Shown in pieces: positions 1-64,000 of a stretch of 64,000 nt of DNA. Position 1 is the stretch's first letter. Each line of letters begins with the position of its first letter. Origin of the DNA: Lachnospiraceae bacterium (GTDB lineage: Bacteria; Bacillota; Clostridia; Lachnospirales; Lachnospiraceae); assembly GCA_017620155.1 (NCBI GenBank), contig JAFZQY010000069.1, forward strand, positions 17,109 to 81,108, given 5' to 3'. The notes under the pieces are model-generated. The model made no database searches, was not told the DNA's origin, and was given only the letters and a program-made list of their open reading frames with translations. Position numbers and translations under genes: made by a program.

Positions 1-863
1 GGTGCCGATCCGCCGCTGGGTTCATAAAGGCCGAACTTCGTATCGTTAAGGGATGCCGAAGGCAGCATTCCGATAGAACCCGTGATCATGCTGGCTTCAT
101 CCGAAAGGATGTCTCCGAACATGTTCTCGGTAAGAACTACATCGAACTGTGCAGGATCTTTCACAAGCTGCATGGCCGCATTATCAACGAGCATATGTGA
201 AACGGTAACCTCAGGATAATCTAAAGCCACTTCGTTGACGATCTTTCTCCAGAGCCTGGAGGAATCAAGGACATTGGCCTTGTCCACGCTGATCACTGAT
301 TTGCGCCTCTTCATCGCTACTTCAAAAGCCTTGATCGCGATACGTCTGATCTCGCTCTCGGAATATACGAGCGTATCGGTTGCGACGATCTCACCGTTCT
401 TCTCTTCGGTGGATCTTGCGCCGAAATACAATCCGCCGGTCAGCTCGCGCATGATCAGCATGTCGAATCCGGCTTCGGCCACTTCTTCTTTTAACGGGCA
501 GGCCTTGTACAGTTCAGGATAAAGCATGGCAGGACGAAGGTTTGCAAACAGGTTAAGTGCCTTACGGATACCGAGCAGGCCGGCTTCCGGTCTTTTCTCG
601 GGAGGAAGCTTATACCAGGGTGAGGTATTGGCATCGCCTCCGATAGAACCCATCAGAACGGCATCCGCGCTCTTCGCTTTCTCAATAGTCTCGTCTGTAA
701 GCGGAATTCCGTACTTATCGATGCTCGCGCCGCCCATCAGCACATCCGTATACACGAATTCATGTCCGTACTTCGCTGCCACTGCATCCAGCACTTTACG
801 CGCCTCAGCAACTATCTCGGGACCGATTCCGTCCCCCGCTATCACTGTTATGTTCTTTCTCAT
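1..863 (-). CDS. leuB: 3-isopropylmalate dehydrogenase, 5' part (runs off left edge)
   Basis: Catalyses NAD-dependent oxidative decarboxylation of 3-isopropylmalate in leucine synthesis; cytoplasmic. About 287 of a usual ~355 residues are visible, because the gene leaves the window at base 1. The product starts [17 protein letters not shown], the family's nucleotide-binding start. It then carries [11 protein letters not shown], the catalytic lysine segment [13 protein letters not shown], and the metal-binding stretch [12 protein letters not shown] near the cut. The ATG at 863 has a GGAG ribosome site about 11 bases upstream. A terminator-like hairpin separates it from yajC, so it probably starts its own transcript running left. 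leuD lies at the other end of the window on the same strand. Confidence 0.96.
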
Positions 864-884
864 GTCTCTTCTCCGTAAAAACAA

Positions 885-920
885 ATAATAAAACTACAGC
901 GCCTGTGTTTCCACAGACGC
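885..920 (-). terminator. Probable intrinsic terminator after yajC
   Basis: Read on the minus strand, GCGTCTGTG, a GAAA loop and CACAGGCGC form a 9-bp stem with one G-T pair, followed by a T-rich stretch. It lies 16 bases past the yajC stop and just before leuB, separating the two units. Confidence 0.6.
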
Positions 921-935
921 CGCATATAAATCTGA

Positions 936-1280
936 TTACTTGCTGGATTCCTCTGTTGCAGAACCGGGCTTCTCAACCTGTACGATAGCTGACTTCTGCA
1001 TGGGGATGCGGCAGTTCCTGTTGTTGCCGAACTCAACGATCACGGTGTCGTCTGTAATGTCGATGACTACTCCGTAGAATCCGGCGGTGGTCAGAACACT
1101 GTCACCCACCTCAAGCGAACTGAGAAGAGCTGATTTCTTCTTCTGCTCGTTCTTCTGAGGACGTATCATAAAGAAATAAAGAAAACCAATGATCAGTACA
1201 ACATAGACCACCATTATGATCCCGCCGTACGGATTGGAATTAGCTGTAGCATCTGCAGATAATAAAATACCGGATAACAT
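936..1280 (-). CDS. yajC: Sec translocase accessory subunit YajC
   Basis: Small inner-membrane partner of SecDF in protein export. The product has an N-terminal membrane helix (GIIMVVYVVLIIGFLYFFMI), then RPQKNEQKKK, then a small soluble domain containing LEVGDSVLTTAGFYG, all typical of YajC. The 114-residue length fits the family. I chose the ATG at 1280 because GGAGG sits five bases upstream; a longer TTG start at 1292 would overlap that ribosome site. guaA and tgt lie upstream on the same strand; a tgt-yajC neighbourhood is common in bacteria. A hairpin (1297-1320) lies directly ahead of the ribosome site. Confidence 0.93.
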   Translation of the reverse strand: MLSGILLSADATANSNPYGGIIMVVYVVLIIGFLYFFMIRPQKNEQKKKSALLSSLEVGDSVLTTAGFYGVVIDITDDTVIVEFGNNRNCRIPMQKSAIVQVEKPGSATEESSK

Positions 1281-1296
1281 ATAAACCTCCAAATCA

Positions 1297-1320
1297 AATG
1301 TGTTAACAACTTAACACATT
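1297..1320 (-). promoter_or_regulatory. Perfect 10-bp inverted repeat in the yajC leader
   Basis: AATGTGTTAA, a 4-base loop and TTAACACATT form a perfect AT-rich stem. It ends about six bases before the GGAGG of yajC. It could be an operator, an RNA hairpin modulating yajC translation, or a weak terminator for guaA; there is no clean T run. Confidence 0.4.
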
Positions 1321-1363
1321 GTATATTAAAACTTCTCAGAGCGCAAACTCTTTACGAAAAGAC

Positions 1364-2344
1364 TTATTCGTACTCGATAGTTCCGCTCGGCTTGGGCGTG
1401 AAATCGTATAATACGCGGTTTACGCCGTTAACTTCCGAGGTTATGCGGGATACCAGATGCTGCATGAGGTCGAACGGTATGTTCTCTACTTCCGCTGTCA
1501 TGGCATCGGTCGTGTTGACCGCACGGATGATGACGCACCAGTCGAAGGTTCTTTCGCCGTTCCTTATACCTGTTGATTTGAAATCGGGAACAACGGTGAA
1601 ATACTGCCATACCTTGCCCTCAAGACCGTTCTTTGCAAACTCTTCTCTGAGGATCGCATCGGATTCTCTTACTGCCTCAAGTCTGTCTCTGGTGATGGCA
1701 CCGGGACAGCGAACGCCGAGTCCGGGACCGGGGAACGGCTGTCTGTAGACCATGTTCGAAGGAAGACCGAGTGCCTCTCCGACTACTCTTACTTCATCCT
1801 TGAAAAGGATCTTCACGGGCTCAACCAGTTCAAACTTCATGTCTTCGGGAAGTCCGCCGGCATTGTGATGAGCCTTGATACCTTTTTCGCTCTCGAGGAT
1901 GTCGGGCCAGATGGTACCCTGAGCGAGGAACTCTATATTGTCGAGCTTGCGCGCTTCTTCAGCGAAGACTTCGATGAACTCTCCGCCGATTATCTTTCTC
2001 TTCTTCTCGGGATCGGTTACACCGGCAAGTTTGTCAAGGAATCTGTCTGTGGCATCCACATAGATGAGGTTTGCCTTCATCTGATTCCTGAACACCTCGA
2101 TAACCTGCTCGGGCTCGCCCTTACGAAGCAGGCCGTGATTAACATGTACGCAGGTGAGCTGGTCGCCGACTGCCTTGATCAGCATGGCTGCGACTACGGA
2201 GGAATCAACTCCGCCCGATAATGCGAGCAGCACCTTTTTGTCGCCTATCTGGTCGCGTAATTCTTTGATCTGCTCCTCGATAAACGCATCCGCAAGTTCT
2301 TTCGTTGTGATTCGGATCATATCGTCCGGTCTTCTGTCTGCCAT
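1364..2344 (-). CDS. guaA: GMP synthase, ATP-pyrophosphatase plus dimerization domains only
   Basis: Aminates XMP to GMP using ATP. Visible motifs are the PP-loop LLALSGGVDSSVVAAML (about residues 40-55), HVNHGLLRKGE, the XMP-site segment RQPFPGPGLGVRC and the C-terminal DFTPKPSGTIEYE. The protein is 326 residues against about 510 for the usual bacterial enzyme; the whole N-terminal class I glutamine amidotransferase domain is missing. The coding region begins cleanly at the linker, with AAGGAGG-type spacing best for the ATG at 2344 (GGAGGA six bases upstream). So it either uses free ammonia or takes it from a separate glutaminase subunit, as in archaeal two-subunit GMP synthases. No glutaminase gene is in the window. 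Confidence 0.93.
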   Translation of the reverse strand: MADRRPDDMIRITTKELADAFIEEQIKELRDQIGDKKVLLALSGGVDSSVVAAMLIKAVGDQLTCVHVNHGLLRKGEPEQVIEVFRNQMKANLIYVDATDRFLDKLAGVTDPEKKRKIIGGEFIEVFAEEARKLDNIEFLAQGTIWPDILESEKGIKAHHNAGGLPEDMKFELVEPVKILFKDEVRVVGEALGLPSNMVYRQPFPGPGLGVRCPGAITRDRLEAVRESDAILREEFAKNGLEGKVWQYFTVVPDFKSTGIRNGERTFDWCVIIRAVNTTDAMTAEVENIPFDLMQHLVSRITSEVNGVNRVLYDFTPKPSGTIEYE

Positions 2345-2371
2345 TTTCATTCCTCCGTTTAATTGATTGAT

Positions 2372-3505
2372 TTAGTTTTCCGCCCTCATCTTTTCGAGGG
2401 ATTCCTTTTTAAATTGAGAGTAGCTGCCTGCTTCAATCGCATCTCTGATCTCACTCATCAGATGATTGTAATAATACAGATTATGAAGCACGCAGAATCT
2501 TAAACCAAGCATCTCTTTTGCCTTGAGAAGATGTCTGATATAGGCTCTGGAATACCCGCCGGCGCAGGCAGGACAGCCGCAGCCTTCTTCTATCGGGCGC
2601 TCGTCGAGTTCGAATGACGCATTGAAAAGGTTGAGCTTGCCGTAATGTGTATAGACATGTCCGTGTCTTCCGTTTCTGGTCGGATATACGCAGTCAAAGA
2701 AGTCAACGCCGCGGTCTACGGACTCGAGAATATTCTCGGGAGTACCTACTCCCATGAGATATGTCGGTTTGTTCTGAGGAAGATGCGGAACGGTCACATC
2801 CAGGATATGGTACATCTCTTCGTTGGACTCGCCTACGGCAAGACCGCCTATCGAGTATCCGGGAAGATCGAGCTCGGATATCATCTCAGCGTTTTCTATA
2901 CGGATATCCTCATATACGGCGCCCTGATTGATCCCGAAAAGAAGCTGACTTGGGTTCACCGTATCCTCAAGCTGATTCAGCCTCTTCATCTCATCCATGC
3001 ATCGTATGAGCCACCTGTATGTGCGGTCCACTGAAGGTTTCACATACTCGCGCCCGGCCTTGGACGGCGGACACTCGTCAAATGCCATGGCTATGGTCGA
3101 TCCAAGATTGGACTGGATGCGCATGCTCTCCTCGGGCCCCATGAATATCTTATGGCCGTCTATATGTGAATTAAAGGTCACACCTTCTTCTTTTATCTTT
3201 CTTATGGATGCAAGGGAAAAAACCTGAAATCCGCCTGAGTCGGTAAGGATCGGGCGGTCCCATTTCATGAACTTATGTAAACCACCGAGCTTTTTGATCG
3301 TCTCATCTCCGGTCCTGACGTGAAGATGATAGGTATTGGAGAGTTCGATCTGGGTACCGATAGCTTTCAGGTCATCGGTAGAAACGGCGCCCTTAATGGC
3401 CGCCACTGTTCCTACGTTCATGAATACCGGAGTCTGAACCGTTCCGTGCACCGTCTGAAACTCTGCACGTTTGGCCCGACCGTCGGTCGCCAGTATCTTA
3501 TACAT
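2372..3505 (-). CDS. tgt: Queuine tRNA-ribosyltransferase
   Basis: Exchanges guanine 34 for a queuosine precursor (preQ1 in bacteria) in tRNAs with GUN anticodons. At 377 residues it has normal length. The general-base aspartate lies in LTDSGGFQVFSL and the nucleophilic aspartate region is FFDCVYPTRNGRHG. The zinc site appears as GCGCPACAGGYSRAYIRHL followed by VLHN, that is CxCxxC and a distal His. The start abuts the stop codon of the upstream carboxypeptidase gene (TAA then ATG), suggesting coupled translation. Other queuosine genes are not in the window. Confidence 0.96.
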   Translation of the reverse strand: MYKILATDGRAKRAEFQTVHGTVQTPVFMNVGTVAAIKGAVSTDDLKAIGTQIELSNTYHLHVRTGDETIKKLGGLHKFMKWDRPILTDSGGFQVFSLASIRKIKEEGVTFNSHIDGHKIFMGPEESMRIQSNLGSTIAMAFDECPPSKAGREYVKPSVDRTYRWLIRCMDEMKRLNQLEDTVNPSQLLFGINQGAVYEDIRIENAEMISELDLPGYSIGGLAVGESNEEMYHILDVTVPHLPQNKPTYLMGVGTPENILESVDRGVDFFDCVYPTRNGRHGHVYTHYGKLNLFNASFELDERPIEEGCGCPACAGGYSRAYIRHLLKAKEMLGLRFCVLHNLYYYNHLMSEIRDAIEAGSYSQFKKESLEKMRAEN

Positions 3506-4612
3506 TTACAGGTATTTCTCCCAGAATTCTTCCAGAGTGATAGATTCGTTGTACAGAACCCAGGCTGCATTCTTTCCGACATAACGCAGATGCCAGGGCT
3601 CATATTCTATGCCTGTTATATCCTCTTTTCCCTCGGGATAACGGATGATGAAACCGTATTCATGGGCATGCCCGGCAAGCCATTTACCGGCCGGGGTATC
3701 ACCGAATCCGGCATTGAGAGAGGAATAATTGTCACTTATCATATCGATAGCAAGTCCGATCTGATGCTCGCTCGAGCCCGGGATCGTAACTGTCTGTGCG
3801 GCTACCTTATATGCCTCAAGATAGCTCATTCCCTGTGCGGTGTACTTGTTTACCTTACGGTCAAAAAGCATCTGCTGTCTGGAATCATCACGATAAGGAG
3901 AACAGATGACCAGGTTAACGCCGTCATTGAGAGCTGCTTCAAGCATGCTGAACAGATCGGGGATGATACGCTCATCGCACTGCATCGAGCCCTTGATCGT
4001 TCCTAAGGTAAAAGTATAATCATCAGCTATGGGGTGATTCTTATTGACCAGAACAAGCTGCCAGTCATCACGCGAAAACTCGGGTTCACCGGCTTCTTCA
4101 GCAGATGCGAACATCTCTCCGCCTTCGCCGGACTGCGCGATCTCTCCAACGATATCGGCACCTGATACGGTATCGAGTTCCGAGATATCGTCAATGTTCT
4201 CGGGATCTGTAAGCTCGATCTCATCCGCTTCGTCATCGGCTTCGATCATTGCCGTATCCACGTCCGTCTCTATAGCCAGAGAAGCGGCACTGGCCTCGGT
4301 CTCATAGTAATATGACGTAACATCATAAGTGAAATCATACTGCCCGTCTCCCCAGATAACGGAGCTGAATGAGCAGCTGACAAATGCGAATGTCATGGAT
4401 GCGATAACTACGATGTATTTGTGAAGGCCCGCTTTGATATTACGGATAAGCCTGTCAATGGCCAGCAAAATAACACTCAAAATGAGCATGGGCACCTTGA
4501 GCCATTTATGCTTGCGGATCGTCCGCCTGTATAAACTTAAGACTTTATCCTTGAATGTAATATGCATTATCTGAGCCCTGTTTAGAACACACCTATTTAA
4601 ATATATCGTCAC
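3506..4612 (-). CDS. VanY-type D-alanyl-D-alanine carboxypeptidase, membrane-anchored
   Basis: Trims the terminal D-Ala of peptidoglycan stem peptides outside the membrane. The C-terminal ~180 residues carry the metal-peptidase signatures SSEHQIGLAID (SxHxxGxAxD) and YEPWHLRYVG (ExxH-like). The N-terminus has a basic stretch and two hydrophobic segments (VPMLILSVILLAIDRLI and YIVVIASMTFAFVSCSF), followed by an acidic low-complexity linker. The start is uncertain: GTG at 4612 follows a G-run, while an ATG at 4567 would shorten it by 15 residues. It is the first gene of the leftward vanY-tgt-guaA-yajC run and diverges from aroC. Confidence 0.85.
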   Translation of the reverse strand: MTIYLNRCVLNRAQIMHITFKDKVLSLYRRTIRKHKWLKVPMLILSVILLAIDRLIRNIKAGLHKYIVVIASMTFAFVSCSFSSVIWGDGQYDFTYDVTSYYYETEASAASLAIETDVDTAMIEADDEADEIELTDPENIDDISELDTVSGADIVGEIAQSGEGGEMFASAEEAGEPEFSRDDWQLVLVNKNHPIADDYTFTLGTIKGSMQCDERIIPDLFSMLEAALNDGVNLVICSPYRDDSRQQMLFDRKVNKYTAQGMSYLEAYKVAAQTVTIPGSSEHQIGLAIDMISDNYSSLNAGFGDTPAGKWLAGHAHEYGFIIRYPEGKEDITGIEYEPWHLRYVGKNAAWVLYNESITLEEFWEKYL

Positions 4613-4629
4613 ATCCCCCCCTCGTCAAT

Positions 4630-4686
4630 AATATGTTGGGGAAAAATAGATGAAAAATTATCCTCAGACACAATATGTTGTGGAAA
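4630..4686. promoter_or_regulatory. Direct repeat in the divergent aroC / carboxypeptidase region
   Basis: The 15-base element AATATGTTGGGGAAA (4630-4644) recurs as AATATGTTGTGGAAA (4672-4686) with one mismatch. The copies are 42 bases apart, close to four helical turns, and lie between divergent genes. They look like paired operator sites for an unidentified regulator. Confidence 0.45.
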
Positions 4687-4747
4687 TGGATGACCATATA
4701 TTGTACTATTGATTTAATAAGCAGCAATGATTCAGAAAGGAACGATT

Positions 4748-5848
4748 ATGGCCGGATCATCTTTTGGTAACATATTCAGGATCACAACCTGGGGAGAATC
4801 CCACGGAAAAGCGCTCGGAGTCGTTATTGACGGCGTACCTGCGGGCCTTACTCTTTCCGAGGCAGACATCCAGCCCTATATGGACAGACGCGCTCCCGGA
4901 AAAGGATCCATATCCACTCCCCGCAAGGAGGCAGACGAGGTCGAGATCCTCTCGGGCATATTCGAAGGAAAGACCACCGGATGTCCCATATCCATCATGG
5001 TCCGCAATACTTCCCAGCATTCCTCGGATTATGCTGCCATCAAAGACATCTACAGACCCGGACATGCCGACTTTTGCTTTGATGCAAAATTCGGCTTCAG
5101 GGATTACCGCGGAGGCGGAAGGTCCTCAGGCCGTGAAACTCTCTGCCGCGTAGCCGCCGGCGCCGTTGCCGCCAAGATCCTTAAGGAACTCGGGATCGAA
5201 GTATGCTCTTATACCCGCTCTATAGGACCTGTAAGCATTGATCCCGCTCATTTCGACAAGACTCTGATAACATCTCTCCCGACATGCATGCCGGATAAAG
5301 CAGCAAACGACAAGGCTCTAGAATATCTTGAATCCGTTCGCTCAGACGGCGATTCTGCCGGCGGCGTAATTGAAACCGTCATTACAGGCATGCCTGCCGG
5401 TATAGGCGATCCGGTATTTGACAAGCTGAGTGCTGATCTCGCCAAAGCCGTAATGAGCATAGGTGCCATGAAAGCGATCGAATTCGGTGACGGAATAAGC
5501 GTATCGGAGTCAAACGGTTCAAAAAACAACGATGCATTCCGCATGGATAACGGCAAAGTATTGAAAGCCACCAACCACAGCGGCGGGCTTCTCGGCGGTA
5601 TGTCCGACGGATCCGACATAATCATCAGAAGCTATGTCAAACCCACTCCGAGCATATACAAAACACAGGAAACTGTTAATAAGAACAACGAGAATGTAGA
5701 GATAAACATCGAAGGGCGCCACGATCCCATCATAGTTCCGAGAGCCGTGGTCGTAGTCGAGAGCATGTGCGCGATCACTATCGCCGATGCTCTTATGACC
5801 AACATGAGCGCAAAAATAGATTCACTTAAGACTTTTTACAAGCCCTGA
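4748..5848 (+). CDS. aroC: Chorismate synthase
   Basis: Last step of the common aromatic pathway: converts 5-enolpyruvylshikimate-3-phosphate to chorismate with reduced FMN. The family signatures are present: TWGESHGKALGVVIDGVPAG near the start, RPGHADFCFDAKFG, and FRDYRGGGRSSGRET with the FMN/substrate-binding arginines. The 366-residue length is usual. I chose ATG 4748 because AAGGA lies six bases upstream; an ATG at 4727 would place that site inside the gene. It is one of only three plus-strand genes in the window and overlaps tail to tail by 23 bases with the YwaF-like gene. Confidence 0.97.
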   Translation: MAGSSFGNIFRITTWGESHGKALGVVIDGVPAGLTLSEADIQPYMDRRAPGKGSISTPRKEADEVEILSGIFEGKTTGCPISIMVRNTSQHSSDYAAIKDIYRPGHADFCFDAKFGFRDYRGGGRSSGRETLCRVAAGAVAAKILKELGIEVCSYTRSIGPVSIDPAHFDKTLITSLPTCMPDKAANDKALEYLESVRSDGDSAGGVIETVITGMPAGIGDPVFDKLSADLAKAVMSIGAMKAIEFGDGISVSESNGSKNNDAFRMDNGKVLKATNHSGGLLGGMSDGSDIIIRSYVKPTPSIYKTQETVNKNNENVEINIEGRHDPIIVPRAVVVVESMCAITIADALMTNMSAKIDSLKTFYKP

Positions 5849-6668
5849 CCATATCCCTGATGATCCAGGGAATATACATGATAAGAACCCCGATAACTGC
5901 CAGGCCGGCAAGTCCCAGGAGATAGAATTTTCCGAAATTGGACGCCAGCGCCTCAAGTACGGGGTTATTTTCTGTCCTTTTCAGGAAAAAGAAATTCGTA
6001 TCAAAAGCAAAATCAAAGATGATAGCCGGGATCATAGTCAGTGCAAGGATGACAAACACCTTCCAGATGTTCCATATATGCGGTCTGTGACCGTCTGCGA
6101 TCACGAGGCTGCAGAACACCGCCAGAAGGCTATGAAAAAAAACCGAGTGAAGATGGCTGAAATTAAGCAGAGGACAAGCCTGCCAGGACGTTGTGAGCAG
6201 TGCGACCCATGTGCCCGCGAGGCCGAATGCATACAGGAATTCGGCTATATAGTCGTTTTTCTTAAACGCAAACCATAAGGCGATGAATATATTCACACCG
6301 CACAGATGAAACGGAAGCGTCTCAAGATCAAACTGCCCCGTAGCCAGGAAGACAATGTCTTTAACGATCTCTTCGGCTGCTATTACTACGGCAAGAACGA
6401 TAAGAACTCTCCTTCGTTTATCTTCATCACATTTTTTGTAGAAATGACATGATATGAGACTTGCAAGAAGCGCAAGCAAAAGTTCAGACAGATGTAGGGG
6501 GCCGAACAGCTTAAACGCAACATGATCATGCCCTTTAAGAGCCCTCATGTTCGTCGCTGTCAGCCAGAATTCATTTGACCTGTCTGCGAAAAAGTATACG
6601 CAGACATATATGAGCGCATACACTGCAACAGCAGAGCATGCGCCTATAATAGTTTTTTTCTTATTCAT
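5826..6668 (-). CDS. YwaF/TIGR02206-like integral membrane protein
   Basis: A 280-residue protein with about seven hydrophobic helices. It resembles the YwaF (TMEM164-related) family through the LPFHLCGVNIFIALWF segment and the later histidine-rich SHLHSVFFHSLLAVF. The function of the bacterial family is not established. Its ATG overlaps the TGA of the upstream aldolase gene by one base (TGATG), so the two are probably translated together. Its 3' end overlaps that of aroC on the opposite strand. Confidence 0.7.
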   Translation of the reverse strand: MNKKKTIIGACSAVAVYALIYVCVYFFADRSNEFWLTATNMRALKGHDHVAFKLFGPLHLSELLLALLASLISCHFYKKCDEDKRRRVLIVLAVVIAAEEIVKDIVFLATGQFDLETLPFHLCGVNIFIALWFAFKKNDYIAEFLYAFGLAGTWVALLTTSWQACPLLNFSHLHSVFFHSLLAVFCSLVIADGHRPHIWNIWKVFVILALTMIPAIIFDFAFDTNFFFLKRTENNPVLEALASNFGKFYLLGLAGLAVIGVLIMYIPWIIRDMVRACKKS

Positions 6669-7696
6669 CAGAAGTTGTCGGAAAGTTCAATGTAGAATTG
6701 CTCGTAGTCGGTTCTTCCTGCTTCAATGCACTGGATAGCCGATCTGGGATGCTGATTTAAGATACCTGTAAGCAGATAAGGTATGTCATAGCCCCATTTA
6801 ACACCGGATTCACGCAGCGCCATGATGTGCTTCTCAATAAATATAAGTATCGGGTCTATATGATACTTGGGGTTCTTAAGGAATCCAAGCAGGATCTCAA
6901 GCGGACAGTTGCCTGCTCCGCGACCCAAACTGGATACTGTAGCATCCAGATAATGAACTCCCGCTCTCATACCCTCGATCGTATTTGCAAAAGCAAGCTG
7001 CTGATTATTGTGTGCATGGATTCCGACTGTCTTGCCGTATTTCTCTGCTATCTCAACATACATCGAACATAAGGGATTGACCTGCTCGGGATAAAGGGAC
7101 CCATAGCTGTCTACGACATAGACCATGTCAACATTCGAACTGCAGACCTGCTCTACAGCTGTCCTGATATCCTCATTGGTAGATTTGGATATAGCCATGA
7201 TGTTGCATGAAGTCTCATAGCCCTTGGAATGAGCATCTTCTATCATCGCAACTGCCGCGGGGATAGTATTGATGTAAGTCGCAACACGCACAAGATCGAC
7301 CGGTGAATCCGCTCTGTCGCGGATATCCGTCTGATAATCGCATCTTCCGACGTCAGCCATGATCGAAAGTTTGATACCTTCGGCCTTATCAGCCTGAATA
7401 ATCTCTTTGATATCCTCATCGGATGAGAATTTCCACTTTCCGAACTTAGCCGTATCGAACATCTCTTTGGATGCGCGATAACCGAACTCCATATAGTCCA
7501 CGCCGGCTTTAATGTTAGCAAGATACAGAGCTCTGGCAAAATCATCGGTAAAGAAAAAATCATTGGTCAGACCGCCGTCTCTCAGGGTACAGTCAACGAC
7601 CTTGAGTTCGGGAAGGAACGACATGAGATTTCTCTCCACCTTACCGCTGTCATCGTTTCCGAATAAGCCTTTTACAGATAATTTGTCTACTGCCAT
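6668..7696 (-). CDS. DRE-TIM (HMGL-like) aldolase-family protein
   Basis: The protein starts its barrel with VVDCTLRDGG, the metal- and substrate-binding motif of the HMG-CoA lyase / isopropylmalate synthase / hydroxy-oxovalerate aldolase superfamily. It keeps the HAHNN metal motif and a GRGAGNCPLE loop. At 342 residues it has one catalytic domain and no C-terminal regulatory or cobalamin-type domain, so it is not LeuA or homocitrate synthase. The substrate cannot be read from the sequence. GAGGTG lies six bases before the ATG. Coupling to the downstream YwaF-like membrane protein is the only functional hint. Confidence 0.8.
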   Translation of the reverse strand: MAVDKLSVKGLFGNDDSGKVERNLMSFLPELKVVDCTLRDGGLTNDFFFTDDFARALYLANIKAGVDYMEFGYRASKEMFDTAKFGKWKFSSDEDIKEIIQADKAEGIKLSIMADVGRCDYQTDIRDRADSPVDLVRVATYINTIPAAVAMIEDAHSKGYETSCNIMAISKSTNEDIRTAVEQVCSSNVDMVYVVDSYGSLYPEQVNPLCSMYVEIAEKYGKTVGIHAHNNQQLAFANTIEGMRAGVHYLDATVSSLGRGAGNCPLEILLGFLKNPKYHIDPILIFIEKHIMALRESGVKWGYDIPYLLTGILNQHPRSAIQCIEAGRTDYEQFYIELSDNF

Positions 7697-7718
7697 AATT
7701 TCACCTCATCTCCGGTTA

Positions 7719-8942
7719 TTAAACCGTGATCCTCTTAAAGTTCTTTTTGCCCTTCTTAACTATAAAATCGGTTGATGCAATCTGGTCTTTGGAGTATGAA
7801 ACCGATATGTCTGTGACCTTCTCGTCGTTAACGGATACGCCGCCCTGCTCTATGGCACGTCTTGCTTCGCTTCGGGAAGTCACGAGTCCGGATGCCACAA
7901 GGATTCCCATTATATCAATGGATCCGTCAGTGAACTTATCATCGGTTATATGAGCCTGCGGAATATTGGCAGAATCCGCTCCGCCCGAGAAAAGTGCGGT
8001 TGCAGCTTCTTCAGCCTTATCAGCCTCTTCTTTTCCGTGAACAAGTTCGGTAAGCTCATGCGCCAGTATCTTCTTGGCCTTATTCAGGTCCTCACCCTGC
8101 CATTTCTCCATATCGGCGATCTGTTCCATGGGCAGGAATGTCAGCATCTTGATGCACTTGATGACATCGGAATCACCGACATTTCTCCAGTACTGGTAAA
8201 AATCATAAGGAGTGGTCTTGTTTGGATCAAGCCATACGGCTCCCTTCTCGGTCTTGCCCATCTTCTTGCCTTCGGAATTAAGGAGCAGCGTGATGGTCAT
8301 CGCATATGCATCCTTACCGAGTTTCTTACGGATAAGTTCCGTGCCGCCGAGCATGTTGGACCACTGGTCGTCACCGCCGAACTGCATGTTGCAGCCGTAT
8401 TTCTGGTAAAGCATCAGGAAGTCGTAGGACTGCATGATCATGTAGTTAAACTCAAGGAAGCTTAGCCCCTTCTCCATGCGCTGCTTGTAGCACTCAGCAC
8501 GGAGCATGTTGTTAACAGAGAAGCAGACTCCGATATCACGGATGAAATCGATGTAGTTAAGGTCACGGAGCCAGTCCGCATTATTGATCATCATGGCCTT
8601 GCCTTCGCCGAACTCGATAAACCTGCTCATCTGCTGTTTAAAGCATTCGCAGTTATGATCGATCGTCTCGGTCGTCATCATGGTACGAAGATCACTTTTG
8701 CCCGAAGGGTCACCGATCATGCCGGTACCGCCTCCGACAAGTGCTATGGGACGGTTCCCTGCAAGCTGAAGCCTCTTCATAAGGCACAAAGCCATGAAAT
8801 GGCCTACATGGAGTGAATCCGCAGTAGGGTCAAATCCGATATAGAAAGTTGCCTTTCCGTTATTAACCAAATCCCTTATCTCTGCTTCATCGGTAAGTTG
8901 TGCGAGAAGTCCTCTCGCCTGTAATTCTTCAAATATCTGCAT
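7719..8942 (-). CDS. tyrS: Tyrosyl-tRNA synthetase
   Basis: Class I aminoacyl-tRNA synthetase charging tRNA-Tyr. It shows the HIGH-type motif in DSLHVGHFMAL, the tyrosine pocket QSYDFLML and QFGGDDQWSN, and a KMSKS-type loop KMGKTEKGAVWLD. An S4-like RNA-binding domain forms the C-terminus (SRSEARRAIEQGGVSVN). The 407-residue length is normal. GAGG lies eight bases before the ATG. The leader from the predicted promoter is only about 35 bases, so there is no room for a T-box, in contrast to tyrS in many Firmicutes. Confidence 0.97.
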   Translation of the reverse strand: MQIFEELQARGLLAQLTDEAEIRDLVNNGKATFYIGFDPTADSLHVGHFMALCLMKRLQLAGNRPIALVGGGTGMIGDPSGKSDLRTMMTTETIDHNCECFKQQMSRFIEFGEGKAMMINNADWLRDLNYIDFIRDIGVCFSVNNMLRAECYKQRMEKGLSFLEFNYMIMQSYDFLMLYQKYGCNMQFGGDDQWSNMLGGTELIRKKLGKDAYAMTITLLLNSEGKKMGKTEKGAVWLDPNKTTPYDFYQYWRNVGDSDVIKCIKMLTFLPMEQIADMEKWQGEDLNKAKKILAHELTELVHGKEEADKAEEAATALFSGGADSANIPQAHITDDKFTDGSIDIMGILVASGLVTSRSEARRAIEQGGVSVNDEKVTDISVSYSKDQIASTDFIVKKGKKNFKRITV

Positions 8943-8980
8943 TTTTTTATCCTCTTAGACGTAGATCACGTCACTTCAAA

Positions 8981-9010
8981 ACTTTAGCTTTATTGACACT
9001 TTTTGTCAAT
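8981..9010 (-). promoter_or_regulatory. Sigma-A-type promoter of tyrS with a palindrome on the -35 box
   Basis: On minus, TTGACA (9009-9004), a 17-base spacer and TAAAGT (8986-8981) fit a vegetative promoter about 40 bases ahead of tyrS. The -35 lies in a perfect inverted repeat, ATTGACA, 5 bases, TGTCAAT (8992-9010), which could be an operator. Confidence 0.6.
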
Positions 9011-9019
9011 CGCTTAATC

Positions 9020-10414
9020 TCACCTGCGGCGTCTTCGGCCGGACGAACGGTGATTATCATAAACCACATATCCCAGGATGATCAGCACCAGCAAAATGCA
9101 TACTGCCAATATGCATGCAATCACGATAAATGCGGTGTCCGGTTTGATCACTTCCTCCTCGGGACGTTCTATCTCGGTAATATCATCATATCTGTTCACG
9201 TCCGAATAGCCTGAGATGCCTCCGTCGGATCCGTTTTGGATCTCAGCTGCCGATGAAGAGCCTTCTGCTGACTGTTCCGGATCCTCTTCCTCGGGCGCAG
9301 GCGCCTTTTCTATATAATACGGGCTCGATTCCGCATCCAGATTATAGAGATTATATACCTTAAAGATCACATACATATCCTTCTCGGTACTGACAGGGAT
9401 CGTGGTATGTATCGTGTTCGTGAGGATGGCATCTCCTATGAGTTCTCCCTCGTCATCCATCCAACGATATCTTTCGGACCAGTGAATCCCGCCGTCCGTC
9501 GAATACGAATAATACAGCATCCTGCAGTCATCGTCTCTCGCAGTGATCTCCGCATCTATCCAGGTACCGCTCTCCGTCTGATACGGTTCACCGTATACAA
9601 CTGACTCAAGGACAGGTTCGGTATCATCCGGTTTAACGACCGAAGAAGGTATGGGAGTCTTCTCGTAAGTCATGCCGGAATAGTCGACTCCGAGCTCGTC
9701 GGATTTAAGACCGTAATACATGGCAACACATGTAGCATCAAGGATCCCGTATTTGACCAGCATGTCGTGGTGATCATAAAAACCCTCGTCATTATAATTA
9801 TCCAGATGACAGTGTTCTATGATGACACCGGGCATCTCAACTTCATCGGCCATGCGAAGAACGCCGTAATAGTTGGTACCCTTGCTGTTTAATCTGGTCT
9901 TGATACCCCTGTCATACAGGCCCAGATCGGTAAGCGCGCGCATCTCTATCTTCGCAAAATCCATTCCTCGCGCATATTTATTGTCAAAAGCGGATATCCA
10001 GCACTCCGCACCGTACATGTCATGATCTGCGGACATGTTAAAATGCAGGCAGAAAAAGAAATCAGCGCCGACTTCATCCGCATAATCCACTCGTTCTTCA
10101 AGAGACATGTCAACATCGGACGTACGCGTCATATATACTTCGATCCCCTCATATTTTGCGAGTTCGTCACGCATGGCTTCTGCGACAACAAGAGTCATGT
10201 CCTTCTCCAGATAGCCGTTATAATCAGCCCCCAGATTCTCCCCGCCGTGACCGGGGTCGATGCATATGCGTATGACATCCGGATCAGCTTTTACTGCAGG
10301 CATCACATAGCCTCCAAACATAAAAAAAGACACAAGAAACAAAGCAGACGCAAGTAACGCTGTTATGATCTGCCTGTATCTATATGCTTTTTTCGATATA
10401 AATGTGTCTTTCAT
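9020..10414 (-). CDS. N-acetylmuramoyl-L-alanine amidase, anchored at both ends
   Basis: Zinc amidase (Amidase_3) cleaving the bond between muramic acid and stem peptide. The zinc ligands are visible: His56 in IDPGHGGENLGAD, Glu70, His124 in FCLHFNMSAD, and the catalytic Glu in VIIEHCHLDN. An N-terminal signal anchor (ALLASALFLVSFFMFGGYV) precedes the domain. After the catalytic half comes a beta-rich segment, an acidic Ser/Glu linker, a second membrane helix (FIVIACILAVCILLVLIIL) and the tail RRRRR. The enzyme is thus held outside, close to the membrane. The predicted start lies only four bases past the terminator of the upstream gene, with no good ribosome site. It may be expressed by readthrough or from an unseen promoter. 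Confidence 0.88.
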   Translation of the reverse strand: MKDTFISKKAYRYRQIITALLASALFLVSFFMFGGYVMPAVKADPDVIRICIDPGHGGENLGADYNGYLEKDMTLVVAEAMRDELAKYEGIEVYMTRTSDVDMSLEERVDYADEVGADFFFCLHFNMSADHDMYGAECWISAFDNKYARGMDFAKIEMRALTDLGLYDRGIKTRLNSKGTNYYGVLRMADEVEMPGVIIEHCHLDNYNDEGFYDHHDMLVKYGILDATCVAMYYGLKSDELGVDYSGMTYEKTPIPSSVVKPDDTEPVLESVVYGEPYQTESGTWIDAEITARDDDCRMLYYSYSTDGGIHWSERYRWMDDEGELIGDAILTNTIHTTIPVSTEKDMYVIFKVYNLYNLDAESSPYYIEKAPAPEEEDPEQSAEGSSSAAEIQNGSDGGISGYSDVNRYDDITEIERPEEEVIKPDTAFIVIACILAVCILLVLIILGYVVYDNHRSSGRRRRR

Positions 10415-10417
10415 ACA

Positions 10418-10446
10418 TAAAAAACCGGCCCCTGTTCGGAGCCGGT
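10418..10446 (-). terminator. Intrinsic terminator after the coiled-coil gene, abutting the amidase start
   Basis: On minus, ACCGGC, an 11-base loop and GCCGGT are followed by six T. It lies 15 bases past the stop of the gene ending at 10461. Its T run ends four bases before the amidase ATG. Confidence 0.75.
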
Positions 10447-10460
10447 CATATTGATCATTG

Positions 10461-11078
10461 TCATTCTTCCGCAGGAGCGGGTGTTTCGGGCTCTGCGGGA
10501 ATAGGTGCTACGACATTTGATACATCCTGCATGATATCAGCATCAGGATGCAGCTCCATTCTGTCCGATATAACCACATCATGGTGGGCCGCCATGGCTT
10601 TCATATAACTATCATAGTGCGCAGTAGTAGTGTTCATGGCACTGGTCATAAGATTATCAAGATGCTCAAGCATATCATCAAGATACTGCATAGCTGCAGC
10701 CTTGAGATTATTCGCTTCCATGGTGGCTTTGTCGATGATCTGCTGTGCCTGCTCCGAAGCTATCGTAACCACTTCGTTAGCCTGAGCGTAGGCCTGCTTC
10801 ATGATCTCCTGTTCGGAGATCAGCTGCTGGGTCTGATCTGCAGTATCTTTAAGCAGCTTATCAGCTCTTTCACGAGCTTTCTGAAGGATCTCTTCTCTCT
10901 GAGCTATGATCTTCTGGTACTGTCTGATCTCTTCGGGAGTCCTGTTACGAAGCTCGCGCAGATGCTCATCGATCTCTTCCTTGTTGACGATGATGTTGAT
11001 CTTAGACAGAGGCTGATACTTACAGCTGTCTATATAATCTTCTAATTCTTCTATCTTCTGTTCGATCTTACTGCTCAT
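10461..11078 (-). CDS. Cytoplasmic coiled-coil protein coupled to coaD
   Basis: No enzyme domain is recognisable in the 205 residues. Residues ~5-30 and ~60-150 are strongly helical with heptad-like Gln/Glu/Ala patterns, resembling proteins often labelled 'ATPase' or V-ATPase subunit H-like in Clostridia, and reminiscent of DivIVA/SepIVA scaffolds. The C-terminus is a Pro/Glu-rich tail ([14 protein letters not shown]). There is no signal peptide or membrane helix. Its ATG overlaps the coaD stop by four bases. A scaffold role in division or envelope growth is possible but is only inferred. Confidence 0.75.
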
Positions 11079-11578
11079 TTGATTATGGCTCCTGTATCAA
11101 TTCCATATTTCTCATATACTCTTGCCGCAATCTTCTCAGGTACACTGCAGGTGATATCACCGCCGTAACTGGCTATTTCTTTTACTACAGAGCTGCTTAA
11201 ATATGCATACTGAAGGCTCGTAGTAAGAAACATCGTATCTACCTTATCATCTGAAAACTTGCGGTTGGTCTGTGCGATCTGGAGTTCATACTCGAAATCT
11301 GTCACGGCCCGCAGACCTCTGATCAGGACATTGATCCCTTTATCAAGAGCATATTGAAGAGTGAGTCCGCTGAACGTCTCAATACGTACGTTCGGTATAT
11401 CCGAAGTCACTTCCTTTAACATATTAACACGCTCATCAACAGAAAACAACGAACTTTTTGCCGAATTGTTGAGTACGCTCACATACAGTTCATCGAATAT
11501 ATCAGCTGCTCTGCGGATGATATCCAGATGACCGTAAGTGACCGGATCGAAGCTTCCGGGATATATGGCTGCCTTCAT
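11075..11578 (-). CDS. coaD: Phosphopantetheine adenylyltransferase
   Basis: Penultimate enzyme of coenzyme A synthesis, transferring AMP from ATP to 4'-phosphopantetheine. The start [21 protein letters not shown] holds the nucleotidyltransferase (T/H)xGH-type motif. [19 protein letters not shown] and the ISS-like [10 protein letters not shown] segment are also characteristic. The length of 167 residues is typical. AAGGAGG sits seven bases before the ATG. The rsmD-coaD order is a common bacterial arrangement. Confidence 0.97.
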
Positions 11579-11604
11579 AATGTCGCCTCCTTATATGGGG
11601 GAAA

Positions 11605-12159
11605 TCACGCCTGCCTTGTCAACCACACGTGTTTATTGGTCTTGTAACACTTCTCTTTCAGTATATCAAATCCGTATTCCGATGCAAAAGAAAAATCAGT
11701 ATCCATAAGGGCTTCGATTATCACGAGGGTATCCTCCGTAACATACTGCATCTTGGAAAGTGTCCCCAGAAGGCTCCTCTCCATCCCTGCCTCATACGGA
11801 GGATCGGCAAAAACGACATCAACCGCCTTTTCATGGATCATGTTAAGGGCCGTACAGGCATCCTGCTTAAGTATGGTCGACTTCTGATCCAGTTTGGTAA
11901 AAGTAAGGTTATTCTTTATGCACTGGATGCATGCCTGATCACGGTCTATAAAATATGCATGAGATGCTCCCCTGGACAGCGCTTCTATGCCTATTGCGCC
12001 GCTGCCGCTGCATACATCCACGAATACGCATCCGGGGATATAGTTTTGCAGCATATTAAACAGGGTCTCCTTGATCCTGTCTGTTGTGGGGCGGGTATCA
12101 TTACCCTTCGGCGTTGAAAGCGGCATGCTCCGGGCCGTCCCGGCTATCACTCGCATCAT
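11605..12159 (-). CDS. rsmD: 16S rRNA (guanine-966-N2)-methyltransferase
   Basis: Methylates G966 of 16S rRNA using S-adenosylmethionine. The product begins MRVIAGTARSMPLSTPKG, the family start. It has the SAM-binding motif FVDVCSGSGAIGIEALSRGA and the catalytic motif FADPPYEAG. At 184 residues it is full length. It overlaps the stop of parC by four bases and precedes coaD by 26 bases. Confidence 0.94.
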   Translation of the reverse strand: MMRVIAGTARSMPLSTPKGNDTRPTTDRIKETLFNMLQNYIPGCVFVDVCSGSGAIGIEALSRGASHAYFIDRDQACIQCIKNNLTFTKLDQKSTILKQDACTALNMIHEKAVDVVFADPPYEAGMERSLLGTLSKMQYVTEDTLVIIEALMDTDFSFASEYGFDILKEKCYKTNKHVWLTRQA

Positions 12160-14405
12160 ACTCTCACCTTGGTTCCCTTGCTGTCTCTGGTTCCGAGCTT
12201 TAACTTGGCCAGTTCAAGCTGCTTACCGTTATACTCTATGGTCAGGTCTTCCTGACCGATCTGGATATAATATACACCCTCGACTTTGTCTCCGGGATTA
12301 AGCTTCATGCCTCGCACGCCCACTGCCGTCTTCTTTTTCTCAGGGATAGTCTCGGGATCGAACCTCAGGAAAAAGCCTCCGGATGTGCGCATGATGATGC
12401 TCTTTATGTCGACGAACTTGATAACGCTGACAACCTCATCGCCGTCCATAAGATTCGTGGCGGCAACTGTCCTCTTGGATACATCGAACTCTCCTCCGCT
12501 CACGATCTTGCACATGCTGTTCGCCGTCACGAATATGAGCCTGTAGAGGTTTAGATCGGACTGTGAAGCCGCATATACTATGTACTCCGACTCAGCGGAG
12601 AAGTTGCTGACATTATCTATCGGCACGCCCTTGTCACGGAACTTGCCGAAGGGCAGGTCTTTCACCTTAACCGAGTGAAGCTGGCCCGTATTGGTAAATA
12701 TGACGATCTTACCCGTATTCTTACACTGGAATACAAACCTGTTTTCCTCGTAAGCAGTCTCCTTGTTACGCTCGAATGTAGGCATGTCGATGATCCTTGC
12801 ATAACCGAAACGGTCCATAAGGAACATGACATCCATCTCTTCGGCTTCTTTTTCGACGTAAACCGCTTCTTCCGCGTTGGTTATCTCGGTGCGGCGCTTA
12901 CGGGCGTATTTCTTCTTGAATTCATCAAGGTCATTGATGAGAACCTGCATCATCGAATCGCGGCTCTCTAAGATATCCTCATACCTGTAGATATTGGCCA
13001 CAGTCTCATCATGCTCTTTGATCAGCGCTTCTATCTCGAGACCGATCAGTTTGTACAGACGCATCTCAAGGATCGCATTGGCCTGCTTCTCGGTAAACAT
13101 GAGCTGAGCAGCCATTCCCTGTGATTCTCTGGATTTAAACTTAATGCCTGTGGTATCACCCTCTACCAGACATTTCTTGGCCATGGCACGGTCTTTGGAT
13201 CCGCGTAGGATCTCGATGATGAGGTCAATGACATTGCATGCCTTGATAAGGCCTTCCTGGATCTCTCGCTTCTCGAGTTCCTTATTAAGCAGAGTATTGT
13301 ATTTGCGTGTAGCAACCTCAATCTGGAAATCCACATTGGCTTTAAGGATATCTTTAAGCCCCATCGTCTCGGGACGTCCGTTACAGATGGCAAGCATGTT
13401 CACGCCGAATGTATCCTCAAGCCTGGTCTTCTTATAGAGCAGGTTCTTGAGATTCTCTATATCGGCATCCTTCTTGAGCTCCAGAACGATCCTGATGCCT
13501 TCTTTGGATGACTGGTTTGATATATCGACAATATCGGTGGTCTTGCGGCTCTCAACCAGGTCGGCGACATCTAAAAGGAATTTGCCGATGTTCATGCCGA
13601 TCATGGGATAAGGTATCTCGGTGATCACCAGATTGACCTTGCCGCCTTTGGCCTTCTCTTCTTCGATGCGGCCTCTGATACGGATCTTACCCATGCCCGT
13701 CTCATATATGTCTCTTAACTCATCTTTATTAATGACGATACCGCCCGTAGGAAAATCGGGGCCCTTGATATATCTCATGAGCTGAGCCGTAGAAAGATCG
13801 GGATCGTTCATATATGCCTTGGTAGCATCGATAACCTCACCCAAGTTATGCGGAGGCGTAGACGTCGCCATTCCGACAGCGATACCCTCCGATCCGTTGA
13901 CCAGGAAGTTGGGTATACGAACGGGCAAGATGCTCGGTTCCTTCTCGGTCTCATCGAAGTTAGGCACGAAATCAACCACATCTTTATCCAGATCGCCGAG
14001 GAAAGCTTCTTCCGTGATCTTCTCAAGGCGTGCCTCGGTATACCTCATCGCAGCGGCTCCATCGCCCTCGATGTTACCGAAGTTACCGTGTCCGTCGATA
14101 AGAGGCAGTCCCTTCTTGAAGTCCTGGGTCATCACCACGAGAGCATCATATATCGAACTGTCGCCGTGAGGATGGTATTTACCCATCGTATCACCGACTA
14201 TACGAGCGCTCTTACGATACGGCTTATCCGAACGAATGCCCAGTTCATACATATCATAGAGCGTTCTTCTCTGAACCGGCTTGAGTCCGTCCCTCACATC
14301 CGGCAGCGCACGCGCAATGATAACGCTCATCGCGTAATCTATGTAGTTCTTCTCCATAATCTCGGAGAACTCGGTTTTAAGTATTCGATCTAAACTTGTG
14401 TCCAT
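12156..14405 (-). CDS. parC: Type II topoisomerase subunit A, topoisomerase IV-like
   Basis: DNA-breaking subunit of a type IIA topoisomerase. The catalytic tyrosine is Tyr122 in AAMRYTEARL. The quinolone-pocket sequence YHPHGDSSIYDAL has Ser83 and Asp87 in E. coli GyrA numbering, the drug-sensitive state. The protein is 749 residues, shorter than GyrA, and I find no canonical GyrA box (QRRGGKG) in the C-terminal domain. That favours topoisomerase IV or a second gyrase-like pair over true gyrase; the gyrA alternative is not excluded. The upstream partner gene ends nine bases away and shares its AAGGA with this start. Confidence 0.85.
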   Translation of the reverse strand: MDTSLDRILKTEFSEIMEKNYIDYAMSVIIARALPDVRDGLKPVQRRTLYDMYELGIRSDKPYRKSARIVGDTMGKYHPHGDSSIYDALVVMTQDFKKGLPLIDGHGNFGNIEGDGAAAMRYTEARLEKITEEAFLGDLDKDVVDFVPNFDETEKEPSILPVRIPNFLVNGSEGIAVGMATSTPPHNLGEVIDATKAYMNDPDLSTAQLMRYIKGPDFPTGGIVINKDELRDIYETGMGKIRIRGRIEEEKAKGGKVNLVITEIPYPMIGMNIGKFLLDVADLVESRKTTDIVDISNQSSKEGIRIVLELKKDADIENLKNLLYKKTRLEDTFGVNMLAICNGRPETMGLKDILKANVDFQIEVATRKYNTLLNKELEKREIQEGLIKACNVIDLIIEILRGSKDRAMAKKCLVEGDTTGIKFKSRESQGMAAQLMFTEKQANAILEMRLYKLIGLEIEALIKEHDETVANIYRYEDILESRDSMMQVLINDLDEFKKKYARKRRTEITNAEEAVYVEKEAEEMDVMFLMDRFGYARIIDMPTFERNKETAYEENRFVFQCKNTGKIVIFTNTGQLHSVKVKDLPFGKFRDKGVPIDNVSNFSAESEYIVYAASQSDLNLYRLIFVTANSMCKIVSGGEFDVSKRTVAATNLMDGDEVVSVIKFVDIKSIIMRTSGGFFLRFDPETIPEKKKTAVGVRGMKLNPGDKVEGVYYIQIGQEDLTIEYNGKQLELAKLKLGTRDSKGTKVRV

Positions 14406-14414
14406 TATCTTTCC

Positions 14415-16352
14415 TTATATATCCAGTGCTGCATCCGCCGCGTGTTCATAGATGAACTGCTTACGGGGTGCGACATCATTTCCCATGAGGAGCCCGGTGA
14501 TCTCGGATGCCATACGCGCATCCTCTATCTCCACCTGCTTAAGCAGTCTTCTCTCAGGATCGAGCGTGGTCTCCCACAGCTGCTCAGCATCCATCTCACC
14601 CAAACCTTTGTATCTCTGAAGAGTGAAAGGTCCCTTGTGCACCTTACGGTATTTTTCCAGAGCAACATCATCGTAAAGATACTGCTCTTCGCCTCTTGAC
14701 GGGATGGCCTTGTACAGAGGAGGCATGGCTACATATACATGGCCTTCATAGATGAGCTCAGGCATGAATCTGTAGAAAAGAGTAAGAAGCAGCGTTGCAA
14801 TATGCGCACCGTCGACATCGGCATCGGCCATGATTATGATCTTGTCATAGCGGAGCCTGGTTATATCGAAGTCGTTGCCGTAGCCCTCCGAGAAACCGCA
14901 TCCGAAAGCATTGATCATCGTTTTGATCTCGGCGTTGGCAAGCACTTTGTCTATCGATGCCTTCTCCACATTGAGGATCTTACCTCTGATAGGGAGGATG
15001 GCCTGATACATGCGGTTACGCGCCATCTTGGCAGAGCCGCCGGCCGAATCACCCTCGACGATGAATATCTCGCATTTTGAGGCATCTTTGGATTCACAGT
15101 TGGCCAGCTTTCCGTTGGAGTCAAAAGAGAATTTCTGCTTCGAAAGCAGGTTTGTTCTGGTCTTTTCCTCGGCTTTACGGATCTTGGCCGATTTTTCGGC
15201 GCATCCTATGATGGACTTAAGGACCTCGAGATTACGGTCGAAGTATCTGACGATCTCGTCTCCGACGACCTTGGATACTACTTTTGCCGCATCCTGGTTA
15301 TCGAGTTTGGTCTTGGTCTGACCTTCGAATCTGGGATCGGGATGCTTGATGGATACGATCGCGGTCATGCCGTTTCGCACATCGGCACCGGTGAAGTTCA
15401 CATCCTTCTCTTTGAGGTTTCCGAGAGTACGCGCATAGTTATTGATTACCGTGGTAAATATCTGTTTGAAGCCGGTCAGGTGCGTACCGCCCTCTGAATT
15501 GTAGATATTGTTACAGAAGCCGAGAACATCCTCATGGAATTCGTTTACATACTGAAAAGCAACCTCGACCTCAATGCCTTCGCTCTCACCCTTCAGATAT
15601 ATGGGCTCATGAAGCGCCTCTCCGGTCTTGTTGATCTCACGCACGAATCCGATGAGTCCGTCAGGCTCATGAAACTCTATATGCTCGATCTCATCCTTGC
15701 GCTTATCCTCGAATATGATCGTAAGCTCGGGATTTAAGTATGCAGTCTCATGCATGCGGCTCTTAACATCATCTTCTTTGAATCTGGTCTTATCGAAGAT
15801 GGTGTTGTCGGGCAGGAAATTGACCTTGGTACCCGTGCTCCTGGTCTTGCCTACTACAGGCAGCAGGCCGTTCACAAGTTCGGTAGTGGGTATTCCGCGC
15901 GCGTATGAATCCCTGTATATGCATCCGCCGGTCTTAACCTCTACGGTCAGATATTCGGACAGAGCGTTTACGACGGATGAACCCACGCCATGAAGGCCGC
16001 CGCTGGTCTTGTAAGCCTGGTTATCAAACTTACCGCCGGCATGGAGCGTCGTGAATACCAGACGTTCCGCGGACATGCCTTTTTCATGCATGCCTACGGG
16101 AATACCGCGTCCGTTATCCTCTATGGTAGCGGATCCGTCAGCCTCGAGTGTGACCCAGATCTTATCGCAATGCCCTGCCAGATGCTCGTCCACCGAGTTA
16201 TCGACTATCTCATATATCAGGTGGTTAAGGCCCTTGGTGGAAACGGATCCTATGTACATGCCGGGACGTACACGCACCGCCTCTAAGCCTTCAAGAACAT
16301 GTATCGAGGAAGCGTCGTATGTATCTTCCTTCAATAATTCAGTCTTAGCCAT
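14415..16352 (-). CDS. parE: Type II topoisomerase subunit B, topoisomerase IV-like
   Basis: ATPase subunit partnering the adjacent A subunit. GHKL ATPase motifs are DNSVDE (Asp51, Asn52), DNGRGIPV and GGLHGVGSSVVNALS. The Toprim part has EGDSAGGSAK, PIRGKILNVEKA and DADVDGAHI, followed by RYKGLGEMDAEQLWETT. At 645 residues it matches ParE or short GyrB and lacks the insertion of enterobacterial GyrB. GGAG lies six bases before the ATG. Assignment as ParE rather than GyrB rests on the partner and is moderate. Confidence 0.87.
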   Translation of the reverse strand: MAKTELLKEDTYDASSIHVLEGLEAVRVRPGMYIGSVSTKGLNHLIYEIVDNSVDEHLAGHCDKIWVTLEADGSATIEDNGRGIPVGMHEKGMSAERLVFTTLHAGGKFDNQAYKTSGGLHGVGSSVVNALSEYLTVEVKTGGCIYRDSYARGIPTTELVNGLLPVVGKTRSTGTKVNFLPDNTIFDKTRFKEDDVKSRMHETAYLNPELTIIFEDKRKDEIEHIEFHEPDGLIGFVREINKTGEALHEPIYLKGESEGIEVEVAFQYVNEFHEDVLGFCNNIYNSEGGTHLTGFKQIFTTVINNYARTLGNLKEKDVNFTGADVRNGMTAIVSIKHPDPRFEGQTKTKLDNQDAAKVVSKVVGDEIVRYFDRNLEVLKSIIGCAEKSAKIRKAEEKTRTNLLSKQKFSFDSNGKLANCESKDASKCEIFIVEGDSAGGSAKMARNRMYQAILPIRGKILNVEKASIDKVLANAEIKTMINAFGCGFSEGYGNDFDITRLRYDKIIIMADADVDGAHIATLLLTLFYRFMPELIYEGHVYVAMPPLYKAIPSRGEEQYLYDDVALEKYRKVHKGPFTLQRYKGLGEMDAEQLWETTLDPERRLLKQVEIEDARMASEITGLLMGNDVAPRKQFIYEHAADAALDI

Positions 16353-16363
16353 CTTATCTCCGA

Positions 16364-19300
16364 TCAGTGAATCTCATCATGCAATGCCTGGAGTGACTTG
16401 ATCTCTCCCGCATCATGAGTCTTGACGTATTTAATACCGTCTGCCGTAGCCATGGCAGCGGCTATTGTGGTGATATAAGGGATCCTTGCCTTGATCGCAG
16501 CCTTTCTTAAGTAGCTGTCGTCATGTACGCTGTCCTTGCCGACAGGTGAGTTGATGACAAGATCTATATCACCGTTTGTGATCATATCCGATACATTGGG
16601 CCTGCCTTCATAGATCTTGTTGACTCTGGTGACAGGGATACCGGCCTCTTTGATGAGGTTGCAGGTTCCTTCGGTAGCTACGATGTTGAATCCGTCTTCA
16701 TAGAAGCTTCTCGCTACCTCAACGACTTCGTTCTTGTCCTTTCGGTTAACGGATATGAGAACAGTACCTTCCGTAGGAAGAGGCGACTGAACGCCTTCCT
16801 GTGATTTGAAGAAAGCTTCACCGTAGGAGTGGCTTAAACCGAGTACCTCGCCGGTGGAACGCATCTCGGGTCCGAGTACGGGGTCAACTTCCTGGAACAT
16901 GTTAAAAGGGAATGCCGCTTCTTTTACGCCGTAATAAGGAATGGTCTTTTCCTTAAGCTCCGGTACGGGTGAAGGTCTTCCGGTCAGATGAGAGGTGATG
17001 ATATCAGTAGCTATCGGTACCATGCGCACATTGCAGACTTTGGATACGAGCGGTACTGTACGGCTTGCTCTGGGATTTGCCTCGAGCACGAATACCTTGC
17101 CGTTCTCTATCGCATACTGCATGTTCATGAGACCTTCTACATGCATCTCCTCGGCAATCTTGCGTGTATATTCCTTAATGGTCTCCAGATTCTCAGGAGT
17201 GATGTGTACGGAAGGAATGATACATGCGGAGTCACCGGAGTGAACGCCCGCGAGCTCTATATGCTCCATGACAGCGGGAACGAAAGCATGTGTTCCGTCA
17301 CTTATCGCATCGGATTCACACTCGAGAGCATGATTCAGGAATCTGTCTATCAATATCGGTCTGTCGGGGGTCACGCCTACAGCGGCCTGCATGTAGTCCG
17401 ACATGGCTTCATCATCATATACGACTTCCATTCCGCGTCCGCCGAGTACGTAAGAAGGACGTACCATTACGGGATATCCGATACGGTTGGCTATCTCAAC
17501 GGCCTCCTCGACCGTAGTGGCCATTCCCGATTCGGGCATCGGAATGCCGAGCTTGTCCATCATGGCTCTGAACTGGTCTCTGTCCTCAGCCAGATCAATA
17601 ACTGAAGGTGAGGTACCGAGGATCTTCACCCCGTTGGCCTCAAGCTCACTCGCCAGATTAAGAGGGGTCTGACCGCCGAACTGTGCGATCACGCCGAGAG
17701 GCTTCTCTTTGTTATATATGCTGAGTACGTCCTCAAGAGTAAGCGGCTCAAAATAGAGCTTGTCGGATGTATCATAGTCAGTCGATACGGTCTCGGGATT
17801 GCAGTTGACGATGATCGTCTCAAAGCCGAGTTTCTTGAGTGCAAGTGCTGCGTGTACGCAGCAGTAGTCAAACTCGATACCCTGGCCGATACGGTTGGGG
17901 CCGCCGCCAAGTATCATGATCTTCTTGTTATCGGATACGGGGTCCTTATCTTCTCCGTTGTATGTCGAGAAGTAATATGCACTGTTCTCCGTACCGCTTA
18001 CATGAACGCCTTCCCATACTTCATTGACGCCCAGTTCCATTCTCTTATTTCTGATATCGGCTTCGGGGATCTCAAGGATCTGGCTTAAGTACTTATCCGA
18101 GAAACCGTTCTTCTTAGCTGAGATGAGTTTGTCATCTGCAGGAAGCGCACCTTTACCCTTAATGAGTTCCTCTTCTTCCTGAACGAGCTCTAACATCTGC
18201 TCGATGAAGTACTTCTTAACCTTAGTCAGTTCATAGATCTCATCGACCGTAGCACCTTTCCTCAATGCTTCATACATCAGGAAGTGTCTCTCACTTGAAG
18301 GTGCGGACAGTCTCTTTAATAATTCGCCTTTGGTAAGCGTATCGAAATTCTTCGCATGTCCGAGACCGTATCTGCCGGTCTCGAGAGATCTGATGGCCTT
18401 CTGGAAAGCCTCTTTATAGGTCTTGCCTATGCTCATGACTTCGCCGACGGCTCTCATCTGGGTGCCGAGTTTATCCTCTACGCCCTTGAACTTCTCGAAT
18501 GCCCATCTCGCAAACTTGATAACGACATAATCGCCGTCGGGTTTGTACTTATCAAGAGTACCGTACTTGCCGCAGGTGATGTCCTTCAGTGTCAGGCCGC
18601 ATGCCAGGTATGATGACACGAGCGCGATCGGAAATCCGGTAGCCTTGCTGGCGAGCGCGGAAGAACGCGATGTACGGGGATTGATCTCTATGACTATGAT
18701 CCTGTCGGATACCGGATCATGTGCGAACTGGACATTGGTTCCGCCGATGACCTGTACCTTATCTACGATCTTATATGCCTGCTCCTGCAGACGGTCCATG
18801 ACCTCCTGTGAGATCGTAAGCATGGGAGCCGCACAGAAAGAATCTCCCGTATGCACGCCCATGGGATCGATATTCTCAATAAAGCAGACAGTGATCATGT
18901 TGCCTTCGGAGTCACGGACAACCTCGAGCTCAAGCTCTTCCCAGCCGATGATGGACTCTTCCACAAGAACCTGTCCGACTATGGATGCCTGAAGACCTCT
19001 GGCGCATACGGTCTGCAGTTCCTCTCTGTTGTATACGAGTCCGCCGCCGGCGCCGCCCATCGTATAAGCGGGACGCAGGACCACGGGATAGCCGAGTTCT
19101 TCCGCTATGCTAAGTGCCTCTTCCACGGAATAAGCAACCTGAGAACGGGCCATCTCTATGCCCAGCTCGTTCATCGTGTTCTTAAATTCGATACGGTCTT
19201 CACCGCGTTCTATCGCATCTACCTGAACACCTATGACTTTAACATTGTATTTGTCCAATATTCCGGCCTTATTCAGTTCGGCACACAGGTTTAATCCTGA

Positions 19301-19579
19301 CTGACCGCCCAGATTAGGGAGAAGCGCATCGGGACGTTCCTTGGCTATGATCTGTTCAAGTCTGTGAACATTGAGCGGTTCGATATACGTAACATCCGCA
19401 GTCTCCGGATCAGTCATGATCGTGGCCGGATTTGAGTTGACCAGCACTATCTCATATCCGAGCTTCCTAAGTGCTTTACATGCCTGTGTTCCCGAATAGT
19501 CGAATTCGCAGGCCTGGCCGATCACGATAGGACCGGAACCGATGATCAGTACCTTGTTGATGTCTGTTCTTTTTGGCAT
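16364..19579 (-). CDS. carB: Carbamoyl-phosphate synthase large subunit
   Basis: Makes carbamoyl phosphate for pyrimidine and arginine synthesis from ammonia, bicarbonate and two ATP. The 1071-residue protein has two ATP-grasp halves (starting IIGSGPIVIGQACEFDYSG and ILGGGPNRIGQGIEFDYC), an oligomerization region, and a C-terminal MGS-type regulatory domain (TVLISVNRKDKNEVVEVARS). The glutaminase subunit carA is not adjacent: the neighbours are parE downstream and an unrelated gene upstream. It has its own promoter (19635-19663). ATG 19579 is preceded by GGGGAGA. Confidence 0.97.
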   Translation of the reverse strand: MPKRTDINKVLIIGSGPIVIGQACEFDYSGTQACKALRKLGYEIVLVNSNPATIMTDPETADVTYIEPLNVHRLEQIIAKERPDALLPNLGGQSGLNLCAELNKAGILDKYNVKVIGVQVDAIERGEDRIEFKNTMNELGIEMARSQVAYSVEEALSIAEELGYPVVLRPAYTMGGAGGGLVYNREELQTVCARGLQASIVGQVLVEESIIGWEELELEVVRDSEGNMITVCFIENIDPMGVHTGDSFCAAPMLTISQEVMDRLQEQAYKIVDKVQVIGGTNVQFAHDPVSDRIIVIEINPRTSRSSALASKATGFPIALVSSYLACGLTLKDITCGKYGTLDKYKPDGDYVVIKFARWAFEKFKGVEDKLGTQMRAVGEVMSIGKTYKEAFQKAIRSLETGRYGLGHAKNFDTLTKGELLKRLSAPSSERHFLMYEALRKGATVDEIYELTKVKKYFIEQMLELVQEEEELIKGKGALPADDKLISAKKNGFSDKYLSQILEIPEADIRNKRMELGVNEVWEGVHVSGTENSAYYFSTYNGEDKDPVSDNKKIMILGGGPNRIGQGIEFDYCCVHAALALKKLGFETIIVNCNPETVSTDYDTSDKLYFEPLTLEDVLSIYNKEKPLGVIAQFGGQTPLNLASELEANGVKILGTSPSVIDLAEDRDQFRAMMDKLGIPMPESGMATTVEEAVEIANRIGYPVMVRPSYVLGGRGMEVVYDDEAMSDYMQAAVGVTPDRPILIDRFLNHALECESDAISDGTHAFVPAVMEHIELAGVHSGDSACIIPSVHITPENLETIKEYTRKIAEEMHVEGLMNMQYAIENGKVFVLEANPRASRTVPLVSKVCNVRMVPIATDIITSHLTGRPSPVPELKEKTIPYYGVKEAAFPFNMFQEVDPVLGPEMRSTGEVLGLSHSYGEAFFKSQEGVQSPLPTEGTVLISVNRKDKNEVVEVARSFYEDGFNIVATEGTCNLIKEAGIPVTRVNKIYEGRPNVSDMITNGDIDLVINSPVGKDSVHDDSYLRKAAIKARIPYITTIAAAMATADGIKYVKTHDAGEIKSLQALHDEIH

Positions 19580-19634
19580 AATCTTCTCTCCCCTGTATAT
19601 AAAAAATTACATAAACACCCAAAAATCCTTATAT

Positions 19635-19663
19635 ATAATACCTTAAGTCGCGTCCGATATCAA
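19635..19663 (-). promoter_or_regulatory. Sigma-A-type promoter of carB
   Basis: On minus, TTGATA (19663-19658), a 17-base spacer and TATTAT (19640-19635) match the vegetative consensus 5/6 at each box. It lies about 55 bases before the carB ATG. Confidence 0.65.
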
Positions 19664-19705
19664 CTATATATAGTATGTTATTTTATAAATATATACTATA
19701 TGTAG
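19663..19705. promoter_or_regulatory. AT-rich inverted repeat upstream of the carB promoter
   Basis: ACTATATATAGTATGT and its near-complement ATATACTATATGTAGT face each other across about 11 bases. The inner palindrome ACTATATATAGT touches the -35 box, so an operator is plausible. It could also act as a weak transcript end for the gene ending at 19720. Confidence 0.4.
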
Positions 19706-19719
19706 TTAACATAACCACG

Positions 19720-20481
19720 TTACTCCTCAAACATGCGATAGAGATACGCCTTCCCTGTCTTTCCGATGCGGGCTACTATCCCCATCTCATAGAGGAGCAG
19801 AAGTGTTTCACGGGCATAATCTATATGAATGCGGGCACACTGCGCGAGATCACGCGCGGTAAACTCATCCGGCAGATCTACCGGAAGAAGCTGAGCATAA
19901 TCGCGGACATTGTCCAGGATCACTTCATCATAGAGTTCGAGCGGAACACGATCATAGCGGTGAGACCCCACCTTGGGATTGTTCTTTCTCCTCTTCCCGT
20001 CAAGAAGCCTGTACTCCTCGATATCGATAAGAGGAACACGGATGTGAAGATTGGGATCTTTGAGAAACGATCTGATCTTAAAGAATTCCGGAAGCGCATG
20101 ATATACGCTTCCGGTTATATTTGATTTCCTCCGGCCGGATGTCTCGCCGGTCTCAGGGTCTACCCATATCAGCCATTTATAATGCGGAAAAGGATAGATA
20201 AGATATACCTGATACTCCGGCAGAAAAGCTGACAGTTTATCCCTCATATGGCCGAAATTGCCGTTCTGGATCTCGATGATCTCTTCGCCGGTATAGATAT
20301 CGGCTATATAGCTGCCGATAGGAACTTCATGGAAATCCTCATCAGGCAGATAATACTGCTTCATCACGGCATGAACTGTCTTTTCAGCAAGGGTTCCGAA
20401 GCCCTGTGGATCGTGAGATCCCGTAAGGACCTTGACACGGGCTTCCTCAAATCTTCTGCGGTCTGCCGTATCACTGATCAT
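19720..20481 (-). CDS. Unassigned protein: possible PD-(D/E)XK-like domain plus winged helix
   Basis: I do not recognise a named family. The first half contains GSYIADIYTGEEIIEIQNGNF (residues ~57-77), an Asp followed by Glu-x-Gln on a predicted strand. That pattern resembles the PD-(D/E)XK nuclease core with Gln in the Lys position, as in CoiA-type proteins. The C-terminal ~70 residues (FTARDLAQCARIHIDYARE then LLYEMGIVARIG and AYLYR) look like a winged helix. It has no signal peptide. Its ATG overlaps the stop of the C11 peptidase gene by one base, so it is translated with that operon. Confidence 0.6.
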   Translation of the reverse strand: MISDTADRRRFEEARVKVLTGSHDPQGFGTLAEKTVHAVMKQYYLPDEDFHEVPIGSYIADIYTGEEIIEIQNGNFGHMRDKLSAFLPEYQVYLIYPFPHYKWLIWVDPETGETSGRRKSNITGSVYHALPEFFKIRSFLKDPNLHIRVPLIDIEEYRLLDGKRRKNNPKVGSHRYDRVPLELYDEVILDNVRDYAQLLPVDLPDEFTARDLAQCARIHIDYARETLLLLYEMGIVARIGKTGKAYLYRMFEE

Positions 20482-23033
20482 CAATCAAGCTCCAGCATGG
20501 GAGTCCAGTATTCGTGATCGTAAATATCGGTAAATCTGTATGTGACGACTAAAGAAGAATCATCGAGCGTCAGATCGCTCACCGTGAGATCTTCGCCTAC
20601 GGTGATCTCTTCACCGAACAGATACGAATCGTCAAACTTAAGATCATATGTGTAATAATCGCAAACGAACTGGATCTTATCGCCTACATTTAATCCGATC
20701 GAGCTCTTGGCAACGGTCTGTACCGGATCGGTGTCATCATGATCGTAATCGGGGATCGCACCTGCCACGTATCCGTTGGGATTCTCATCGTCAAATACTA
20801 TGAGAAGCTTGGATCTGACACCGTTAAGCAGTATGGGCGCATATCCGGTAATGGTGTAGCTGTCGCCGTTCTCCTCTGTATCAAGATGATAATAAGGCAT
20901 TATCTGTCCGTTAAGTCCGAGCCATGCACCGGACATGTCGGCGATCATGTCGTCTCCGTCAAATTCATATACGTTATCAAGTCCCAGATCTATATATCCT
21001 GCACCGTCATCGAGGAATACGTTAAGATCAAGGCCCTCGATAAGATCCCATTGATCGCTTGTCAAGCTGATGCGTGCTTCGCCGCCTGCGCCTTCTTTCC
21101 ATTTAAGGGCGGAGGCATCAAACATGTTAAGAGCGATATACTCAGCCGCATAATCATCGGAAAAGCTCTTTTCGTCATAATATCCGGTATTGCTGCGATC
21201 AAGATCGGCATCTCCGGGCACGCTCCTTGCTGACAGGAACGAACCGAGAAGTGCTCCGATCATATCAGAAGAGCCGCCTCCGTATGAATAGCCCGATGAA
21301 CCGGATCCTGCCAGAGTCGAGAACAGATCGTATCCGCTTCCGGCTGCGACATTACCTGCGGTCTGCATGGATGCGGCATCATTGATACATGTGATGTAGC
21401 TCTTGTCCATTCCGATCTTATCAAAGGTCGATGTAGCCTGTCTCACTAGTCTCCTCTGATGGCAGGGGAAGTACATAGCCAGGCCGTTCGCATGATTTAT
21501 GTTGGATGAAGAACGGGAATATTTGACGGAAGCTCTGGCTGCATCTGCCAGTTCTCGTCCTTCCGCACTATTGATCCTCGTAGCCAGATCAATAAGGTCA
21601 ACCTGGTCTATTCCGCTCTGCTGGCCGAATTCCTTGGATGCCTGCCTTGCATCCGCAACTTTTCTGTACTCATCATTCGAGATCATGTCGGAAACCGATG
21701 TTGAGAACGCAGCAAGTTTGGCCGGAACGGTATTGGAAAACTCAGCCAGGTCCACGATCGACAGAGTTGTCTTCTGTCCTCGTGCCTGTTGAGAGCATGC
21801 ATAAGTAAAGTCATCTATGATGTTCTTTCCGACTTCGATAGTAGGCATGGAAGGATCCTGCGCCAGCTTGGTAACCCAGTTGGTGTAATACCAGCCTATA
21901 CCGGGCTCTGTCTCCTCGGAAGCTATCATGTAATCGGCATGTCGGTTGAGCATGATGGCATTCTCGGCAGTAGCCATGAGACACGCATCGAATCCGATGA
22001 AGTCAAAATCTACTCCGCCGTCATTAAGAGCCTTATCTATCTCGGAAAGATCCATCGTATCGCCGTCGCGCATCTTCTCATCATAGCCGTAACCGGATAC
22101 GCTTCCTCCGCCGTGATCCCAGAAGATCAGTTCATTACGGTTGGCAGGGAAATTCTTTGCACAGTAACGGATGAATGCCGACAACGTGGAAGGATCTGTC
22201 ATCGGCTTGTTGCCGTCATCATCAACGAGTCTCTTCATTCCTCCGTTTGAGATCAGATAGATCTGGTTGGCTTTATTGCTGATGCCAGATGTCTTCCATG
22301 CCCGGCATCCGCCTGTATATACGATGATATTGATATTATCAGAGAGTCTGGCCTTGGCCATTTCGGCAAGGTCATTCGAAGCCATACCGTTCTTGGACTC
22401 AAGGTCGGTACCGCACAGATATACCATGATCGTGACCATATCGCTGCCGTCGCCCTTGATCACGGTACGCTTATCTCTTGCGCCGGACGATACGGATGTA
22501 TCAAGCTGCGAACCGTTCGATGAGACGTTTGCGGCAGGAGCAACCATCTCGGGCTCCGTCGTATAAACAGAATCCGTATATATGCCCATGTCACCGTACG
22601 ATCCGGTAACAAGCGATGATATGAGCGAAGATGCTGATGAAGATCCGGATGAAGATACGTTACTTCCGCCCATCAGGTCAGTTAAACTGGTCGTATCCTG
22701 AGTCTGCTGCGTCGAAGTATAACTTGAATCATCATAATATGACGAATCATCTGATCCGCCTCTTCCGAATGCAAGATACAATATAACAATGACCACCAGG
22801 ATTCCGAGACCGCCTCCTCCTCTCTTGACAGCCCTGCTAGGGCCTGAGCTGGGCGGCCGGTTATTGGAATAAGAAGGTCCGGATCCTGCCGGATGACTCG
22901 CAGGATGAGATCCTCCGGGATGAGTTCCGGAATTACCTACGGGTCCGCTTCCTAATCCGCTTCCTTTCTTATATGCTCCGGAACCGCTGCCGGTGACGTT
23001 TCTCTGTCTTCCTCTGGGTTTGTTATCAGGCAT
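20481..23033 (-). CDS. Membrane-anchored clostripain-like (family C11) cysteine peptidase
   Basis: The 850-residue protein has a Gly/Ser/Pro-rich cytoplasmic tail (1-70), a membrane helix (76-90), a Ser/Thr-rich stalk (95-185) and a C11 catalytic domain. The catalytic dyad is His307 in FWDHGGGSVSGYG and Cys351 in GFDACLMATAENA. The start of the domain, TIMVYLCGTDLES, is typical. About 350 further C-terminal residues form a beta-rich region with Ser/Gly-rich and acidic parts. The catalytic domain would face outside. C11 enzymes usually cleave after Arg or Lys; the substrate here is unknown. It overlaps the HD-GYP gene by eight bases. Confidence 0.88.
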   Translation of the reverse strand: MPDNKPRGRQRNVTGSGSGAYKKGSGLGSGPVGNSGTHPGGSHPASHPAGSGPSYSNNRPPSSGPSRAVKRGGGGLGILVVIVILYLAFGRGGSDDSSYYDDSSYTSTQQTQDTTSLTDLMGGSNVSSSGSSSASSLISSLVTGSYGDMGIYTDSVYTTEPEMVAPAANVSSNGSQLDTSVSSGARDKRTVIKGDGSDMVTIMVYLCGTDLESKNGMASNDLAEMAKARLSDNINIIVYTGGCRAWKTSGISNKANQIYLISNGGMKRLVDDDGNKPMTDPSTLSAFIRYCAKNFPANRNELIFWDHGGGSVSGYGYDEKMRDGDTMDLSEIDKALNDGGVDFDFIGFDACLMATAENAIMLNRHADYMIASEETEPGIGWYYTNWVTKLAQDPSMPTIEVGKNIIDDFTYACSQQARGQKTTLSIVDLAEFSNTVPAKLAAFSTSVSDMISNDEYRKVADARQASKEFGQQSGIDQVDLIDLATRINSAEGRELADAARASVKYSRSSSNINHANGLAMYFPCHQRRLVRQATSTFDKIGMDKSYITCINDAASMQTAGNVAAGSGYDLFSTLAGSGSSGYSYGGGSSDMIGALLGSFLSARSVPGDADLDRSNTGYYDEKSFSDDYAAEYIALNMFDASALKWKEGAGGEARISLTSDQWDLIEGLDLNVFLDDGAGYIDLGLDNVYEFDGDDMIADMSGAWLGLNGQIMPYYHLDTEENGDSYTITGYAPILLNGVRSKLLIVFDDENPNGYVAGAIPDYDHDDTDPVQTVAKSSIGLNVGDKIQFVCDYYTYDLKFDDSYLFGEEITVGEDLTVSDLTLDDSSLVVTYRFTDIYDHEYWTPMLELD

Positions 23034-25218
23034 TGTTTACTTCCTCCGAGAAATTTCGTATTCCCTGTCCTAACATGGACTCATGAGCCACGCTTATCTG
23101 GCGGGCTTCTTCAGCACTTTCCAGGAAAATATCCACGATCTGCGGATCAAACTGGGTACCCGCGCCTTCCCTGATGATATCCACGGCCTTCTCAAACGTG
23201 AAGGGCTCTTTGTAACTCCGCTTGGATACGAGGGCGTCGAATACATCCGCAACAGCCATCACCCTGGCTGATAAAGGAATGTCTTCGCCGGCTTTTCCCT
23301 GGGGATAACCGGATCCGTCCCATCTTTCATGATGATAGGTCGCAAGGTTCTTGGCTTCTTTCAGGTAGCCGCTATCCGATACGAGTGACATCGCACTGGC
23401 TATGATCTGGTTACCTGCCGTAGTGTGGCTCTTCATTATCGTGAACTCTTCTTCCGAAAGTCTGCCGGGTTTGTTTAAGATCACATCGGATACCATGATC
23501 TTTCCGACATCATGAAGAGGCGCCGAGTTTATGACATCAGCGATATATTCGTCTGTAAGCTTATCCGCATAGAGTCCCTTTTCTTTCATCTTTTCCATGA
23601 TGAGGCGTACATACGCGGCTGTCTTGCGTACATGGTCGCCGGTGTTCTTGTCCCGGCTCTCGACTAAGTCTGCGAGAACATAGATCAGGCCGTTCTGCAT
23701 ATGTGCGATCTCTTCGCCTTTAGCTTCAACGTCCTCTATGTATCCTACCGTTTCGGCTATGGTCTTGGATAACGATTCATACAGATTCTCTATCTCGTCA
23801 CCAGTGGATATGGCCAGATGCTGGAGCCTGTCCACGCTGATCTCTCTGGCTTCCTCACTGTCATATGCAAATTTTCTGGCAGACATAGTCATGGCCGAAA
23901 TAGGATAGATCAGATGATAATCCACAAGCCATATGCACAGCGACAATATGAATATATAGAAGCCCATAAAGAGCGAAAATACCTTGGTCATGTAGTTCAA
24001 GCTCGCAAGCTTGATCTCCTCGACCCTGATATCCGCTGCGGCATAGCATACACATTCGCCGGCTGAGTTAATGATGGGCTCAAACACGGTCAGGAGCTTT
24101 CCGTACATCGTATCGTCCATCAGAGGTTCGATCTCGCGGCCGTCCAAAAAATCATCCTTATACGGCAACAGATAGTTTTCTATATCTATGACATCTCCCG
24201 GATCCTGAGCCTTGACTTCGGGCGTATCCAGATCGAATACGACATGTACTCCGTCATCCATGAACTTATATACATATATGAACTCTATATCGGGATTGCC
24301 CTCGCGAATGCTCTCAAGCCTGCCCTCGACCATCCTGTATGCGGGCGCCGAGCGTTCCATCTCCATATACTCGTCTATCCTCTCGGGATCGATCAGATCA
24401 GCAGCGAGCTTGGCGGCGCTACGGCAAGTGTAAATGTACTGGTTGGTAGCAAAGTTCTGATAAAGGATATAACTGATGATGGTCGTCACAACTGCTACGC
24501 AGAACATGATGACCGAGATGATGGTTATGATCTTGCCTCTTAAGGAAAAAGATCTTGTCGCATATTTTCTTGCTTTAAGCCTCGCTTCTTCGGACAGGGG
24601 TGCCTGCCTCCAGCCTGTGAGCCAGAGTCCCGGCTTAAGTCTGTCTGGTATGAGTTTTATGATGATATATACAATGATGACAGTGATAGCTTTGTCGATC
24701 AGGTCTATCACTATATCAGAAGTCATCTGTGCCCAGAACACATTGAATATGCCTTTATCCAGGAGCGTTCTTGCAAAAGGAGCGGATATACCCTCTCCCA
24801 TGCCGTATCCGTAGAGCAGATATGTGAGGATGGACCCAAGTACGCCACCGATAAAAGCAAAAACAGGTATAGTAAGAAGTGCCTTTCCGAACTTCTTAAA
24901 ATACCCTTTTGTTCCCAGATATGATCCCATGGCAGCTATCATGGTGGAAAGCACCACGTAATAGGCATTGCCGGGATTACCCTGCATATTGATGATGTTG
25001 TTTAAATAACCCACGAATATGCCGGGAAGATATCCGCCCAGAACGGCAGCAAGAAGTGTACCGACATTATCGAGATAAAGCGGTATGCCAAAATACGATG
25101 CCGTTCTCGGAAGCACGAAATTGATGATCACGGCACCGGCAAAAAAAGCCAGTTGGAATAAGAAGTATTTATGTGATTTATTATCAATCTCTTTTTCGTT
25201 CATAAATATATCTGTCAT
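23026..25218 (-). CDS. HD-GYP domain protein with membrane sensor region
   Basis: The N-terminal ~200 residues hold about six membrane helices resembling an ECF-S/MASE-like sensor (FVLPRTASYFGIPLYLDNVG). A seventh helix (~229-255), an extracellular sensor of about 150 residues, another helix and a HAMP-like linker follow. The C-terminus is an HD-GYP domain: HDVGKI at about 569, HHERWDGSGYP at about 629 and MAVADVFDAL. HD-GYP proteins hydrolyse cyclic di-GMP or related dinucleotides; the HD and GYP motifs look intact, so activity is expected. Its ATG overlaps the stop of the upstream U32-like gene (ATGA), tying a second-messenger enzyme to the xylan operon. Confidence 0.9.
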   Translation of the reverse strand: MTDIFMNEKEIDNKSHKYFLFQLAFFAGAVIINFVLPRTASYFGIPLYLDNVGTLLAAVLGGYLPGIFVGYLNNIINMQGNPGNAYYVVLSTMIAAMGSYLGTKGYFKKFGKALLTIPVFAFIGGVLGSILTYLLYGYGMGEGISAPFARTLLDKGIFNVFWAQMTSDIVIDLIDKAITVIIVYIIIKLIPDRLKPGLWLTGWRQAPLSEEARLKARKYATRSFSLRGKIITIISVIMFCVAVVTTIISYILYQNFATNQYIYTCRSAAKLAADLIDPERIDEYMEMERSAPAYRMVEGRLESIREGNPDIEFIYVYKFMDDGVHVVFDLDTPEVKAQDPGDVIDIENYLLPYKDDFLDGREIEPLMDDTMYGKLLTVFEPIINSAGECVCYAAADIRVEEIKLASLNYMTKVFSLFMGFYIFILSLCIWLVDYHLIYPISAMTMSARKFAYDSEEAREISVDRLQHLAISTGDEIENLYESLSKTIAETVGYIEDVEAKGEEIAHMQNGLIYVLADLVESRDKNTGDHVRKTAAYVRLIMEKMKEKGLYADKLTDEYIADVINSAPLHDVGKIMVSDVILNKPGRLSEEEFTIMKSHTTAGNQIIASAMSLVSDSGYLKEAKNLATYHHERWDGSGYPQGKAGEDIPLSARVMAVADVFDALVSKRSYKEPFTFEKAVDIIREGAGTQFDPQIVDIFLESAEEARQISVAHESMLGQGIRNFSEEVNNA

Positions 25219-26111
25219 CTTCTGGGGCCGAACCTGGTCAGTTCCTTTTCTGTCTTCCGCCTGATCTCTTCACGGTATTCTTCTCTGACCAGATAATAGA
25301 TATACGAGTCGAGGACCATATCCTGAGGCAGTCCGCGGCCGACCAGTTTAAAGTTATTATAACCCCATTTATCGGCATACGCACCCACATCATCAGCCGA
25401 TATGAACGCAGGTCTCTTCATGCATTCCGAAAAAGCGGGTTTCTTCGACTTATTCGGGCAGTCATACGGCGCGCCCTTTTCAAACCGAAGCTGCATGAGG
25501 GACTCGTCCCTGTAGTGATCCTTACGTCTTGGGCAGTTCGGGAAACATATCTCATCAGCAAGTATCTCGATCCTGTCAGCGAAAGGAGCAAGCTCATCAA
25601 GAACCTTTTCATCATGATTTAAGTCATAATCAAGGACCACAAGATAGTAGTCCTTTTCCAGTTCGGTTTTTACATCCTCAAGTCTTGTAAGTCTCTTGGT
25701 CGTGGATGATATGTACTTAAAATCCGGATAGGTCTTACGCAGGTACTCCTCAAGAACGGGAGTGTTTACAAGTACCTGGTTCTTTCCGTTATTTGCCGTC
25801 TCCATTATGAGATTGCAATATGTGTCGTTTAAATGTTTCTCTTCTATGAGAGAATTCGTCCATGTGAAGCGAACGGGAACGCCAAGATCATTGTATGTCT
25901 TAATGATCTTGGTCATGTCGCCGTGACTCATGATGCCGAATACAGCCCTTCCGCCGTTCCAGATAGCCCCGGGAAACGTGCCATACACACATCCCGGTCT
26001 GTATCCGTCCCGAAACTTGTCGGGGTATTCGTTCATCATATGTATGATCACCTGGTTTAAGTAAAAGAAAACCGAAAAACCGGGTAAATGCCAGTAAATG
26101 TTTTTACTCAA
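25215..26111 (-). CDS. U32-peptidase-like protein with four conserved cysteines (copy 1)
   Basis: A 298-residue cytoplasmic protein, paralogous to the 324-residue product at 29524-30498. Both start with YWHLPG/RYHLPG, share WNGGR, the (T/F)TN(S/P)LI segment, VVLDYDLN/VVLDYNFN, a C-P-x-C-x-RR-x2-HY stretch and NNFK(L/I)xGR near the end. These are traits of U32-type barrels such as UbiU/UbiV and YhbU, where four cysteines hold a [4Fe-4S] cluster. Here the cysteines are 189, 193, 218 and 230. No catalytic role can be assigned. The start is TTG at 26111; the paralogue's N-terminus supports it. It overlaps the esterase and HD-GYP genes on either side. Confidence 0.7.
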   Translation of the reverse strand: MSKNIYWHLPGFSVFFYLNQVIIHMMNEYPDKFRDGYRPGCVYGTFPGAIWNGGRAVFGIMSHGDMTKIIKTYNDLGVPVRFTWTNSLIEEKHLNDTYCNLIMETANNGKNQVLVNTPVLEEYLRKTYPDFKYISSTTKRLTRLEDVKTELEKDYYLVVLDYDLNHDEKVLDELAPFADRIEILADEICFPNCPRRKDHYRDESLMQLRFEKGAPYDCPNKSKKPAFSECMKRPAFISADDVGAYADKWGYNNFKLVGRGLPQDMVLDSYIYYLVREEYREEIRRKTEKELTRFGPRR

Positions 26112-27459
26112 CAGTCTTTGCTCCCTCTGAAGTAAAGTGCATCTCTACAGGCTTTCCTTCGGTATAAGGTGCCCAGTAAGGCATATCCGTGCCATCTGCA
26201 TCCTTACCGTTGGGGTCGCCGGTCTTGATGAAGTTGGCAAAGTAATTGCACATCTGTCTTGCAAGATCGTAATGATATCCCTTATAAGGTCTCCAGCACT
26301 TTCCTACGGATTCAAAGAAGAACCAGAGGTCACAGGAATGGAAGCATCCGGGATTATCCCAACCGGGGATATCGGGCATGAAATTATAATAGTACATGGG
26401 CCATTCCACGCCGCTTGCCTGCGCGGCTGCATATGCGCTCTTAACAGATCTCTCGACAGAATTAATACCATTAAATACGAATTCATCATTCGTACATCCG
26501 CTGATGATCGGGATGGGCGCAGACTTGCCCTCTTTAAACTTACTGAGGCCGTACTGCTTTACTATCGTACCGTCTACTATCGGGAAAAACCGAGGGTGTT
26601 CTTTTGCATATTCCGCATATTTATCCCTGATCTCAAAAGCATCCAGCGCTCTGGCTTCTTCAAGCGACCCTACTCCGAGATAATCAAAGAAGGCCTTTCC
26701 TCTCTCCTCCGCAATTTTAAGATCGTGAGGATTAAAGATATCCTGATCGGGATTCGCCAGCTCGATCATGCCGCTTAATACAACTGCGCGTTTGATGATG
26801 TCGAAATTTTCTTCGCAGGCTATCTGAGCCATGACGCTTCCGCCGCCTGCTGACTGTCCGGCTATCGTGATCTGATCGGGATCTCCGCCGAAATTGGCGA
26901 TATTTCTCTTGACCCACCTAAGTCCTGCCTGCTGGTCGAGAAGTCCGAAGTTGCCGGGATAGTCGGGAGCCTCGGCCGTGATTTCAGGATGAGAAAGGAA
27001 ACCGATAGCGCCGAGTCTGTAATTCACGCTTACAACTACAACACCTCTTCTGGCAAGCCTCTCGCCGTCAAACTCCATCTCGGCCGTATATCCCCACTGG
27101 AATCCGCCGCCGAATATCCATAAGAGTACGGGGAGTTTCTCATCTGCTGCATTGGCTGGAGTCCAAACATTCAGATACAGACAGTCCTCACTCATCGGAA
27201 TGTCCTTATCTACGTGAAACTCACGCATATACAGGTCTTCTTCCCACTTGCCCACTCCGGGCTGGTCCTGAACAGAGATGGGGCCGAATGTGTAACACTC
27301 TCTGACGCCGTCCCAATCTTCTGCAGGCTGGGGAGCTCTCCATCTGTTTTTGCCTACCGGAGGAGCTGCAAAAGGTATGCCTCTGTATATCGTTACTCTG
27401 GGATCCGCTCCGGGAATCCCTTTTACTTTTCCGTTTTCTGTTTTGGTTTCTCTGAGCAT
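26104..27459 (-). CDS. Type-B carboxylesterase, likely acting on xylan side groups
   Basis: An alpha/beta hydrolase of the carboxylesterase type-B family. It shows the signatures IPFAAPPVG, SEDCLYLNVWTP, the oxyanion loop FGGGFQWG and the nucleophile elbow GQSAGGGS with Ser203 (GESAGG is more usual). A late GCFHSCDLWF probably supplies the catalytic His. The length is 451 residues, slightly short, with no signal peptide, so it is intracellular. Placement between GH120 and U32-like genes suggests removal of acetyl or hydroxycinnamoyl groups from imported oligosaccharides, which is inference. GGAGG lies eight bases before the ATG. Confidence 0.88.
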   Translation of the reverse strand: MLRETKTENGKVKGIPGADPRVTIYRGIPFAAPPVGKNRWRAPQPAEDWDGVRECYTFGPISVQDQPGVGKWEEDLYMREFHVDKDIPMSEDCLYLNVWTPANAADEKLPVLLWIFGGGFQWGYTAEMEFDGERLARRGVVVVSVNYRLGAIGFLSHPEITAEAPDYPGNFGLLDQQAGLRWVKRNIANFGGDPDQITIAGQSAGGGSVMAQIACEENFDIIKRAVVLSGMIELANPDQDIFNPHDLKIAEERGKAFFDYLGVGSLEEARALDAFEIRDKYAEYAKEHPRFFPIVDGTIVKQYGLSKFKEGKSAPIPIISGCTNDEFVFNGINSVERSVKSAYAAAQASGVEWPMYYYNFMPDIPGWDNPGCFHSCDLWFFFESVGKCWRPYKGYHYDLARQMCNYFANFIKTGDPNGKDADGTDMPYWAPYTEGKPVEMHFTSEGAKTVE

Positions 27460-27491
27460 TAATGTAACCTCCGCTTATTTGACTGATCAGC

Positions 27492-29495
27492 TTACCACAG
27501 TATCCTCTTTGCGGATTCTTCATCTGCAAATGGTCCGGGGATCGTCTTTACGCCTCTGTGCTCGCCGTTATAATCGCTGTCGAATATGATTGCGCTTCCG
27601 TCGGGATTCTCGAATCTCTGCTCGGGCTCGAATGCCTTTCCGAGGATGTCGCTGGTTATGATACCGGTAGTGAAGTCACCGAGATGAGAATAAACATTGG
27701 TCTTAACTGTATAGTTTCCGTCCTTCTCAACGACCTCTGCTTTAATCTTATGCTTTTTATCCTTCAGATTGGATTTTTCATGCTTGCAGACATTCGCACC
27801 GTTGAAGTACGCATTGCCTTCAACCCATACGGGAAGATGTCCGAAGTGTGCCTCCGCAAGGCCGCCCATGTCGGGATTACCCTCTTTATCGAATGGTTTG
27901 AACCACTCCTCATATGTCGGGAATATGTCAAAGCATGCAGTACCGGCAAGCGTATAATCCGCATCTGCGGGAGTCTTTTTCTTATCTTCAGCAGGATATG
28001 TCTGAATGAAGATGTTGTTGTAGATACGGTCATCACCGTGAAGTATGGTCATGAAGCCCGCAACCTCGGTCCTGTGCCTGATATGATAAGGTGTATATCT
28101 GGGCTCACGCTGTCCGTTCACGATGCTGTCGACACCGCTGTTTATAAGGCCGAAGCCACCGAGAACAAGGTTGTGAACCGCTGCAATACCTTCACTGGGT
28201 ATCGTGATGGACTGCTTGGACATCAGCAGATTGTTATCGATCAAAGTCGGTCCGTGTCCCACCTCAATGAATACATCTGAATTGAACATCGCTCCGGGAC
28301 CGCCTTCTATTCCTTCAGGCCGCATGTTGTCATGCATCAGATTCTGAGTGATCCTGGCTCCCTGAGCTTCCCAGTCAAGCCATACGCCGATTATGCAGTT
28401 GTGAATATGATTCCTGCGGATGGTCACATCGATGCCCGCATGAAGCTTGATGCCGGCAGTCTCCGCGCCGCCGAGCTGTGAGGAATTGCAGATATGATGG
28501 ATATGGCAGTCCTCGATTATCGAGAATACACCGCCCATGCGTCCTACGATACCGGTCTGCTCACAGTGGTGAACATGGCATCTCCTGACGATATGAGAAC
28601 CCACTCGCTCTTTGAGCCATCCGTGATACTGGCCGCGGCATACAGCATCGCGCTCCATCTGTGTCGGACTCTTTACGCGTCTTCTGAAAAAGTACATGTC
28701 ATTCTCGGGGTCAAGATATTTGCCCAGAGAGATACCGCAGCATCTGCTTCCCCAGATCTCACAGTCCTCAATGATCCATCCCTTGGACCAGTGGGGACCG
28801 ATCATGCCGTCCTGATATGCTGCGGGAGGCGCCCATGTCGTGGCTGCCTTATTGATCTCAAAGCCGCTTACGGTGATATAACCCACGCCGATCTTATCGG
28901 GCATGAAACAGTTACGCCTTACGCTGATCTCAACATGCTCTTTATTGGGATCTTTTCCGCGGAAATTGGCATATATAACAGTCTCGTTTCCGTCCTGCTC
29001 GGTATACCATTTATATTTTGATTCTTCCGCATTCCAGGCGAACTTGTCCGCCTTGGCTTTAAGACACTCATCGAGAGTGGCAGTCTCATACATCATGAGC
29101 CTGTCTAAGAAAACAGCGCCCGTATGTCTTACTATAGGTGCGAAATACCAGTCGCCGTTAACAACAGTAGTATAGGGATTGTACGATCCGAACACGCCGT
29201 TATCGATGCGGACTACCCAGGTATCTCCCTTATATTTAGTCCAGTCCGTGATCACCTCGCCGCCTGTGATGACTGCTCCGAGCGGCTCTGATGATCTGTA
29301 TGTTATACGCGCATCGGGTTCGCCTGCATTCTTGGGATTTACATACTCACGGTACACGCCCGGAGCTACGATGACTTCATCGCCGGGCTGAGCCACCTGC
29401 GCAGCATCATTGATCTTCTTGAACGGTGAATCCTTACCCCCGTTACCGTCCTTCGGTGCATTGACATCTACATACCATACTTTGCCTTTTGCCAT
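27492..29495 (-). CDS. GH120 beta-xylosidase (right-handed beta-helix)
   Basis: Releases xylose from xylo-oligosaccharides. The opening WYVDVNAPKDGNGG and DAAQVAQPGDEVIVAPGVYREYV are the parallel beta-helix start. GH120 features follow: a VRRNCFMPD segment, then GYITVSGFEINKAATTWAPP and GPHWSKGWIIED. By comparison with Thermoanaerobacterium XylC as I remember it, the nucleophile is Asp374 (GVWLDWEAQG) and the acid/base Glu411 (FIEVGHGP). About 14 residues are inserted between them relative to XylC. At 667 residues it is near the family size. There is no signal peptide, so it works inside the cell. AAGGGGG precedes the ATG. Confidence 0.88.
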   Translation of the reverse strand: MAKGKVWYVDVNAPKDGNGGKDSPFKKINDAAQVAQPGDEVIVAPGVYREYVNPKNAGEPDARITYRSSEPLGAVITGGEVITDWTKYKGDTWVVRIDNGVFGSYNPYTTVVNGDWYFAPIVRHTGAVFLDRLMMYETATLDECLKAKADKFAWNAEESKYKWYTEQDGNETVIYANFRGKDPNKEHVEISVRRNCFMPDKIGVGYITVSGFEINKAATTWAPPAAYQDGMIGPHWSKGWIIEDCEIWGSRCCGISLGKYLDPENDMYFFRRRVKSPTQMERDAVCRGQYHGWLKERVGSHIVRRCHVHHCEQTGIVGRMGGVFSIIEDCHIHHICNSSQLGGAETAGIKLHAGIDVTIRRNHIHNCIIGVWLDWEAQGARITQNLMHDNMRPEGIEGGPGAMFNSDVFIEVGHGPTLIDNNLLMSKQSITIPSEGIAAVHNLVLGGFGLINSGVDSIVNGQREPRYTPYHIRHRTEVAGFMTILHGDDRIYNNIFIQTYPAEDKKKTPADADYTLAGTACFDIFPTYEEWFKPFDKEGNPDMGGLAEAHFGHLPVWVEGNAYFNGANVCKHEKSNLKDKKHKIKAEVVEKDGNYTVKTNVYSHLGDFTTGIITSDILGKAFEPEQRFENPDGSAIIFDSDYNGEHRGVKTIPGPFADEESAKRILW

Positions 29496-29523
29496 ACTTT
29501 AAATACCCCCTTGTTCTGAAAAC

Positions 29524-30498
29524 CTATTTAAAAGGATTTACAAAAGTTGCCGGTTTGGGCTTGGCGACATTGATAACGTGCATTTCCTCCAGGTTACGCA
29601 GAAGCAGTAGTCTCGCCTCACCCACGCATTCGGGTTTCAACATGAAGTAACAGTAAGTTTCTATCAAAGAGAACAGGTTTGCTGTCCTTCCCTCGATCTT
29701 GAAATTGTTATATCCCCTCGGCAGATATTCCTGCTCGATCATCTCGGGACTTATGAAAGTCGGATAATCCCTGATCGTGAAAAGACAGTTCTTGTCTCCG
29801 TATTCGCAGCCCCAGGGAATGATCGGGATCTGTTTATCCGGAGGAGCCTGACGGTTTTTCATGATGATGCGCTGGTTCTTTCCGACCAGCTCATAGTGCC
29901 CGCCTCTTCTCTTGCACTCGGGCGTACAGAGGCAGTTAACGAGAACCTCTATCTTCTCCCTGTGTTTAAGTCCGTCAAGGATATCCCATTTGTTGTTGAA
30001 ATTATAGTCAAGAACGACATATTTATAGTCTTTTTCGATCTCCCTGTTCAGGGTCTCGACATCGCGTATCTCCTTGCAGGTCGATGAGTCTATCGCATAG
30101 GAAGGATAGTTTTTGCGTACATACTCTTCAAGGATCGGAGAAAAGACCAGAACCTCATTCTTGCCGTTATCTCCGGCTTTAAGGCAGAAATTGCAGAACT
30201 CATCATCAAGATCCGCCTCTGTGATCAGAGGATTGGTAAATGTATATCTTATAGGGATGTTCTTCGCATTGATGTTCTTGATGACATTCATGACGAACGC
30301 GGCATCGCACTGATCTTCTTTAGGGCACAGTCTACCGCCGTTCCATAATGATAACGGGAAGCATCCGAAGAAGGATGCTATCTCGATGCCGTCGCGGAAA
30401 TACTCAGGATGAGTCTCAAGAAGGCTTATCCAGAACATGTTAAGAGGATAGTTATATCGAAGTCCGGGCAGATGATATCTGATCTTCTGTTCAGCCAT
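29524..30498 (-). CDS. U32-peptidase-like protein with four conserved cysteines (copy 2)
   Basis: Paralogue of the 25215-26111 product. Shared landmarks are YHLPGLRYNYPLN, LWNGGR, YTFTNPLI, NNGK/DNGKNEVLV, the Ser-Ser-Thr before a basic pair, VVLDYNFN, and C-x3-C-x-RR-x2-HY. Cysteines 191, 195, 231 and 238 correspond to the four of copy 1; Cys189 is extra. The C-terminus has NNFKIEGR, very like the FKIEGR of U32 proteins. A Fe-S TIM barrel is inferred from this. The start overlaps the GH43 stop by one base (TAATG), and GH120 follows 28 bases on. No signal peptide is present. Confidence 0.7.
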   Translation of the reverse strand: MAEQKIRYHLPGLRYNYPLNMFWISLLETHPEYFRDGIEIASFFGCFPLSLWNGGRLCPKEDQCDAAFVMNVIKNINAKNIPIRYTFTNPLITEADLDDEFCNFCLKAGDNGKNEVLVFSPILEEYVRKNYPSYAIDSSTCKEIRDVETLNREIEKDYKYVVLDYNFNNKWDILDGLKHREKIEVLVNCLCTPECKRRGGHYELVGKNQRIIMKNRQAPPDKQIPIIPWGCEYGDKNCLFTIRDYPTFISPEMIEQEYLPRGYNNFKIEGRTANLFSLIETYCYFMLKPECVGEARLLLLRNLEEMHVINVAKPKPATFVNPFK

Positions 30499-32075
30499 TA
30501 TTTAGCCTCCTTCACGGGAGTCAGACGCTTGTATGAGAAGGATTTAAACAGGGCTTTCACTTTCTCCTCGCGCTCCTCTACATCTTCGGCATATACGCCT
30601 ATGGTGCAGCCTACGAAACCGCCTGCAACTTCCGTTGAAAGCGAGCTCACATCCAGATCTGTTACAAGGGGCTCAAGAGCATCCTCTTTGATCATGAAGC
30701 AGGATGCCTTGGTACCAAGCACTCTGATCATAAGCGTCACAAGACTTGCGGGATTAAGAAGCGTGGCAAGTTTTTCGTCATTTCCGCCGCGTCTTAAGAT
30801 CACATTTCCGTTGCAGCCGGAGTATTCGAATCCGAGCTGGTAGTCTTCGCACTGGAACAGGCACAGGCCTGCTCTCGCACCATTATACAGATCATCGCCC
30901 TTTAAGGTGACCGCAGCCTCAAACGCATGGCTATCCTGACGGATACAGATATATGAAGGCGATCCTTTTCCGGATAAGAGATCTGTATCGCATGTAAGAT
31001 ACAGTCCTTCGCCCTCCCTGAATTCATATGCGTCATCCTTGGGATTCCTGAGCATCATGAACTCGTGAGAAAGTCCGTCCATATGAGTAAAGTCATAGAG
31101 TTTATCAACCGCAGGAAGCAGATTCTGTCTGCACTCGGGCTTATACTCGGGCAGATCGATCACGAGCTCTGAAGAAAGGATCCCGAGGCCGGGATTAACA
31201 ACGGGCCAGTCGTTTTCCCAGATGACTCTTGCAAGAAATGTCTCGCGGCCCATTGTCGTATAAGGACCTACGGGTCTTACCGCCAGCATGACCATGTACC
31301 AGTCACCGTTCACAGTCTGCACCAGATCCGCATGTCCGACATACTTGATGGGATATCTCTGCCCCAGGTGTCTGTGCGTGAATATCGGATTGCACCAGTT
31401 GTTCTCATAAGGGCCGAATACTTCTTTGGATCTGGCTACACTTACTGCGTGCTCAGGGCCCGTTCCGCCTTCGGCATGAATTATGTAATAGTAATCGCCT
31501 ATCTTATACAGATGGGGGCCTTCGGGCCAGTGAACTCCTTTTAATGCTCCGTTCCATACATCTTTTCTCTCACCGATAAGCTTGAACTCCACGGTATCAA
31601 GTTCCTGGATATAGATGTAGTAATCTCCGTTGTACTGGCATCCTTCGGGATTGGGATGGGTTCCGATATAGTAGCATCTTCCGTCATCATCAAAGAAAAG
31701 ACTGGGATCTATTCCGTCCGCTCCCTCAAGATAATGAGGTTCGCTGTAAGGGCCTTCAGGCCTGTCGGAGGTTACGACGAAATTGCCGCCGTAGGTGACG
31801 TTCGTACAGATCACATAGTATGTGCCGTCATGGTATCTCATCGTAGGGGCAAAAAGTCCCTGTGAAACACCGGCATTCGTAAGGGGGAGCTGTGAATTAC
31901 GCGTCAGTACGTTTCCGATCTGCTCCCAGTGAGCCAGATCACGGCTGTGCATGATCGGAAGTCCGGGAAAATATGCAAAAGAGGAATTAACGATATAGAA
32001 GTCTTCTCCGACTGCGCAGATCGAAGGATCGGGATAGAATCCGGGAAGAATCGGGTTGGGGGCGTTAACGGACAT
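30498..32075 (-). CDS. GH43 beta-xylosidase / arabinofuranosidase
   Basis: Five-bladed propeller glycosidase. The catalytic triad is visible: base Asp16 in GFYPDPSIC, pKa-modulating Asp123 in GADGIDPSLFF, and acid Glu185 in VHWPEGPHLY. After the propeller (to about residue 310) comes a beta-sandwich domain of ~200 residues, as in XynB-type beta-xylosidases. There is no signal peptide, so it is intracellular. Substrate specificity (xylose versus arabinose) cannot be fixed from sequence alone. AGGAG lies seven bases before the ATG. It heads the U32-like/GH120/esterase run and follows the ABC exporter genes by 21 bases. Confidence 0.9.
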   Translation of the reverse strand: MSVNAPNPILPGFYPDPSICAVGEDFYIVNSSFAYFPGLPIMHSRDLAHWEQIGNVLTRNSQLPLTNAGVSQGLFAPTMRYHDGTYYVICTNVTYGGNFVVTSDRPEGPYSEPHYLEGADGIDPSLFFDDDGRCYYIGTHPNPEGCQYNGDYYIYIQELDTVEFKLIGERKDVWNGALKGVHWPEGPHLYKIGDYYYIIHAEGGTGPEHAVSVARSKEVFGPYENNWCNPIFTHRHLGQRYPIKYVGHADLVQTVNGDWYMVMLAVRPVGPYTTMGRETFLARVIWENDWPVVNPGLGILSSELVIDLPEYKPECRQNLLPAVDKLYDFTHMDGLSHEFMMLRNPKDDAYEFREGEGLYLTCDTDLLSGKGSPSYICIRQDSHAFEAAVTLKGDDLYNGARAGLCLFQCEDYQLGFEYSGCNGNVILRRGGNDEKLATLLNPASLVTLMIRVLGTKASCFMIKEDALEPLVTDLDVSSLSTEVAGGFVGCTIGVYAEDVEEREEKVKALFKSFSYKRLTPVKEAK

Positions 32076-32096
32076 ACTTTTCTCCTATCATAAGAA

Positions 32097-33002
32097 TCAG
32101 GGTTTACTTATTACTATCTGATCGTCTTTATAGGCGATCTTAACTTTATTATCTTCAAGTCGCATCTCGTCAATGAGTTCCTTGGGGATCTGCAGACGAT
32201 TGGCTTTATCGAGAACCACAAATTCGTCCTGTGTATCTTCGGCTCTCCAATCGATATTGCTCTCGCGTACGCGGTCAACGAACTGTTCCTTAAGTACACG
32301 CTCTGAACTTATCTTGCCGTCACGGATCGCCACGACTCTCTTAACCTTTTTGGACAGAGCCATGTCATGCGTAACTATGAGAATGGTCTGACCGCCTTTG
32401 TTGAGTTCTGAAAAGATCCCGAATATATAATCCGCAGTGGCACTGTCAACAGAGCCTGTAGGCTCATCCGCCAAGAGCAGTTTCGGAGAATTGGCCAATG
32501 CTATCGCAATGGCGATACGCTGCTGTTCACCACCGGAGAGCATGTTCATCTTACTGTGCTTCTTGGAACTTAATCCGACCATTTCAAGCAGTTCCAGAGC
32601 CTTATCCTTCTTATGCTTAAGGCTCGAGAGATTCATGGGCAGCATGATATTCTCGATAGCTGTAAGATAAGGCAGCATGTTACGGCCGTTGTTCTGCCAT
32701 ACGAATCCTACGGTATCTCTCTTATACAGCACTAGTTCTTTTTCACTCATGGCAAAAAGATTATTTCCGTCCACGTAGAGTTTGCCGGCACTGGGTCTGT
32801 CAAGTCCGCCGATCATGTTAAGGAAAGTCGACTTACCCGAACCGCTGTTACCGATAAGAGCTGTCAGTTCGCCCCTGTTTACAGTAAGATCCAGTCCCTG
32901 AAGCGCGAGGACCTCGGTCTCTTTGGTCTTATAAATCTTGACCAGGCCGTCAGCCTGTACCATTATTTCATTTTCATTATCTGTCTGGTTTTTAATCTCC
33001 AT
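32097..33002 (-). CDS. ABC exporter ATPase with C-terminal AbrB-like hairpin
   Basis: MacB/LolD-type ATPase. Motifs are Walker A GNSGSGKSTFLN, signature LSGGEQQRIAIA, Walker B LLLADEPTGSVD and switch His in VTHDMAL. Residues ~264-301 form an extra module, DKANRLQIPKELIDEM then KVKIAYKDDQIVI, whose strand-turn-IPKE pattern matches AbrB/SpoVT swapped hairpins. Similar tails exist on some exporter ATPases, so dimerization is more likely than DNA binding. The start overlaps the second ATPase gene by 11 bases. Confidence 0.88.
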   Translation of the reverse strand: MEIKNQTDNENEIMVQADGLVKIYKTKETEVLALQGLDLTVNRGELTALIGNSGSGKSTFLNMIGGLDRPSAGKLYVDGNNLFAMSEKELVLYKRDTVGFVWQNNGRNMLPYLTAIENIMLPMNLSSLKHKKDKALELLEMVGLSSKKHSKMNMLSGGEQQRIAIAIALANSPKLLLADEPTGSVDSATADYIFGIFSELNKGGQTILIVTHDMALSKKVKRVVAIRDGKISSERVLKEQFVDRVRESNIDWRAEDTQDEFVVLDKANRLQIPKELIDEMRLEDNKVKIAYKDDQIVISKP

Positions 33003-33693
33003 CTTTCCGGTCCGAATCTATACGTTCTCCGCTCTCCAGTTCGATGATCATATCAGCTGCGCCCATAAGTCCGACATCATGTGTGGTCATGAGTACCGTG
33101 ATACCCTCTTTGCGTGTCATCTCCTTGAATATCTCGGTAACACGCGCAGCCATGGCCGAATCAAGTTCGGCGGTAGGCTCGTCTGCGAATATTATGCTGG
33201 GTCTGTGAGCCAGAGCCCTCGCTATAGCGACACGCTGCTGCTCACCACCGGACATCTCGGCAGACATATGGTTCATTCTGTTACCCAGGCCAACCAGCTT
33301 AAGGCAGTCCTCAACACGCCTGGCGGTATCCTTATTAATCTTCATTCCTGCCATGCGCATCGAGAATTCCACATTCTGGAAAGCATTCAGACTGGGTATC
33401 AGCGATACTGACTGGAATACGAATCCCATCTTGGTACGTCTTAAGTTTTCTCTTTCTTTTTCAGAGAGATCCTTAAGGTTGGTACCCTCGATAAACACAT
33501 CTCCTTCAGTCGGATCATCAAGCGAGTTGATGATGTTCATGTACGTGGTCTTGCCTGAGCCAGACCTTCCCCTTAAGATGACGAACTTACCCTCGGGTAT
33601 CTCGGCATCAATTCCTTTAAGTGCCCAGAATTTGCCCGCGGGAGTATCAAAAGCCCTCTTTATTCCTTTGGTACGAATTATCACATTATCCAT
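32992..33693 (-). CDS. ABC exporter ATPase (MacB/LolD type)
   Basis: A 233-residue ATPase of the FtsE/LolD/MacB class. Walker A is GRSGSGKTTYMN, signature MSGGEQQRVAIARAL, Walker B IIFADEPTAELD and switch His TTHDVGL. It probably works with the neighbouring FtsX-type permease, pairing as a homodimer or with the other ATPase. Its ATG overlaps the permease stop by one base (TAATG). Confidence 0.92.
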   Translation of the reverse strand: MDNVIIRTKGIKRAFDTPAGKFWALKGIDAEIPEGKFVILRGRSGSGKTTYMNIINSLDDPTEGDVFIEGTNLKDLSEKERENLRRTKMGFVFQSVSLIPSLNAFQNVEFSMRMAGMKINKDTARRVEDCLKLVGLGNRMNHMSAEMSGGEQQRVAIARALAHRPSIIFADEPTAELDSAMAARVTEIFKEMTRKEGITVLMTTHDVGLMGAADMIIELESGERIDSDRKDGD

Positions 33694-36491
33694 TATTCTT
33701 CACCGAGCTTAAGAGCCTTGGTAACATTCATCCTGAACAGCAGGAATATGAGCACCATCACGCATGTGAGCATTACTGCTGCGATGATACCGTAGAGCCT
33801 GTACAGGTCGCTCGCCCTGGTGATCAGTTTCATCGGGAGCACCTGATCGCTTGTCGCATAGGATGCCTGCAGCATGGGTACGAACATCATCGAAGTGAGT
33901 TTGCCGATCCCTATGCCTGCAAGGACTGAGAACAAGCCTGAGAAGATCTGTTCATTTATCAGCATCTTGACTATCTCATTCTTGTGGAAACCGCAGGCAC
34001 GGAGTACGCCGAATATCAGCTCGCGTTCGCGTATCGACATTATCCAGTAGATCAGGTATCCGACCGCACACAGAAGTATCGTTACGGCAAATCCCATGGT
34101 CAGGACTCCGTTGGTACCCTGAAGGAGCGGATCGGTCATGGTCTTTTCCATGTCCTCTGCTTTGTTGATGTACTTGGTGACGCGGATGTTACGGTCTTCA
34201 ATGAAGTCATACATCGCATCGGGTGAGGCGTCATCCTTTAACGATATCCATATCTCATAAGGCTGAACTCCGAGACATTTCTTCAGATAAGCATAATGCG
34301 TCACTATCAGATAGTTCTGCTGTGTATCGGCATTTCCATCGGGGTTGATCACCGTCACCGTGGGTGAATATGAAGGGAAGAAATCGACAAAATCTACGAC
34401 CTTGCCTGTCATGGCTTTGCCGTCACCGGTATAATAACTGATCATATCTCCGACAGCCACGCCCTGCACGGTTTCAAAATTTCGCGAAAGCAGAACACCG
34501 TTTTCCACCTTTGCGAGTTCATTCAGATATTCATGATAGGCGGATGCATTAAGATCCCTCTCCATGTGGGTTATGCCGCCGAATTCCTTGGTATGGATGC
34601 CCAGGATCGTAGTCATCGTACGGTCGTTCTTGCCCTGTTTTACATATGCTTTTTCATCATAGTAGACTTTGGTATAGCTCTCTGCGAAATCCATAGTCAT
34701 ATATTTGGAGACATCAGGCTCCACATATATGCCCGTGAGCGTTCCGTTCTGATCGGTCATCATCGGCCAGAATTCCTTGAGAACTATATCCGCTCCATCC
34801 AGATAATCTCTGTTTGAAGCGGCATTCTCCAAAATGGTCCTTGCTACGGTCGCATGGAACATGCCGAGAGATATCGTCATGATCAGGAACAGCATGATCA
34901 GCTGCATCTTACGGCCGTTCTTGATATTTTCCATAAAAGAAATATATCCGGCAGGTCCGCAGAGTTTCTTTACGATTACATAGATGAGTTTCACGATATA
35001 TGGCTGGATACGCAGGAAGAAAAGCCCCATGCCCACTATGAACAGAGACGAGCTGATATAAAGAAGCGGATCGAGGCTTTTGCCTGAAAGCACAGTATCG
35101 GATATGTTCTGCAGGCTCTTTCTGAAACTGTAGAACCCGTAAAGAGATACACCGATCAGGATCACATCCAGGAAAAGGATCTCCCAGAGTCTCTTTTTGC
35201 CGACTGCTTTCTGCTGCTTTAAGTTGACTATCGATACCTTGCTGTGCTTGATCGCAGGTATGGAGATACTCAGGAGCGTGATCAGCATGGCTATCAGAAC
35301 ATAAAGGAAAGCCTCGGAAGTATATGTCACGTTAAGCGACTGGCTTAAATCAAATTCAAGGAAGTTCCTCGTAGAACCCAGGATCCTCGCAAACAACGCG
35401 CCCAGAGGTACTCCGATCACAGCACCCGTAATGGTCAGGAACAGTCCCTGATATATATACAGTAAAAGGATCTGACCGCGCGATGAGCCTCGGCTCTTGA
35501 TGACCGAGATCTCATTTCTCTCCATCTCATACATCTGTCCCGATATCATGAGCAGGAAGGATGCCAGAAGCACAAGTACGGGGATCTGCAGGATCATAAG
35601 CGTAGTCGTGATCCTTACTCTCTTGATCTCATATTCTTCGAGTATGCTCTGGTATGCCGGGGCCTTGATAACGCTCTTATATGCGCTCTCATCACACAGA
35701 TAGGCCGTGGTTTCATTTATATGCTCTATCTGGGATGCGCTGACCTGCCTATAATCAAACAGATCATAAAAATCAACCGCTATATTGTAGTTTTCGGCAT
35801 TTTCACCGGTGAACATCTCCTTGAAAAGTGTCGGATTCATCATACATACATCAAACATCTGATCCGGTCTTTCCTGGAAATAGAAATCTTCTGTCCTGCT
35901 TCCGGTAAATACGCCGATGACCTTGATAGTGATCGGATCACCATCGGCAGTCTTCATCTTGTCATAAGTAAGGGATTCACCTACTATGAGGCCTTTGGAT
36001 GTTAAGGTAGACTCAGGAACTATGACTTCGATGGCTCCGTTCTCATCAACGCCCGATTCTGAATAGAATTCACCGGTCACAAGCTGTGCATGTTCTTCCA
36101 GATCGGTCATCGCGGACAGAGACAGAGTCATGTCTTCCGCATCGTCTCTTTTGATCTCGCTGTCAACAACTGCCCTGAATATCGAATAGTAGCAGATGGT
36201 CTCATACTCTTCTATGCCCATCTGTTCATACATCCCGTAGGCATACTTTTCCATTTTGCCTATGGTATCCTTCTTATCCTTCTGGCAGTTGGCCGTCATA
36301 TGGATGATCATGGGCCAGTTGGCTTCTTCGGCCATGAATTTCACGAATTCATCCTGAAGCATACGGTCATAAGCCGCCTTCTGATACAGAGGGAAGCTGA
36401 CAGTTGTTGCTATGAGCAGGATACAGCCAAGAAGAAGGCTTAAGTTCATCCACTTTTTCTGCCACATCTTCTCGAGCATTATCCGGAGCAT
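33693..36491 (-). CDS. Large FtsX/MacB-type ABC permease
   Basis: About 932 residues with roughly ten membrane helices. The N-terminal helix (LSLLLGCILLIATTVSFPLY) is followed by a ~250-residue extracellular domain. Two FtsX-type helix bundles are separated by a second extracellular domain (~600-780), and three helices close the C-terminus. I chose ATG 36491 since GGAGGG lies just upstream; an ATG at 36530 would put that site inside the coding region. It exports an unknown substrate or transmits force to the surface, together with the two ATPases and adaptors. It overlaps the upstream adaptor gene by 13 bases. Confidence 0.87.
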   Translation of the reverse strand: MLRIMLEKMWQKKWMNLSLLLGCILLIATTVSFPLYQKAAYDRMLQDEFVKFMAEEANWPMIIHMTANCQKDKKDTIGKMEKYAYGMYEQMGIEEYETICYYSIFRAVVDSEIKRDDAEDMTLSLSAMTDLEEHAQLVTGEFYSESGVDENGAIEVIVPESTLTSKGLIVGESLTYDKMKTADGDPITIKVIGVFTGSRTEDFYFQERPDQMFDVCMMNPTLFKEMFTGENAENYNIAVDFYDLFDYRQVSASQIEHINETTAYLCDESAYKSVIKAPAYQSILEEYEIKRVRITTTLMILQIPVLVLLASFLLMISGQMYEMERNEISVIKSRGSSRGQILLLYIYQGLFLTITGAVIGVPLGALFARILGSTRNFLEFDLSQSLNVTYTSEAFLYVLIAMLITLLSISIPAIKHSKVSIVNLKQQKAVGKKRLWEILFLDVILIGVSLYGFYSFRKSLQNISDTVLSGKSLDPLLYISSSLFIVGMGLFFLRIQPYIVKLIYVIVKKLCGPAGYISFMENIKNGRKMQLIMLFLIMTISLGMFHATVARTILENAASNRDYLDGADIVLKEFWPMMTDQNGTLTGIYVEPDVSKYMTMDFAESYTKVYYDEKAYVKQGKNDRTMTTILGIHTKEFGGITHMERDLNASAYHEYLNELAKVENGVLLSRNFETVQGVAVGDMISYYTGDGKAMTGKVVDFVDFFPSYSPTVTVINPDGNADTQQNYLIVTHYAYLKKCLGVQPYEIWISLKDDASPDAMYDFIEDRNIRVTKYINKAEDMEKTMTDPLLQGTNGVLTMGFAVTILLCAVGYLIYWIMSIRERELIFGVLRACGFHKNEIVKMLINEQIFSGLFSVLAGIGIGKLTSMMFVPMLQASYATSDQVLPMKLITRASDLYRLYGIIAAVMLTCVMVLIFLLFRMNVTKALKLGEE

Positions 36492-38707
36492 ATCGTCATT
36501 CCCTCCTCGATATCTCCGTATGCCACCCAATAGTTGGCATTATCGGATCCGCCCGCAACAAACTTGATGAGTCTTGATGCGCCGTCTTCGTCTTTGACAA
36601 TTACATAAGTATCGTTACCTGTCTTATATACATCAGTCTTGGGGATAAGGATCACATTATTCATGGTCCTCGTGCTCGCTTTGACGGTAAATCTGATCCT
36701 GTACCAGTATCCGTTGCTGTTGTCGGATCCGCCCGATCCAGTCATCGCACTCATGTCTTCCTGTGAAACCTTGACAAGCGAATAGCCCATTCTCATTGAT
36801 TTGGATAAGCCATAAGGATTAAGCGATACAACGGTTCCTTCAGCCTCATATGAATTACCGTTCTGATCCTTGCATATGACCTGGGCGCTGTCGCCGTATG
36901 AGAGCACTCCGCCCTTATCCTCCACGATGATATAGCAGGAATCATCACTGGCGATCTGAAGCAGTTTTTCCTTATAGTTGATGATGGAGCCGGCTTTGAT
37001 GTCACTTACATCGATGACTATGCCGGTATAGGGAGCTTTTATCTCAAAAACCCCGGAATACATGCCCAACTTCTCAAGCTGCCTGTTAAGTGATTCGATA
37101 GTCCTGTTTCGGTCGCGTATAGCGCGATCTATGGTCTCAAGCTCGTCTTTATTATATGTAGTCCTCTTCTGTTCGTTTAAGTCTGCGATCCTCTCGTTCT
37201 GACGCTGGATTTTCCGCTGGATGCGCTCTATCTCTATCGTATCCGCCACGACCTCTATCTTGGCCAGAGTCTGACCTTCGGTTATCTGTTCGAACCTGTC
37301 CACGCAGAGTTCATTCAGGTAGCAGACCCCGTTCTTAGCAGGATTGGCGATCCATTCAGAGTTAGGATAGCTTAAGTATCCGTCGACATTGAATTCGGTG
37401 CTGACAGAGCCCTTATTCAACGTAACGGACTTGGTGCCGACATCATATGGCACATCATATACGACCTTATCGCCTTCACTTAAGCCGCTTAATATCTGAA
37501 TGAAGCCGCTGTCAAACTGTCCGGTGGTGACAGGAGTATATACACTGTCGCCGTCTTTATACAGATATACATACTGTCCGTTATCGTCCTTGCTGACAGC
37601 GTCCTTGGGAACGCACAGTGCATTGGCCGTAACTGATTCAACTACGACGATCACGGCGAACTGACCGAGTTTAACCTTGCCCTCGGGATCAGCCAGTTTA
37701 AATGTGGTGTAAACCTCATCCTCTTTCTGTTTAAGGCGCCTGTATTCCTCGGGCTCCATGTTCTCATATACGACTTCATACTTCTCGCCGTCGATGACAG
37801 CATAGATCTCCACGGCCTTATTAACTATTGATTTGCTGACATACTCGGTCTTGATCTCCATATTGGAGGTATCACCGACCGCTATGATATCTGTTCCGAC
37901 CGGGATGATATCTCCGGCATTGACATAGTTTGCGGCTACGACTACTCCGTCTATCGATGATTCGGTACCGGATTCATTCTTCTCTTCTATCAGTCTCGCG
38001 ATCCTGGTCTCATTGTACTGATATTCCAGTTCAAAGAGTTCACTCCGCTCTTTGTAAGCCTGCTCCATCTTCTCTCTGGCCATTCTGGTCTGCTTAACAC
38101 GGCTTTCCAGAGGCATGGCTCCTTTGGCCCACCCTGCATAATAAGGAGAATCCTCTTCCGGAGCCGATGAGAGCATATTCTGATAATTGGAGGCTGCTTC
38201 AAACTCTTCTTTTTTGGCCTTGGCAATATCGATCACATAATCGGATACATAATCGTTGTACTCCTGAAGAAGTACGGCATTCTCATCCTCGATCTCTTCT
38301 ATCGAATCATCCAGGCCTTCAACTGTTCCGTAAAACAGCATGTCTCCGGCAGATACTTCATCACCCGGAAGGGCATTGAAATTGCCGAAAGGCTGATCGG
38401 ATTCATATGCATACTCATAGGTATCAGGACACACAACGCCCTGATAGGTGCTTACTACGGAAAGTTCACGAACTTCAGCGCTCACAAAACTCAAGGCGCT
38501 TCCTGCAGGCTCTATCAGTTCTATCTCATCATCTGTCAGGACATCACCATCAGCATTATCAGCCGCGGTTTCGGTGCTGTCTGCCTTAGCATCCGTATCT
38601 GAAGGCACGCCGTTGCTGTCAACTGTGGATGCGCATCCTATCAGCATACTTAAGATGAGCAGTATCGATATGCAATTGGCAAATTTTTTTCGCAGTCTCA
38701 AGCTCAT
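36479..38707 (-). CDS. Lipoprotein membrane-fusion-type adaptor, internally duplicated
   Basis: The lipobox LIGC follows a short basic signal, so it is a lipoprotein. The ~742 residues contain two adaptor units. Each has a barrel/lipoyl-like segment flanking a coiled coil: DYVIDIAKAKKEEFEA to ARLIEEKNES, then SSIDGVVVAANYVNAGDIIPVG; and later IEIERIQRKIQRQNERIADL, then FEIKAPYTGIVIDVSDIKAG. Normal adaptors are 350-450 residues with one unit. The start may be this ATG or a GTG one codon earlier. It overlaps the next adaptor's stop by one base. Confidence 0.83.
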   Translation of the reverse strand: MSLRLRKKFANCISILLILSMLIGCASTVDSNGVPSDTDAKADSTETAADNADGDVLTDDEIELIEPAGSALSFVSAEVRELSVVSTYQGVVCPDTYEYAYESDQPFGNFNALPGDEVSAGDMLFYGTVEGLDDSIEEIEDENAVLLQEYNDYVSDYVIDIAKAKKEEFEAASNYQNMLSSAPEEDSPYYAGWAKGAMPLESRVKQTRMAREKMEQAYKERSELFELEYQYNETRIARLIEEKNESGTESSIDGVVVAANYVNAGDIIPVGTDIIAVGDTSNMEIKTEYVSKSIVNKAVEIYAVIDGEKYEVVYENMEPEEYRRLKQKEDEVYTTFKLADPEGKVKLGQFAVIVVVESVTANALCVPKDAVSKDDNGQYVYLYKDGDSVYTPVTTGQFDSGFIQILSGLSEGDKVVYDVPYDVGTKSVTLNKGSVSTEFNVDGYLSYPNSEWIANPAKNGVCYLNELCVDRFEQITEGQTLAKIEVVADTIEIERIQRKIQRQNERIADLNEQKRTTYNKDELETIDRAIRDRNRTIESLNRQLEKLGMYSGVFEIKAPYTGIVIDVSDIKAGSIINYKEKLLQIASDDSCYIIVEDKGGVLSYGDSAQVICKDQNGNSYEAEGTVVSLNPYGLSKSMRMGYSLVKVSQEDMSAMTGSGGSDNSNGYWYRIRFTVKASTRTMNNVILIPKTDVYKTGNDTYVIVKDEDGASRLIKFVAGGSDNANYWVAYGDIEEGMTICSG

Positions 38708-39816
38708 CACTTATAAACCACCTTATCGCCTTCGTTAAGTCCGGAGGTCACTTCTATCAGGTCATCCCCCTCAAGTCCTGTCTCAATCCAGACAATCTGC
38801 CTGAAATCATTCTCATCAAGAACATATACATAGGGTTTTCCGTCCGCATGGTAAATGGCTCCGATAGGCAAAGCAAGCACCTGTTCATGCTTCTCAAGTA
38901 CCAGTTTGATGGTACCGGTCACTCCGACGTCTATTCCTTCATTATCAGGTCCCGAGAACACCTCAAAAACCTGAGTGTCTCCCCAGGATCCCATGTCTAC
39001 GGGAACCACCTCATAATCGCCGGACGCCGAGCCGTATACTATCTTCATCTCCACAGGCTCTCCTTCGTGGAAATATGAAGCATATTCAGGTTCTTTGACC
39101 TCAAAACGTCCCGAAGCATTATCCACGATGGTCATGACCACCTCATCCTTCTTGGATGTGGATCCTTCAAGACCATCCATTACCGTATATACGACACCGT
39201 CCATAGTCGAATAGATATGTCCGGAATTATATTCATTCTTAAGAGAGGCGAGTTTACGCCTGTCAAATTCAAGTTCGTCGTTTAAGTCTTCTCTTTTATA
39301 TACAAAACTCTGTGTGATCGAATCCTGGTTTTTCTGATATGCAGCTACATCATCCTCGCTGATATCGGGATTGTTATACACGAAGTTGTTATATGCGCTC
39401 TGTTCATCAAACTTCTCTGCAGCATCGAGATACGAAAGCTGCAGTTCATTCTTGGATATTCTGTATTCAAGTTCATCGATCTGCTGCTGCAAGTTATCCT
39501 GAGAGAGTTCTATCAGAAGATCGCCGGCCTTGACCGAATCGCCGGGATTGACATAGACCTTGGATACCCGGCGTCCGCCGGCATCAAAAGATACTGTCTG
39601 TTCTTTCAGCTGCATGTAAGTAGCTGTCAGGGATTTCGTAAGTACCACATCTTCACGCGTGACCGCGATAAGACCATAGGCCGATTCCTGCGACTCGTTC
39701 TCGATCACGACCACATTCTCTTCTTCCTGAGCCCCGCAGCCTGCCAAAAGCATGGCAACGATCATAAGGCACACAAGACTATTCAGTTTTTTATGCGTTC
39801 TGTTTATATACTGCAC
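38707..39816 (-). CDS. Lipoprotein membrane-fusion-type adaptor (HlyD/MacA-like)
   Basis: A 369-residue lipoprotein with lipobox LLAGC. It shows the adaptor order: beta segment, GGRRVSKVYVNPGDSVKAGDLLIE (first half of the lipoyl domain), a coiled coil of about 100 residues, STMDGVVYTVMDGLEG (second half), beta barrel, and the end VTSGLNEGDKVVYK. It links the permease to the outer surface in this single-membrane cell type; its substrate is unknown. The start is GTG (39816) with a distant GGAG. A strong hairpin lies 25 bases upstream. Confidence 0.86.
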   Translation of the reverse strand: MQYINRTHKKLNSLVCLMIVAMLLAGCGAQEEENVVVIENESQESAYGLIAVTREDVVLTKSLTATYMQLKEQTVSFDAGGRRVSKVYVNPGDSVKAGDLLIELSQDNLQQQIDELEYRISKNELQLSYLDAAEKFDEQSAYNNFVYNNPDISEDDVAAYQKNQDSITQSFVYKREDLNDELEFDRRKLASLKNEYNSGHIYSTMDGVVYTVMDGLEGSTSKKDEVVMTIVDNASGRFEVKEPEYASYFHEGEPVEMKIVYGSASGDYEVVPVDMGSWGDTQVFEVFSGPDNEGIDVGVTGTIKLVLEKHEQVLALPIGAIYHADGKPYVYVLDENDFRQIVWIETGLEGDDLIEVTSGLNEGDKVVYK

Positions 39817-39840
39817 TTGTAAAGATGCTCCGTCATAACA

Positions 39841-39867
39841 GCGGGCGGTGTAATTTTCACCGCCCGC
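39841..39867. terminator. Perfect 10-bp GC-rich hairpin between binding-protein and adaptor genes
   Basis: GCGGGCGGTG, a 7-base loop and CACCGCCCGC pair perfectly. It lies 45 bases past the binding-protein stop at 39912. No clean T run follows on minus, so transcript-end stabilisation or partial termination is likelier than full termination. Confidence 0.6.
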
Positions 39868-39911
39868 CAGTTATCTTTGTATATTGCTATACGTTAAATC
39901 GTAAGATCTGC

Positions 39912-41393
39912 TTACTTATTAGCGTCATCAACATACTGCTTCCATGTATCAGCGATAGCCTCAACAACCTCGGAAACTACACAGTTAGGAACGATGTTCC
40001 ATGTGAGGTCGGGTCCGATGGAGAGGTTCGGGATCATACCGTGGAATGCGATAGTACCGTGAGATGCCTCAGACATCATAGGGATGGTCTCCTCAACTGC
40101 TCTGGAATCATAGATACCGTCCATAGCTCTGGAGATAAATCCGTTGTATCCCTCATAACCTGCGGGATCATCAGTGTAGAGATTCCATGCGAATGCGATC
40201 TTCCATGCTCTGTCTTCATCATAGCAAGCGGGGATTGCTGCAGGGTTGTTATCCCATACATTGATGTAGTCTTTTCCGCTGGGTCCCTTAGGGAACATTA
40301 CGAAGCCGAGCTCATCCTGCATATCTGCAAGGAAGTTGCCGGGTGTTCCAGCGTACTCCTGCTCTACCATGAAAGCAACGTTTCCGTTAAGGAACTCTTC
40401 TTTGTAGTAATCCCACTCAGCACCCTCGGGATCATGGTTGTCATACTTGGTGAACATATCAACAGTCCACTCAAGAGCCTCGGTAGTCTCAGGAGACTCA
40501 AGGTTATAGAAGTAGCCGTTAGCATCCTTGCCGATGAAGGATCCGCCGTTAGCGAATACAGCTTCCTCAGTCATAACGCCCTCGTTAAGGGTCAGGCCGT
40601 ATACATCATCGGTACCGTCGTTATCGGTATCACGCTGGCACTCGCCCATGAGCTCATCAAACTTGTCCCATGTCCATGTGCCGTCTGCCTGCATGTCATA
40701 GATGCTGTCAGGATCGATACCTGCTTCCTCAAGTACTCTCTTGTTGAAGAATACACCTGTACGAGGCTCGGAAATACCTGCATACATAGCATAGATGGCA
40801 TCACCCTTGCTGTACTGCTCATGCAGCTTGTTAAGCTGGAACTTCTCAGAGCTGAAATCAAGGCAATCAAGTGTAGAAAGATCATACATAAGGCCGCTTG
40901 CCATAGCTGATGTGATAGCCGGGTCAGCACGAAGAGTCCATACATAGTTGTTGTCATCTCCGCCTGATGTACAATAATCAACGAAATCCTGAGGTGTTGA
41001 ACCCCAATCGGAGATTGCAACCTGTTTAATCTTGAAGTTGTAGGTCTCCTGGATCCAATCACGCCACTCCTGCTGAGCTTCCTCATAATCGTTTGCAGGC
41101 TCTGCAGGCTCTTCGGGTGACCACCAGTCACGGATTACGATCTCCATGCCGCCGAGGTCATAGGTATCGCCGTTCTCGTCGGTAAGTACTGTGTAAGCAC
41201 TAACCTCCTCCTCTTCTTCCTCAGCTGTCTCTTCAACTGCTGCATCAGCAGTCTCTGTGGCAGTTTCGGTTGCAGTGTCATCGGCTGCGGGTGCTGCAGG
41301 AGTCTCTGCTGCGCCGCCACAGGCTGTAACACTCATAGCCATAGCTGCTGCAGTAGCTGCTGCTATGACCTTCTTTGCCATAGGCTTTTTCAT
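39912..41393 (-). CDS. Sugar ABC transporter substrate-binding lipoprotein
   Basis: Family 1 solute-binding protein, 493 residues. The signal peptide ends in the lipobox VTAC, followed by an Ala/Thr/Glu-rich spacer (about residues 27-68) ending in EEEEEEV. The mature part has the usual carbohydrate-binding order, including a VFFNKRVLEEAGIDPDSIYD segment and FMVEQEYAG. It lies 104 bases downstream of its two permease genes. The Lys- and Asp-rich end suits an oligosaccharide binder, but the ligand is not readable. AGGAGG is a strong ribosome site, fitting high expression. Confidence 0.92.
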   Translation of the reverse strand: MKKPMAKKVIAAATAAAMAMSVTACGGAAETPAAPAADDTATETATETADAAVEETAEEEEEEVSAYTVLTDENGDTYDLGGMEIVIRDWWSPEEPAEPANDYEEAQQEWRDWIQETYNFKIKQVAISDWGSTPQDFVDYCTSGGDDNNYVWTLRADPAITSAMASGLMYDLSTLDCLDFSSEKFQLNKLHEQYSKGDAIYAMYAGISEPRTGVFFNKRVLEEAGIDPDSIYDMQADGTWTWDKFDELMGECQRDTDNDGTDDVYGLTLNEGVMTEEAVFANGGSFIGKDANGYFYNLESPETTEALEWTVDMFTKYDNHDPEGAEWDYYKEEFLNGNVAFMVEQEYAGTPGNFLADMQDELGFVMFPKGPSGKDYINVWDNNPAAIPACYDEDRAWKIAFAWNLYTDDPAGYEGYNGFISRAMDGIYDSRAVEETIPMMSEASHGTIAFHGMIPNLSIGPDLTWNIVPNCVVSEVVEAIADTWKQYVDDANK

Positions 41394-41497
41394 AGTTTTC
41401 TCCTCCTTATGAAATGAATCGCGGACTATGATTCCGCATATATATAAACTGTGGTTTACAGCTTATATCAAAACTGATCCCATCACCCAATACAATA

Positions 41498-42502
41498 TCA
41501 CATTTTGATACCTGTTGACGAAATACTCTCAACAAACTGTCTCTGTGCGAACAGGTAAAGGATGATGAGAGGAAGTATGATCATCAGAGTACCCGTAGCC
41601 AGTATACAGTTGGAATATGCGATCGATATGGTAGTCTTAACGCCTGTGATCCTCTGGATATAGGCTCCGAGTGAATCTACAATCCTGGACAGCGATGTGC
41701 TCACAAGAGTGGTTCCGCTTAAGAACATCCTGGAGTAGAATCCGTCAGTCCACTGCCATACAAACGCAAACAGGAAGCATGATGTGATGATCGGCTTCGC
41801 CTCAGGAAGCATTATGGTAAAGAATGTCTTGAGCGTGCCGCATCCGTCAACATATGCCGCTTCTTCCATATCCGAAGGGATATTCCTGAAGAACTGCCTG
41901 ATCATGTATATGTACAATCCGTTCTTCAATCCCATACATCCCGCACTGAGCAGATAATACGGCAGGACCGAACCTCTCAGGTTAACCGTATCACCGGTTA
42001 TCAGCTTGATGATACCGAGTATATCGAAGAATCTGAAATGCAGATGCAGTGAACTCGATATCGTCTGCGGCGGGATCAATATAACAAGTATAACACAAAG
42101 GAACCAAAATTTCTTGAAAGGAAACTCAAACCGCGCAAATCCGTAGCCTACGAGCGTGCATACTCCTATCTGGAGTATAGCGATCGTAAGCGAGATAACG
42201 AAGGAATTGATGATCGCCTTCTTATAATTCATCAGTTCGGCTGCCAGTTTATAGTTATCAGTCGTAAAATGCTCGGGAATGCTGATAACTATGGGGTTAT
42301 AGAGGTCAGCCTCGGTCATGAAGCTTACGGAGATCTTGTTGAGTATGGGCTGCAGGATCATAAAGCACATACCGAAGAGCAATATGAATCTCGCAAAGCT
42401 CACGGCATATTCAAGTATCCTCTTCTTGACCAGATATCCACCCGACGCGCGGTTTCTCTCCCAGAAGTTATCGAATGTCTTAACTTTTGTCTTCTTACTC
42501 AT
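41498..42502 (-). CDS. Sugar ABC transporter permease, MalG type
   Basis: Inner-membrane permease with six helices and the EAA loop EEAAYVDGCGTLKTFFTIMLP that docks the ATPase. The 334 residues include a ~30-residue N-terminal cytoplasmic extension. It pairs with the MalF-type permease upstream (8-base overlap) and the binding protein downstream. No ATPase gene accompanies it; a shared MsmX-like ATPase elsewhere is expected. G-rich ribosome site at good spacing. Confidence 0.93.
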   Translation of the reverse strand: MSKKTKVKTFDNFWERNRASGGYLVKKRILEYAVSFARFILLFGMCFMILQPILNKISVSFMTEADLYNPIVISIPEHFTTDNYKLAAELMNYKKAIINSFVISLTIAILQIGVCTLVGYGFARFEFPFKKFWFLCVILVILIPPQTISSSLHLHFRFFDILGIIKLITGDTVNLRGSVLPYYLLSAGCMGLKNGLYIYMIRQFFRNIPSDMEEAAYVDGCGTLKTFFTIMLPEAKPIITSCFLFAFVWQWTDGFYSRMFLSGTTLVSTSLSRIVDSLGAYIQRITGVKTTISIAYSNCILATGTLMIILPLIILYLFAQRQFVESISSTGIKM

Positions 42503-43406
42503 AGTAGTAAACCCCCCTGGATATGATGCCCGAGGTGATTCCTACAAAGGCAAGCACGATCAGGAAATATACCCACGACATGGCTGATGCAAGTCCGTAA
42601 TTCATCTGATCGATCATGACCTTCTGGATCTTCTCGATGACTCCGTTGTCGGAACGCATACAGAAATCGATAACAGTATATATCCAGTTAACAAGGAACA
42701 GTGAACTGATCATCGGGAAGGTTATCTTCCACAGACTCTCCCACTTCGTACAGCCCTCGATCTCGGCGGCTTCATACATGCTGGATGATATGGTCTGTAA
42801 TCCCGAAAGGAAGATGATGATCTGGATACCGGATGCGATAGCCACATCATATATATTATCGATGATCTCAAATACCTTTTCGAAAGCTCTGGTACCTACT
42901 CCTGCGGTTGTAAGGACCTGCTCCAGAGCATCCGTGATACTGATGTTGGATGTAGTCGTCTCGATCTGTGTGGCAAGTGTTGCCATCAACTGGTTATCCG
43001 ACTCAAGGCCCAGGATAACACCCGAAGAAAGGATAACGGGCAGGAAGAATACGGCTCTGACCAGAGCTCTTCCCTTGAACTCCTGGTTAAGGATGAGTGC
43101 CACGAAGAAGGAAAAGACCATGATAGCCAGTGAATATATAACCATTCTGGAAATCTCTTCAACCAGCAGTCTGTTGTATTCAGGGTCAACCATAAATGCA
43201 TGCTTGTAGTTCATCAGACCTTCCCAGATCGGGTCGATTATACCGGAACCCAGCTGCACATCACAGAAACTCATATAGAGAGACTGGAAGAAGGGTTTGA
43301 CCATGAACGCCAGGAAGCCGATGATAAACGGTGATATGAACAGATATCCCGCTATCGCCTTTCTCTTCTGTAGCCCGGCCAGCTTTTTAGCATTTTTACT
43401 CATCAT
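42495..43406 (-). CDS. Sugar ABC transporter permease, MalF type
   Basis: A 303-residue permease with six helices; EAA loop is EAAEIEGCTKWESLWKITFP. It has an unusual ~50-residue extracellular insertion (about 127-175, LESDNQLMATLATQIETTTS onward) before the fourth helix. GGAGG lies five bases before the ATG. It follows the DUF5696 gene by 20 bases. Confidence 0.92.
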   Translation of the reverse strand: MMSKNAKKLAGLQKRKAIAGYLFISPFIIGFLAFMVKPFFQSLYMSFCDVQLGSGIIDPIWEGLMNYKHAFMVDPEYNRLLVEEISRMVIYSLAIMVFSFFVALILNQEFKGRALVRAVFFLPVILSSGVILGLESDNQLMATLATQIETTTSNISITDALEQVLTTAGVGTRAFEKVFEIIDNIYDVAIASGIQIIIFLSGLQTISSSMYEAAEIEGCTKWESLWKITFPMISSLFLVNWIYTVIDFCMRSDNGVIEKIQKVMIDQMNYGLASAMSWVYFLIVLAFVGITSGIISRGVYYYE

Positions 43407-43426
43407 ATTCCTCCGAACCGCCGTGT

Positions 43427-46015
43427 TTATCTTACAACCAGATAGTCTCTGGCAGGAACAGTCACACCATCTGCTGCATAATCTTCATATCCGTAGTTCA
43501 CATAGACCCTGGTACCGTCTTCATATTCGGTGCAGGAAACCGTCTCGGTGAGTTTAACATGTGAACTCATCTCCTGATTGAATGTATGTCCGAGTTCCGA
43601 ATTATATCTGTTATAGGTTTCATCTATATCCTTATGGCAGGAGTCAAATTCCGAACCGTAGTATTCCGTATAAAGTGTCTTCTGAAGGATATATGCGCTT
43701 TCCTTCATGATCGTGTAGGAAAGTCCGGCGCCGTACTCTGCCGCACAGAGGATCGCCTCCTCGGAATTACCGCAGATATTGATCGGCTTACCGGTATAAT
43801 CGATATATCCGTGAAGTGCCAGCTGATAGAAAGGAATATACTCATCAAGTATCGTATACTCGCTGCCTCTTAAATCCATCTCAGTCACAACATCAACATA
43901 AGGAACTGCATAGTCGTTACCCATGTTGATCATGACCTTAGTGGAATCAAGGCCTTTGAACCTTTCCTCCTGGAGTTTGGATACAGACTCTCTCGAATGA
44001 GGATTCTTCCTGTAGAAATCACTGGACAGATCACGTCCGTCATTCTCAAATGAAGCACCAACACCGTACTTCTGAGCCTGAGCCGAGAGGTTATCAGACA
44101 GCTGGCCCGCAATATCCGTATGAAGCAGATAATACGGATCCAGATCATCTCTCTGGGCATATGTCGTACGGCTGTATTCCATGAGCTTAACACGCTCTTT
44201 GCTGATGAGCTTGGCAGCATCGGTATATGAGAAGAATCCGTCGGTGATATCCGAATCCCATGCATACTGTGTGATACCGTTAAGATACAGATTGGCGCCC
44301 ATGCCGCCTATCGTATCGGCCAGCTCCTGCAGATCCTTCTTAGAGCCGAGTTTCGAATTGACATGCACTTTCTTAAGGATCTTCTGCTTTACGCCGCCGT
44401 TGCACCATCCGCTGAGTTTGACCGAAATGTTGTTCAGTCCTTCATCATGGAGAGTGGTGACCATCTCACCGGCTTCATCAAAAGTCGTGAGCTTAAGAGG
44501 TCTGGATACGGGTACACCGACAACCTGCTTAACCTTGTCCACAGCACCGACAACCTCGATAACAACAGGGGCGTTGGAATCCGTATTCATGCTTAAGTAC
44601 TGACCGTACTTATCCTTGAGGTAATCTCTGTAGTCCTTGGCCATATCCACATAGTCATTGCCTGATATGAAGCTGTATCTTAAGGCAAGTGACTCATCCG
44701 GAAGAGAATCAAGATACTTATATACATCCGAATTGGCTATATCGCCGACATCATACTGCTCTCTCTGGCATATGGAGTAGATCGCATTGACGAAGTTGTA
44801 AGAATGGTTTTTACCTGCAACATCGGCCTGGATGGCTGCATATGAACGGCCGTCTTCGAGCACGCATACAAATGAGTCATCTCCGTTGGCTATGCCGTAA
44901 GCCGCATAATAGGTTCTGGTATTATGAACCACGGCTTTACGTGTAAGACACATATCCCAACCGTATACATTGGCATAATAGTTGTTCTGGGAAACCTTGC
45001 CGTTATTGAAGTTAATTATGGATCCGCCGCCCTCGGGCACCATCATATATCCTGTGTCCTCGGTACCGCCGCACCCGAAGTACGGAAGCGGAGTAAGCGT
45101 GTAGATCGGATAATCACTCTTATACTGCATATCGGAGAACGGGATCTCGACTGTCATGTCATCTCCGTCAAGCCTGTAGATCATGCTTATATCGAATATG
45201 GGCTTATCGGATGATCTCTCCGAAAGGTCAAGTTCCTTATCAGCCGTAAAGTCTTCATATGTATAACCGGCATCCTCAAATATGCCCTGTAATTTCTTAC
45301 GTACGGCTTCCTTAGTATTGCTTCTTAAGATATAGAGTTTCTGATTGGCAAGTTCGGGATAATTGGCAAGAAGCTCATCTTTGTCATCCTTGGGACTGAG
45401 CTTATTGATGTCATATTTCTTGTAATACTGTGAAACAACGTTGACATCGCTGTCGTCCATTTCCGCCGTCCATTTCTTATAGGAATCCATGGTCATGACG
45501 GGGGGGATGACATATTCTTTCTCAACATTACCGATCGAATAGTCCACTCTGACGTAATCATCACCCTGTTCGATCTCATATATGCCGTTGGCGATACTCA
45601 TGTCATAGCAGTTGAGCGTTGTCTCAAGACCTGTCTCAACGGCATAGGACATGATAAGAGGCGACTGAAGCTTATTCTTCTCCTCGGGCAGCGCGATCGG
45701 GTCATCGGCCGCATCCTGGGGATTGGAATACCATACCTTGCCGGACTCCTTTACTTCCACCGTAAACTGGGTGGTAAGGGGATCCATGGTGAATTTCAGA
45801 TCATCGTTTTCCATGACGATGGGCTTCTCATCGCCGGCAAAAGCGCGTATCTCAACGATTTCCTCGGGCTGTTCGATATTCTGGTAGTTGATAACGAAGA
45901 ATACCAATCCGAAGATTATGGCAGCAAGCACTGAAGGAAAGATCAGACTTTTTAATGTCTCTTTGATCTTATTATTGCGCTCGGTTATTAATTCCTGACT
46001 TTTCTCTCTTCTCAT
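43427..46015 (-). CDS. DUF5696-family surface protein
   Basis: An 862-residue protein with one N-terminal membrane helix (IFPSVLAAIIFGLVFFVINY) and a long extracellular part. From memory it matches the DUF5696 family found beside sugar importers in Paenibacillus and Lachnospiraceae; its function is not known. The middle and C-terminal parts look like a beta-sandwich followed by a TIM-barrel-like, glycosidase-type region (VSVKLSGW-like strand, then YLLHTDIAGQLSDN, KVMINMGNDYAVPYVD). I cannot identify a catalytic pair. It sits between YIP1 and the second permease set. GGAG lies seven bases before the ATG. Confidence 0.75.
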   Translation of the reverse strand: MRREKSQELITERNNKIKETLKSLIFPSVLAAIIFGLVFFVINYQNIEQPEEIVEIRAFAGDEKPIVMENDDLKFTMDPLTTQFTVEVKESGKVWYSNPQDAADDPIALPEEKNKLQSPLIMSYAVETGLETTLNCYDMSIANGIYEIEQGDDYVRVDYSIGNVEKEYVIPPVMTMDSYKKWTAEMDDSDVNVVSQYYKKYDINKLSPKDDKDELLANYPELANQKLYILRSNTKEAVRKKLQGIFEDAGYTYEDFTADKELDLSERSSDKPIFDISMIYRLDGDDMTVEIPFSDMQYKSDYPIYTLTPLPYFGCGGTEDTGYMMVPEGGGSIINFNNGKVSQNNYYANVYGWDMCLTRKAVVHNTRTYYAAYGIANGDDSFVCVLEDGRSYAAIQADVAGKNHSYNFVNAIYSICQREQYDVGDIANSDVYKYLDSLPDESLALRYSFISGNDYVDMAKDYRDYLKDKYGQYLSMNTDSNAPVVIEVVGAVDKVKQVVGVPVSRPLKLTTFDEAGEMVTTLHDEGLNNISVKLSGWCNGGVKQKILKKVHVNSKLGSKKDLQELADTIGGMGANLYLNGITQYAWDSDITDGFFSYTDAAKLISKERVKLMEYSRTTYAQRDDLDPYYLLHTDIAGQLSDNLSAQAQKYGVGASFENDGRDLSSDFYRKNPHSRESVSKLQEERFKGLDSTKVMINMGNDYAVPYVDVVTEMDLRGSEYTILDEYIPFYQLALHGYIDYTGKPINICGNSEEAILCAAEYGAGLSYTIMKESAYILQKTLYTEYYGSEFDSCHKDIDETYNRYNSELGHTFNQEMSSHVKLTETVSCTEYEDGTRVYVNYGYEDYAADGVTVPARDYLVVR

Positions 46016-46045
46016 TTGAGCTCCTGAACAATCTTTATTTATCCA

Positions 46046-46702
46046 CTACAGTCTGAATAAGAACTCTCTTACCAGAGATACGAAATACAAAACACCCTGC
46101 GAGATCATACTGAAGAAAATCGTGAGTATGAAAACCTGAACGAGCATCGCAAATAGCGAAGCAACGGTAAACAGCAGATTCTTGCCGGCTGAGAACTCAT
46201 GTATCTGTCCCATTGCCGATACGATCAGAATCGCTGCATATATAAGCGAAATAGCACTGAGCACGCTGTAGAACTGTCCCTCTTCGACTGTTACCACATT
46301 ACTCAGCAGCATCAGCGGGAACTGTATCACCGGATAAGGCAAAAGTCCGTAGCACGTAGCCATATAAACCTGTCCGAGCTTGCCCTTGCCGTCAAACAGC
46401 GTAGTAAGAGCCCAGTTACCGACAACCCACAGTCCCAGAGGGAAAAGTATGCTGGCAAGATACAGGAAGATATTGGCTTCCTCCCAATACACCTGAATGA
46501 ACAGGAAGCTCGTAAACCTGAGTTTCATGAGTCTGACAACGAGTGTTGCGATCAGAATGGTATTGGCTGCAGCATAAGTACCGCGCCTTTCATGTGTCAG
46601 ATCCCAGAATCCGTCAACCGGATGCGTCAGACAATAGAACGCAAACTTAAGAGACCTCCAGTATTCAGTCCATGTTTCCTTTTTGGTTAAAGATGAAACC
46701 AT
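46046..46702 (-). CDS. YIP1-family integral membrane protein
   Basis: 218 residues with about five membrane helices after a short amphipathic start (LTHPVDGFWDLTHERRG is characteristic of this bacterial group). The YIP1 family is widespread and of unknown function in bacteria. It lies between NHL/TPR and DUF5696 genes, both of which encode membrane-tethered extracellular proteins, so it may organise or anchor them. AAGGAG is well placed before the ATG. Confidence 0.78.
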   Translation of the reverse strand: MVSSLTKKETWTEYWRSLKFAFYCLTHPVDGFWDLTHERRGTYAAANTILIATLVVRLMKLRFTSFLFIQVYWEEANIFLYLASILFPLGLWVVGNWALTTLFDGKGKLGQVYMATCYGLLPYPVIQFPLMLLSNVVTVEEGQFYSVLSAISLIYAAILIVSAMGQIHEFSAGKNLLFTVASLFAMLVQVFILTIFFSMISQGVLYFVSLVREFLFRL

Positions 46703-46716
46703 ATCGACTCCTTTTA

Positions 46717-48231
46717 TCAGGTGTTAAATATATCTGCCGTATCAATGTCGTGTTTGATCGACTTAAACTTGCCTATGCCCATCGGGATCAGGAACAGAGC
46801 CAGCAAAACGGTTACTATGATCGCTATATGCTCTTCAACCCATTCCTTGCGGTACTGCTTAAATGCCTTGGAGTAGTTCTCGTCATCATATTTGACCTCG
46901 AAATAATCCATGGCTTCCTTATATCTCTCCTGACGCAGATAAGACCGTCCGATGCCGATATATGCCAGATCATAGTTGCCGTTAAGCTGCATAACGCGCT
47001 CCCAGCACTCTCCGGAGGTCTTATAATCGCCTTCGTCGAACTTATCTATCGCTTCATATACAAGAGAACCGAATTCAGTAGGTACGAATACGGTGATGGC
47101 GCAATCAAGCGTATCTAAGACGTACAGATCATGCTGGTAATGCTCTATCGCAACGGGACGTCTGAAGAAGCCGTCCATGTTTCCGTTTCCGCCGAAGGCA
47201 AAGACCATGTGTCCCTGATCATCATATCCGAAGCACCTGCCTCTGTTTCTGTCCAGGCATACATAGATATCATTATCAAATACGGTAACATCGGAGAAAT
47301 ACGAAGGGCCTTCATATCCGCCGCCGCTTCCCATATGGATGTCGCCGTAGATACCCCACTCTCCGTTTCTGACCAGAATATCGTTACCCATAAGATTTAT
47401 CTTACGGATGGCGTCGGCCTTATCGGATCTTAAGTCTTCTCTGGTCACGGCACCTGTAACCGCATATATGAATCCCTCGTAATCCATGTAGATGTTGTCA
47501 TACTCGGTCGGAACAAAGTTCTCCATCTGCGCACGCTGAGCCTGCGTTGCAAACTTCTTCCATACATAATCCAGGAAATCGTATGTAACCTTGGTCGCTC
47601 CGATGAATCCCGAGAATGTTCCGTCAGGTTCGTATTTGATAAGACCCTTGTTGATACCTGTGGCTATGCAGTATACACGCTCAGCAGTATCAATGGCTAT
47701 CTTATTGGGCTGGAACGTGATGCTGGGATCAAGCGTGTTATCAACCGGCTTATCGTATTTAAGGAGCAGGTTGAAATCGGGGTCGAGCTTGAGGATCCTG
47801 CCGTTACCGCGGTCTGCGATAAAGAAATCGCCCTCCTCCGAAACAGCTATATCCGAAGGAGCATTAAACGTGGAGTTGGCATCACCCTTAAAGCTGTCGA
47901 TGATACGTACTACATCAAACTTCTCACTTGATACTCTCTTAAGTTCAATGATGCGGTTGTTGCCCGTATCGCATACATAGAGCAGATCTCCGTACACAAA
48001 CAGGCCCTCGGGGCTCTTCATCTTGACATCAAGGCCGAGTTCCGATGAAGTGAACACCTTGCTGACCGTATAGAAGTCGGGGGAATCCTGAACATCACCC
48101 CAATAGTCCAGATTATATGTATAACTGATATCTCCGGTCGACGGATCGGCAAGAGCTGTCATCGGTGCGATATTCACCGCAATGATCAGACCCATTATCG
48201 CTATGCTGATATATCGTATAAGTTTCTTCAT
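46717..48231 (-). CDS. Secreted, membrane-tethered NHL-repeat / TPR protein
   Basis: Signal peptide (MKKLIRYISIAIMGLIIAVN, cleavage near TALA), an NHL beta-propeller over residues ~60-380 with repeats such as GLFVYGDLLYVCDTGNNRIIEL and DIAVSEEGDFFIADRGNGRIL, a TPR-like pair at ~395-460 (ALKQYRKE-type helices), and a C-terminal helix (HIAIIVTVLLALFLIPMGIG). It would display a propeller outside the membrane. NHL propellers bind ligands or proteins; here the neighbours suggest sugar sensing or complex assembly, which is inference. Confidence 0.82.
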   Translation of the reverse strand: MKKLIRYISIAIMGLIIAVNIAPMTALADPSTGDISYTYNLDYWGDVQDSPDFYTVSKVFTSSELGLDVKMKSPEGLFVYGDLLYVCDTGNNRIIELKRVSSEKFDVVRIIDSFKGDANSTFNAPSDIAVSEEGDFFIADRGNGRILKLDPDFNLLLKYDKPVDNTLDPSITFQPNKIAIDTAERVYCIATGINKGLIKYEPDGTFSGFIGATKVTYDFLDYVWKKFATQAQRAQMENFVPTEYDNIYMDYEGFIYAVTGAVTREDLRSDKADAIRKINLMGNDILVRNGEWGIYGDIHMGSGGGYEGPSYFSDVTVFDNDIYVCLDRNRGRCFGYDDQGHMVFAFGGNGNMDGFFRRPVAIEHYQHDLYVLDTLDCAITVFVPTEFGSLVYEAIDKFDEGDYKTSGECWERVMQLNGNYDLAYIGIGRSYLRQERYKEAMDYFEVKYDDENYSKAFKQYRKEWVEEHIAIIVTVLLALFLIPMGIGKFKSIKHDIDTADIFNT

Positions 48232-48243
48232 ACTGTCTGCCCC

Positions 48244-49143
48244 TTAATCTTTGAGACCCGAGCTGGCCATCGTCTCAAGTATCTGGCTCTCGGAGAATAT
48301 GAATATGATGATGGGAACTATCATTACAACAACCAGTACGGCAGCGCCCTGTCCTGTTCTGGCGATACCGCCGCCCTGTATCTGCTGAAGGGCATAAACA
48401 AGCGTCTTACGCTCTTCTGAATAGATATATGTAGATGCCTTGTTGTTCCACAGAGCCTGAACCGAGAAGATGATCAGCGTCATCCAGGCAGGCTTGACAT
48501 TGGGCATTACTATGCCGGCGAAAACCTTCCACTCATTGGCGCCGTCGATGTGAGCGGCTTCTATGAGCGAAGTGGGAAGTCCTTCCATGAACTGCTTCAT
48601 AAGGAACAGGCCCATGGGCGACGCAAAAGCGGGAATGATGATGGCCCAATATGTATCGATCCATCCCAGTTTGTTCAGGATCAGATAGTTGGGGATCTGT
48701 GTAACATAACCGGTAAACATCATCGCTACGGTAACTATCTTGAAGAACAACTGATTGCCGGGGAATTCATACTTGGCCAGTACAAACGCGCCCATGGAAG
48801 CGATGATCAGGTGTCCTGCGGTACCAACAAACGTGATGAATACCGTGTTAAACAGGTATCTGGAGAAAGAAACCCATGACTTACCCATCGTTACGAACAG
48901 ATCCGAGAAGTTATCCAGCGTCGGATGCTGTGCGAAAACGCGCGGAGGGAACTTAAAGAGCTCATCAAGAGGCTTCAGCGCACTGCTGACCGCATATACA
49001 ATGGGGAAAACCATGACCAGCGCAACCAGTAACAGGAAAAGATACAGTGCGATATCTCCCGCTATGGAGCGGTTCGGTTTTCTTTTCTTTATAAGAGGCT
49101 TTCTGTAAGGCTTTTCGGCAATCTCTTTTTTCTTTCTGCTCAT
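48244..49143 (-). CDS. Sugar ABC transporter permease, MalG type (first importer set)
   Basis: 299 residues, six membrane helices, preceded by a highly basic cytoplasmic start. The EAA loop is EAAHIDGANEWKVFAGIVMP. It begins one base after the stop of the MalF-type gene. The final helix is followed by the common ETMASSGLKD end. It is distinct in sequence from the second MalG at 41498-42502, so the block holds two separate importers. Confidence 0.93.
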   Translation of the reverse strand: MSRKKKEIAEKPYRKPLIKKRKPNRSIAGDIALYLFLLLVALVMVFPIVYAVSSALKPLDELFKFPPRVFAQHPTLDNFSDLFVTMGKSWVSFSRYLFNTVFITFVGTAGHLIIASMGAFVLAKYEFPGNQLFFKIVTVAMMFTGYVTQIPNYLILNKLGWIDTYWAIIIPAFASPMGLFLMKQFMEGLPTSLIEAAHIDGANEWKVFAGIVMPNVKPAWMTLIIFSVQALWNNKASTYIYSEERKTLVYALQQIQGGGIARTGQGAAVLVVVMIVPIIIFIFSESQILETMASSGLKD

Positions 49144-49144
49144 A

Positions 49145-50083
49145 TCAGGTTCCTACTCTCCTCAAAAGACTCTGGATAGCTTTGTTACACAAGATCATCA
49201 TCAGGAACAGGATCGTAGCTATCGCACACGCATAACCCATCTCGAATCTGGAGAAACCGTAGTCGAAAAGGTGGGTAACTATGGTTCTGGCAGCGTAGTC
49301 GGTACTGGGGTATCCGCAAAGGGCCATCGTGACATCGCAGACGCCGAATGCCTGAGTGATACTCATAACGGCACCGAACATCAGCATGGGCTTCATGTTG
49401 GGTAGTGTGATATACCAGAGTTCCTGCCAGCGGTTCTTGACTCCGTCCATATATCCTGCTTCAAACTGGGATCTGTCAACACCCTGAAGACCGGCAACGA
49501 ATGAAAGGAATCCGGTACCGAGACTCATCCACAGGATGACCAGCATACATATCGGAAGCATGAACTTGGGATCTATCAACCAGAGCTTGGGCGTATCTAT
49601 GATACCCATGTTCATGAGGGCTGCATTCACGTAACCGTAAGCATCACCTCTGAAGAATACCGAGAAAATGACATAGCAGTTGCCGGCAATGGAGGGAGCA
49701 TAGAATACAATGACGGCTACGGAACGGACCCATCTGGGAAGTTCATTGATCAGCCATGCAAAAAGAAATGACATGATATAGCCGAGAGGTCCCGTGATGA
49801 TGGCTATCATGAACGTATTCTTCACACCCAGAAGGAAGATATCATCCTCCAGGATCAGGCTTATATAGTTCTGAAGGCCGATGAACCTGGGAGCTTCCAG
49901 TATGTTGTAGTATGTGAAACTGTAATAGATCGATGCTACAACAGGGAATACGAAGAACATCGTGAACAGTATCGCATAGGGAGCCAGGAACAGATAACAC
50001 ATCTTTCTGCTCTTCGCCTTTCTCCATGCTATTCCTGCTTCATGCCTGCGCAGCGTGAAATACTTCTGAATGTACTCTTTCAT
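49145..50083 (-). CDS. Sugar ABC transporter permease, MalF type (first importer set)
   Basis: 312 residues, six membrane helices with an N-terminal basic stretch. Its EAA loop is diverged: EAGYMDGVKNRWQELWYITLP, with Gly at the third position. It follows the large binding protein by 13 bases; AGGAG lies six bases before the ATG. Confidence 0.92.
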   Translation of the reverse strand: MKEYIQKYFTLRRHEAGIAWRKAKSRKMCYLFLAPYAILFTMFFVFPVVASIYYSFTYYNILEAPRFIGLQNYISLILEDDIFLLGVKNTFMIAIITGPLGYIMSFLFAWLINELPRWVRSVAVIVFYAPSIAGNCYVIFSVFFRGDAYGYVNAALMNMGIIDTPKLWLIDPKFMLPICMLVILWMSLGTGFLSFVAGLQGVDRSQFEAGYMDGVKNRWQELWYITLPNMKPMLMFGAVMSITQAFGVCDVTMALCGYPSTDYAARTIVTHLFDYGFSRFEMGYACAIATILFLMMILCNKAIQSLLRRVGT

Positions 50084-50096
50084 CCTATACTCCTGA

Positions 50097-53018
50097 TCAT
50101 TCTAAGGGCATTCCGAACTCTTTACGTTTCTTCTCTATCTCTTCGTCGATCTTGATAGAGTAGTCTATGATCGTCTCACGCGAATCCGTTTTCTCGTTGA
50201 TCGACTTACGGATGGCGTTGGATATATGACGTCCGGTGAAGTATCCACCGGGAACCTCTCTGATGCCTCGGGTCTGATCCCACTGTTCGTTGAGGACCGA
50301 TATGTCCTCCATGCTCCAGGACAGATTCGAGAACGCATCTCTGTTGGCCGTAGCATATCTCGCACTGGAGCCAAGCAGTGCCTCAATCTCACGGCCGAAT
50401 CTGATCTGGGTATCAGGCTGTGCCCACCACTTCATGAACTCCCATGACTTATCCTTGAGTTCCTGATCCTCTGTCGTGATCATCATCGTGGCCGAACCTG
50501 TGATGAAGTCGGATCTGTCGATGTATTCCCTGCCGTTCTCATCTGTTCTGGGAGTACCCGGTATGACCGTGAAATCCCAGAGACCTCTGATCTCAGGTGC
50601 GGATACCATCAGAGTGTTGTATGTCGAATAGGGAGCTATACCGATCGGCATCTCACCCGATCTGAAACGGCTGACAAAATCATAAACCGTAGGAATACCG
50701 TAATCATTGAAGTATCTGACGTAATCATCGAACGCCTTGATGCCCTGCTCGGTATCAACAGTAGTCTTGGTTCCTCTCTCGTTGTACATGTCACCGCCAT
50801 ACTGGAACAGCAGTGAGAAATAAAGCGAAAGGTCGGGAACGTTGGACATGACCGCAGTCGAGCTGGTAGCAGTCGTCGAAGAACCGGCAGCGGTAGGAAT
50901 ACCGACAGACAGGTTGTTACCCTGAATGGTAGGCAGCTCTTCGATCAGATCCTGCCATGTATCGGGTACTTCGAGTTCAAGTTCTTCGAGGACGTCCTTA
51001 CGATAGAACATAACATTGAACGTCTGTGTCTCAGGGATCGCATAGATATGCTCATCCAGACGGTACTGCTCGTATGAACTCTCTGAATAATGTGAAAGTA
51101 CTTCCTCCCAGTCGCTGAACTGTGTCAGATCCTCGGAAGCATTACGCAGTGCATAGTTAACGGGCTGGTCGGCGCCGATCGAAAGAACAACATTGGGGCC
51201 GCGGCCTGCCATAACGGCATTCAGGACAGCTGTCGGATCAACGATCTCAACGTTGACCTTGATACCCGAATCGGGTGTGAACGAATCATCAACCATGGCT
51301 TTTAAGATAGTGCCCTGATCACGTCCGGTCAGGACCCAAACCTTGACTATCTGCTCTCCCGAGCCCTCCTCATACACATCGCCGACCGAGTTATAGTCAA
51401 CGAAGAACGATGCGAAGAATGATTTGGTCTCATGCCAGAACTTGGTGAAAAAATTGGCCTGCTTCTTCTCGGGAGTAACATTGGCTCCGGAAACAACGAG
51501 ATAATCAATATCAAGCTGAGTATCGCTCAGGTTAAGTGTTGCAGTACCGAGCGCCGTGATATTGTCCTTGAATGTAACGAACTCGGTAGTGATCTTCTGC
51601 GGCTTCTTACCGAATCTCTCAAGCTGCTGTGCTACGGTCTGCGCACTTGCGATATTCGCTGCCTTCTGACCCGAGAACGCAACCATCTCATCTACTATCT
51701 TGTAGAGACGTCTGGACTCGAGATCCATGGCTTCCATGATCTCGGGGTACGTGGTATCTATGCGGTAATCACGATACTGGTCGGGATTGGCACCGGTATA
51801 TACAAGAATCTTTCTGTAGATCTGGTTAAGTCTGTAAGTGGAATCCTCAAGTTCCTCAAGTATCGGACCCATATCGCCCAGAGTAGCCTCAAGACGTAAA
51901 GTATGCTTACCCTTTGTCAGATAGAAACTGTAAGGAGTACCCTCTTCATCCGCAAGGTCCTTATATTCCCAGTCGTTGCGGTAATCAAAGGAGATCTCAT
52001 CAAGCTCCTTGAAGGGAACTTCTCCGTCTATATAGACCTTACGTGAGGATACGCTTCCTCTCGAATAGTTCTGGCGTCCCTTGATGCAGATATTGTAATA
52101 CCCGTCCTCGGGCACTTCGAATTCCCACTCGATCCACTGTCCGTTCTTACGCCAGGTCTCGCCGCCCACATAGTTAAGCACCGTGTTGGTCACGCTATTG
52201 GGAACAGTCGTCGGAGATGATCTGTCATACTTCGCATACAGCGATGATTCGGATCTGGCGGTGGAAGTCTCGCCCTGAACTATGGTCTGGAAATTCTTAA
52301 CGGTATCACTGGATGTATCTGCAGGATTGGCTGCGAGATAATCCTCATATGTTACATCATCGGTCTGACCGATGAGAGAAAGCTTCTTAATGAGCATGGG
52401 CTCATTGTCGGCTATAAGAGTGAGTTCATTGGAACCTTTTGTAAAAAAGAACATGTAGGGCTCTGTGATATAACCCATGTCATCGCGGAAATATGCGCTC
52501 TGCCAGTCAAATACCTCTGACTGGATGGGTCTTAACTGGTTGCCCTGGTTATCAACTCTCACCGGGCCGCCGTCTGTCCATATCCTGGTGAAGGAGATGT
52601 TTCTGGCATCCTCAAAGGGGATCTCGCCGTTGACCATGACCGTACGCTCAGCGGGAACGCCGCGGGACTCGGTGATCAGATACTCGATATACAGACTGTA
52701 CATGCCGTCTGCGGGAACATCTACCTTAAAGGTAACTTCGGAACCCGTATCGGTGAACAGAGACTTCTCATTGTAATCGGATGACTCGGAAGCTTCGCCT
52801 TCGTTAACCTTGTAGTCGAATATATCCACGTCGATGACTGCATCCCTGGGAGACTGAACGGACTGGTGCTCGAGAATGTATCTGGTATATGTACCCGTTC
52901 TCTCAAGGCCCTCAACATCAGTCGTAAGATCGACTCCTTCGTATTTCTCGTGGAAATCGTCTATATCCCGCATTGCCAGCAGCACACACAGAACCGTGAA
53001 TGCCGCAACAACTGCCAC
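50097..53018 (-). CDS. Membrane-anchored solute-binding protein with two N-terminal sandwich domains
   Basis: The C-terminal ~420 residues (from about 556) are a carbohydrate-type solute-binding fold (VKVWVLTGRDQGTILKAM; FNVMFYRKDVLEELELEVPD). Before it are two homologous beta domains at ~90-220 and ~290-410, each with VPxDGxY and a later RxVxxxGExPF motif, like CBM6/35-type sandwiches. A helical linker follows. It has a membrane helix, not a lipobox. I give the GTG start at 53018, but a better start (ATG 53051, GGAG seven bases upstream) is in the same frame and would read MNDFLK, then a TAG stop at 53033-53031. The gene may carry a nonsense mutation. It heads the importer block. Confidence 0.82.
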   Translation of the reverse strand: MAVVAAFTVLCVLLAMRDIDDFHEKYEGVDLTTDVEGLERTGTYTRYILEHQSVQSPRDAVIDVDIFDYKVNEGEASESSDYNEKSLFTDTGSEVTFKVDVPADGMYSLYIEYLITESRGVPAERTVMVNGEIPFEDARNISFTRIWTDGGPVRVDNQGNQLRPIQSEVFDWQSAYFRDDMGYITEPYMFFFTKGSNELTLIADNEPMLIKKLSLIGQTDDVTYEDYLAANPADTSSDTVKNFQTIVQGETSTARSESSLYAKYDRSSPTTVPNSVTNTVLNYVGGETWRKNGQWIEWEFEVPEDGYYNICIKGRQNYSRGSVSSRKVYIDGEVPFKELDEISFDYRNDWEYKDLADEEGTPYSFYLTKGKHTLRLEATLGDMGPILEELEDSTYRLNQIYRKILVYTGANPDQYRDYRIDTTYPEIMEAMDLESRRLYKIVDEMVAFSGQKAANIASAQTVAQQLERFGKKPQKITTEFVTFKDNITALGTATLNLSDTQLDIDYLVVSGANVTPEKKQANFFTKFWHETKSFFASFFVDYNSVGDVYEEGSGEQIVKVWVLTGRDQGTILKAMVDDSFTPDSGIKVNVEIVDPTAVLNAVMAGRGPNVVLSIGADQPVNYALRNASEDLTQFSDWEEVLSHYSESSYEQYRLDEHIYAIPETQTFNVMFYRKDVLEELELEVPDTWQDLIEELPTIQGNNLSVGIPTAAGSSTTATSSTAVMSNVPDLSLYFSLLFQYGGDMYNERGTKTTVDTEQGIKAFDDYVRYFNDYGIPTVYDFVSRFRSGEMPIGIAPYSTYNTLMVSAPEIRGLWDFTVIPGTPRTDENGREYIDRSDFITGSATMMITTEDQELKDKSWEFMKWWAQPDTQIRFGREIEALLGSSARYATANRDAFSNLSWSMEDISVLNEQWDQTRGIREVPGGYFTGRHISNAIRKSINEKTDSRETIIDYSIKIDEEIEKKRKEFGMPLE

Positions 53019-53104
53019 CGTAATGAGAACCTACTTCAGAAAATCGTTCATATTAAGTCTCCAATAAAAATGCGCGCAAATACCCTGCGCAATGATACAT
53101 TAAC

Positions 53105-53133
53105 AACATTCTATGATGTTTTCGCAACATCAT
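53105..53133. promoter_or_regulatory. Inverted-repeat operator candidate in the divergent region
   Basis: ATGATGTT, 5 bases, AACATCAT is a perfect inverted repeat (53113-53133). A third half-site, AACAT at 53105-53109, is spaced so that half-sites recur every 10-11 bases. It lies about 55-80 bases ahead of the binding-protein gene. Confidence 0.55.
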
Positions 53134-53144
53134 CTTATCAATTA

Positions 53145-53171
53145 TTGCGAATCCATATCAATTTGTTGCGA
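53145..53171. promoter_or_regulatory. 21-bp-spaced TTGCGA direct repeats, candidate AraC-family site
   Basis: TTGCGA occurs at 53145-53150 and 53166-53171, 21 bases apart. Two helical turns is the classic spacing of AraC-type half-sites. A reverse copy (TTCGCAA) is at 53121-53127. The adjacent plus-strand gene encodes an AraC-family regulator. Confidence 0.5.
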
Positions 53172-53241
53172 TAATGTGGCCATAAATCAGCGCCGTTTTT
53201 AGTGCATTTTTAACAAAAAGGGGTATATTTAATTATTCTAT

Positions 53242-53271
53242 TTGTCAAGTACGGCAATATTGTATTAAAAT
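53242..53271 (+). promoter_or_regulatory. Predicted promoter of the AraC-family gene
   Basis: TTGTCA, an 18-base spacer and TAAAAT (5/6 at both boxes) lie about 50 bases before the ATG at 53320. Confidence 0.5.
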
Positions 53272-53319
53272 GATGTTCAAATATTGAGCAAACAAAAAGC
53301 AATAGTTGACGAGGTTGAA

Positions 53320-54279
53320 ATGGCAAACTCTACAGTTTCTGCTTCCCGCGCTCCTCTTCAGATAGTACGCGTAAGGGACATATCACACACAAATACAGAC
53401 TGGCACGGACGAGTCCTTCATATGAAGGAAGAAACAGAGATCTTCCCCGATGACAGTTACATACGTATATGGCAGAATGAGCAGGATGAGGATTACCCGA
53501 TCCACTGGCATAACGCATTCGAGATCATACTTCCCGTAGAGAACGGCTACACCGTTGAAGTCGAGCAGGAACGATTCGACTTAAATCCCGGAGAGATCAT
53601 TATAATACCGGCCGGTAAATCACATTCGATCACCGCACCGGAACACGGACGCAGATACATACTGCTCTTCGGCATAGGATCCATGTCCAAGATCCGCGGA
53701 TACAACAGCATACTCTCATTGCTCAACAGCACCATGCTGATCACGCCCAATACAGCTCCCGAGATATACAGCGATGTATATACCCGCATCACCCAGATGA
53801 TCAGCGAGTTCTTCAATGACAACGACTTCTATGAGTTCAGCATATATTCGAATCTGATGAGTCTGCTGGTTTCAGTCGCAAGATACTCTCTGGCCATGAA
53901 CAGGGACAGTGTTCCGGGTTCGTATATGACCAAGAAGAAACACTTCCACAGATTCCAGCAGGTGCTCGATTATATCGACGTTCATTATGCCGATAATCTG
54001 ACACTGGAATCCGTTGCCGAATACGGCGGTTTCTCCAAATACTATTTTTCCAGGCTCTTCAAGGATTATTCGGGATATAACTTCTATGATTATCTGATCA
54101 TGAGACGCATCAAGGCTGCCGAGCTGCTGCTCACCCAGCCCAGGCTGTCCATTACGGAAGTCGCACTGCAGTCAGGTTTCTCCAGCATTTCCACATTCAA
54201 CAGATCATTCAAGAAGATCAAGGGATGTACACCGGGAGAATACAAGGCCATCTATAACCGCAACGAGCCTCCCTTCTGA
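53320..54279 (+). CDS. AraC-family transcriptional regulator with cupin sensor
   Basis: 319 residues. The N-terminal half is a cupin-type effector domain (HWHNAFEIILPVENGYTVEV, then LNPGEIIIIPAGKSHSI). The C-terminal ~100 residues carry two helix-turn-helix motifs: LTLESVAEYGGFSKYYFSRLFK and SITEVALQSGFSSISTFNRSFK, ending KGCTPGEYKAIY. I start at ATG 53320, with GAGG five bases upstream; an earlier TTG at 53284 is less likely. It diverges from the importer block and converges with GH10, so it probably activates these in response to an oligosaccharide. Confidence 0.9.
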   Translation: MANSTVSASRAPLQIVRVRDISHTNTDWHGRVLHMKEETEIFPDDSYIRIWQNEQDEDYPIHWHNAFEIILPVENGYTVEVEQERFDLNPGEIIIIPAGKSHSITAPEHGRRYILLFGIGSMSKIRGYNSILSLLNSTMLITPNTAPEIYSDVYTRITQMISEFFNDNDFYEFSIYSNLMSLLVSVARYSLAMNRDSVPGSYMTKKKHFHRFQQVLDYIDVHYADNLTLESVAEYGGFSKYYFSRLFKDYSGYNFYDYLIMRRIKAAELLLTQPRLSITEVALQSGFSSISTFNRSFKKIKGCTPGEYKAIYNRNEPPF

Positions 54280-54322
54280 TCCGGGACTTATCTTACTTTA
54301 CGCCGGGCCATTCAAAGATCAA

Positions 54323-56290
54323 TCAGAACCACAGTCCGTGGGCGTCCAGCCAGGCAACTATCCTGCTCCACAGGCTTTCTTCCGTGCCGGCTGATCCTCC
54401 GTTTTCCCCGGATTCTTCAGCTTCCTGCTGACCGGCACCGGATCCCTCAGGGCTTTCCGTCTGATCTTTTCCGGGTTCCAGGGCACCTTTTGCCGCTGCC
54501 TCATCCTCTTTGATCTTGTCTATCGAGATGTCATCCAGATAGACATCTGCACTCCCGTCAGTCTCTACATATAATGTCGCATCCCAATCCTCAGGGATAT
54601 GTACGGCAAACTCGATACAAGTCCATTCTCCGTCAGAATCCTCCTCAGCCAGAACAAAAGGATATCCGCCTCCCTCAAGGCCCGCAGTCACATGGGCATC
54701 TTCCGTCTTGACCCACAAAGAACCCGTTACATACTCTCCCGCGAATCCGGATATATCCAGCTTAACGGTAGCATCCTGCTCGCTTCTGCTCACCTTGAGT
54801 GCAAAGCCTTTGTCAGCGCCCTCCGTATGGTTCTCCTTGGTCATCAGCATGAGTTTGGACTGATGCCCCGTTCCTCTGGATGTTAATCCAAGCTGCTCAA
54901 GATTGGCTATGGCAGCTCCTTCCTCGGGTTCAAAATCAATATACAGATCAGCCGAGCTCATTCCCGGTCCGGCTGCTTCTATCTCGAATTCTCCTCTGTT
55001 GCCTGCCATTACCAGAGCATCAAAAGCGCTCTTGCGAGACAGGTCTGCTTTGAACAATAGCGGGTTTGCTCCTCTTCTCCATGAAGCATCATCGGTCAGC
55101 CCCCAGAACGTGACCGCAGTCAGACCCACGCCCTTATCGACCTCATCCATCAGAGCAGTGAAGAAATCGTAATAAAACTTCGCCTGCTTATAATATGCAG
55201 CTTCACCGCTGCCGTTTATGCCGACATCCAGTTCCGTGATATGTACATTGCCGATGCACTCATCATACTTCTCGAGCGCCCTGGTATACTCTGATATGTT
55301 CTGTGTGGAATCCAGATGCCCCTGCATGCCTATGCCATCTATCAGTCCATCGCCCAGTATCGTTCCGTCACCGTCAGATGCGATCACATCACTTTTGATC
55401 ATGCTCTGCCCGGGATTAAACTCATCCTCCGATATAAACCTGACAATAATATTGCTCCTGGCCGAGAACCACTCATTATAGTCGTTATAGAAAAGCTGCG
55501 GCATGATAGATGAATAATCCGCATCGGGATCGGATGCATCGATGCCGTAGAGGTCGGCATACTGCCTCGAATACTTCACGCATGCCTCTCTGGCAAAAAG
55601 AAAACAATAATAGAGATACTCAGGACCGATGATCCTCTTCCAGTAGCTGTTCCTGAGTCCCTGCTCTGCCCCCTCATCAGTGGCTTCATTTACCACATCC
55701 CAGGCATAGATCACATCACCGTATCCGTTCGCATAGGTGTATTCTATGGCTCCGTAGATATATGTACGGAGTCTTTTTATCAGTTCATCCCTGCTTACCA
55801 GACAGTCTTCGTCGAGTTTGGCATCCCAGTCGGTTGTTTTATTACCGTTTACAGTAGCCTTGAAGTCTTTGGCGAATATACCGGGATTAACCTGCGAATG
55901 CCAGACCAGAGTATGTCCTCTGACCGGCATGTCATGAGCCTTGGCCCAATCAAGCAGTTCCTCTGCTGCCGGATCGACCGTGAACAGAGTCGGGGACTGC
56001 GAGTCAAAGTTATAGGCCGGCTTTAATTCATTACCGAAGGTCATGGAGTTAAAGCACCTGTCTATAAGATCCTCTTTGGCCTCATTGCCGATCTCGGCGG
56101 TTTGATCATTCCAGTGATCGATGGCCTGCACGGCAACTCCTACACGGAAATAATCACTGTACAGCTCATCCAGCTCTGTACAGTCGGATGTGTCAACATA
56201 GGATGTGGCTGCAGAAACATCTCGGCAGGGCGCAAGAACCCCCACGAGCAGCAACAGAATAAGAGATATACAGACAGGCTTTTTATACAT
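54323..56290 (-). CDS. Secreted GH10 endo-xylanase with sandwich domain and amphipathic tail
   Basis: Cleaves internal bonds of xylan outside the cell. A type I signal peptide (cleavage after VSA) is followed by a GH10 barrel. The acid/base is Glu202 (WDVVNEA) and the nucleophile Glu353 (HITELDVG). Residues ~440-585 form a beta-sandwich like CBM4/9/22. An acidic Gly/Glu/Ser linker leads to the last 17 residues, SLWSRIVAWLDAHGLWF, a Trp-rich amphipathic helix. ATG 56290 is chosen for GAGG six bases upstream. It is the last gene of the GH43-GH5-GH5-GH10 run and lies 43 bases from the convergent regulator gene. Confidence 0.93.
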   Translation of the reverse strand: MYKKPVCISLILLLLVGVLAPCRDVSAATSYVDTSDCTELDELYSDYFRVGVAVQAIDHWNDQTAEIGNEAKEDLIDRCFNSMTFGNELKPAYNFDSQSPTLFTVDPAAEELLDWAKAHDMPVRGHTLVWHSQVNPGIFAKDFKATVNGNKTTDWDAKLDEDCLVSRDELIKRLRTYIYGAIEYTYANGYGDVIYAWDVVNEATDEGAEQGLRNSYWKRIIGPEYLYYCFLFAREACVKYSRQYADLYGIDASDPDADYSSIMPQLFYNDYNEWFSARSNIIVRFISEDEFNPGQSMIKSDVIASDGDGTILGDGLIDGIGMQGHLDSTQNISEYTRALEKYDECIGNVHITELDVGINGSGEAAYYKQAKFYYDFFTALMDEVDKGVGLTAVTFWGLTDDASWRRGANPLLFKADLSRKSAFDALVMAGNRGEFEIEAAGPGMSSADLYIDFEPEEGAAIANLEQLGLTSRGTGHQSKLMLMTKENHTEGADKGFALKVSRSEQDATVKLDISGFAGEYVTGSLWVKTEDAHVTAGLEGGGYPFVLAEEDSDGEWTCIEFAVHIPEDWDATLYVETDGSADVYLDDISIDKIKEDEAAAKGALEPGKDQTESPEGSGAGQQEAEESGENGGSAGTEESLWSRIVAWLDAHGLWF

Positions 56291-56347
56291 GATTATCCTC
56301 ACAAATGTATAACAAACGTTAACTTAATCCGGCTGCGCAGCCTTGTT

Positions 56348-57757
56348 TTACTTATACTGCATCAATGCAGCAATTATATCCGTTTGGGAGTTCCCGGGAT
56401 TTCGGCGGTCATATAGACCGAATATCTCACCGTCTCCGCTGAATAATCCGTTATCCCATACTATGCACGGTATATCACGTGCTCTGGACATAGCCGTGAA
56501 ATATGCCGCATAATTCACGCGATCCTGGAGATTCCCCACTTTATCACGGGAGCCGAACTCACCGATAACGACAGGGATCCCCTGGGTTATATAGTCCATG
56601 TAAAGCTTGTTCATGAAGGTCTTGATATCGACCGTCCTGTCCGAATTGTCGATATCAAAGTCCTTTACGCCCGGATACTCAAGCGCGAAGTTATACGGAG
56701 TATATGCATGAACGGACAGGATTATCTTTGCCTCATTGCCCTCCGTATCCTTGGGAAGTTCGAAGAAAGGACTGGTTGCACCGTCAACGGAAGCGCAATA
56801 ACCCGGACACATCAGATATCTGGTCGCATTGTTTCCGCCAGAAGCACGTACGGTATCAACGAAGAGCTGATTGAGCTCATTGATGCAATCTACGGCTTCC
56901 CGGCAATCTCCGTTGCCGTCCAGCTCCCACTCATTGTCAGTTCCGACCAGCCTCGGCTCGTTCATTGCTTCAAATATCAGATGTTCATCGTAGTCTGCAA
57001 ATCGCTCAGACACCTGTTCCCATATATGAGCCACATACTTATTGGACTGATCCAGATGATCTCTGTCGGGATACAGGCCGTTTGCTTCCTGATGATTATC
57101 ATGATGGATATTGATGATCACATACATGCCGTCATTATATGCCCAGTCTACGATCTCATTCACACGATCAAGCCATTGCTCCGAAATATTGTAGTTTGCA
57201 TCCACGTGGTTATGCCATGACACAGGGATCCTGATAGTATCAAAGCCGTATGCATGGATATCCTTGATCATCTGCTCGGTCGTCTCAGGGTTACCCCAGC
57301 AGGTCTCGGTGCTCATCTCATCTGAGGGAGTCGGATCGCTGTATGCATCAAGGGTGTTACCCAGATTGAAGCCTACGCCCATATTGTCCAGAAAAACGAA
57401 TGCATCGCTGTCAGGTACATTAAGTTTCGGAAGTGAAAGCTCCGGTATTGTGATGCCATCGGATAATTGTGCCGAACCCATAGTATCCTCCGATCCTTCT
57501 TCTGTCTGCGCTTCTTCTCCGCTTTCCGTCTCCGGAGCGTCAGCTTCACTTTCCTGTTCAGACGAAGCCGTATCGGCTGCGTCATCCGCATTATCGGACT
57601 CTGCCGTGCTGTCCTGAATGGCGTTCTCCTGAACTGCTTCAGTCTGCGCTGCGCCCGAATCAGCCCCGCAGGCTGTTAATCCTATACAGCTCATTATCAT
57701 GATCATACATAACAGGATTGATATCTTCTTCACAATTTGTTTTCTACTGCTACTCAT
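56348..57757 (-). CDS. GH5 endoglucanase lipoprotein (subfamily 4-like)
   Basis: Cleaves beta-1,4-glucans such as cellulose or xyloglucan on the cell surface. The lipobox GLTAC places the lipid anchor at Cys30. A long acidic Asp/Glu/Ser/Thr spacer (~35-105) leads to the catalytic domain. The acid/base is Glu267 in FEAMNEPR and the nucleophile Glu400 in VIGEFGSRD. NLGNTLDAY, DTIRIPVSWHNH and VHAYTPYNFA support GH5_4 placement. It follows the intracellular GH5 gene by 41 bases and precedes GH10. Confidence 0.91.
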   Translation of the reverse strand: MSSSRKQIVKKISILLCMIMIMSCIGLTACGADSGAAQTEAVQENAIQDSTAESDNADDAADTASSEQESEADAPETESGEEAQTEEGSEDTMGSAQLSDGITIPELSLPKLNVPDSDAFVFLDNMGVGFNLGNTLDAYSDPTPSDEMSTETCWGNPETTEQMIKDIHAYGFDTIRIPVSWHNHVDANYNISEQWLDRVNEIVDWAYNDGMYVIINIHHDNHQEANGLYPDRDHLDQSNKYVAHIWEQVSERFADYDEHLIFEAMNEPRLVGTDNEWELDGNGDCREAVDCINELNQLFVDTVRASGGNNATRYLMCPGYCASVDGATSPFFELPKDTEGNEAKIILSVHAYTPYNFALEYPGVKDFDIDNSDRTVDIKTFMNKLYMDYITQGIPVVIGEFGSRDKVGNLQDRVNYAAYFTAMSRARDIPCIVWDNGLFSGDGEIFGLYDRRNPGNSQTDIIAALMQYK

Positions 57758-57798
57758 TTTCCGTCTTCAGTCCTTCCGTCAATAGTCTGTATCTGTTC

Positions 57799-58815
57799 TT
57801 ATAATGTTGCCCTGACATCCTCCATCTCAGGCACGTTAAGCGCAAAATCCATCTCCTTATAAGTCCATGCGGCGCGGCCTATGCCGTACTTGTCAAAGCA
57901 TGCGCATATGAGCTTATACCATTTATATGCATCAGCGGGATCGGCCAGTTCGATGACACCGTATTCTCCGCAGTAGAGCATCACATTTCTCTCTTCCGCC
58001 ACACGTATCGCTTCCTTCATATACAGTTCAAAGTATTCCGCACCGATGGTCTGATCTGCGGGGAAGGAATTGATCTCACGGGATTCCATCTTAAGCTGCG
58101 CGCGTGTATTGGCGGCATACTGACCGTATGTGGACTCAAAAGGCATCCTGAACTCATGGTCCATGGTATTGATCCAGTAAGCGCCCTGATGAGTGAATAT
58201 CAAAGGTTCATAGCAGTGGAAGTTATATACGATATTCTCATCATAAGGTGCGCACAGATCCTTGAGGGCCATGATGCTGTTATTATAATATCCGCCCGTA
58301 AGGATCCTGATAGTCGGAGCTGTTACGCGTATACGTCTGATACATTCCGTGAGTATCCTGTTCCATTTTTCACAATACTCTTTTGCTGTAACTTCGTTCA
58401 GGAGTTCGAAGCAGAGTCTGTCCTCATACTTACCGAATCTGGCCGCGAACTGCTCCCACAGTTTATAGAAGCGTTCCTGAAAGGCTTCATTATCAAAGAA
58501 CCCCTGTTCACCATGGTTTTCGTCGAAACTGTATCCGTATGTCTTATGCAGATCAAGGACCATGTTGAGGCCGCATTCGCCGGCCCAGTCTATGGCTCTC
58601 TGTATATATCCGAAGCCTTCTTCTATGTAGTTGCCGTCCTTATCTTCCACCAGTTCATAATCCACCGGGATCCTGATATGGTCCATGCCCCACGACCTGA
58701 TGGTCTCTATATCCTTTTTCGTGATAAAAGACTCATATCTCTCTTTGGTGTGATCGCACTGGGACAACCAACCACCCAGATTAACGCCGTGCATGTACCC
58801 TTCGAAACTCTTCAT
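57799..58815 (-). CDS. Intracellular GH5 glycosidase
   Basis: A 338-residue GH5 enzyme with no signal peptide. It starts HGVNLGGWLSQ; the acid/base is Glu141 in FELLNEV and the nucleophile Glu284 in YCGEYGV. It differs clearly from the lipoprotein GH5 next to it. Lack of export suggests it works on imported cello- or xyloglucan-oligosaccharides, which is inference; the exact subfamily is not certain. AGGAGGGG lies seven bases before the ATG, within the end of the GH43 gene. Confidence 0.88.
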   Translation of the reverse strand: MKSFEGYMHGVNLGGWLSQCDHTKERYESFITKKDIETIRSWGMDHIRIPVDYELVEDKDGNYIEEGFGYIQRAIDWAGECGLNMVLDLHKTYGYSFDENHGEQGFFDNEAFQERFYKLWEQFAARFGKYEDRLCFELLNEVTAKEYCEKWNRILTECIRRIRVTAPTIRILTGGYYNNSIMALKDLCAPYDENIVYNFHCYEPLIFTHQGAYWINTMDHEFRMPFESTYGQYAANTRAQLKMESREINSFPADQTIGAEYFELYMKEAIRVAEERNVMLYCGEYGVIELADPADAYKWYKLICACFDKYGIGRAAWTYKEMDFALNVPEMEDVRATL

Positions 58816-58818
58816 ACG

Positions 58819-60357
58819 CTAACCCCTCCTGAAATCAGAGAAAACCGCACTTCCGCCGGTCTGCTCCGTGCTGTATGTGAATAATGCAAACCTGACTCCC
58901 GTGAAATGATCCAGTCTGAATCTGAGCTTAGCCTCAGGTCCGAAAGGAACCTCACTGTCTGTATCTATATAATAGAATTCCGCCTTATCCTTCATGTCCG
59001 TAAAATCGACGTGAACACCAACGGTTACGGTATCACTGTCAACCGACATACGAGCAAGGATATCCGGAGCCTCCGTATCATGTCTCTCGCCCCAGAAATC
59101 AACATCTCCGAGATCACGCCTGCACATAACAAGTTCTAGTTGTCCTGCGCGACGCATAAGTCCGATAAAAGAATACTCTCCCTCGAGCATGCACAGTCCG
59201 GCATAATCTCCGTCTTTTAACGCGGAACCGTTCAGAGAAACGCGTGCCGAGCACTCGGGATATACGGTGCGCTGGGTCAGTGTGTTGAGTGCCTGCGTAA
59301 CATTGGCAGAGATCCTGTCGGTAGTGATCCTGACCGTTCCCGCCTCAAAGTCACGTTCGATCAGTTCAGGTTTCGGCTCATGATTAAACTGCCAGAAGCT
59401 CCTGAACCCAAAGCTGTCATGACCTGAATCCGCCGAAGATGCGGCTGCGGAGCTGAAATCATCGTTTCCGATGAGAGGCATATATTCATGTCCGGATTTC
59501 GGACCGGGGGTATCGAAAGAAGCCGGGATCACGCCGTCATCGCCGAATACAGGCTTATCGCCGTTCCAGGTTACGGGCATCAGATGCGGTACACGTCCGA
59601 CTGCGCCGCTGTCCTGGAACAGTATCGCATACCACTTTCCGTCCGGGGTATCGACTATCCCGCCCTGGGCCACGCCCATGTTGTGGTATCCGAGGCAGTC
59701 ATCCATGACCTTGAATCCTTCATACTCTCCGTCAACCTTATCAGAGATGAAGCAGCTCTCGGTGCGACGACCGGTATCATGCGGCATATTGATCACGAAT
59801 ATGTAATACCTGCCGTTTATCTTGTAAAAATGTGAACCCTCATATCCCAGAGGCGAATCATCACTGTCTCTGATGATTATCTTATCAATGCCGCCGGGTT
59901 TTGGAGCGCTCAAATCAGGCTTAAGCTCCGTCAGATGCAGTTCCCGGTTGCCGTATACGATATATACTCTTCCGTCATCATCAAAGAGTATGGAATTATC
60001 ATGGTAGAACCCGTCTATGTAACTCTTTTTCCAGGGGCCGGCAATATCGGCGGAGGTATACAGATAGGTCTTATGGGTATCGTTCGCCACGAAGCAGACA
60101 TAGAACATGCCGTTATGGAAGCGGATGGATGCCGCCCACATGCCCTGTCCGTATATGTTCAGGTCATCATCCAGACACTGAGCCGGAGTTGAGTCAAGCC
60201 GGTCATATACATATGCGGCATGTTCCCAGTTCACGAGATCATATGATCTTAAGATCTCACAACCGGGCATAAAGTACATCGTGGTACTGACCATATAATA
60301 TGTATCTCCGACCCTTATCACATCCGGATCGGGATAATCCATAGAAAGAAGACGCAT
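58819..60357 (-). CDS. GH43 glycosidase, second copy
   Basis: Five-bladed propeller with catalytic Asp10 (DYPDPDVI), Asp120 (YHDNSILFDDDG) and Glu173 (GYEGSHFYK), followed by a C-terminal beta-sandwich domain. It belongs to a different GH43 subfamily from the 30498-32075 enzyme. About 512 residues, no signal peptide. I use ATG 60357, with AGAGG seven bases upstream; a TTG at 60378 would add seven residues. The stop codon is TAG, showing that TAG terminates in this genome. It is the first gene of the GH run, behind an extended -10 promoter. Confidence 0.9.
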   Translation of the reverse strand: MRLLSMDYPDPDVIRVGDTYYMVSTTMYFMPGCEILRSYDLVNWEHAAYVYDRLDSTPAQCLDDDLNIYGQGMWAASIRFHNGMFYVCFVANDTHKTYLYTSADIAGPWKKSYIDGFYHDNSILFDDDGRVYIVYGNRELHLTELKPDLSAPKPGGIDKIIIRDSDDSPLGYEGSHFYKINGRYYIFVINMPHDTGRRTESCFISDKVDGEYEGFKVMDDCLGYHNMGVAQGGIVDTPDGKWYAILFQDSGAVGRVPHLMPVTWNGDKPVFGDDGVIPASFDTPGPKSGHEYMPLIGNDDFSSAAASSADSGHDSFGFRSFWQFNHEPKPELIERDFEAGTVRITTDRISANVTQALNTLTQRTVYPECSARVSLNGSALKDGDYAGLCMLEGEYSFIGLMRRAGQLELVMCRRDLGDVDFWGERHDTEAPDILARMSVDSDTVTVGVHVDFTDMKDKAEFYYIDTDSEVPFGPEAKLRFRLDHFTGVRFALFTYSTEQTGGSAVFSDFRRG

Positions 60358-60400
60358 CAGATATCCTCTCACATCCAAAAGACACTCGCTCGTAACTTAC

Positions 60401-60409
60401 ATTATACCA
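60401..60409 (-). promoter_or_regulatory. Extended -10 promoter of the GH43-GH5-GH5-GH10 run
   Basis: On minus, TGGTATAAT is a perfect TGnTATAAT element about 44 bases before the ATG. No good -35 lies at 17 bases, as is usual where an activator helps. Confidence 0.6.
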
Positions 60410-60554
60410 ACCATAGCCCGTGCTCGCATACCTCTGTTTGCGGATTTATGTCACAAGTTTAACCATAGAAGCGCCATTACCGTTATGTTAAGATATATGC
60501 AAAGAAGAATTGGCAAAGCTTCAGCTGTGCTGTCCGATTGTAAAGTGAGGAAAA

Positions 60555-61331
60555 ATGAAAGAAAACATTCCCAAGAAGGTTAAAATCCTGTTCATCATAC
60601 GTGTATGCCTGTGGTTAACGGCCCTGGCAGCTACAGTGTTCTGGATCGGCTATTCCATAAAGCTGCATAATGAGGGGATATTCGATCCCGTTGAGTTCGG
60701 CGCTTTTTTCAGGCCGGTGTTTTATGCCTGTCTGGCAATAACCTTTATTGCTATCCTGGTAAGTTTCAGATTATATGCCGTAAGTAAAAAGATAAAGTCA
60801 CAGCAGCCGGCAAAGGAACCCGAGATCTGGGACCTTTATGACCGTGAAGGAAAACGTACCGGAGAAACATTTGAAAGAAAGTTCGGGAACTACAATAAGA
60901 TCCCCGAGGGACGATATCATCTGACTGTAGACCTTCTTGTATTACACGATGACGGAACTTATCTGCTGACCAAACGCAGCGACGACAAGGACGTATACCC
61001 GGGGTACTGGGAAGCCAGCGCAGGCGGAAGCGCGATAAGCGGAGAAGAACCTTTAGATGCAGCCAAAAGAGAACTCTTTGAAGAGACCGGGCTCATACCG
61101 GATTCCATGGAACTCATAAATGTCTTATTCAAGGATACGAGCAGATCGATCTTCTACTCATATCTGGTCAGGGTAAGCTGCGATAAGGACAGCATAGTCC
61201 TGCAGGAAGGCGAGACCACCGACTATAAATGGGTCGATACAGCCGGACTGCTTGCTTACGTTGACTCGGCCGAAGCGATCGTATCCCATAACCAGCGTTT
61301 TGAGAAATATATAAACACTTTGAGAAGCTGA
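60555..61331 (+). CDS. Membrane-tethered Nudix hydrolase (Idi-like domain)
   Basis: Two membrane helices (about 12-33 and 52-72) precede a Nudix domain. The Nudix box is intact: Gly158, Glu164, Arg172, Glu173, Glu176, Glu177, Gly179 in the GGSAISGEEPLDAAKRE-LFEETGL region. The domain start, WDLYDREGKRTGETFER, resembles isopentenyl-diphosphate-isomerase-like Nudix proteins, common in Firmicutes as MutT-type hydrolases. The 258-residue form with a membrane anchor is unusual; the substrate is unknown. GAGG lies five bases before the ATG. Confidence 0.87.
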   Translation: MKENIPKKVKILFIIRVCLWLTALAATVFWIGYSIKLHNEGIFDPVEFGAFFRPVFYACLAITFIAILVSFRLYAVSKKIKSQQPAKEPEIWDLYDREGKRTGETFERKFGNYNKIPEGRYHLTVDLLVLHDDGTYLLTKRSDDKDVYPGYWEASAGGSAISGEEPLDAAKRELFEETGLIPDSMELINVLFKDTSRSIFYSYLVRVSCDKDSIVLQEGETTDYKWVDTAGLLAYVDSAEAIVSHNQRFEKYINTLRS

Positions 61332-61344
61332 ATACGGCTGATAC

Positions 61345-61374
61345 AAAAAATCCCGCTCCGGAATCCGGAGCGGG
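61345..61374. terminator. Bidirectional terminator between Nudix and GH8 genes
   Basis: CCCGCTCCGG, AAT and CCGGAGCGGG form a perfect 10-bp stem. It is flanked by six A on the left (T run for minus) and CTTTTA on the right (plus). It ends both convergent transcripts, more convincingly the GH8 one. Confidence 0.85.
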
Positions 61375-61383
61375 CTTTTAATA

Positions 61384-62520
61384 TCACCATATTCTGTAGT
61401 GACCGGTTAACGCGAGAAAAGCAAAGAAATACAGGCAGTTATCGTAATACCTGCGGTCTCCTGACCGAAGCGGCGTATCCCACAGAGTCTTTAAGTACTT
61501 ATCGGCAAGTTCCCCATCCAGAACCGCACTGCCCTCTGCAACCGAGGCGAGCATTCCGACAGGATGGAGCGCAACCGTATCATTCACCGGAGTACCGTCT
61601 ATCAGATACACTCCGCCTTCACGGGCACTCACCTTACCGTCAAGGAAGTTCTGCAGATTACCGATAGCTTCGAGCTGCCACTCATCTACTCCGAACCACA
61701 ATGTATCCAGGACCATATTAGGTACTGTCCTGTATGCATCACTGTAATACCAGTCGTGTCTTCCGAAGGGCTTGTCAGGCATGTAGGGTGATCCGTCGTA
61801 ATGTGCATACTCAGCACTCATGCCGGTATCCGGATGAACAGCCTTATGCAGGTACTCGCGGCTGGCCTTTGCGGCCTGCTTATAGAATCCGGCATCCTCC
61901 TCATAGCAGTTCTCCGAAAAAAGCTCATAGAAATGAGGAAGATGATACGAGGGATCGGAAAAATCCAGATCCGGAACAAAACGGATGAGATGATTATCAG
62001 GATCGAACATGTTCCGTCCGCCGTTAAACTCTCTGGTGATCATCGTATGGAGCAGTTCCTTAGCTTCATGCGAATAGTTAAAGATCCCCTCGCCGTCGCC
62101 CCATCTGTGTGATGCGAATATGAGGGCCATCGCATAATACTCTTCTCCGTCCGGAGCCGGTCCGTCGGAGTTAGGCTTACCGGAAGGATCAACGCTCCAT
62201 GCAAAGTATCCGGCATTCCTGCCCTCGGTCATATACATATATGTTCTGGACCACTTCCATATCCGGTCGAATTCGTCTTTCTTATCCATCTGAACACAGA
62301 ACATCATGCCATAGCTCATTCCCTCTGTTCTGGCATCATGGTTACCCGTGTCCTCCATATATCCCATATCGGGCTCTACGAGATGGTATACGCGCTCGCT
62401 CTCATCACCGTAGAACATCGTGTCAAATATCTCATCAAGCCTGGATGCGGCTTCGGCATCACTCACGCCTATCCTTGCGAAAGCATTTCTGTATTCACCG
62501 GTATAAAAACTGCCTTTCAT
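61384..62520 (-). CDS. GH8 reducing-end xylose-releasing exo-oligoxylanase
   Basis: Releases xylose from the reducing end of xylo-oligosaccharides in the cytoplasm. It matches the Rex-type GH8: acid Glu66 in HDARTEGMSYGMM and base Asp261 in YYSDAYRTVPN, with PDGEEYYAMALIFASHRWGDG. Its 378 residues and lack of signal peptide fit Rex of Bacillus halodurans. The ATG at 62520 overlaps the upstream stop by one base (TGATG); a TTG one codon earlier is less likely. Confidence 0.93.
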   Translation of the reverse strand: MKGSFYTGEYRNAFARIGVSDAEAASRLDEIFDTMFYGDESERVYHLVEPDMGYMEDTGNHDARTEGMSYGMMFCVQMDKKDEFDRIWKWSRTYMYMTEGRNAGYFAWSVDPSGKPNSDGPAPDGEEYYAMALIFASHRWGDGEGIFNYSHEAKELLHTMITREFNGGRNMFDPDNHLIRFVPDLDFSDPSYHLPHFYELFSENCYEEDAGFYKQAAKASREYLHKAVHPDTGMSAEYAHYDGSPYMPDKPFGRHDWYYSDAYRTVPNMVLDTLWFGVDEWQLEAIGNLQNFLDGKVSAREGGVYLIDGTPVNDTVALHPVGMLASVAEGSAVLDGELADKYLKTLWDTPLRSGDRRYYDNCLYFFAFLALTGHYRIW

Positions 62521-63752
62521 CAACCTGCTCCTCCTGCGGTCATACCACCGCCCGGCGGGATCACCTCCGCCTCCTCATCGGATATGCGCGGTATGGGCTC
62601 ACCCATCGGCTGCTGTCCGGAAAGTTCCTCAAGGCCGGCGTCTACAGCTTCCGTGGACATGTTGTCATACTTGGCCACCAGATCATCAAATGTACCGTCG
62701 ATGCGGTTGAGCTGTGTCTTCTCGAGTTCATGATGGAATCCCATGGATTCAAGATATCTGTACGCGATCATATAGGTGATGTCATCGAAGTTCGTCAGGA
62801 ACTTGGAATTGATCATCTCTATACGACGCTCCAGGCTCAGTCCCGAGATCGAATCGGAATACTGGAATATTTCCTCAAAACTCTCGGTCACTATGCGCTG
62901 CTGCTGCTGGAAGTCACTGGTCACATCCTGCACCGCGAACGCACGCAGGTATGCACGAAGATATGCCGTCTCTCCGACCAGCCACTGATATACGGAGTCA
63001 TACTTCATATACATGGCTTCAACTTCGCGCTTCCATGAATTGGACATATAAGAAGCAGCTACTATATTTCTGACCTGTTCGTCAGTCAGATACAGATTGT
63101 ACTGCTCATTGAACTTATTGACGATCTTGGTCCTGCGTCCCGTAGCCTTGGGCAGGATGGAACTCTTGATGGTCTTAGGCTGCTGAGCCCTGGCACCGCG
63201 GCCCGATGCTCCCGGAGGCGCTGCATATACAGGTCCCTGTCCTGCAGCGGCCTGTCCCTGTGCACCCTGCTGGGTATAACCGCCCGTGGTAAACTGACCT
63301 GAGTTATCGGGAACAGCAGCATCACCGTATTTCTTGCGGATCTGCTCATTTACGAATCTGGCGGCAGCTTCACGGGCCATTCGCTCTTCCTGAAGCTCGC
63401 GGGCACGCTTCTCTGTCATATTGGCTCTCTCGTATCCCGCATCGCGCTGCTTGCGAAGTTCATTGAGTTTCATCTCATAGACTTCGTTATACATCTGCTG
63501 GAACTCTTCAGCATGAGCACGCATGATGTCCGTCTTCTCGGATTTGGAATACTTGTTGACCAGAGCAATGATACCGGCGATTATGCCTGCACCTGCCAGT
63601 ACGAACAAAAGCGGGGTTGAAAACAGCGATATGATAAAGATCGCAGCGACTATGGTGGAGAACACCTTAGCCACATCATTGAATCCCCTGCGGTCTATCA
63701 TTCCCTTTTTGATCAGTAATGCGATTATGAATAACAGAACAACTGAGCCCAT
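62520..63752 (-). CDS. Unassigned membrane protein with coiled coil and Ala/Gly-rich linker
   Basis: I do not recognise the family. The 410 residues begin with two membrane helices (VVLLFIIALLIKK and a pair at about 33-65), then a charged coiled coil (~70-135). An Ala/Gly/Gln-rich low-complexity stretch (~150-185) follows, then a helical C-terminal domain (200-390) ending in PPGGGMTAGGAG. The cytoplasmic part seems the larger. It lies 27 bases downstream of leuD and is coupled to GH8, so it may be the link between the leucine gene transcript and the GH8 gene. Confidence 0.7.
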   Translation of the reverse strand: MGSVVLLFIIALLIKKGMIDRRGFNDVAKVFSTIVAAIFIISLFSTPLLFVLAGAGIIAGIIALVNKYSKSEKTDIMRAHAEEFQQMYNEVYEMKLNELRKQRDAGYERANMTEKRARELQEERMAREAAARFVNEQIRKKYGDAAVPDNSGQFTTGGYTQQGAQGQAAAGQGPVYAAPPGASGRGARAQQPKTIKSSILPKATGRRTKIVNKFNEQYNLYLTDEQVRNIVAASYMSNSWKREVEAMYMKYDSVYQWLVGETAYLRAYLRAFAVQDVTSDFQQQQRIVTESFEEIFQYSDSISGLSLERRIEMINSKFLTNFDDITYMIAYRYLESMGFHHELEKTQLNRIDGTFDDLVAKYDNMSTEAVDAGLEELSGQQPMGEPIPRISDEEAEVIPPGGGMTAGGAG

Positions 63753-63779
63753 TATATCCTCTGCTATGCCTGATACACG

Positions 63780-64000
63780 TCAGGCTTTATCGTTAACGTA
63801 ATTGACCAGACCGCCGGCATTGATTATTTTCTGCATGAAAGGAGGAAATGCCTGGCCCTTGAACGACCGCCCTGTAGTGATATCGGTGATGACACCGCTG
63901 TCAAAATCAACGCTCACTTCATCGCCGTCATTAATAGCCGTTGCGGCTTCCGCACATTCGATGATCGGCAGTCCTATGTTTATTGAGTTGCGATAGAATA
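63780..64000 (-). CDS. leuD: 3-isopropylmalate dehydratase small subunit, 3' part (runs off right edge)
   Basis: The visible C-terminal ~72 residues read FYRNSINIGLPIIECAEAA, then DEVSVDFDSGVITD, and end FMQKIINAGGLVNYVNDKA, typical of LeuD. With LeuC it isomerises 2- to 3-isopropylmalate in leucine synthesis. The 5' part and leuC would lie beyond base 64000. The next gene starts 27 bases on and has its own AGAGG, so the two may be cotranscribed. Confidence 0.95.
   Translation of the reverse strand, partial: FYRNSINIGLPIIECAEAATAINDGDEVSVDFDSGVITDITTGRSFKGQAFPPFMQKIINAGGLVNYVNDKA

Follow-up and report, generated by a model that had tools for sequence, protein, structure and literature searches.

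A block of nine genes on the minus strand of a Clostridia contig, at positions 39912-53018, combines two CUT1-type importer sets with a trio of accessory proteins (an NHL/TPR protein, YIP1 and DUF5696), and we give a probability of roughly one half to the reading that the nine products constitute one coupled CUT1-type oligosaccharide import assembly, in which the trio is tied most tightly to the permease pair F2-G2. Positions refer to the window, by which we mean the whole 64,000-nucleotide stretch of DNA that was analysed, from a genome bin of a Lachnospiraceae bacterium. The usual picture of an ABC sugar importer comprises a binding protein, two permeases and an ATPase. The constant order of the core genes NHL-YIP1-DUF5696-F2-G2 in 110 of 110 loci not cut by contig ends, which come from several Bacillota lineages and from records titled Treponema, suggests that some plant-wall glycan importers have further required parts.

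Organization of the nine-gene block

Reading along the minus strand, the genes follow the order SBPL, F1, G1, NHL, YIP1, DUF5696, F2, G2 and SBPS, with successive intergenic distances of 13, 1, 12, 14, 30, 20, -8 and 104 bp (Table 1). The original prediction, that nine same-strand genes with short gaps lie here, was confirmed by Pfam matches and coordinates, and the genome comparisons described below place the arrangement beyond chance. Both importer sets have the composition of CUT1 transporters, each consisting of an extracellular binding protein and two permeases matched by Pfam BPD_transp_1. A hydropathy scan predicted one N-terminal span each in SBPL and DUF5696, two spans in the NHL protein (residues 10-28 and 469-487) and four in YIP1.

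Table 1. Genes of the nine-gene block and annotated neighbours, with positions in the window.
Feature	Position	Strand	Basis
SBPL	50097-53018	-	973 aa; Pfam SBP_bac_8 and SBP_bac_1
F1, CUT1-type permease	49145-50083	-	Pfam BPD_transp_1
G1, CUT1-type permease	48244-49143	-	Pfam BPD_transp_1
NHL/TPR protein	46717-48231	-	Pfam NHL; TPR models below cut-offs
YIP1, multi-span membrane protein	46046-46702	-	Pfam Yip1
DUF5696, N-terminal span and GH129 fold	43427-46015	-	Pfam DUF5696, 648 bits
F2, CUT1-type permease adjoining DUF5696	42495-43406	-	Pfam BPD_transp_1; locus scans
G2, CUT1-type permease	41498-42502	-	Pfam BPD_transp_1; locus scans
SBPS, binding lipoprotein	39912-41393	-	Pfam SBP_bac_1; lipoprotein-like start
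AraC-type regulator, divergent, optional neighbour	53284-54279	+	Pfam
MFP1, HlyD/MFP-like lipoprotein, optional module	38707-39816	-	Pfam
MFP2, HlyD_3 protein, optional module	36479-38710	-	Pfam
FtsX-type permease, optional module	33693-36530	-	Pfam
ABC ATPase beside FtsX gene	32992-33693	-	Pfam
ABC ATPase beside FtsX gene	32097-33002	-	Pfam

Conservation of gene order and co-occurrence

Two sets of loci were scanned in six frames; the profiles used were derived from the genes of the window together with homologues at these very loci. The sampled set, drawn phylum-wide, holds 40 of the 57 places with a DUF5696 match above 400 bits, from 35 of 37 genomes. The named set holds the best 80 of 562 relatives and is biased toward close ones; it spans Butyrivibrio, other Lachnospiraceae and Clostridia, and 14 of its 80 records are titled Treponema or Spirochaetia. 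The core order was intact at 40/40 sampled loci and at 70 of the 80 named loci (the best 80 of 562), the 10 exceptions all being loci that reach contig ends, one of which (L113) also has a split DUF5696 frame. All nine families were present at 23/40 sampled and 60/80 named loci (again the best 80 of 562). SBPL-F1-G1 stands ahead of the core at 26/40 sampled and 61/80 named loci and behind it at 5/40 sampled loci, and it is missing from the DUF5696 locus at 8/40 sampled loci, some of them cut by contig ends. On a plasmid of Butyrivibrio fibrisolvens, the annotation shows a separate YIP1 gene and an otherwise identical gene order.

Co-occurrence was followed across a sample of 398 genomes, with strong-match cut-offs (DUF5696, 400 or 300 bits; NHL, 200; SBPL, 390) chosen at gaps in the score lists. 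DUF5696 exceeded 400 bits in 37/398 genomes, and two more passed the family cut-off with about 26 bits; at E 1e-3 there were 46/398 matching genomes, 39 of them over the family cut-off. NHL exceeded 200 bits in 38 genomes, namely the 37 DUF5696 genomes and G243, where an incomplete frame closing an 8.5 kb contig gave the match (65/398 genomes at E 1e-15). The N-terminal part of SBPL exceeded 390 bits in 36 of the 37 DUF5696 genomes, the piece in the 37th (G103) being cut by a contig start, and also in G104 and G154, where the contigs measure 3.8 and 4.3 kb. At E 1e-6, SBPL matched 46/398 genomes; weaker SBPL-like matches came from five genomes of one family (f18) at 110-160 bits and, lower still, from G355 and G375. 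Genomes G104, G154 and G243, which carry NHL or SBPL pieces on short contigs and lack a DUF5696 match, speak against the coupled-importer reading; a search of these three with the DUF5696 alignment came back empty, on contigs of only 3.8, 4.3 and 8.5 kb and without a positive control. Pairwise distance matrices correlated at 0.88-0.95 over the 82 loci with all nine genes, and those of NHL and DUF5696 at 0.89 over the named loci L072-L124, values that partly reflect shared ancestry.

Independent variation of the trio and the importers, which had been named beforehand as a refutation of the original prediction, was not seen in the samples examined. These comparisons support the trio as one conserved unit tied to the importers, and the prediction is thereby partly supported; the trio may also form a physical capture or sensing complex and may feed both importers. 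Its closest link is that with F2-G2; SBPL-F1-G1 lies upstream, downstream or away from the trio. The two permease pairs may act jointly.

DUF5696 and its relation to GH129

DUF5696 has significant sequence similarity to GH129 and shares its fold over about 570-580 residues with NagBb (5wzn) and DagB (5opq), so that the window protein has both the overall fold and the sequence similarity of that family. The catalytic pair of NagBb, comprising Asp435 and a second residue that we take to be Glu478, corresponds to Asn658 and Asn697 of the window protein; this mapping covered the NagBb pair and was made by sequence alignment only. The window protein differs from NagBb and DagB in having Asn/Asn in place of the Asp/Glu pair of NagBb, in its membrane span and in its fixed genetic link to permeases. 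In an alignment of the window protein with 43 of 56 representatives (a second alignment, A8, holds 42 of those 44), both catalytic positions were acidic in 7/44 proteins and the Asp position in 28/44. Four other charged positions are nearly fixed, namely Arg675 (44/44), Glu760 (43/44), Asp724 (41 of 44) and Asp666 (40 of 44), and another catalytic machinery is therefore possible. Anchored in the membrane and with the GH129 catalytic pair mostly lost, DUF5696 would present or admit glycans at F2-G2 as a platform or gate, without hydrolysing them.

A different role would follow if DUF5696 were an active membrane-bound exo-glycosidase that uses other residues and trims side sugars before import, with NHL-YIP1 holding it near the permease. 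The GH129 fold and similarity and the four near-fixed residues are in keeping with such an enzyme, and Rodionov et al. list a GH129 gene in the DUF5696 place in Table 3 of their paper (PMC8579813). DagB is an active enzyme that keeps just one (Asp) of the two NagBb catalytic residues, and its authors proposed a separate family for it; the frequently acidic Asp position of the DUF5696 proteins recalls this case. Against this, the window protein has an acidic residue at neither position and few of its relatives keep both, and the cassette accompanies varied polysaccharide enzymes, whereas one would expect a single exo-enzyme to follow one sugar. We consider an exo-glycosidase unlikely, and the platform or gate at F2-G2 is the role that we favour. 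The cassette further suggests that an assay should come before any GH129- or DUF5696-listed protein of a plant-fibre degrader is counted as an enzyme.

Two proteins of about 560-585 aa (L172 and L173) lie between DUF5696 and GH129 in sequence and keep the GH129 Asp and Glu; they are candidate active relatives. On the basis of no more than their first 70 letters, the five weak DUF5696 matches L163 to L167 were taken to be unrelated. PDB searches with the second half of the DUF5696 barrel and with the weak relatives L160 and L161 gave nothing useful, and the profile comparison of DUF5696 with the latter two reached no further into the barrel than residue 659. A search with PF11308 matched 0/249 genomes, and no control matched either, so that this result carries no weight. 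We found no paper on DUF5696 among open-licence PMC papers.

The NHL protein, YIP1 and their fusion

The NHL protein combines an NHL beta-propeller-like part, a TPR-like part and a C-terminal membrane span, and its profile matched NHL and TPR structures in the PDB. YIP1 was present at 40/40 sampled loci and at 78 of the named ones (the best 80 of 562). At 20 of the 40 sampled loci it is fused to the C-terminus of NHL, as seen from a longer NHL protein whose C-terminal part matches YIP1; 19 of these fusions measure 672-835 aa, and the remaining one is a 410-aa piece at a contig end. The notion that YIP1 is missing in distant lineages was accordingly rejected, YIP1 being fused to NHL there. A plasmid of Paenibacillus cellulosilyticus carries in the NHL place a 719-aa gene annotated as YIP1, the length of which fits a fusion, on annotation only. 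The predicted spans and the fusions fit the membrane-tethered assembly that had been predicted for the trio. In our reading, the NHL-TPR protein and YIP1 would form one membrane scaffold.

NHL and TPR parts are common interaction modules, and an AraC-type gene, mostly divergent, adjoins the cassette in many named loci; the trio might thus be a surface sensor that reports bound glycan and is no part of the import machine. We hold this to be improbable, given that the regulator is optional (an HTH label was found near the cassette at 1/40 sampled loci and 27/80 named loci, the best 80 of 562), whereas the trio stands beside F2-G2 in every uncut locus, and that Pfam matched no kinase, phosphatase or anti-sigma domain in NHL, YIP1 or DUF5696. 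Among open-licence PMC papers, we found none that brings YIP1 together with binding-protein and permease terms, nor, among open-licence papers, any that treats NHL, YIP1 and DUF5696 as transporter subunits.

The two binding proteins

SBPL has an N-terminal hydrophobic stretch, a conserved region of about 540 aa and, at its C-terminus, an SBP domain (residues 567-874) that finds its nearest, and distant, PDB entry in Lin1841 (E 3.6e-9). Its matches to CBM35 and Golvesin_C were weak and below the Pfam cut-offs, and its alignment held 16 sequences. Held in the membrane with carbohydrate-binding-like domains outside, SBPL would serve F1-G1. SBPS has a distant PDB match to the arabino-oligosaccharide binder 6rjy (E 1.3e-6) and is the fastest-changing of the nine proteins, with a mean identity of 0.48 and the lowest distance correlations (0.34-0.61) over the named loci L072-L124; it may bind lineage-specific oligosaccharides and deliver them to the F2-G2 permease. 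Tandem SBPS-type genes stand behind G2 at some loci, with up to six in L058 and four in L063.

The SBPL frame is opened by an ATG at 53051 and interrupted by an in-frame TAG at codon 7; the listed 973-aa frame starts at a later GTG. The relative on contig C109 has an SBPL frame without a stop at this position, and the TAG of the window may be a sequence error, a strain variant or a real truncation.

Energy supply

The claim that no ATPase is present held for importer-type ATPases within the nine genes; it has to be qualified by two other ABC ATPases encoded downstream in the same direction. That these power the importers was rejected, as they are grouped with the FtsX and HlyD-type genes in an optional module. 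OB_MalK was matched on two other contigs of the bin, C121 and C57, in each case at the contig start; both MalK-type genes are cut upstream by the contig end, and the downstream frames are unlike permeases, judging from their first 60 letters only. With UgpC of P. cellulosilyticus as query, the best picked frame in the 120 loci scored at most 108 bits, compared with 201 bits for the cut MalK-type frame of the bin. The weaker matches resemble other ABC types; they include, for several Treponema-titled loci, ATPases a few kb behind the cassette. On the P. cellulosilyticus plasmid itself, the gene immediately upstream of the cassette is annotated as ugpC, an ATPase gene (L169, 6561-7670).

An MsmX/MsmK-type ATPase encoded elsewhere would power both F1-G1 and F2-G2. 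The window resembles CUT1 importers with a shared MsmX/MsmK in its SBP, F and G subunits, the MalK-type matches elsewhere in the bin being candidates for such an ATPase, and it differs from them in having two permease pairs and three conserved accessory proteins. In Caldicellulosiruptor bescii, the CUT1 transporters have no dedicated ATPase, and a deletion mutant of msmK, which encodes the shared ATPase MsmK, grew poorly on xylan (PMC8579813).

Substrate and the precedent in C. bescii

Past SBPL, the divergent AraC gene of the window is followed by GH10, GH5, GH5 and GH43 genes. Enzymes flanking the cassette were tallied for 53/77 proteins of the distant set and for 56/133 proteins of the other two sets (29/42 and 27/91). 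The most frequent glycan enzymes in the flanks of the Lachnospiraceae, Clostridia and Treponema sets were GH43 (7), GH10 (5), GH115 (3) and GH5 (3) among 56 proteins, which fits xylan; those of the distant set were mixed, with GH26 (4), alginate lyase (3), GH28 (2), GH42 (2) and GH10 (1) among 53 proteins. In P. cellulosilyticus, the cassette is set among flavin-dependent oxidoreductase genes, which follow it on the plasmid. Since the flanking enzymes differ among the sets (xylan-type, mixed, oxidoreductases), the core appears to be reusable. In the window organism, the nine-gene assembly would import xylan fragments. More tentatively, and with less than even confidence, the cassette may represent a separate class of glycan importer, in which DUF5696 (as a former glycosidase), NHL/TPR and Yip1 are obligatory in a twin-permease machine and swappable binding lipoproteins direct it to xylan, mannan, pectin or other glycans.

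The xylan degradation locus of C. bescii contains the operon xloEFG-X-GH129-axoFGE-xynF-..., which is listed as differentially expressed (induced) on xylan and placed under XynR and AraR (Rodionov et al. 2021, PMC8579813). Compared with the text of Table 3 of that paper, the likeness lies in the order E-F-G, X, GH129, F-G-E, from which we infer that X is the NHL orthologue and the GH129 gene the DUF5696 orthologue. The table text lists no separate YIP1, whereas the window has a separate YIP1 and the FtsX module. In our data, genus g140, probably Caldicellulosiruptor, shows the same gene order with YIP1 fused to NHL. The description of the block as an undescribed system was thus too strong, the order without a separate YIP1 being in print for C. 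bescii; expression of the two importers under unrelated conditions, the second outcome named as a refutation, was not seen, as the C. bescii sets lie in one operon listed as xylan-induced (PMC8579813).

That study treats the sets as two separate CUT1 transporters, and gene sets are able to travel together, in line with a view of the block as a pair of ordinary importers with three unrelated proteins of the cell surface, kept in one operon by co-regulation and joint transfer. The NHL-YIP1 fusion argues against this, as does the constancy of the core order beside flanking enzymes, regulators and an FtsX module that vary, and we give this view little credence. The coupled-importer reading can be tested in C. 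bescii, where gene deletion has already been done.

The FtsX module, the bin and neighbouring genes

Downstream of SBPS lie two HlyD-type genes, an FtsX permease gene, two ABC ATPase genes, a GH43 gene, an unmatched gene and a GH120 gene. In Bacillus, the Yip1 protein YknW is the assembly partner of an ABC transporter in the efflux-type complex YknWXYZ (PMC4887032). The likeness is that Yip1 serves an ABC transporter there and that the window, too, has genes for MFP, ATPase and FtsX-type permease, which resemble YknXYZ; the difference is that the window YIP1 is tied to NHL, DUF5696 and the importer permeases. Yip1, MFP, ATPase and MacB-like permease do not form a fixed set here, FtsX/MFP being optional and YIP1 near-constant. 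An FtsX/MFP label was found near the cassette at 1/40 sampled loci and 24/80 named loci (the best 80 of 562). Among 120 genomes of the family, the window FtsX matched 17 at E 1e-30, and DUF5696 matched 48, 38 of them over the cut-off; 14 of the 17 FtsX genomes had DUF5696 above 300 bits, compared with 27/120 overall (Fisher p 1.4e-8, for related genomes that are not independent). A functional partnership of YIP1 and the FtsX/MFP module, on the model of YknW and YknXYZ, would place the trio in an exporter or assembly machine with the importers as chance neighbours; it has these labels, this association and the YknWXYZ precedent in its favour and is nonetheless very improbable, as 13 of the 27 DUF5696 genomes had no match to the window FtsX at E 1e-30 and MFP genes adjoin 1/40 of the phylum-wide loci that all carry YIP1.

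The bin has a completeness of 88.6 percent and a contamination of 6.6 percent. A second DUF5696 contig in it (C109) has syntenic stretches with the window contig (C92) at 74.5-84.7 percent DNA identity, and the two MalK-gene contigs C57 and C121 are 92 percent alike over 457 bases. Two cassette copies in one genome were considered and rejected, as the divergence of C109 and the contamination favour two co-binned relatives; on sequence grounds, the bin more likely mixes two close relatives.

Three further features of the window were observed. A 410-aa frame at 62520-63752, adjoining a GH8 gene, had no Pfam match at E 0.01. Between SBPS and MFP1, a pattern match only, a 10-bp GC-rich stem at 39841-39867, could set the importer genes apart from those of the FtsX module. 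The unmatched gene between GH43 and GH120 (29524-30498) encodes a 324-aa cysteine-rich protein without a Pfam match, relatives of which lie beside the cassette in 28/80 named loci (the best 80 of 562).
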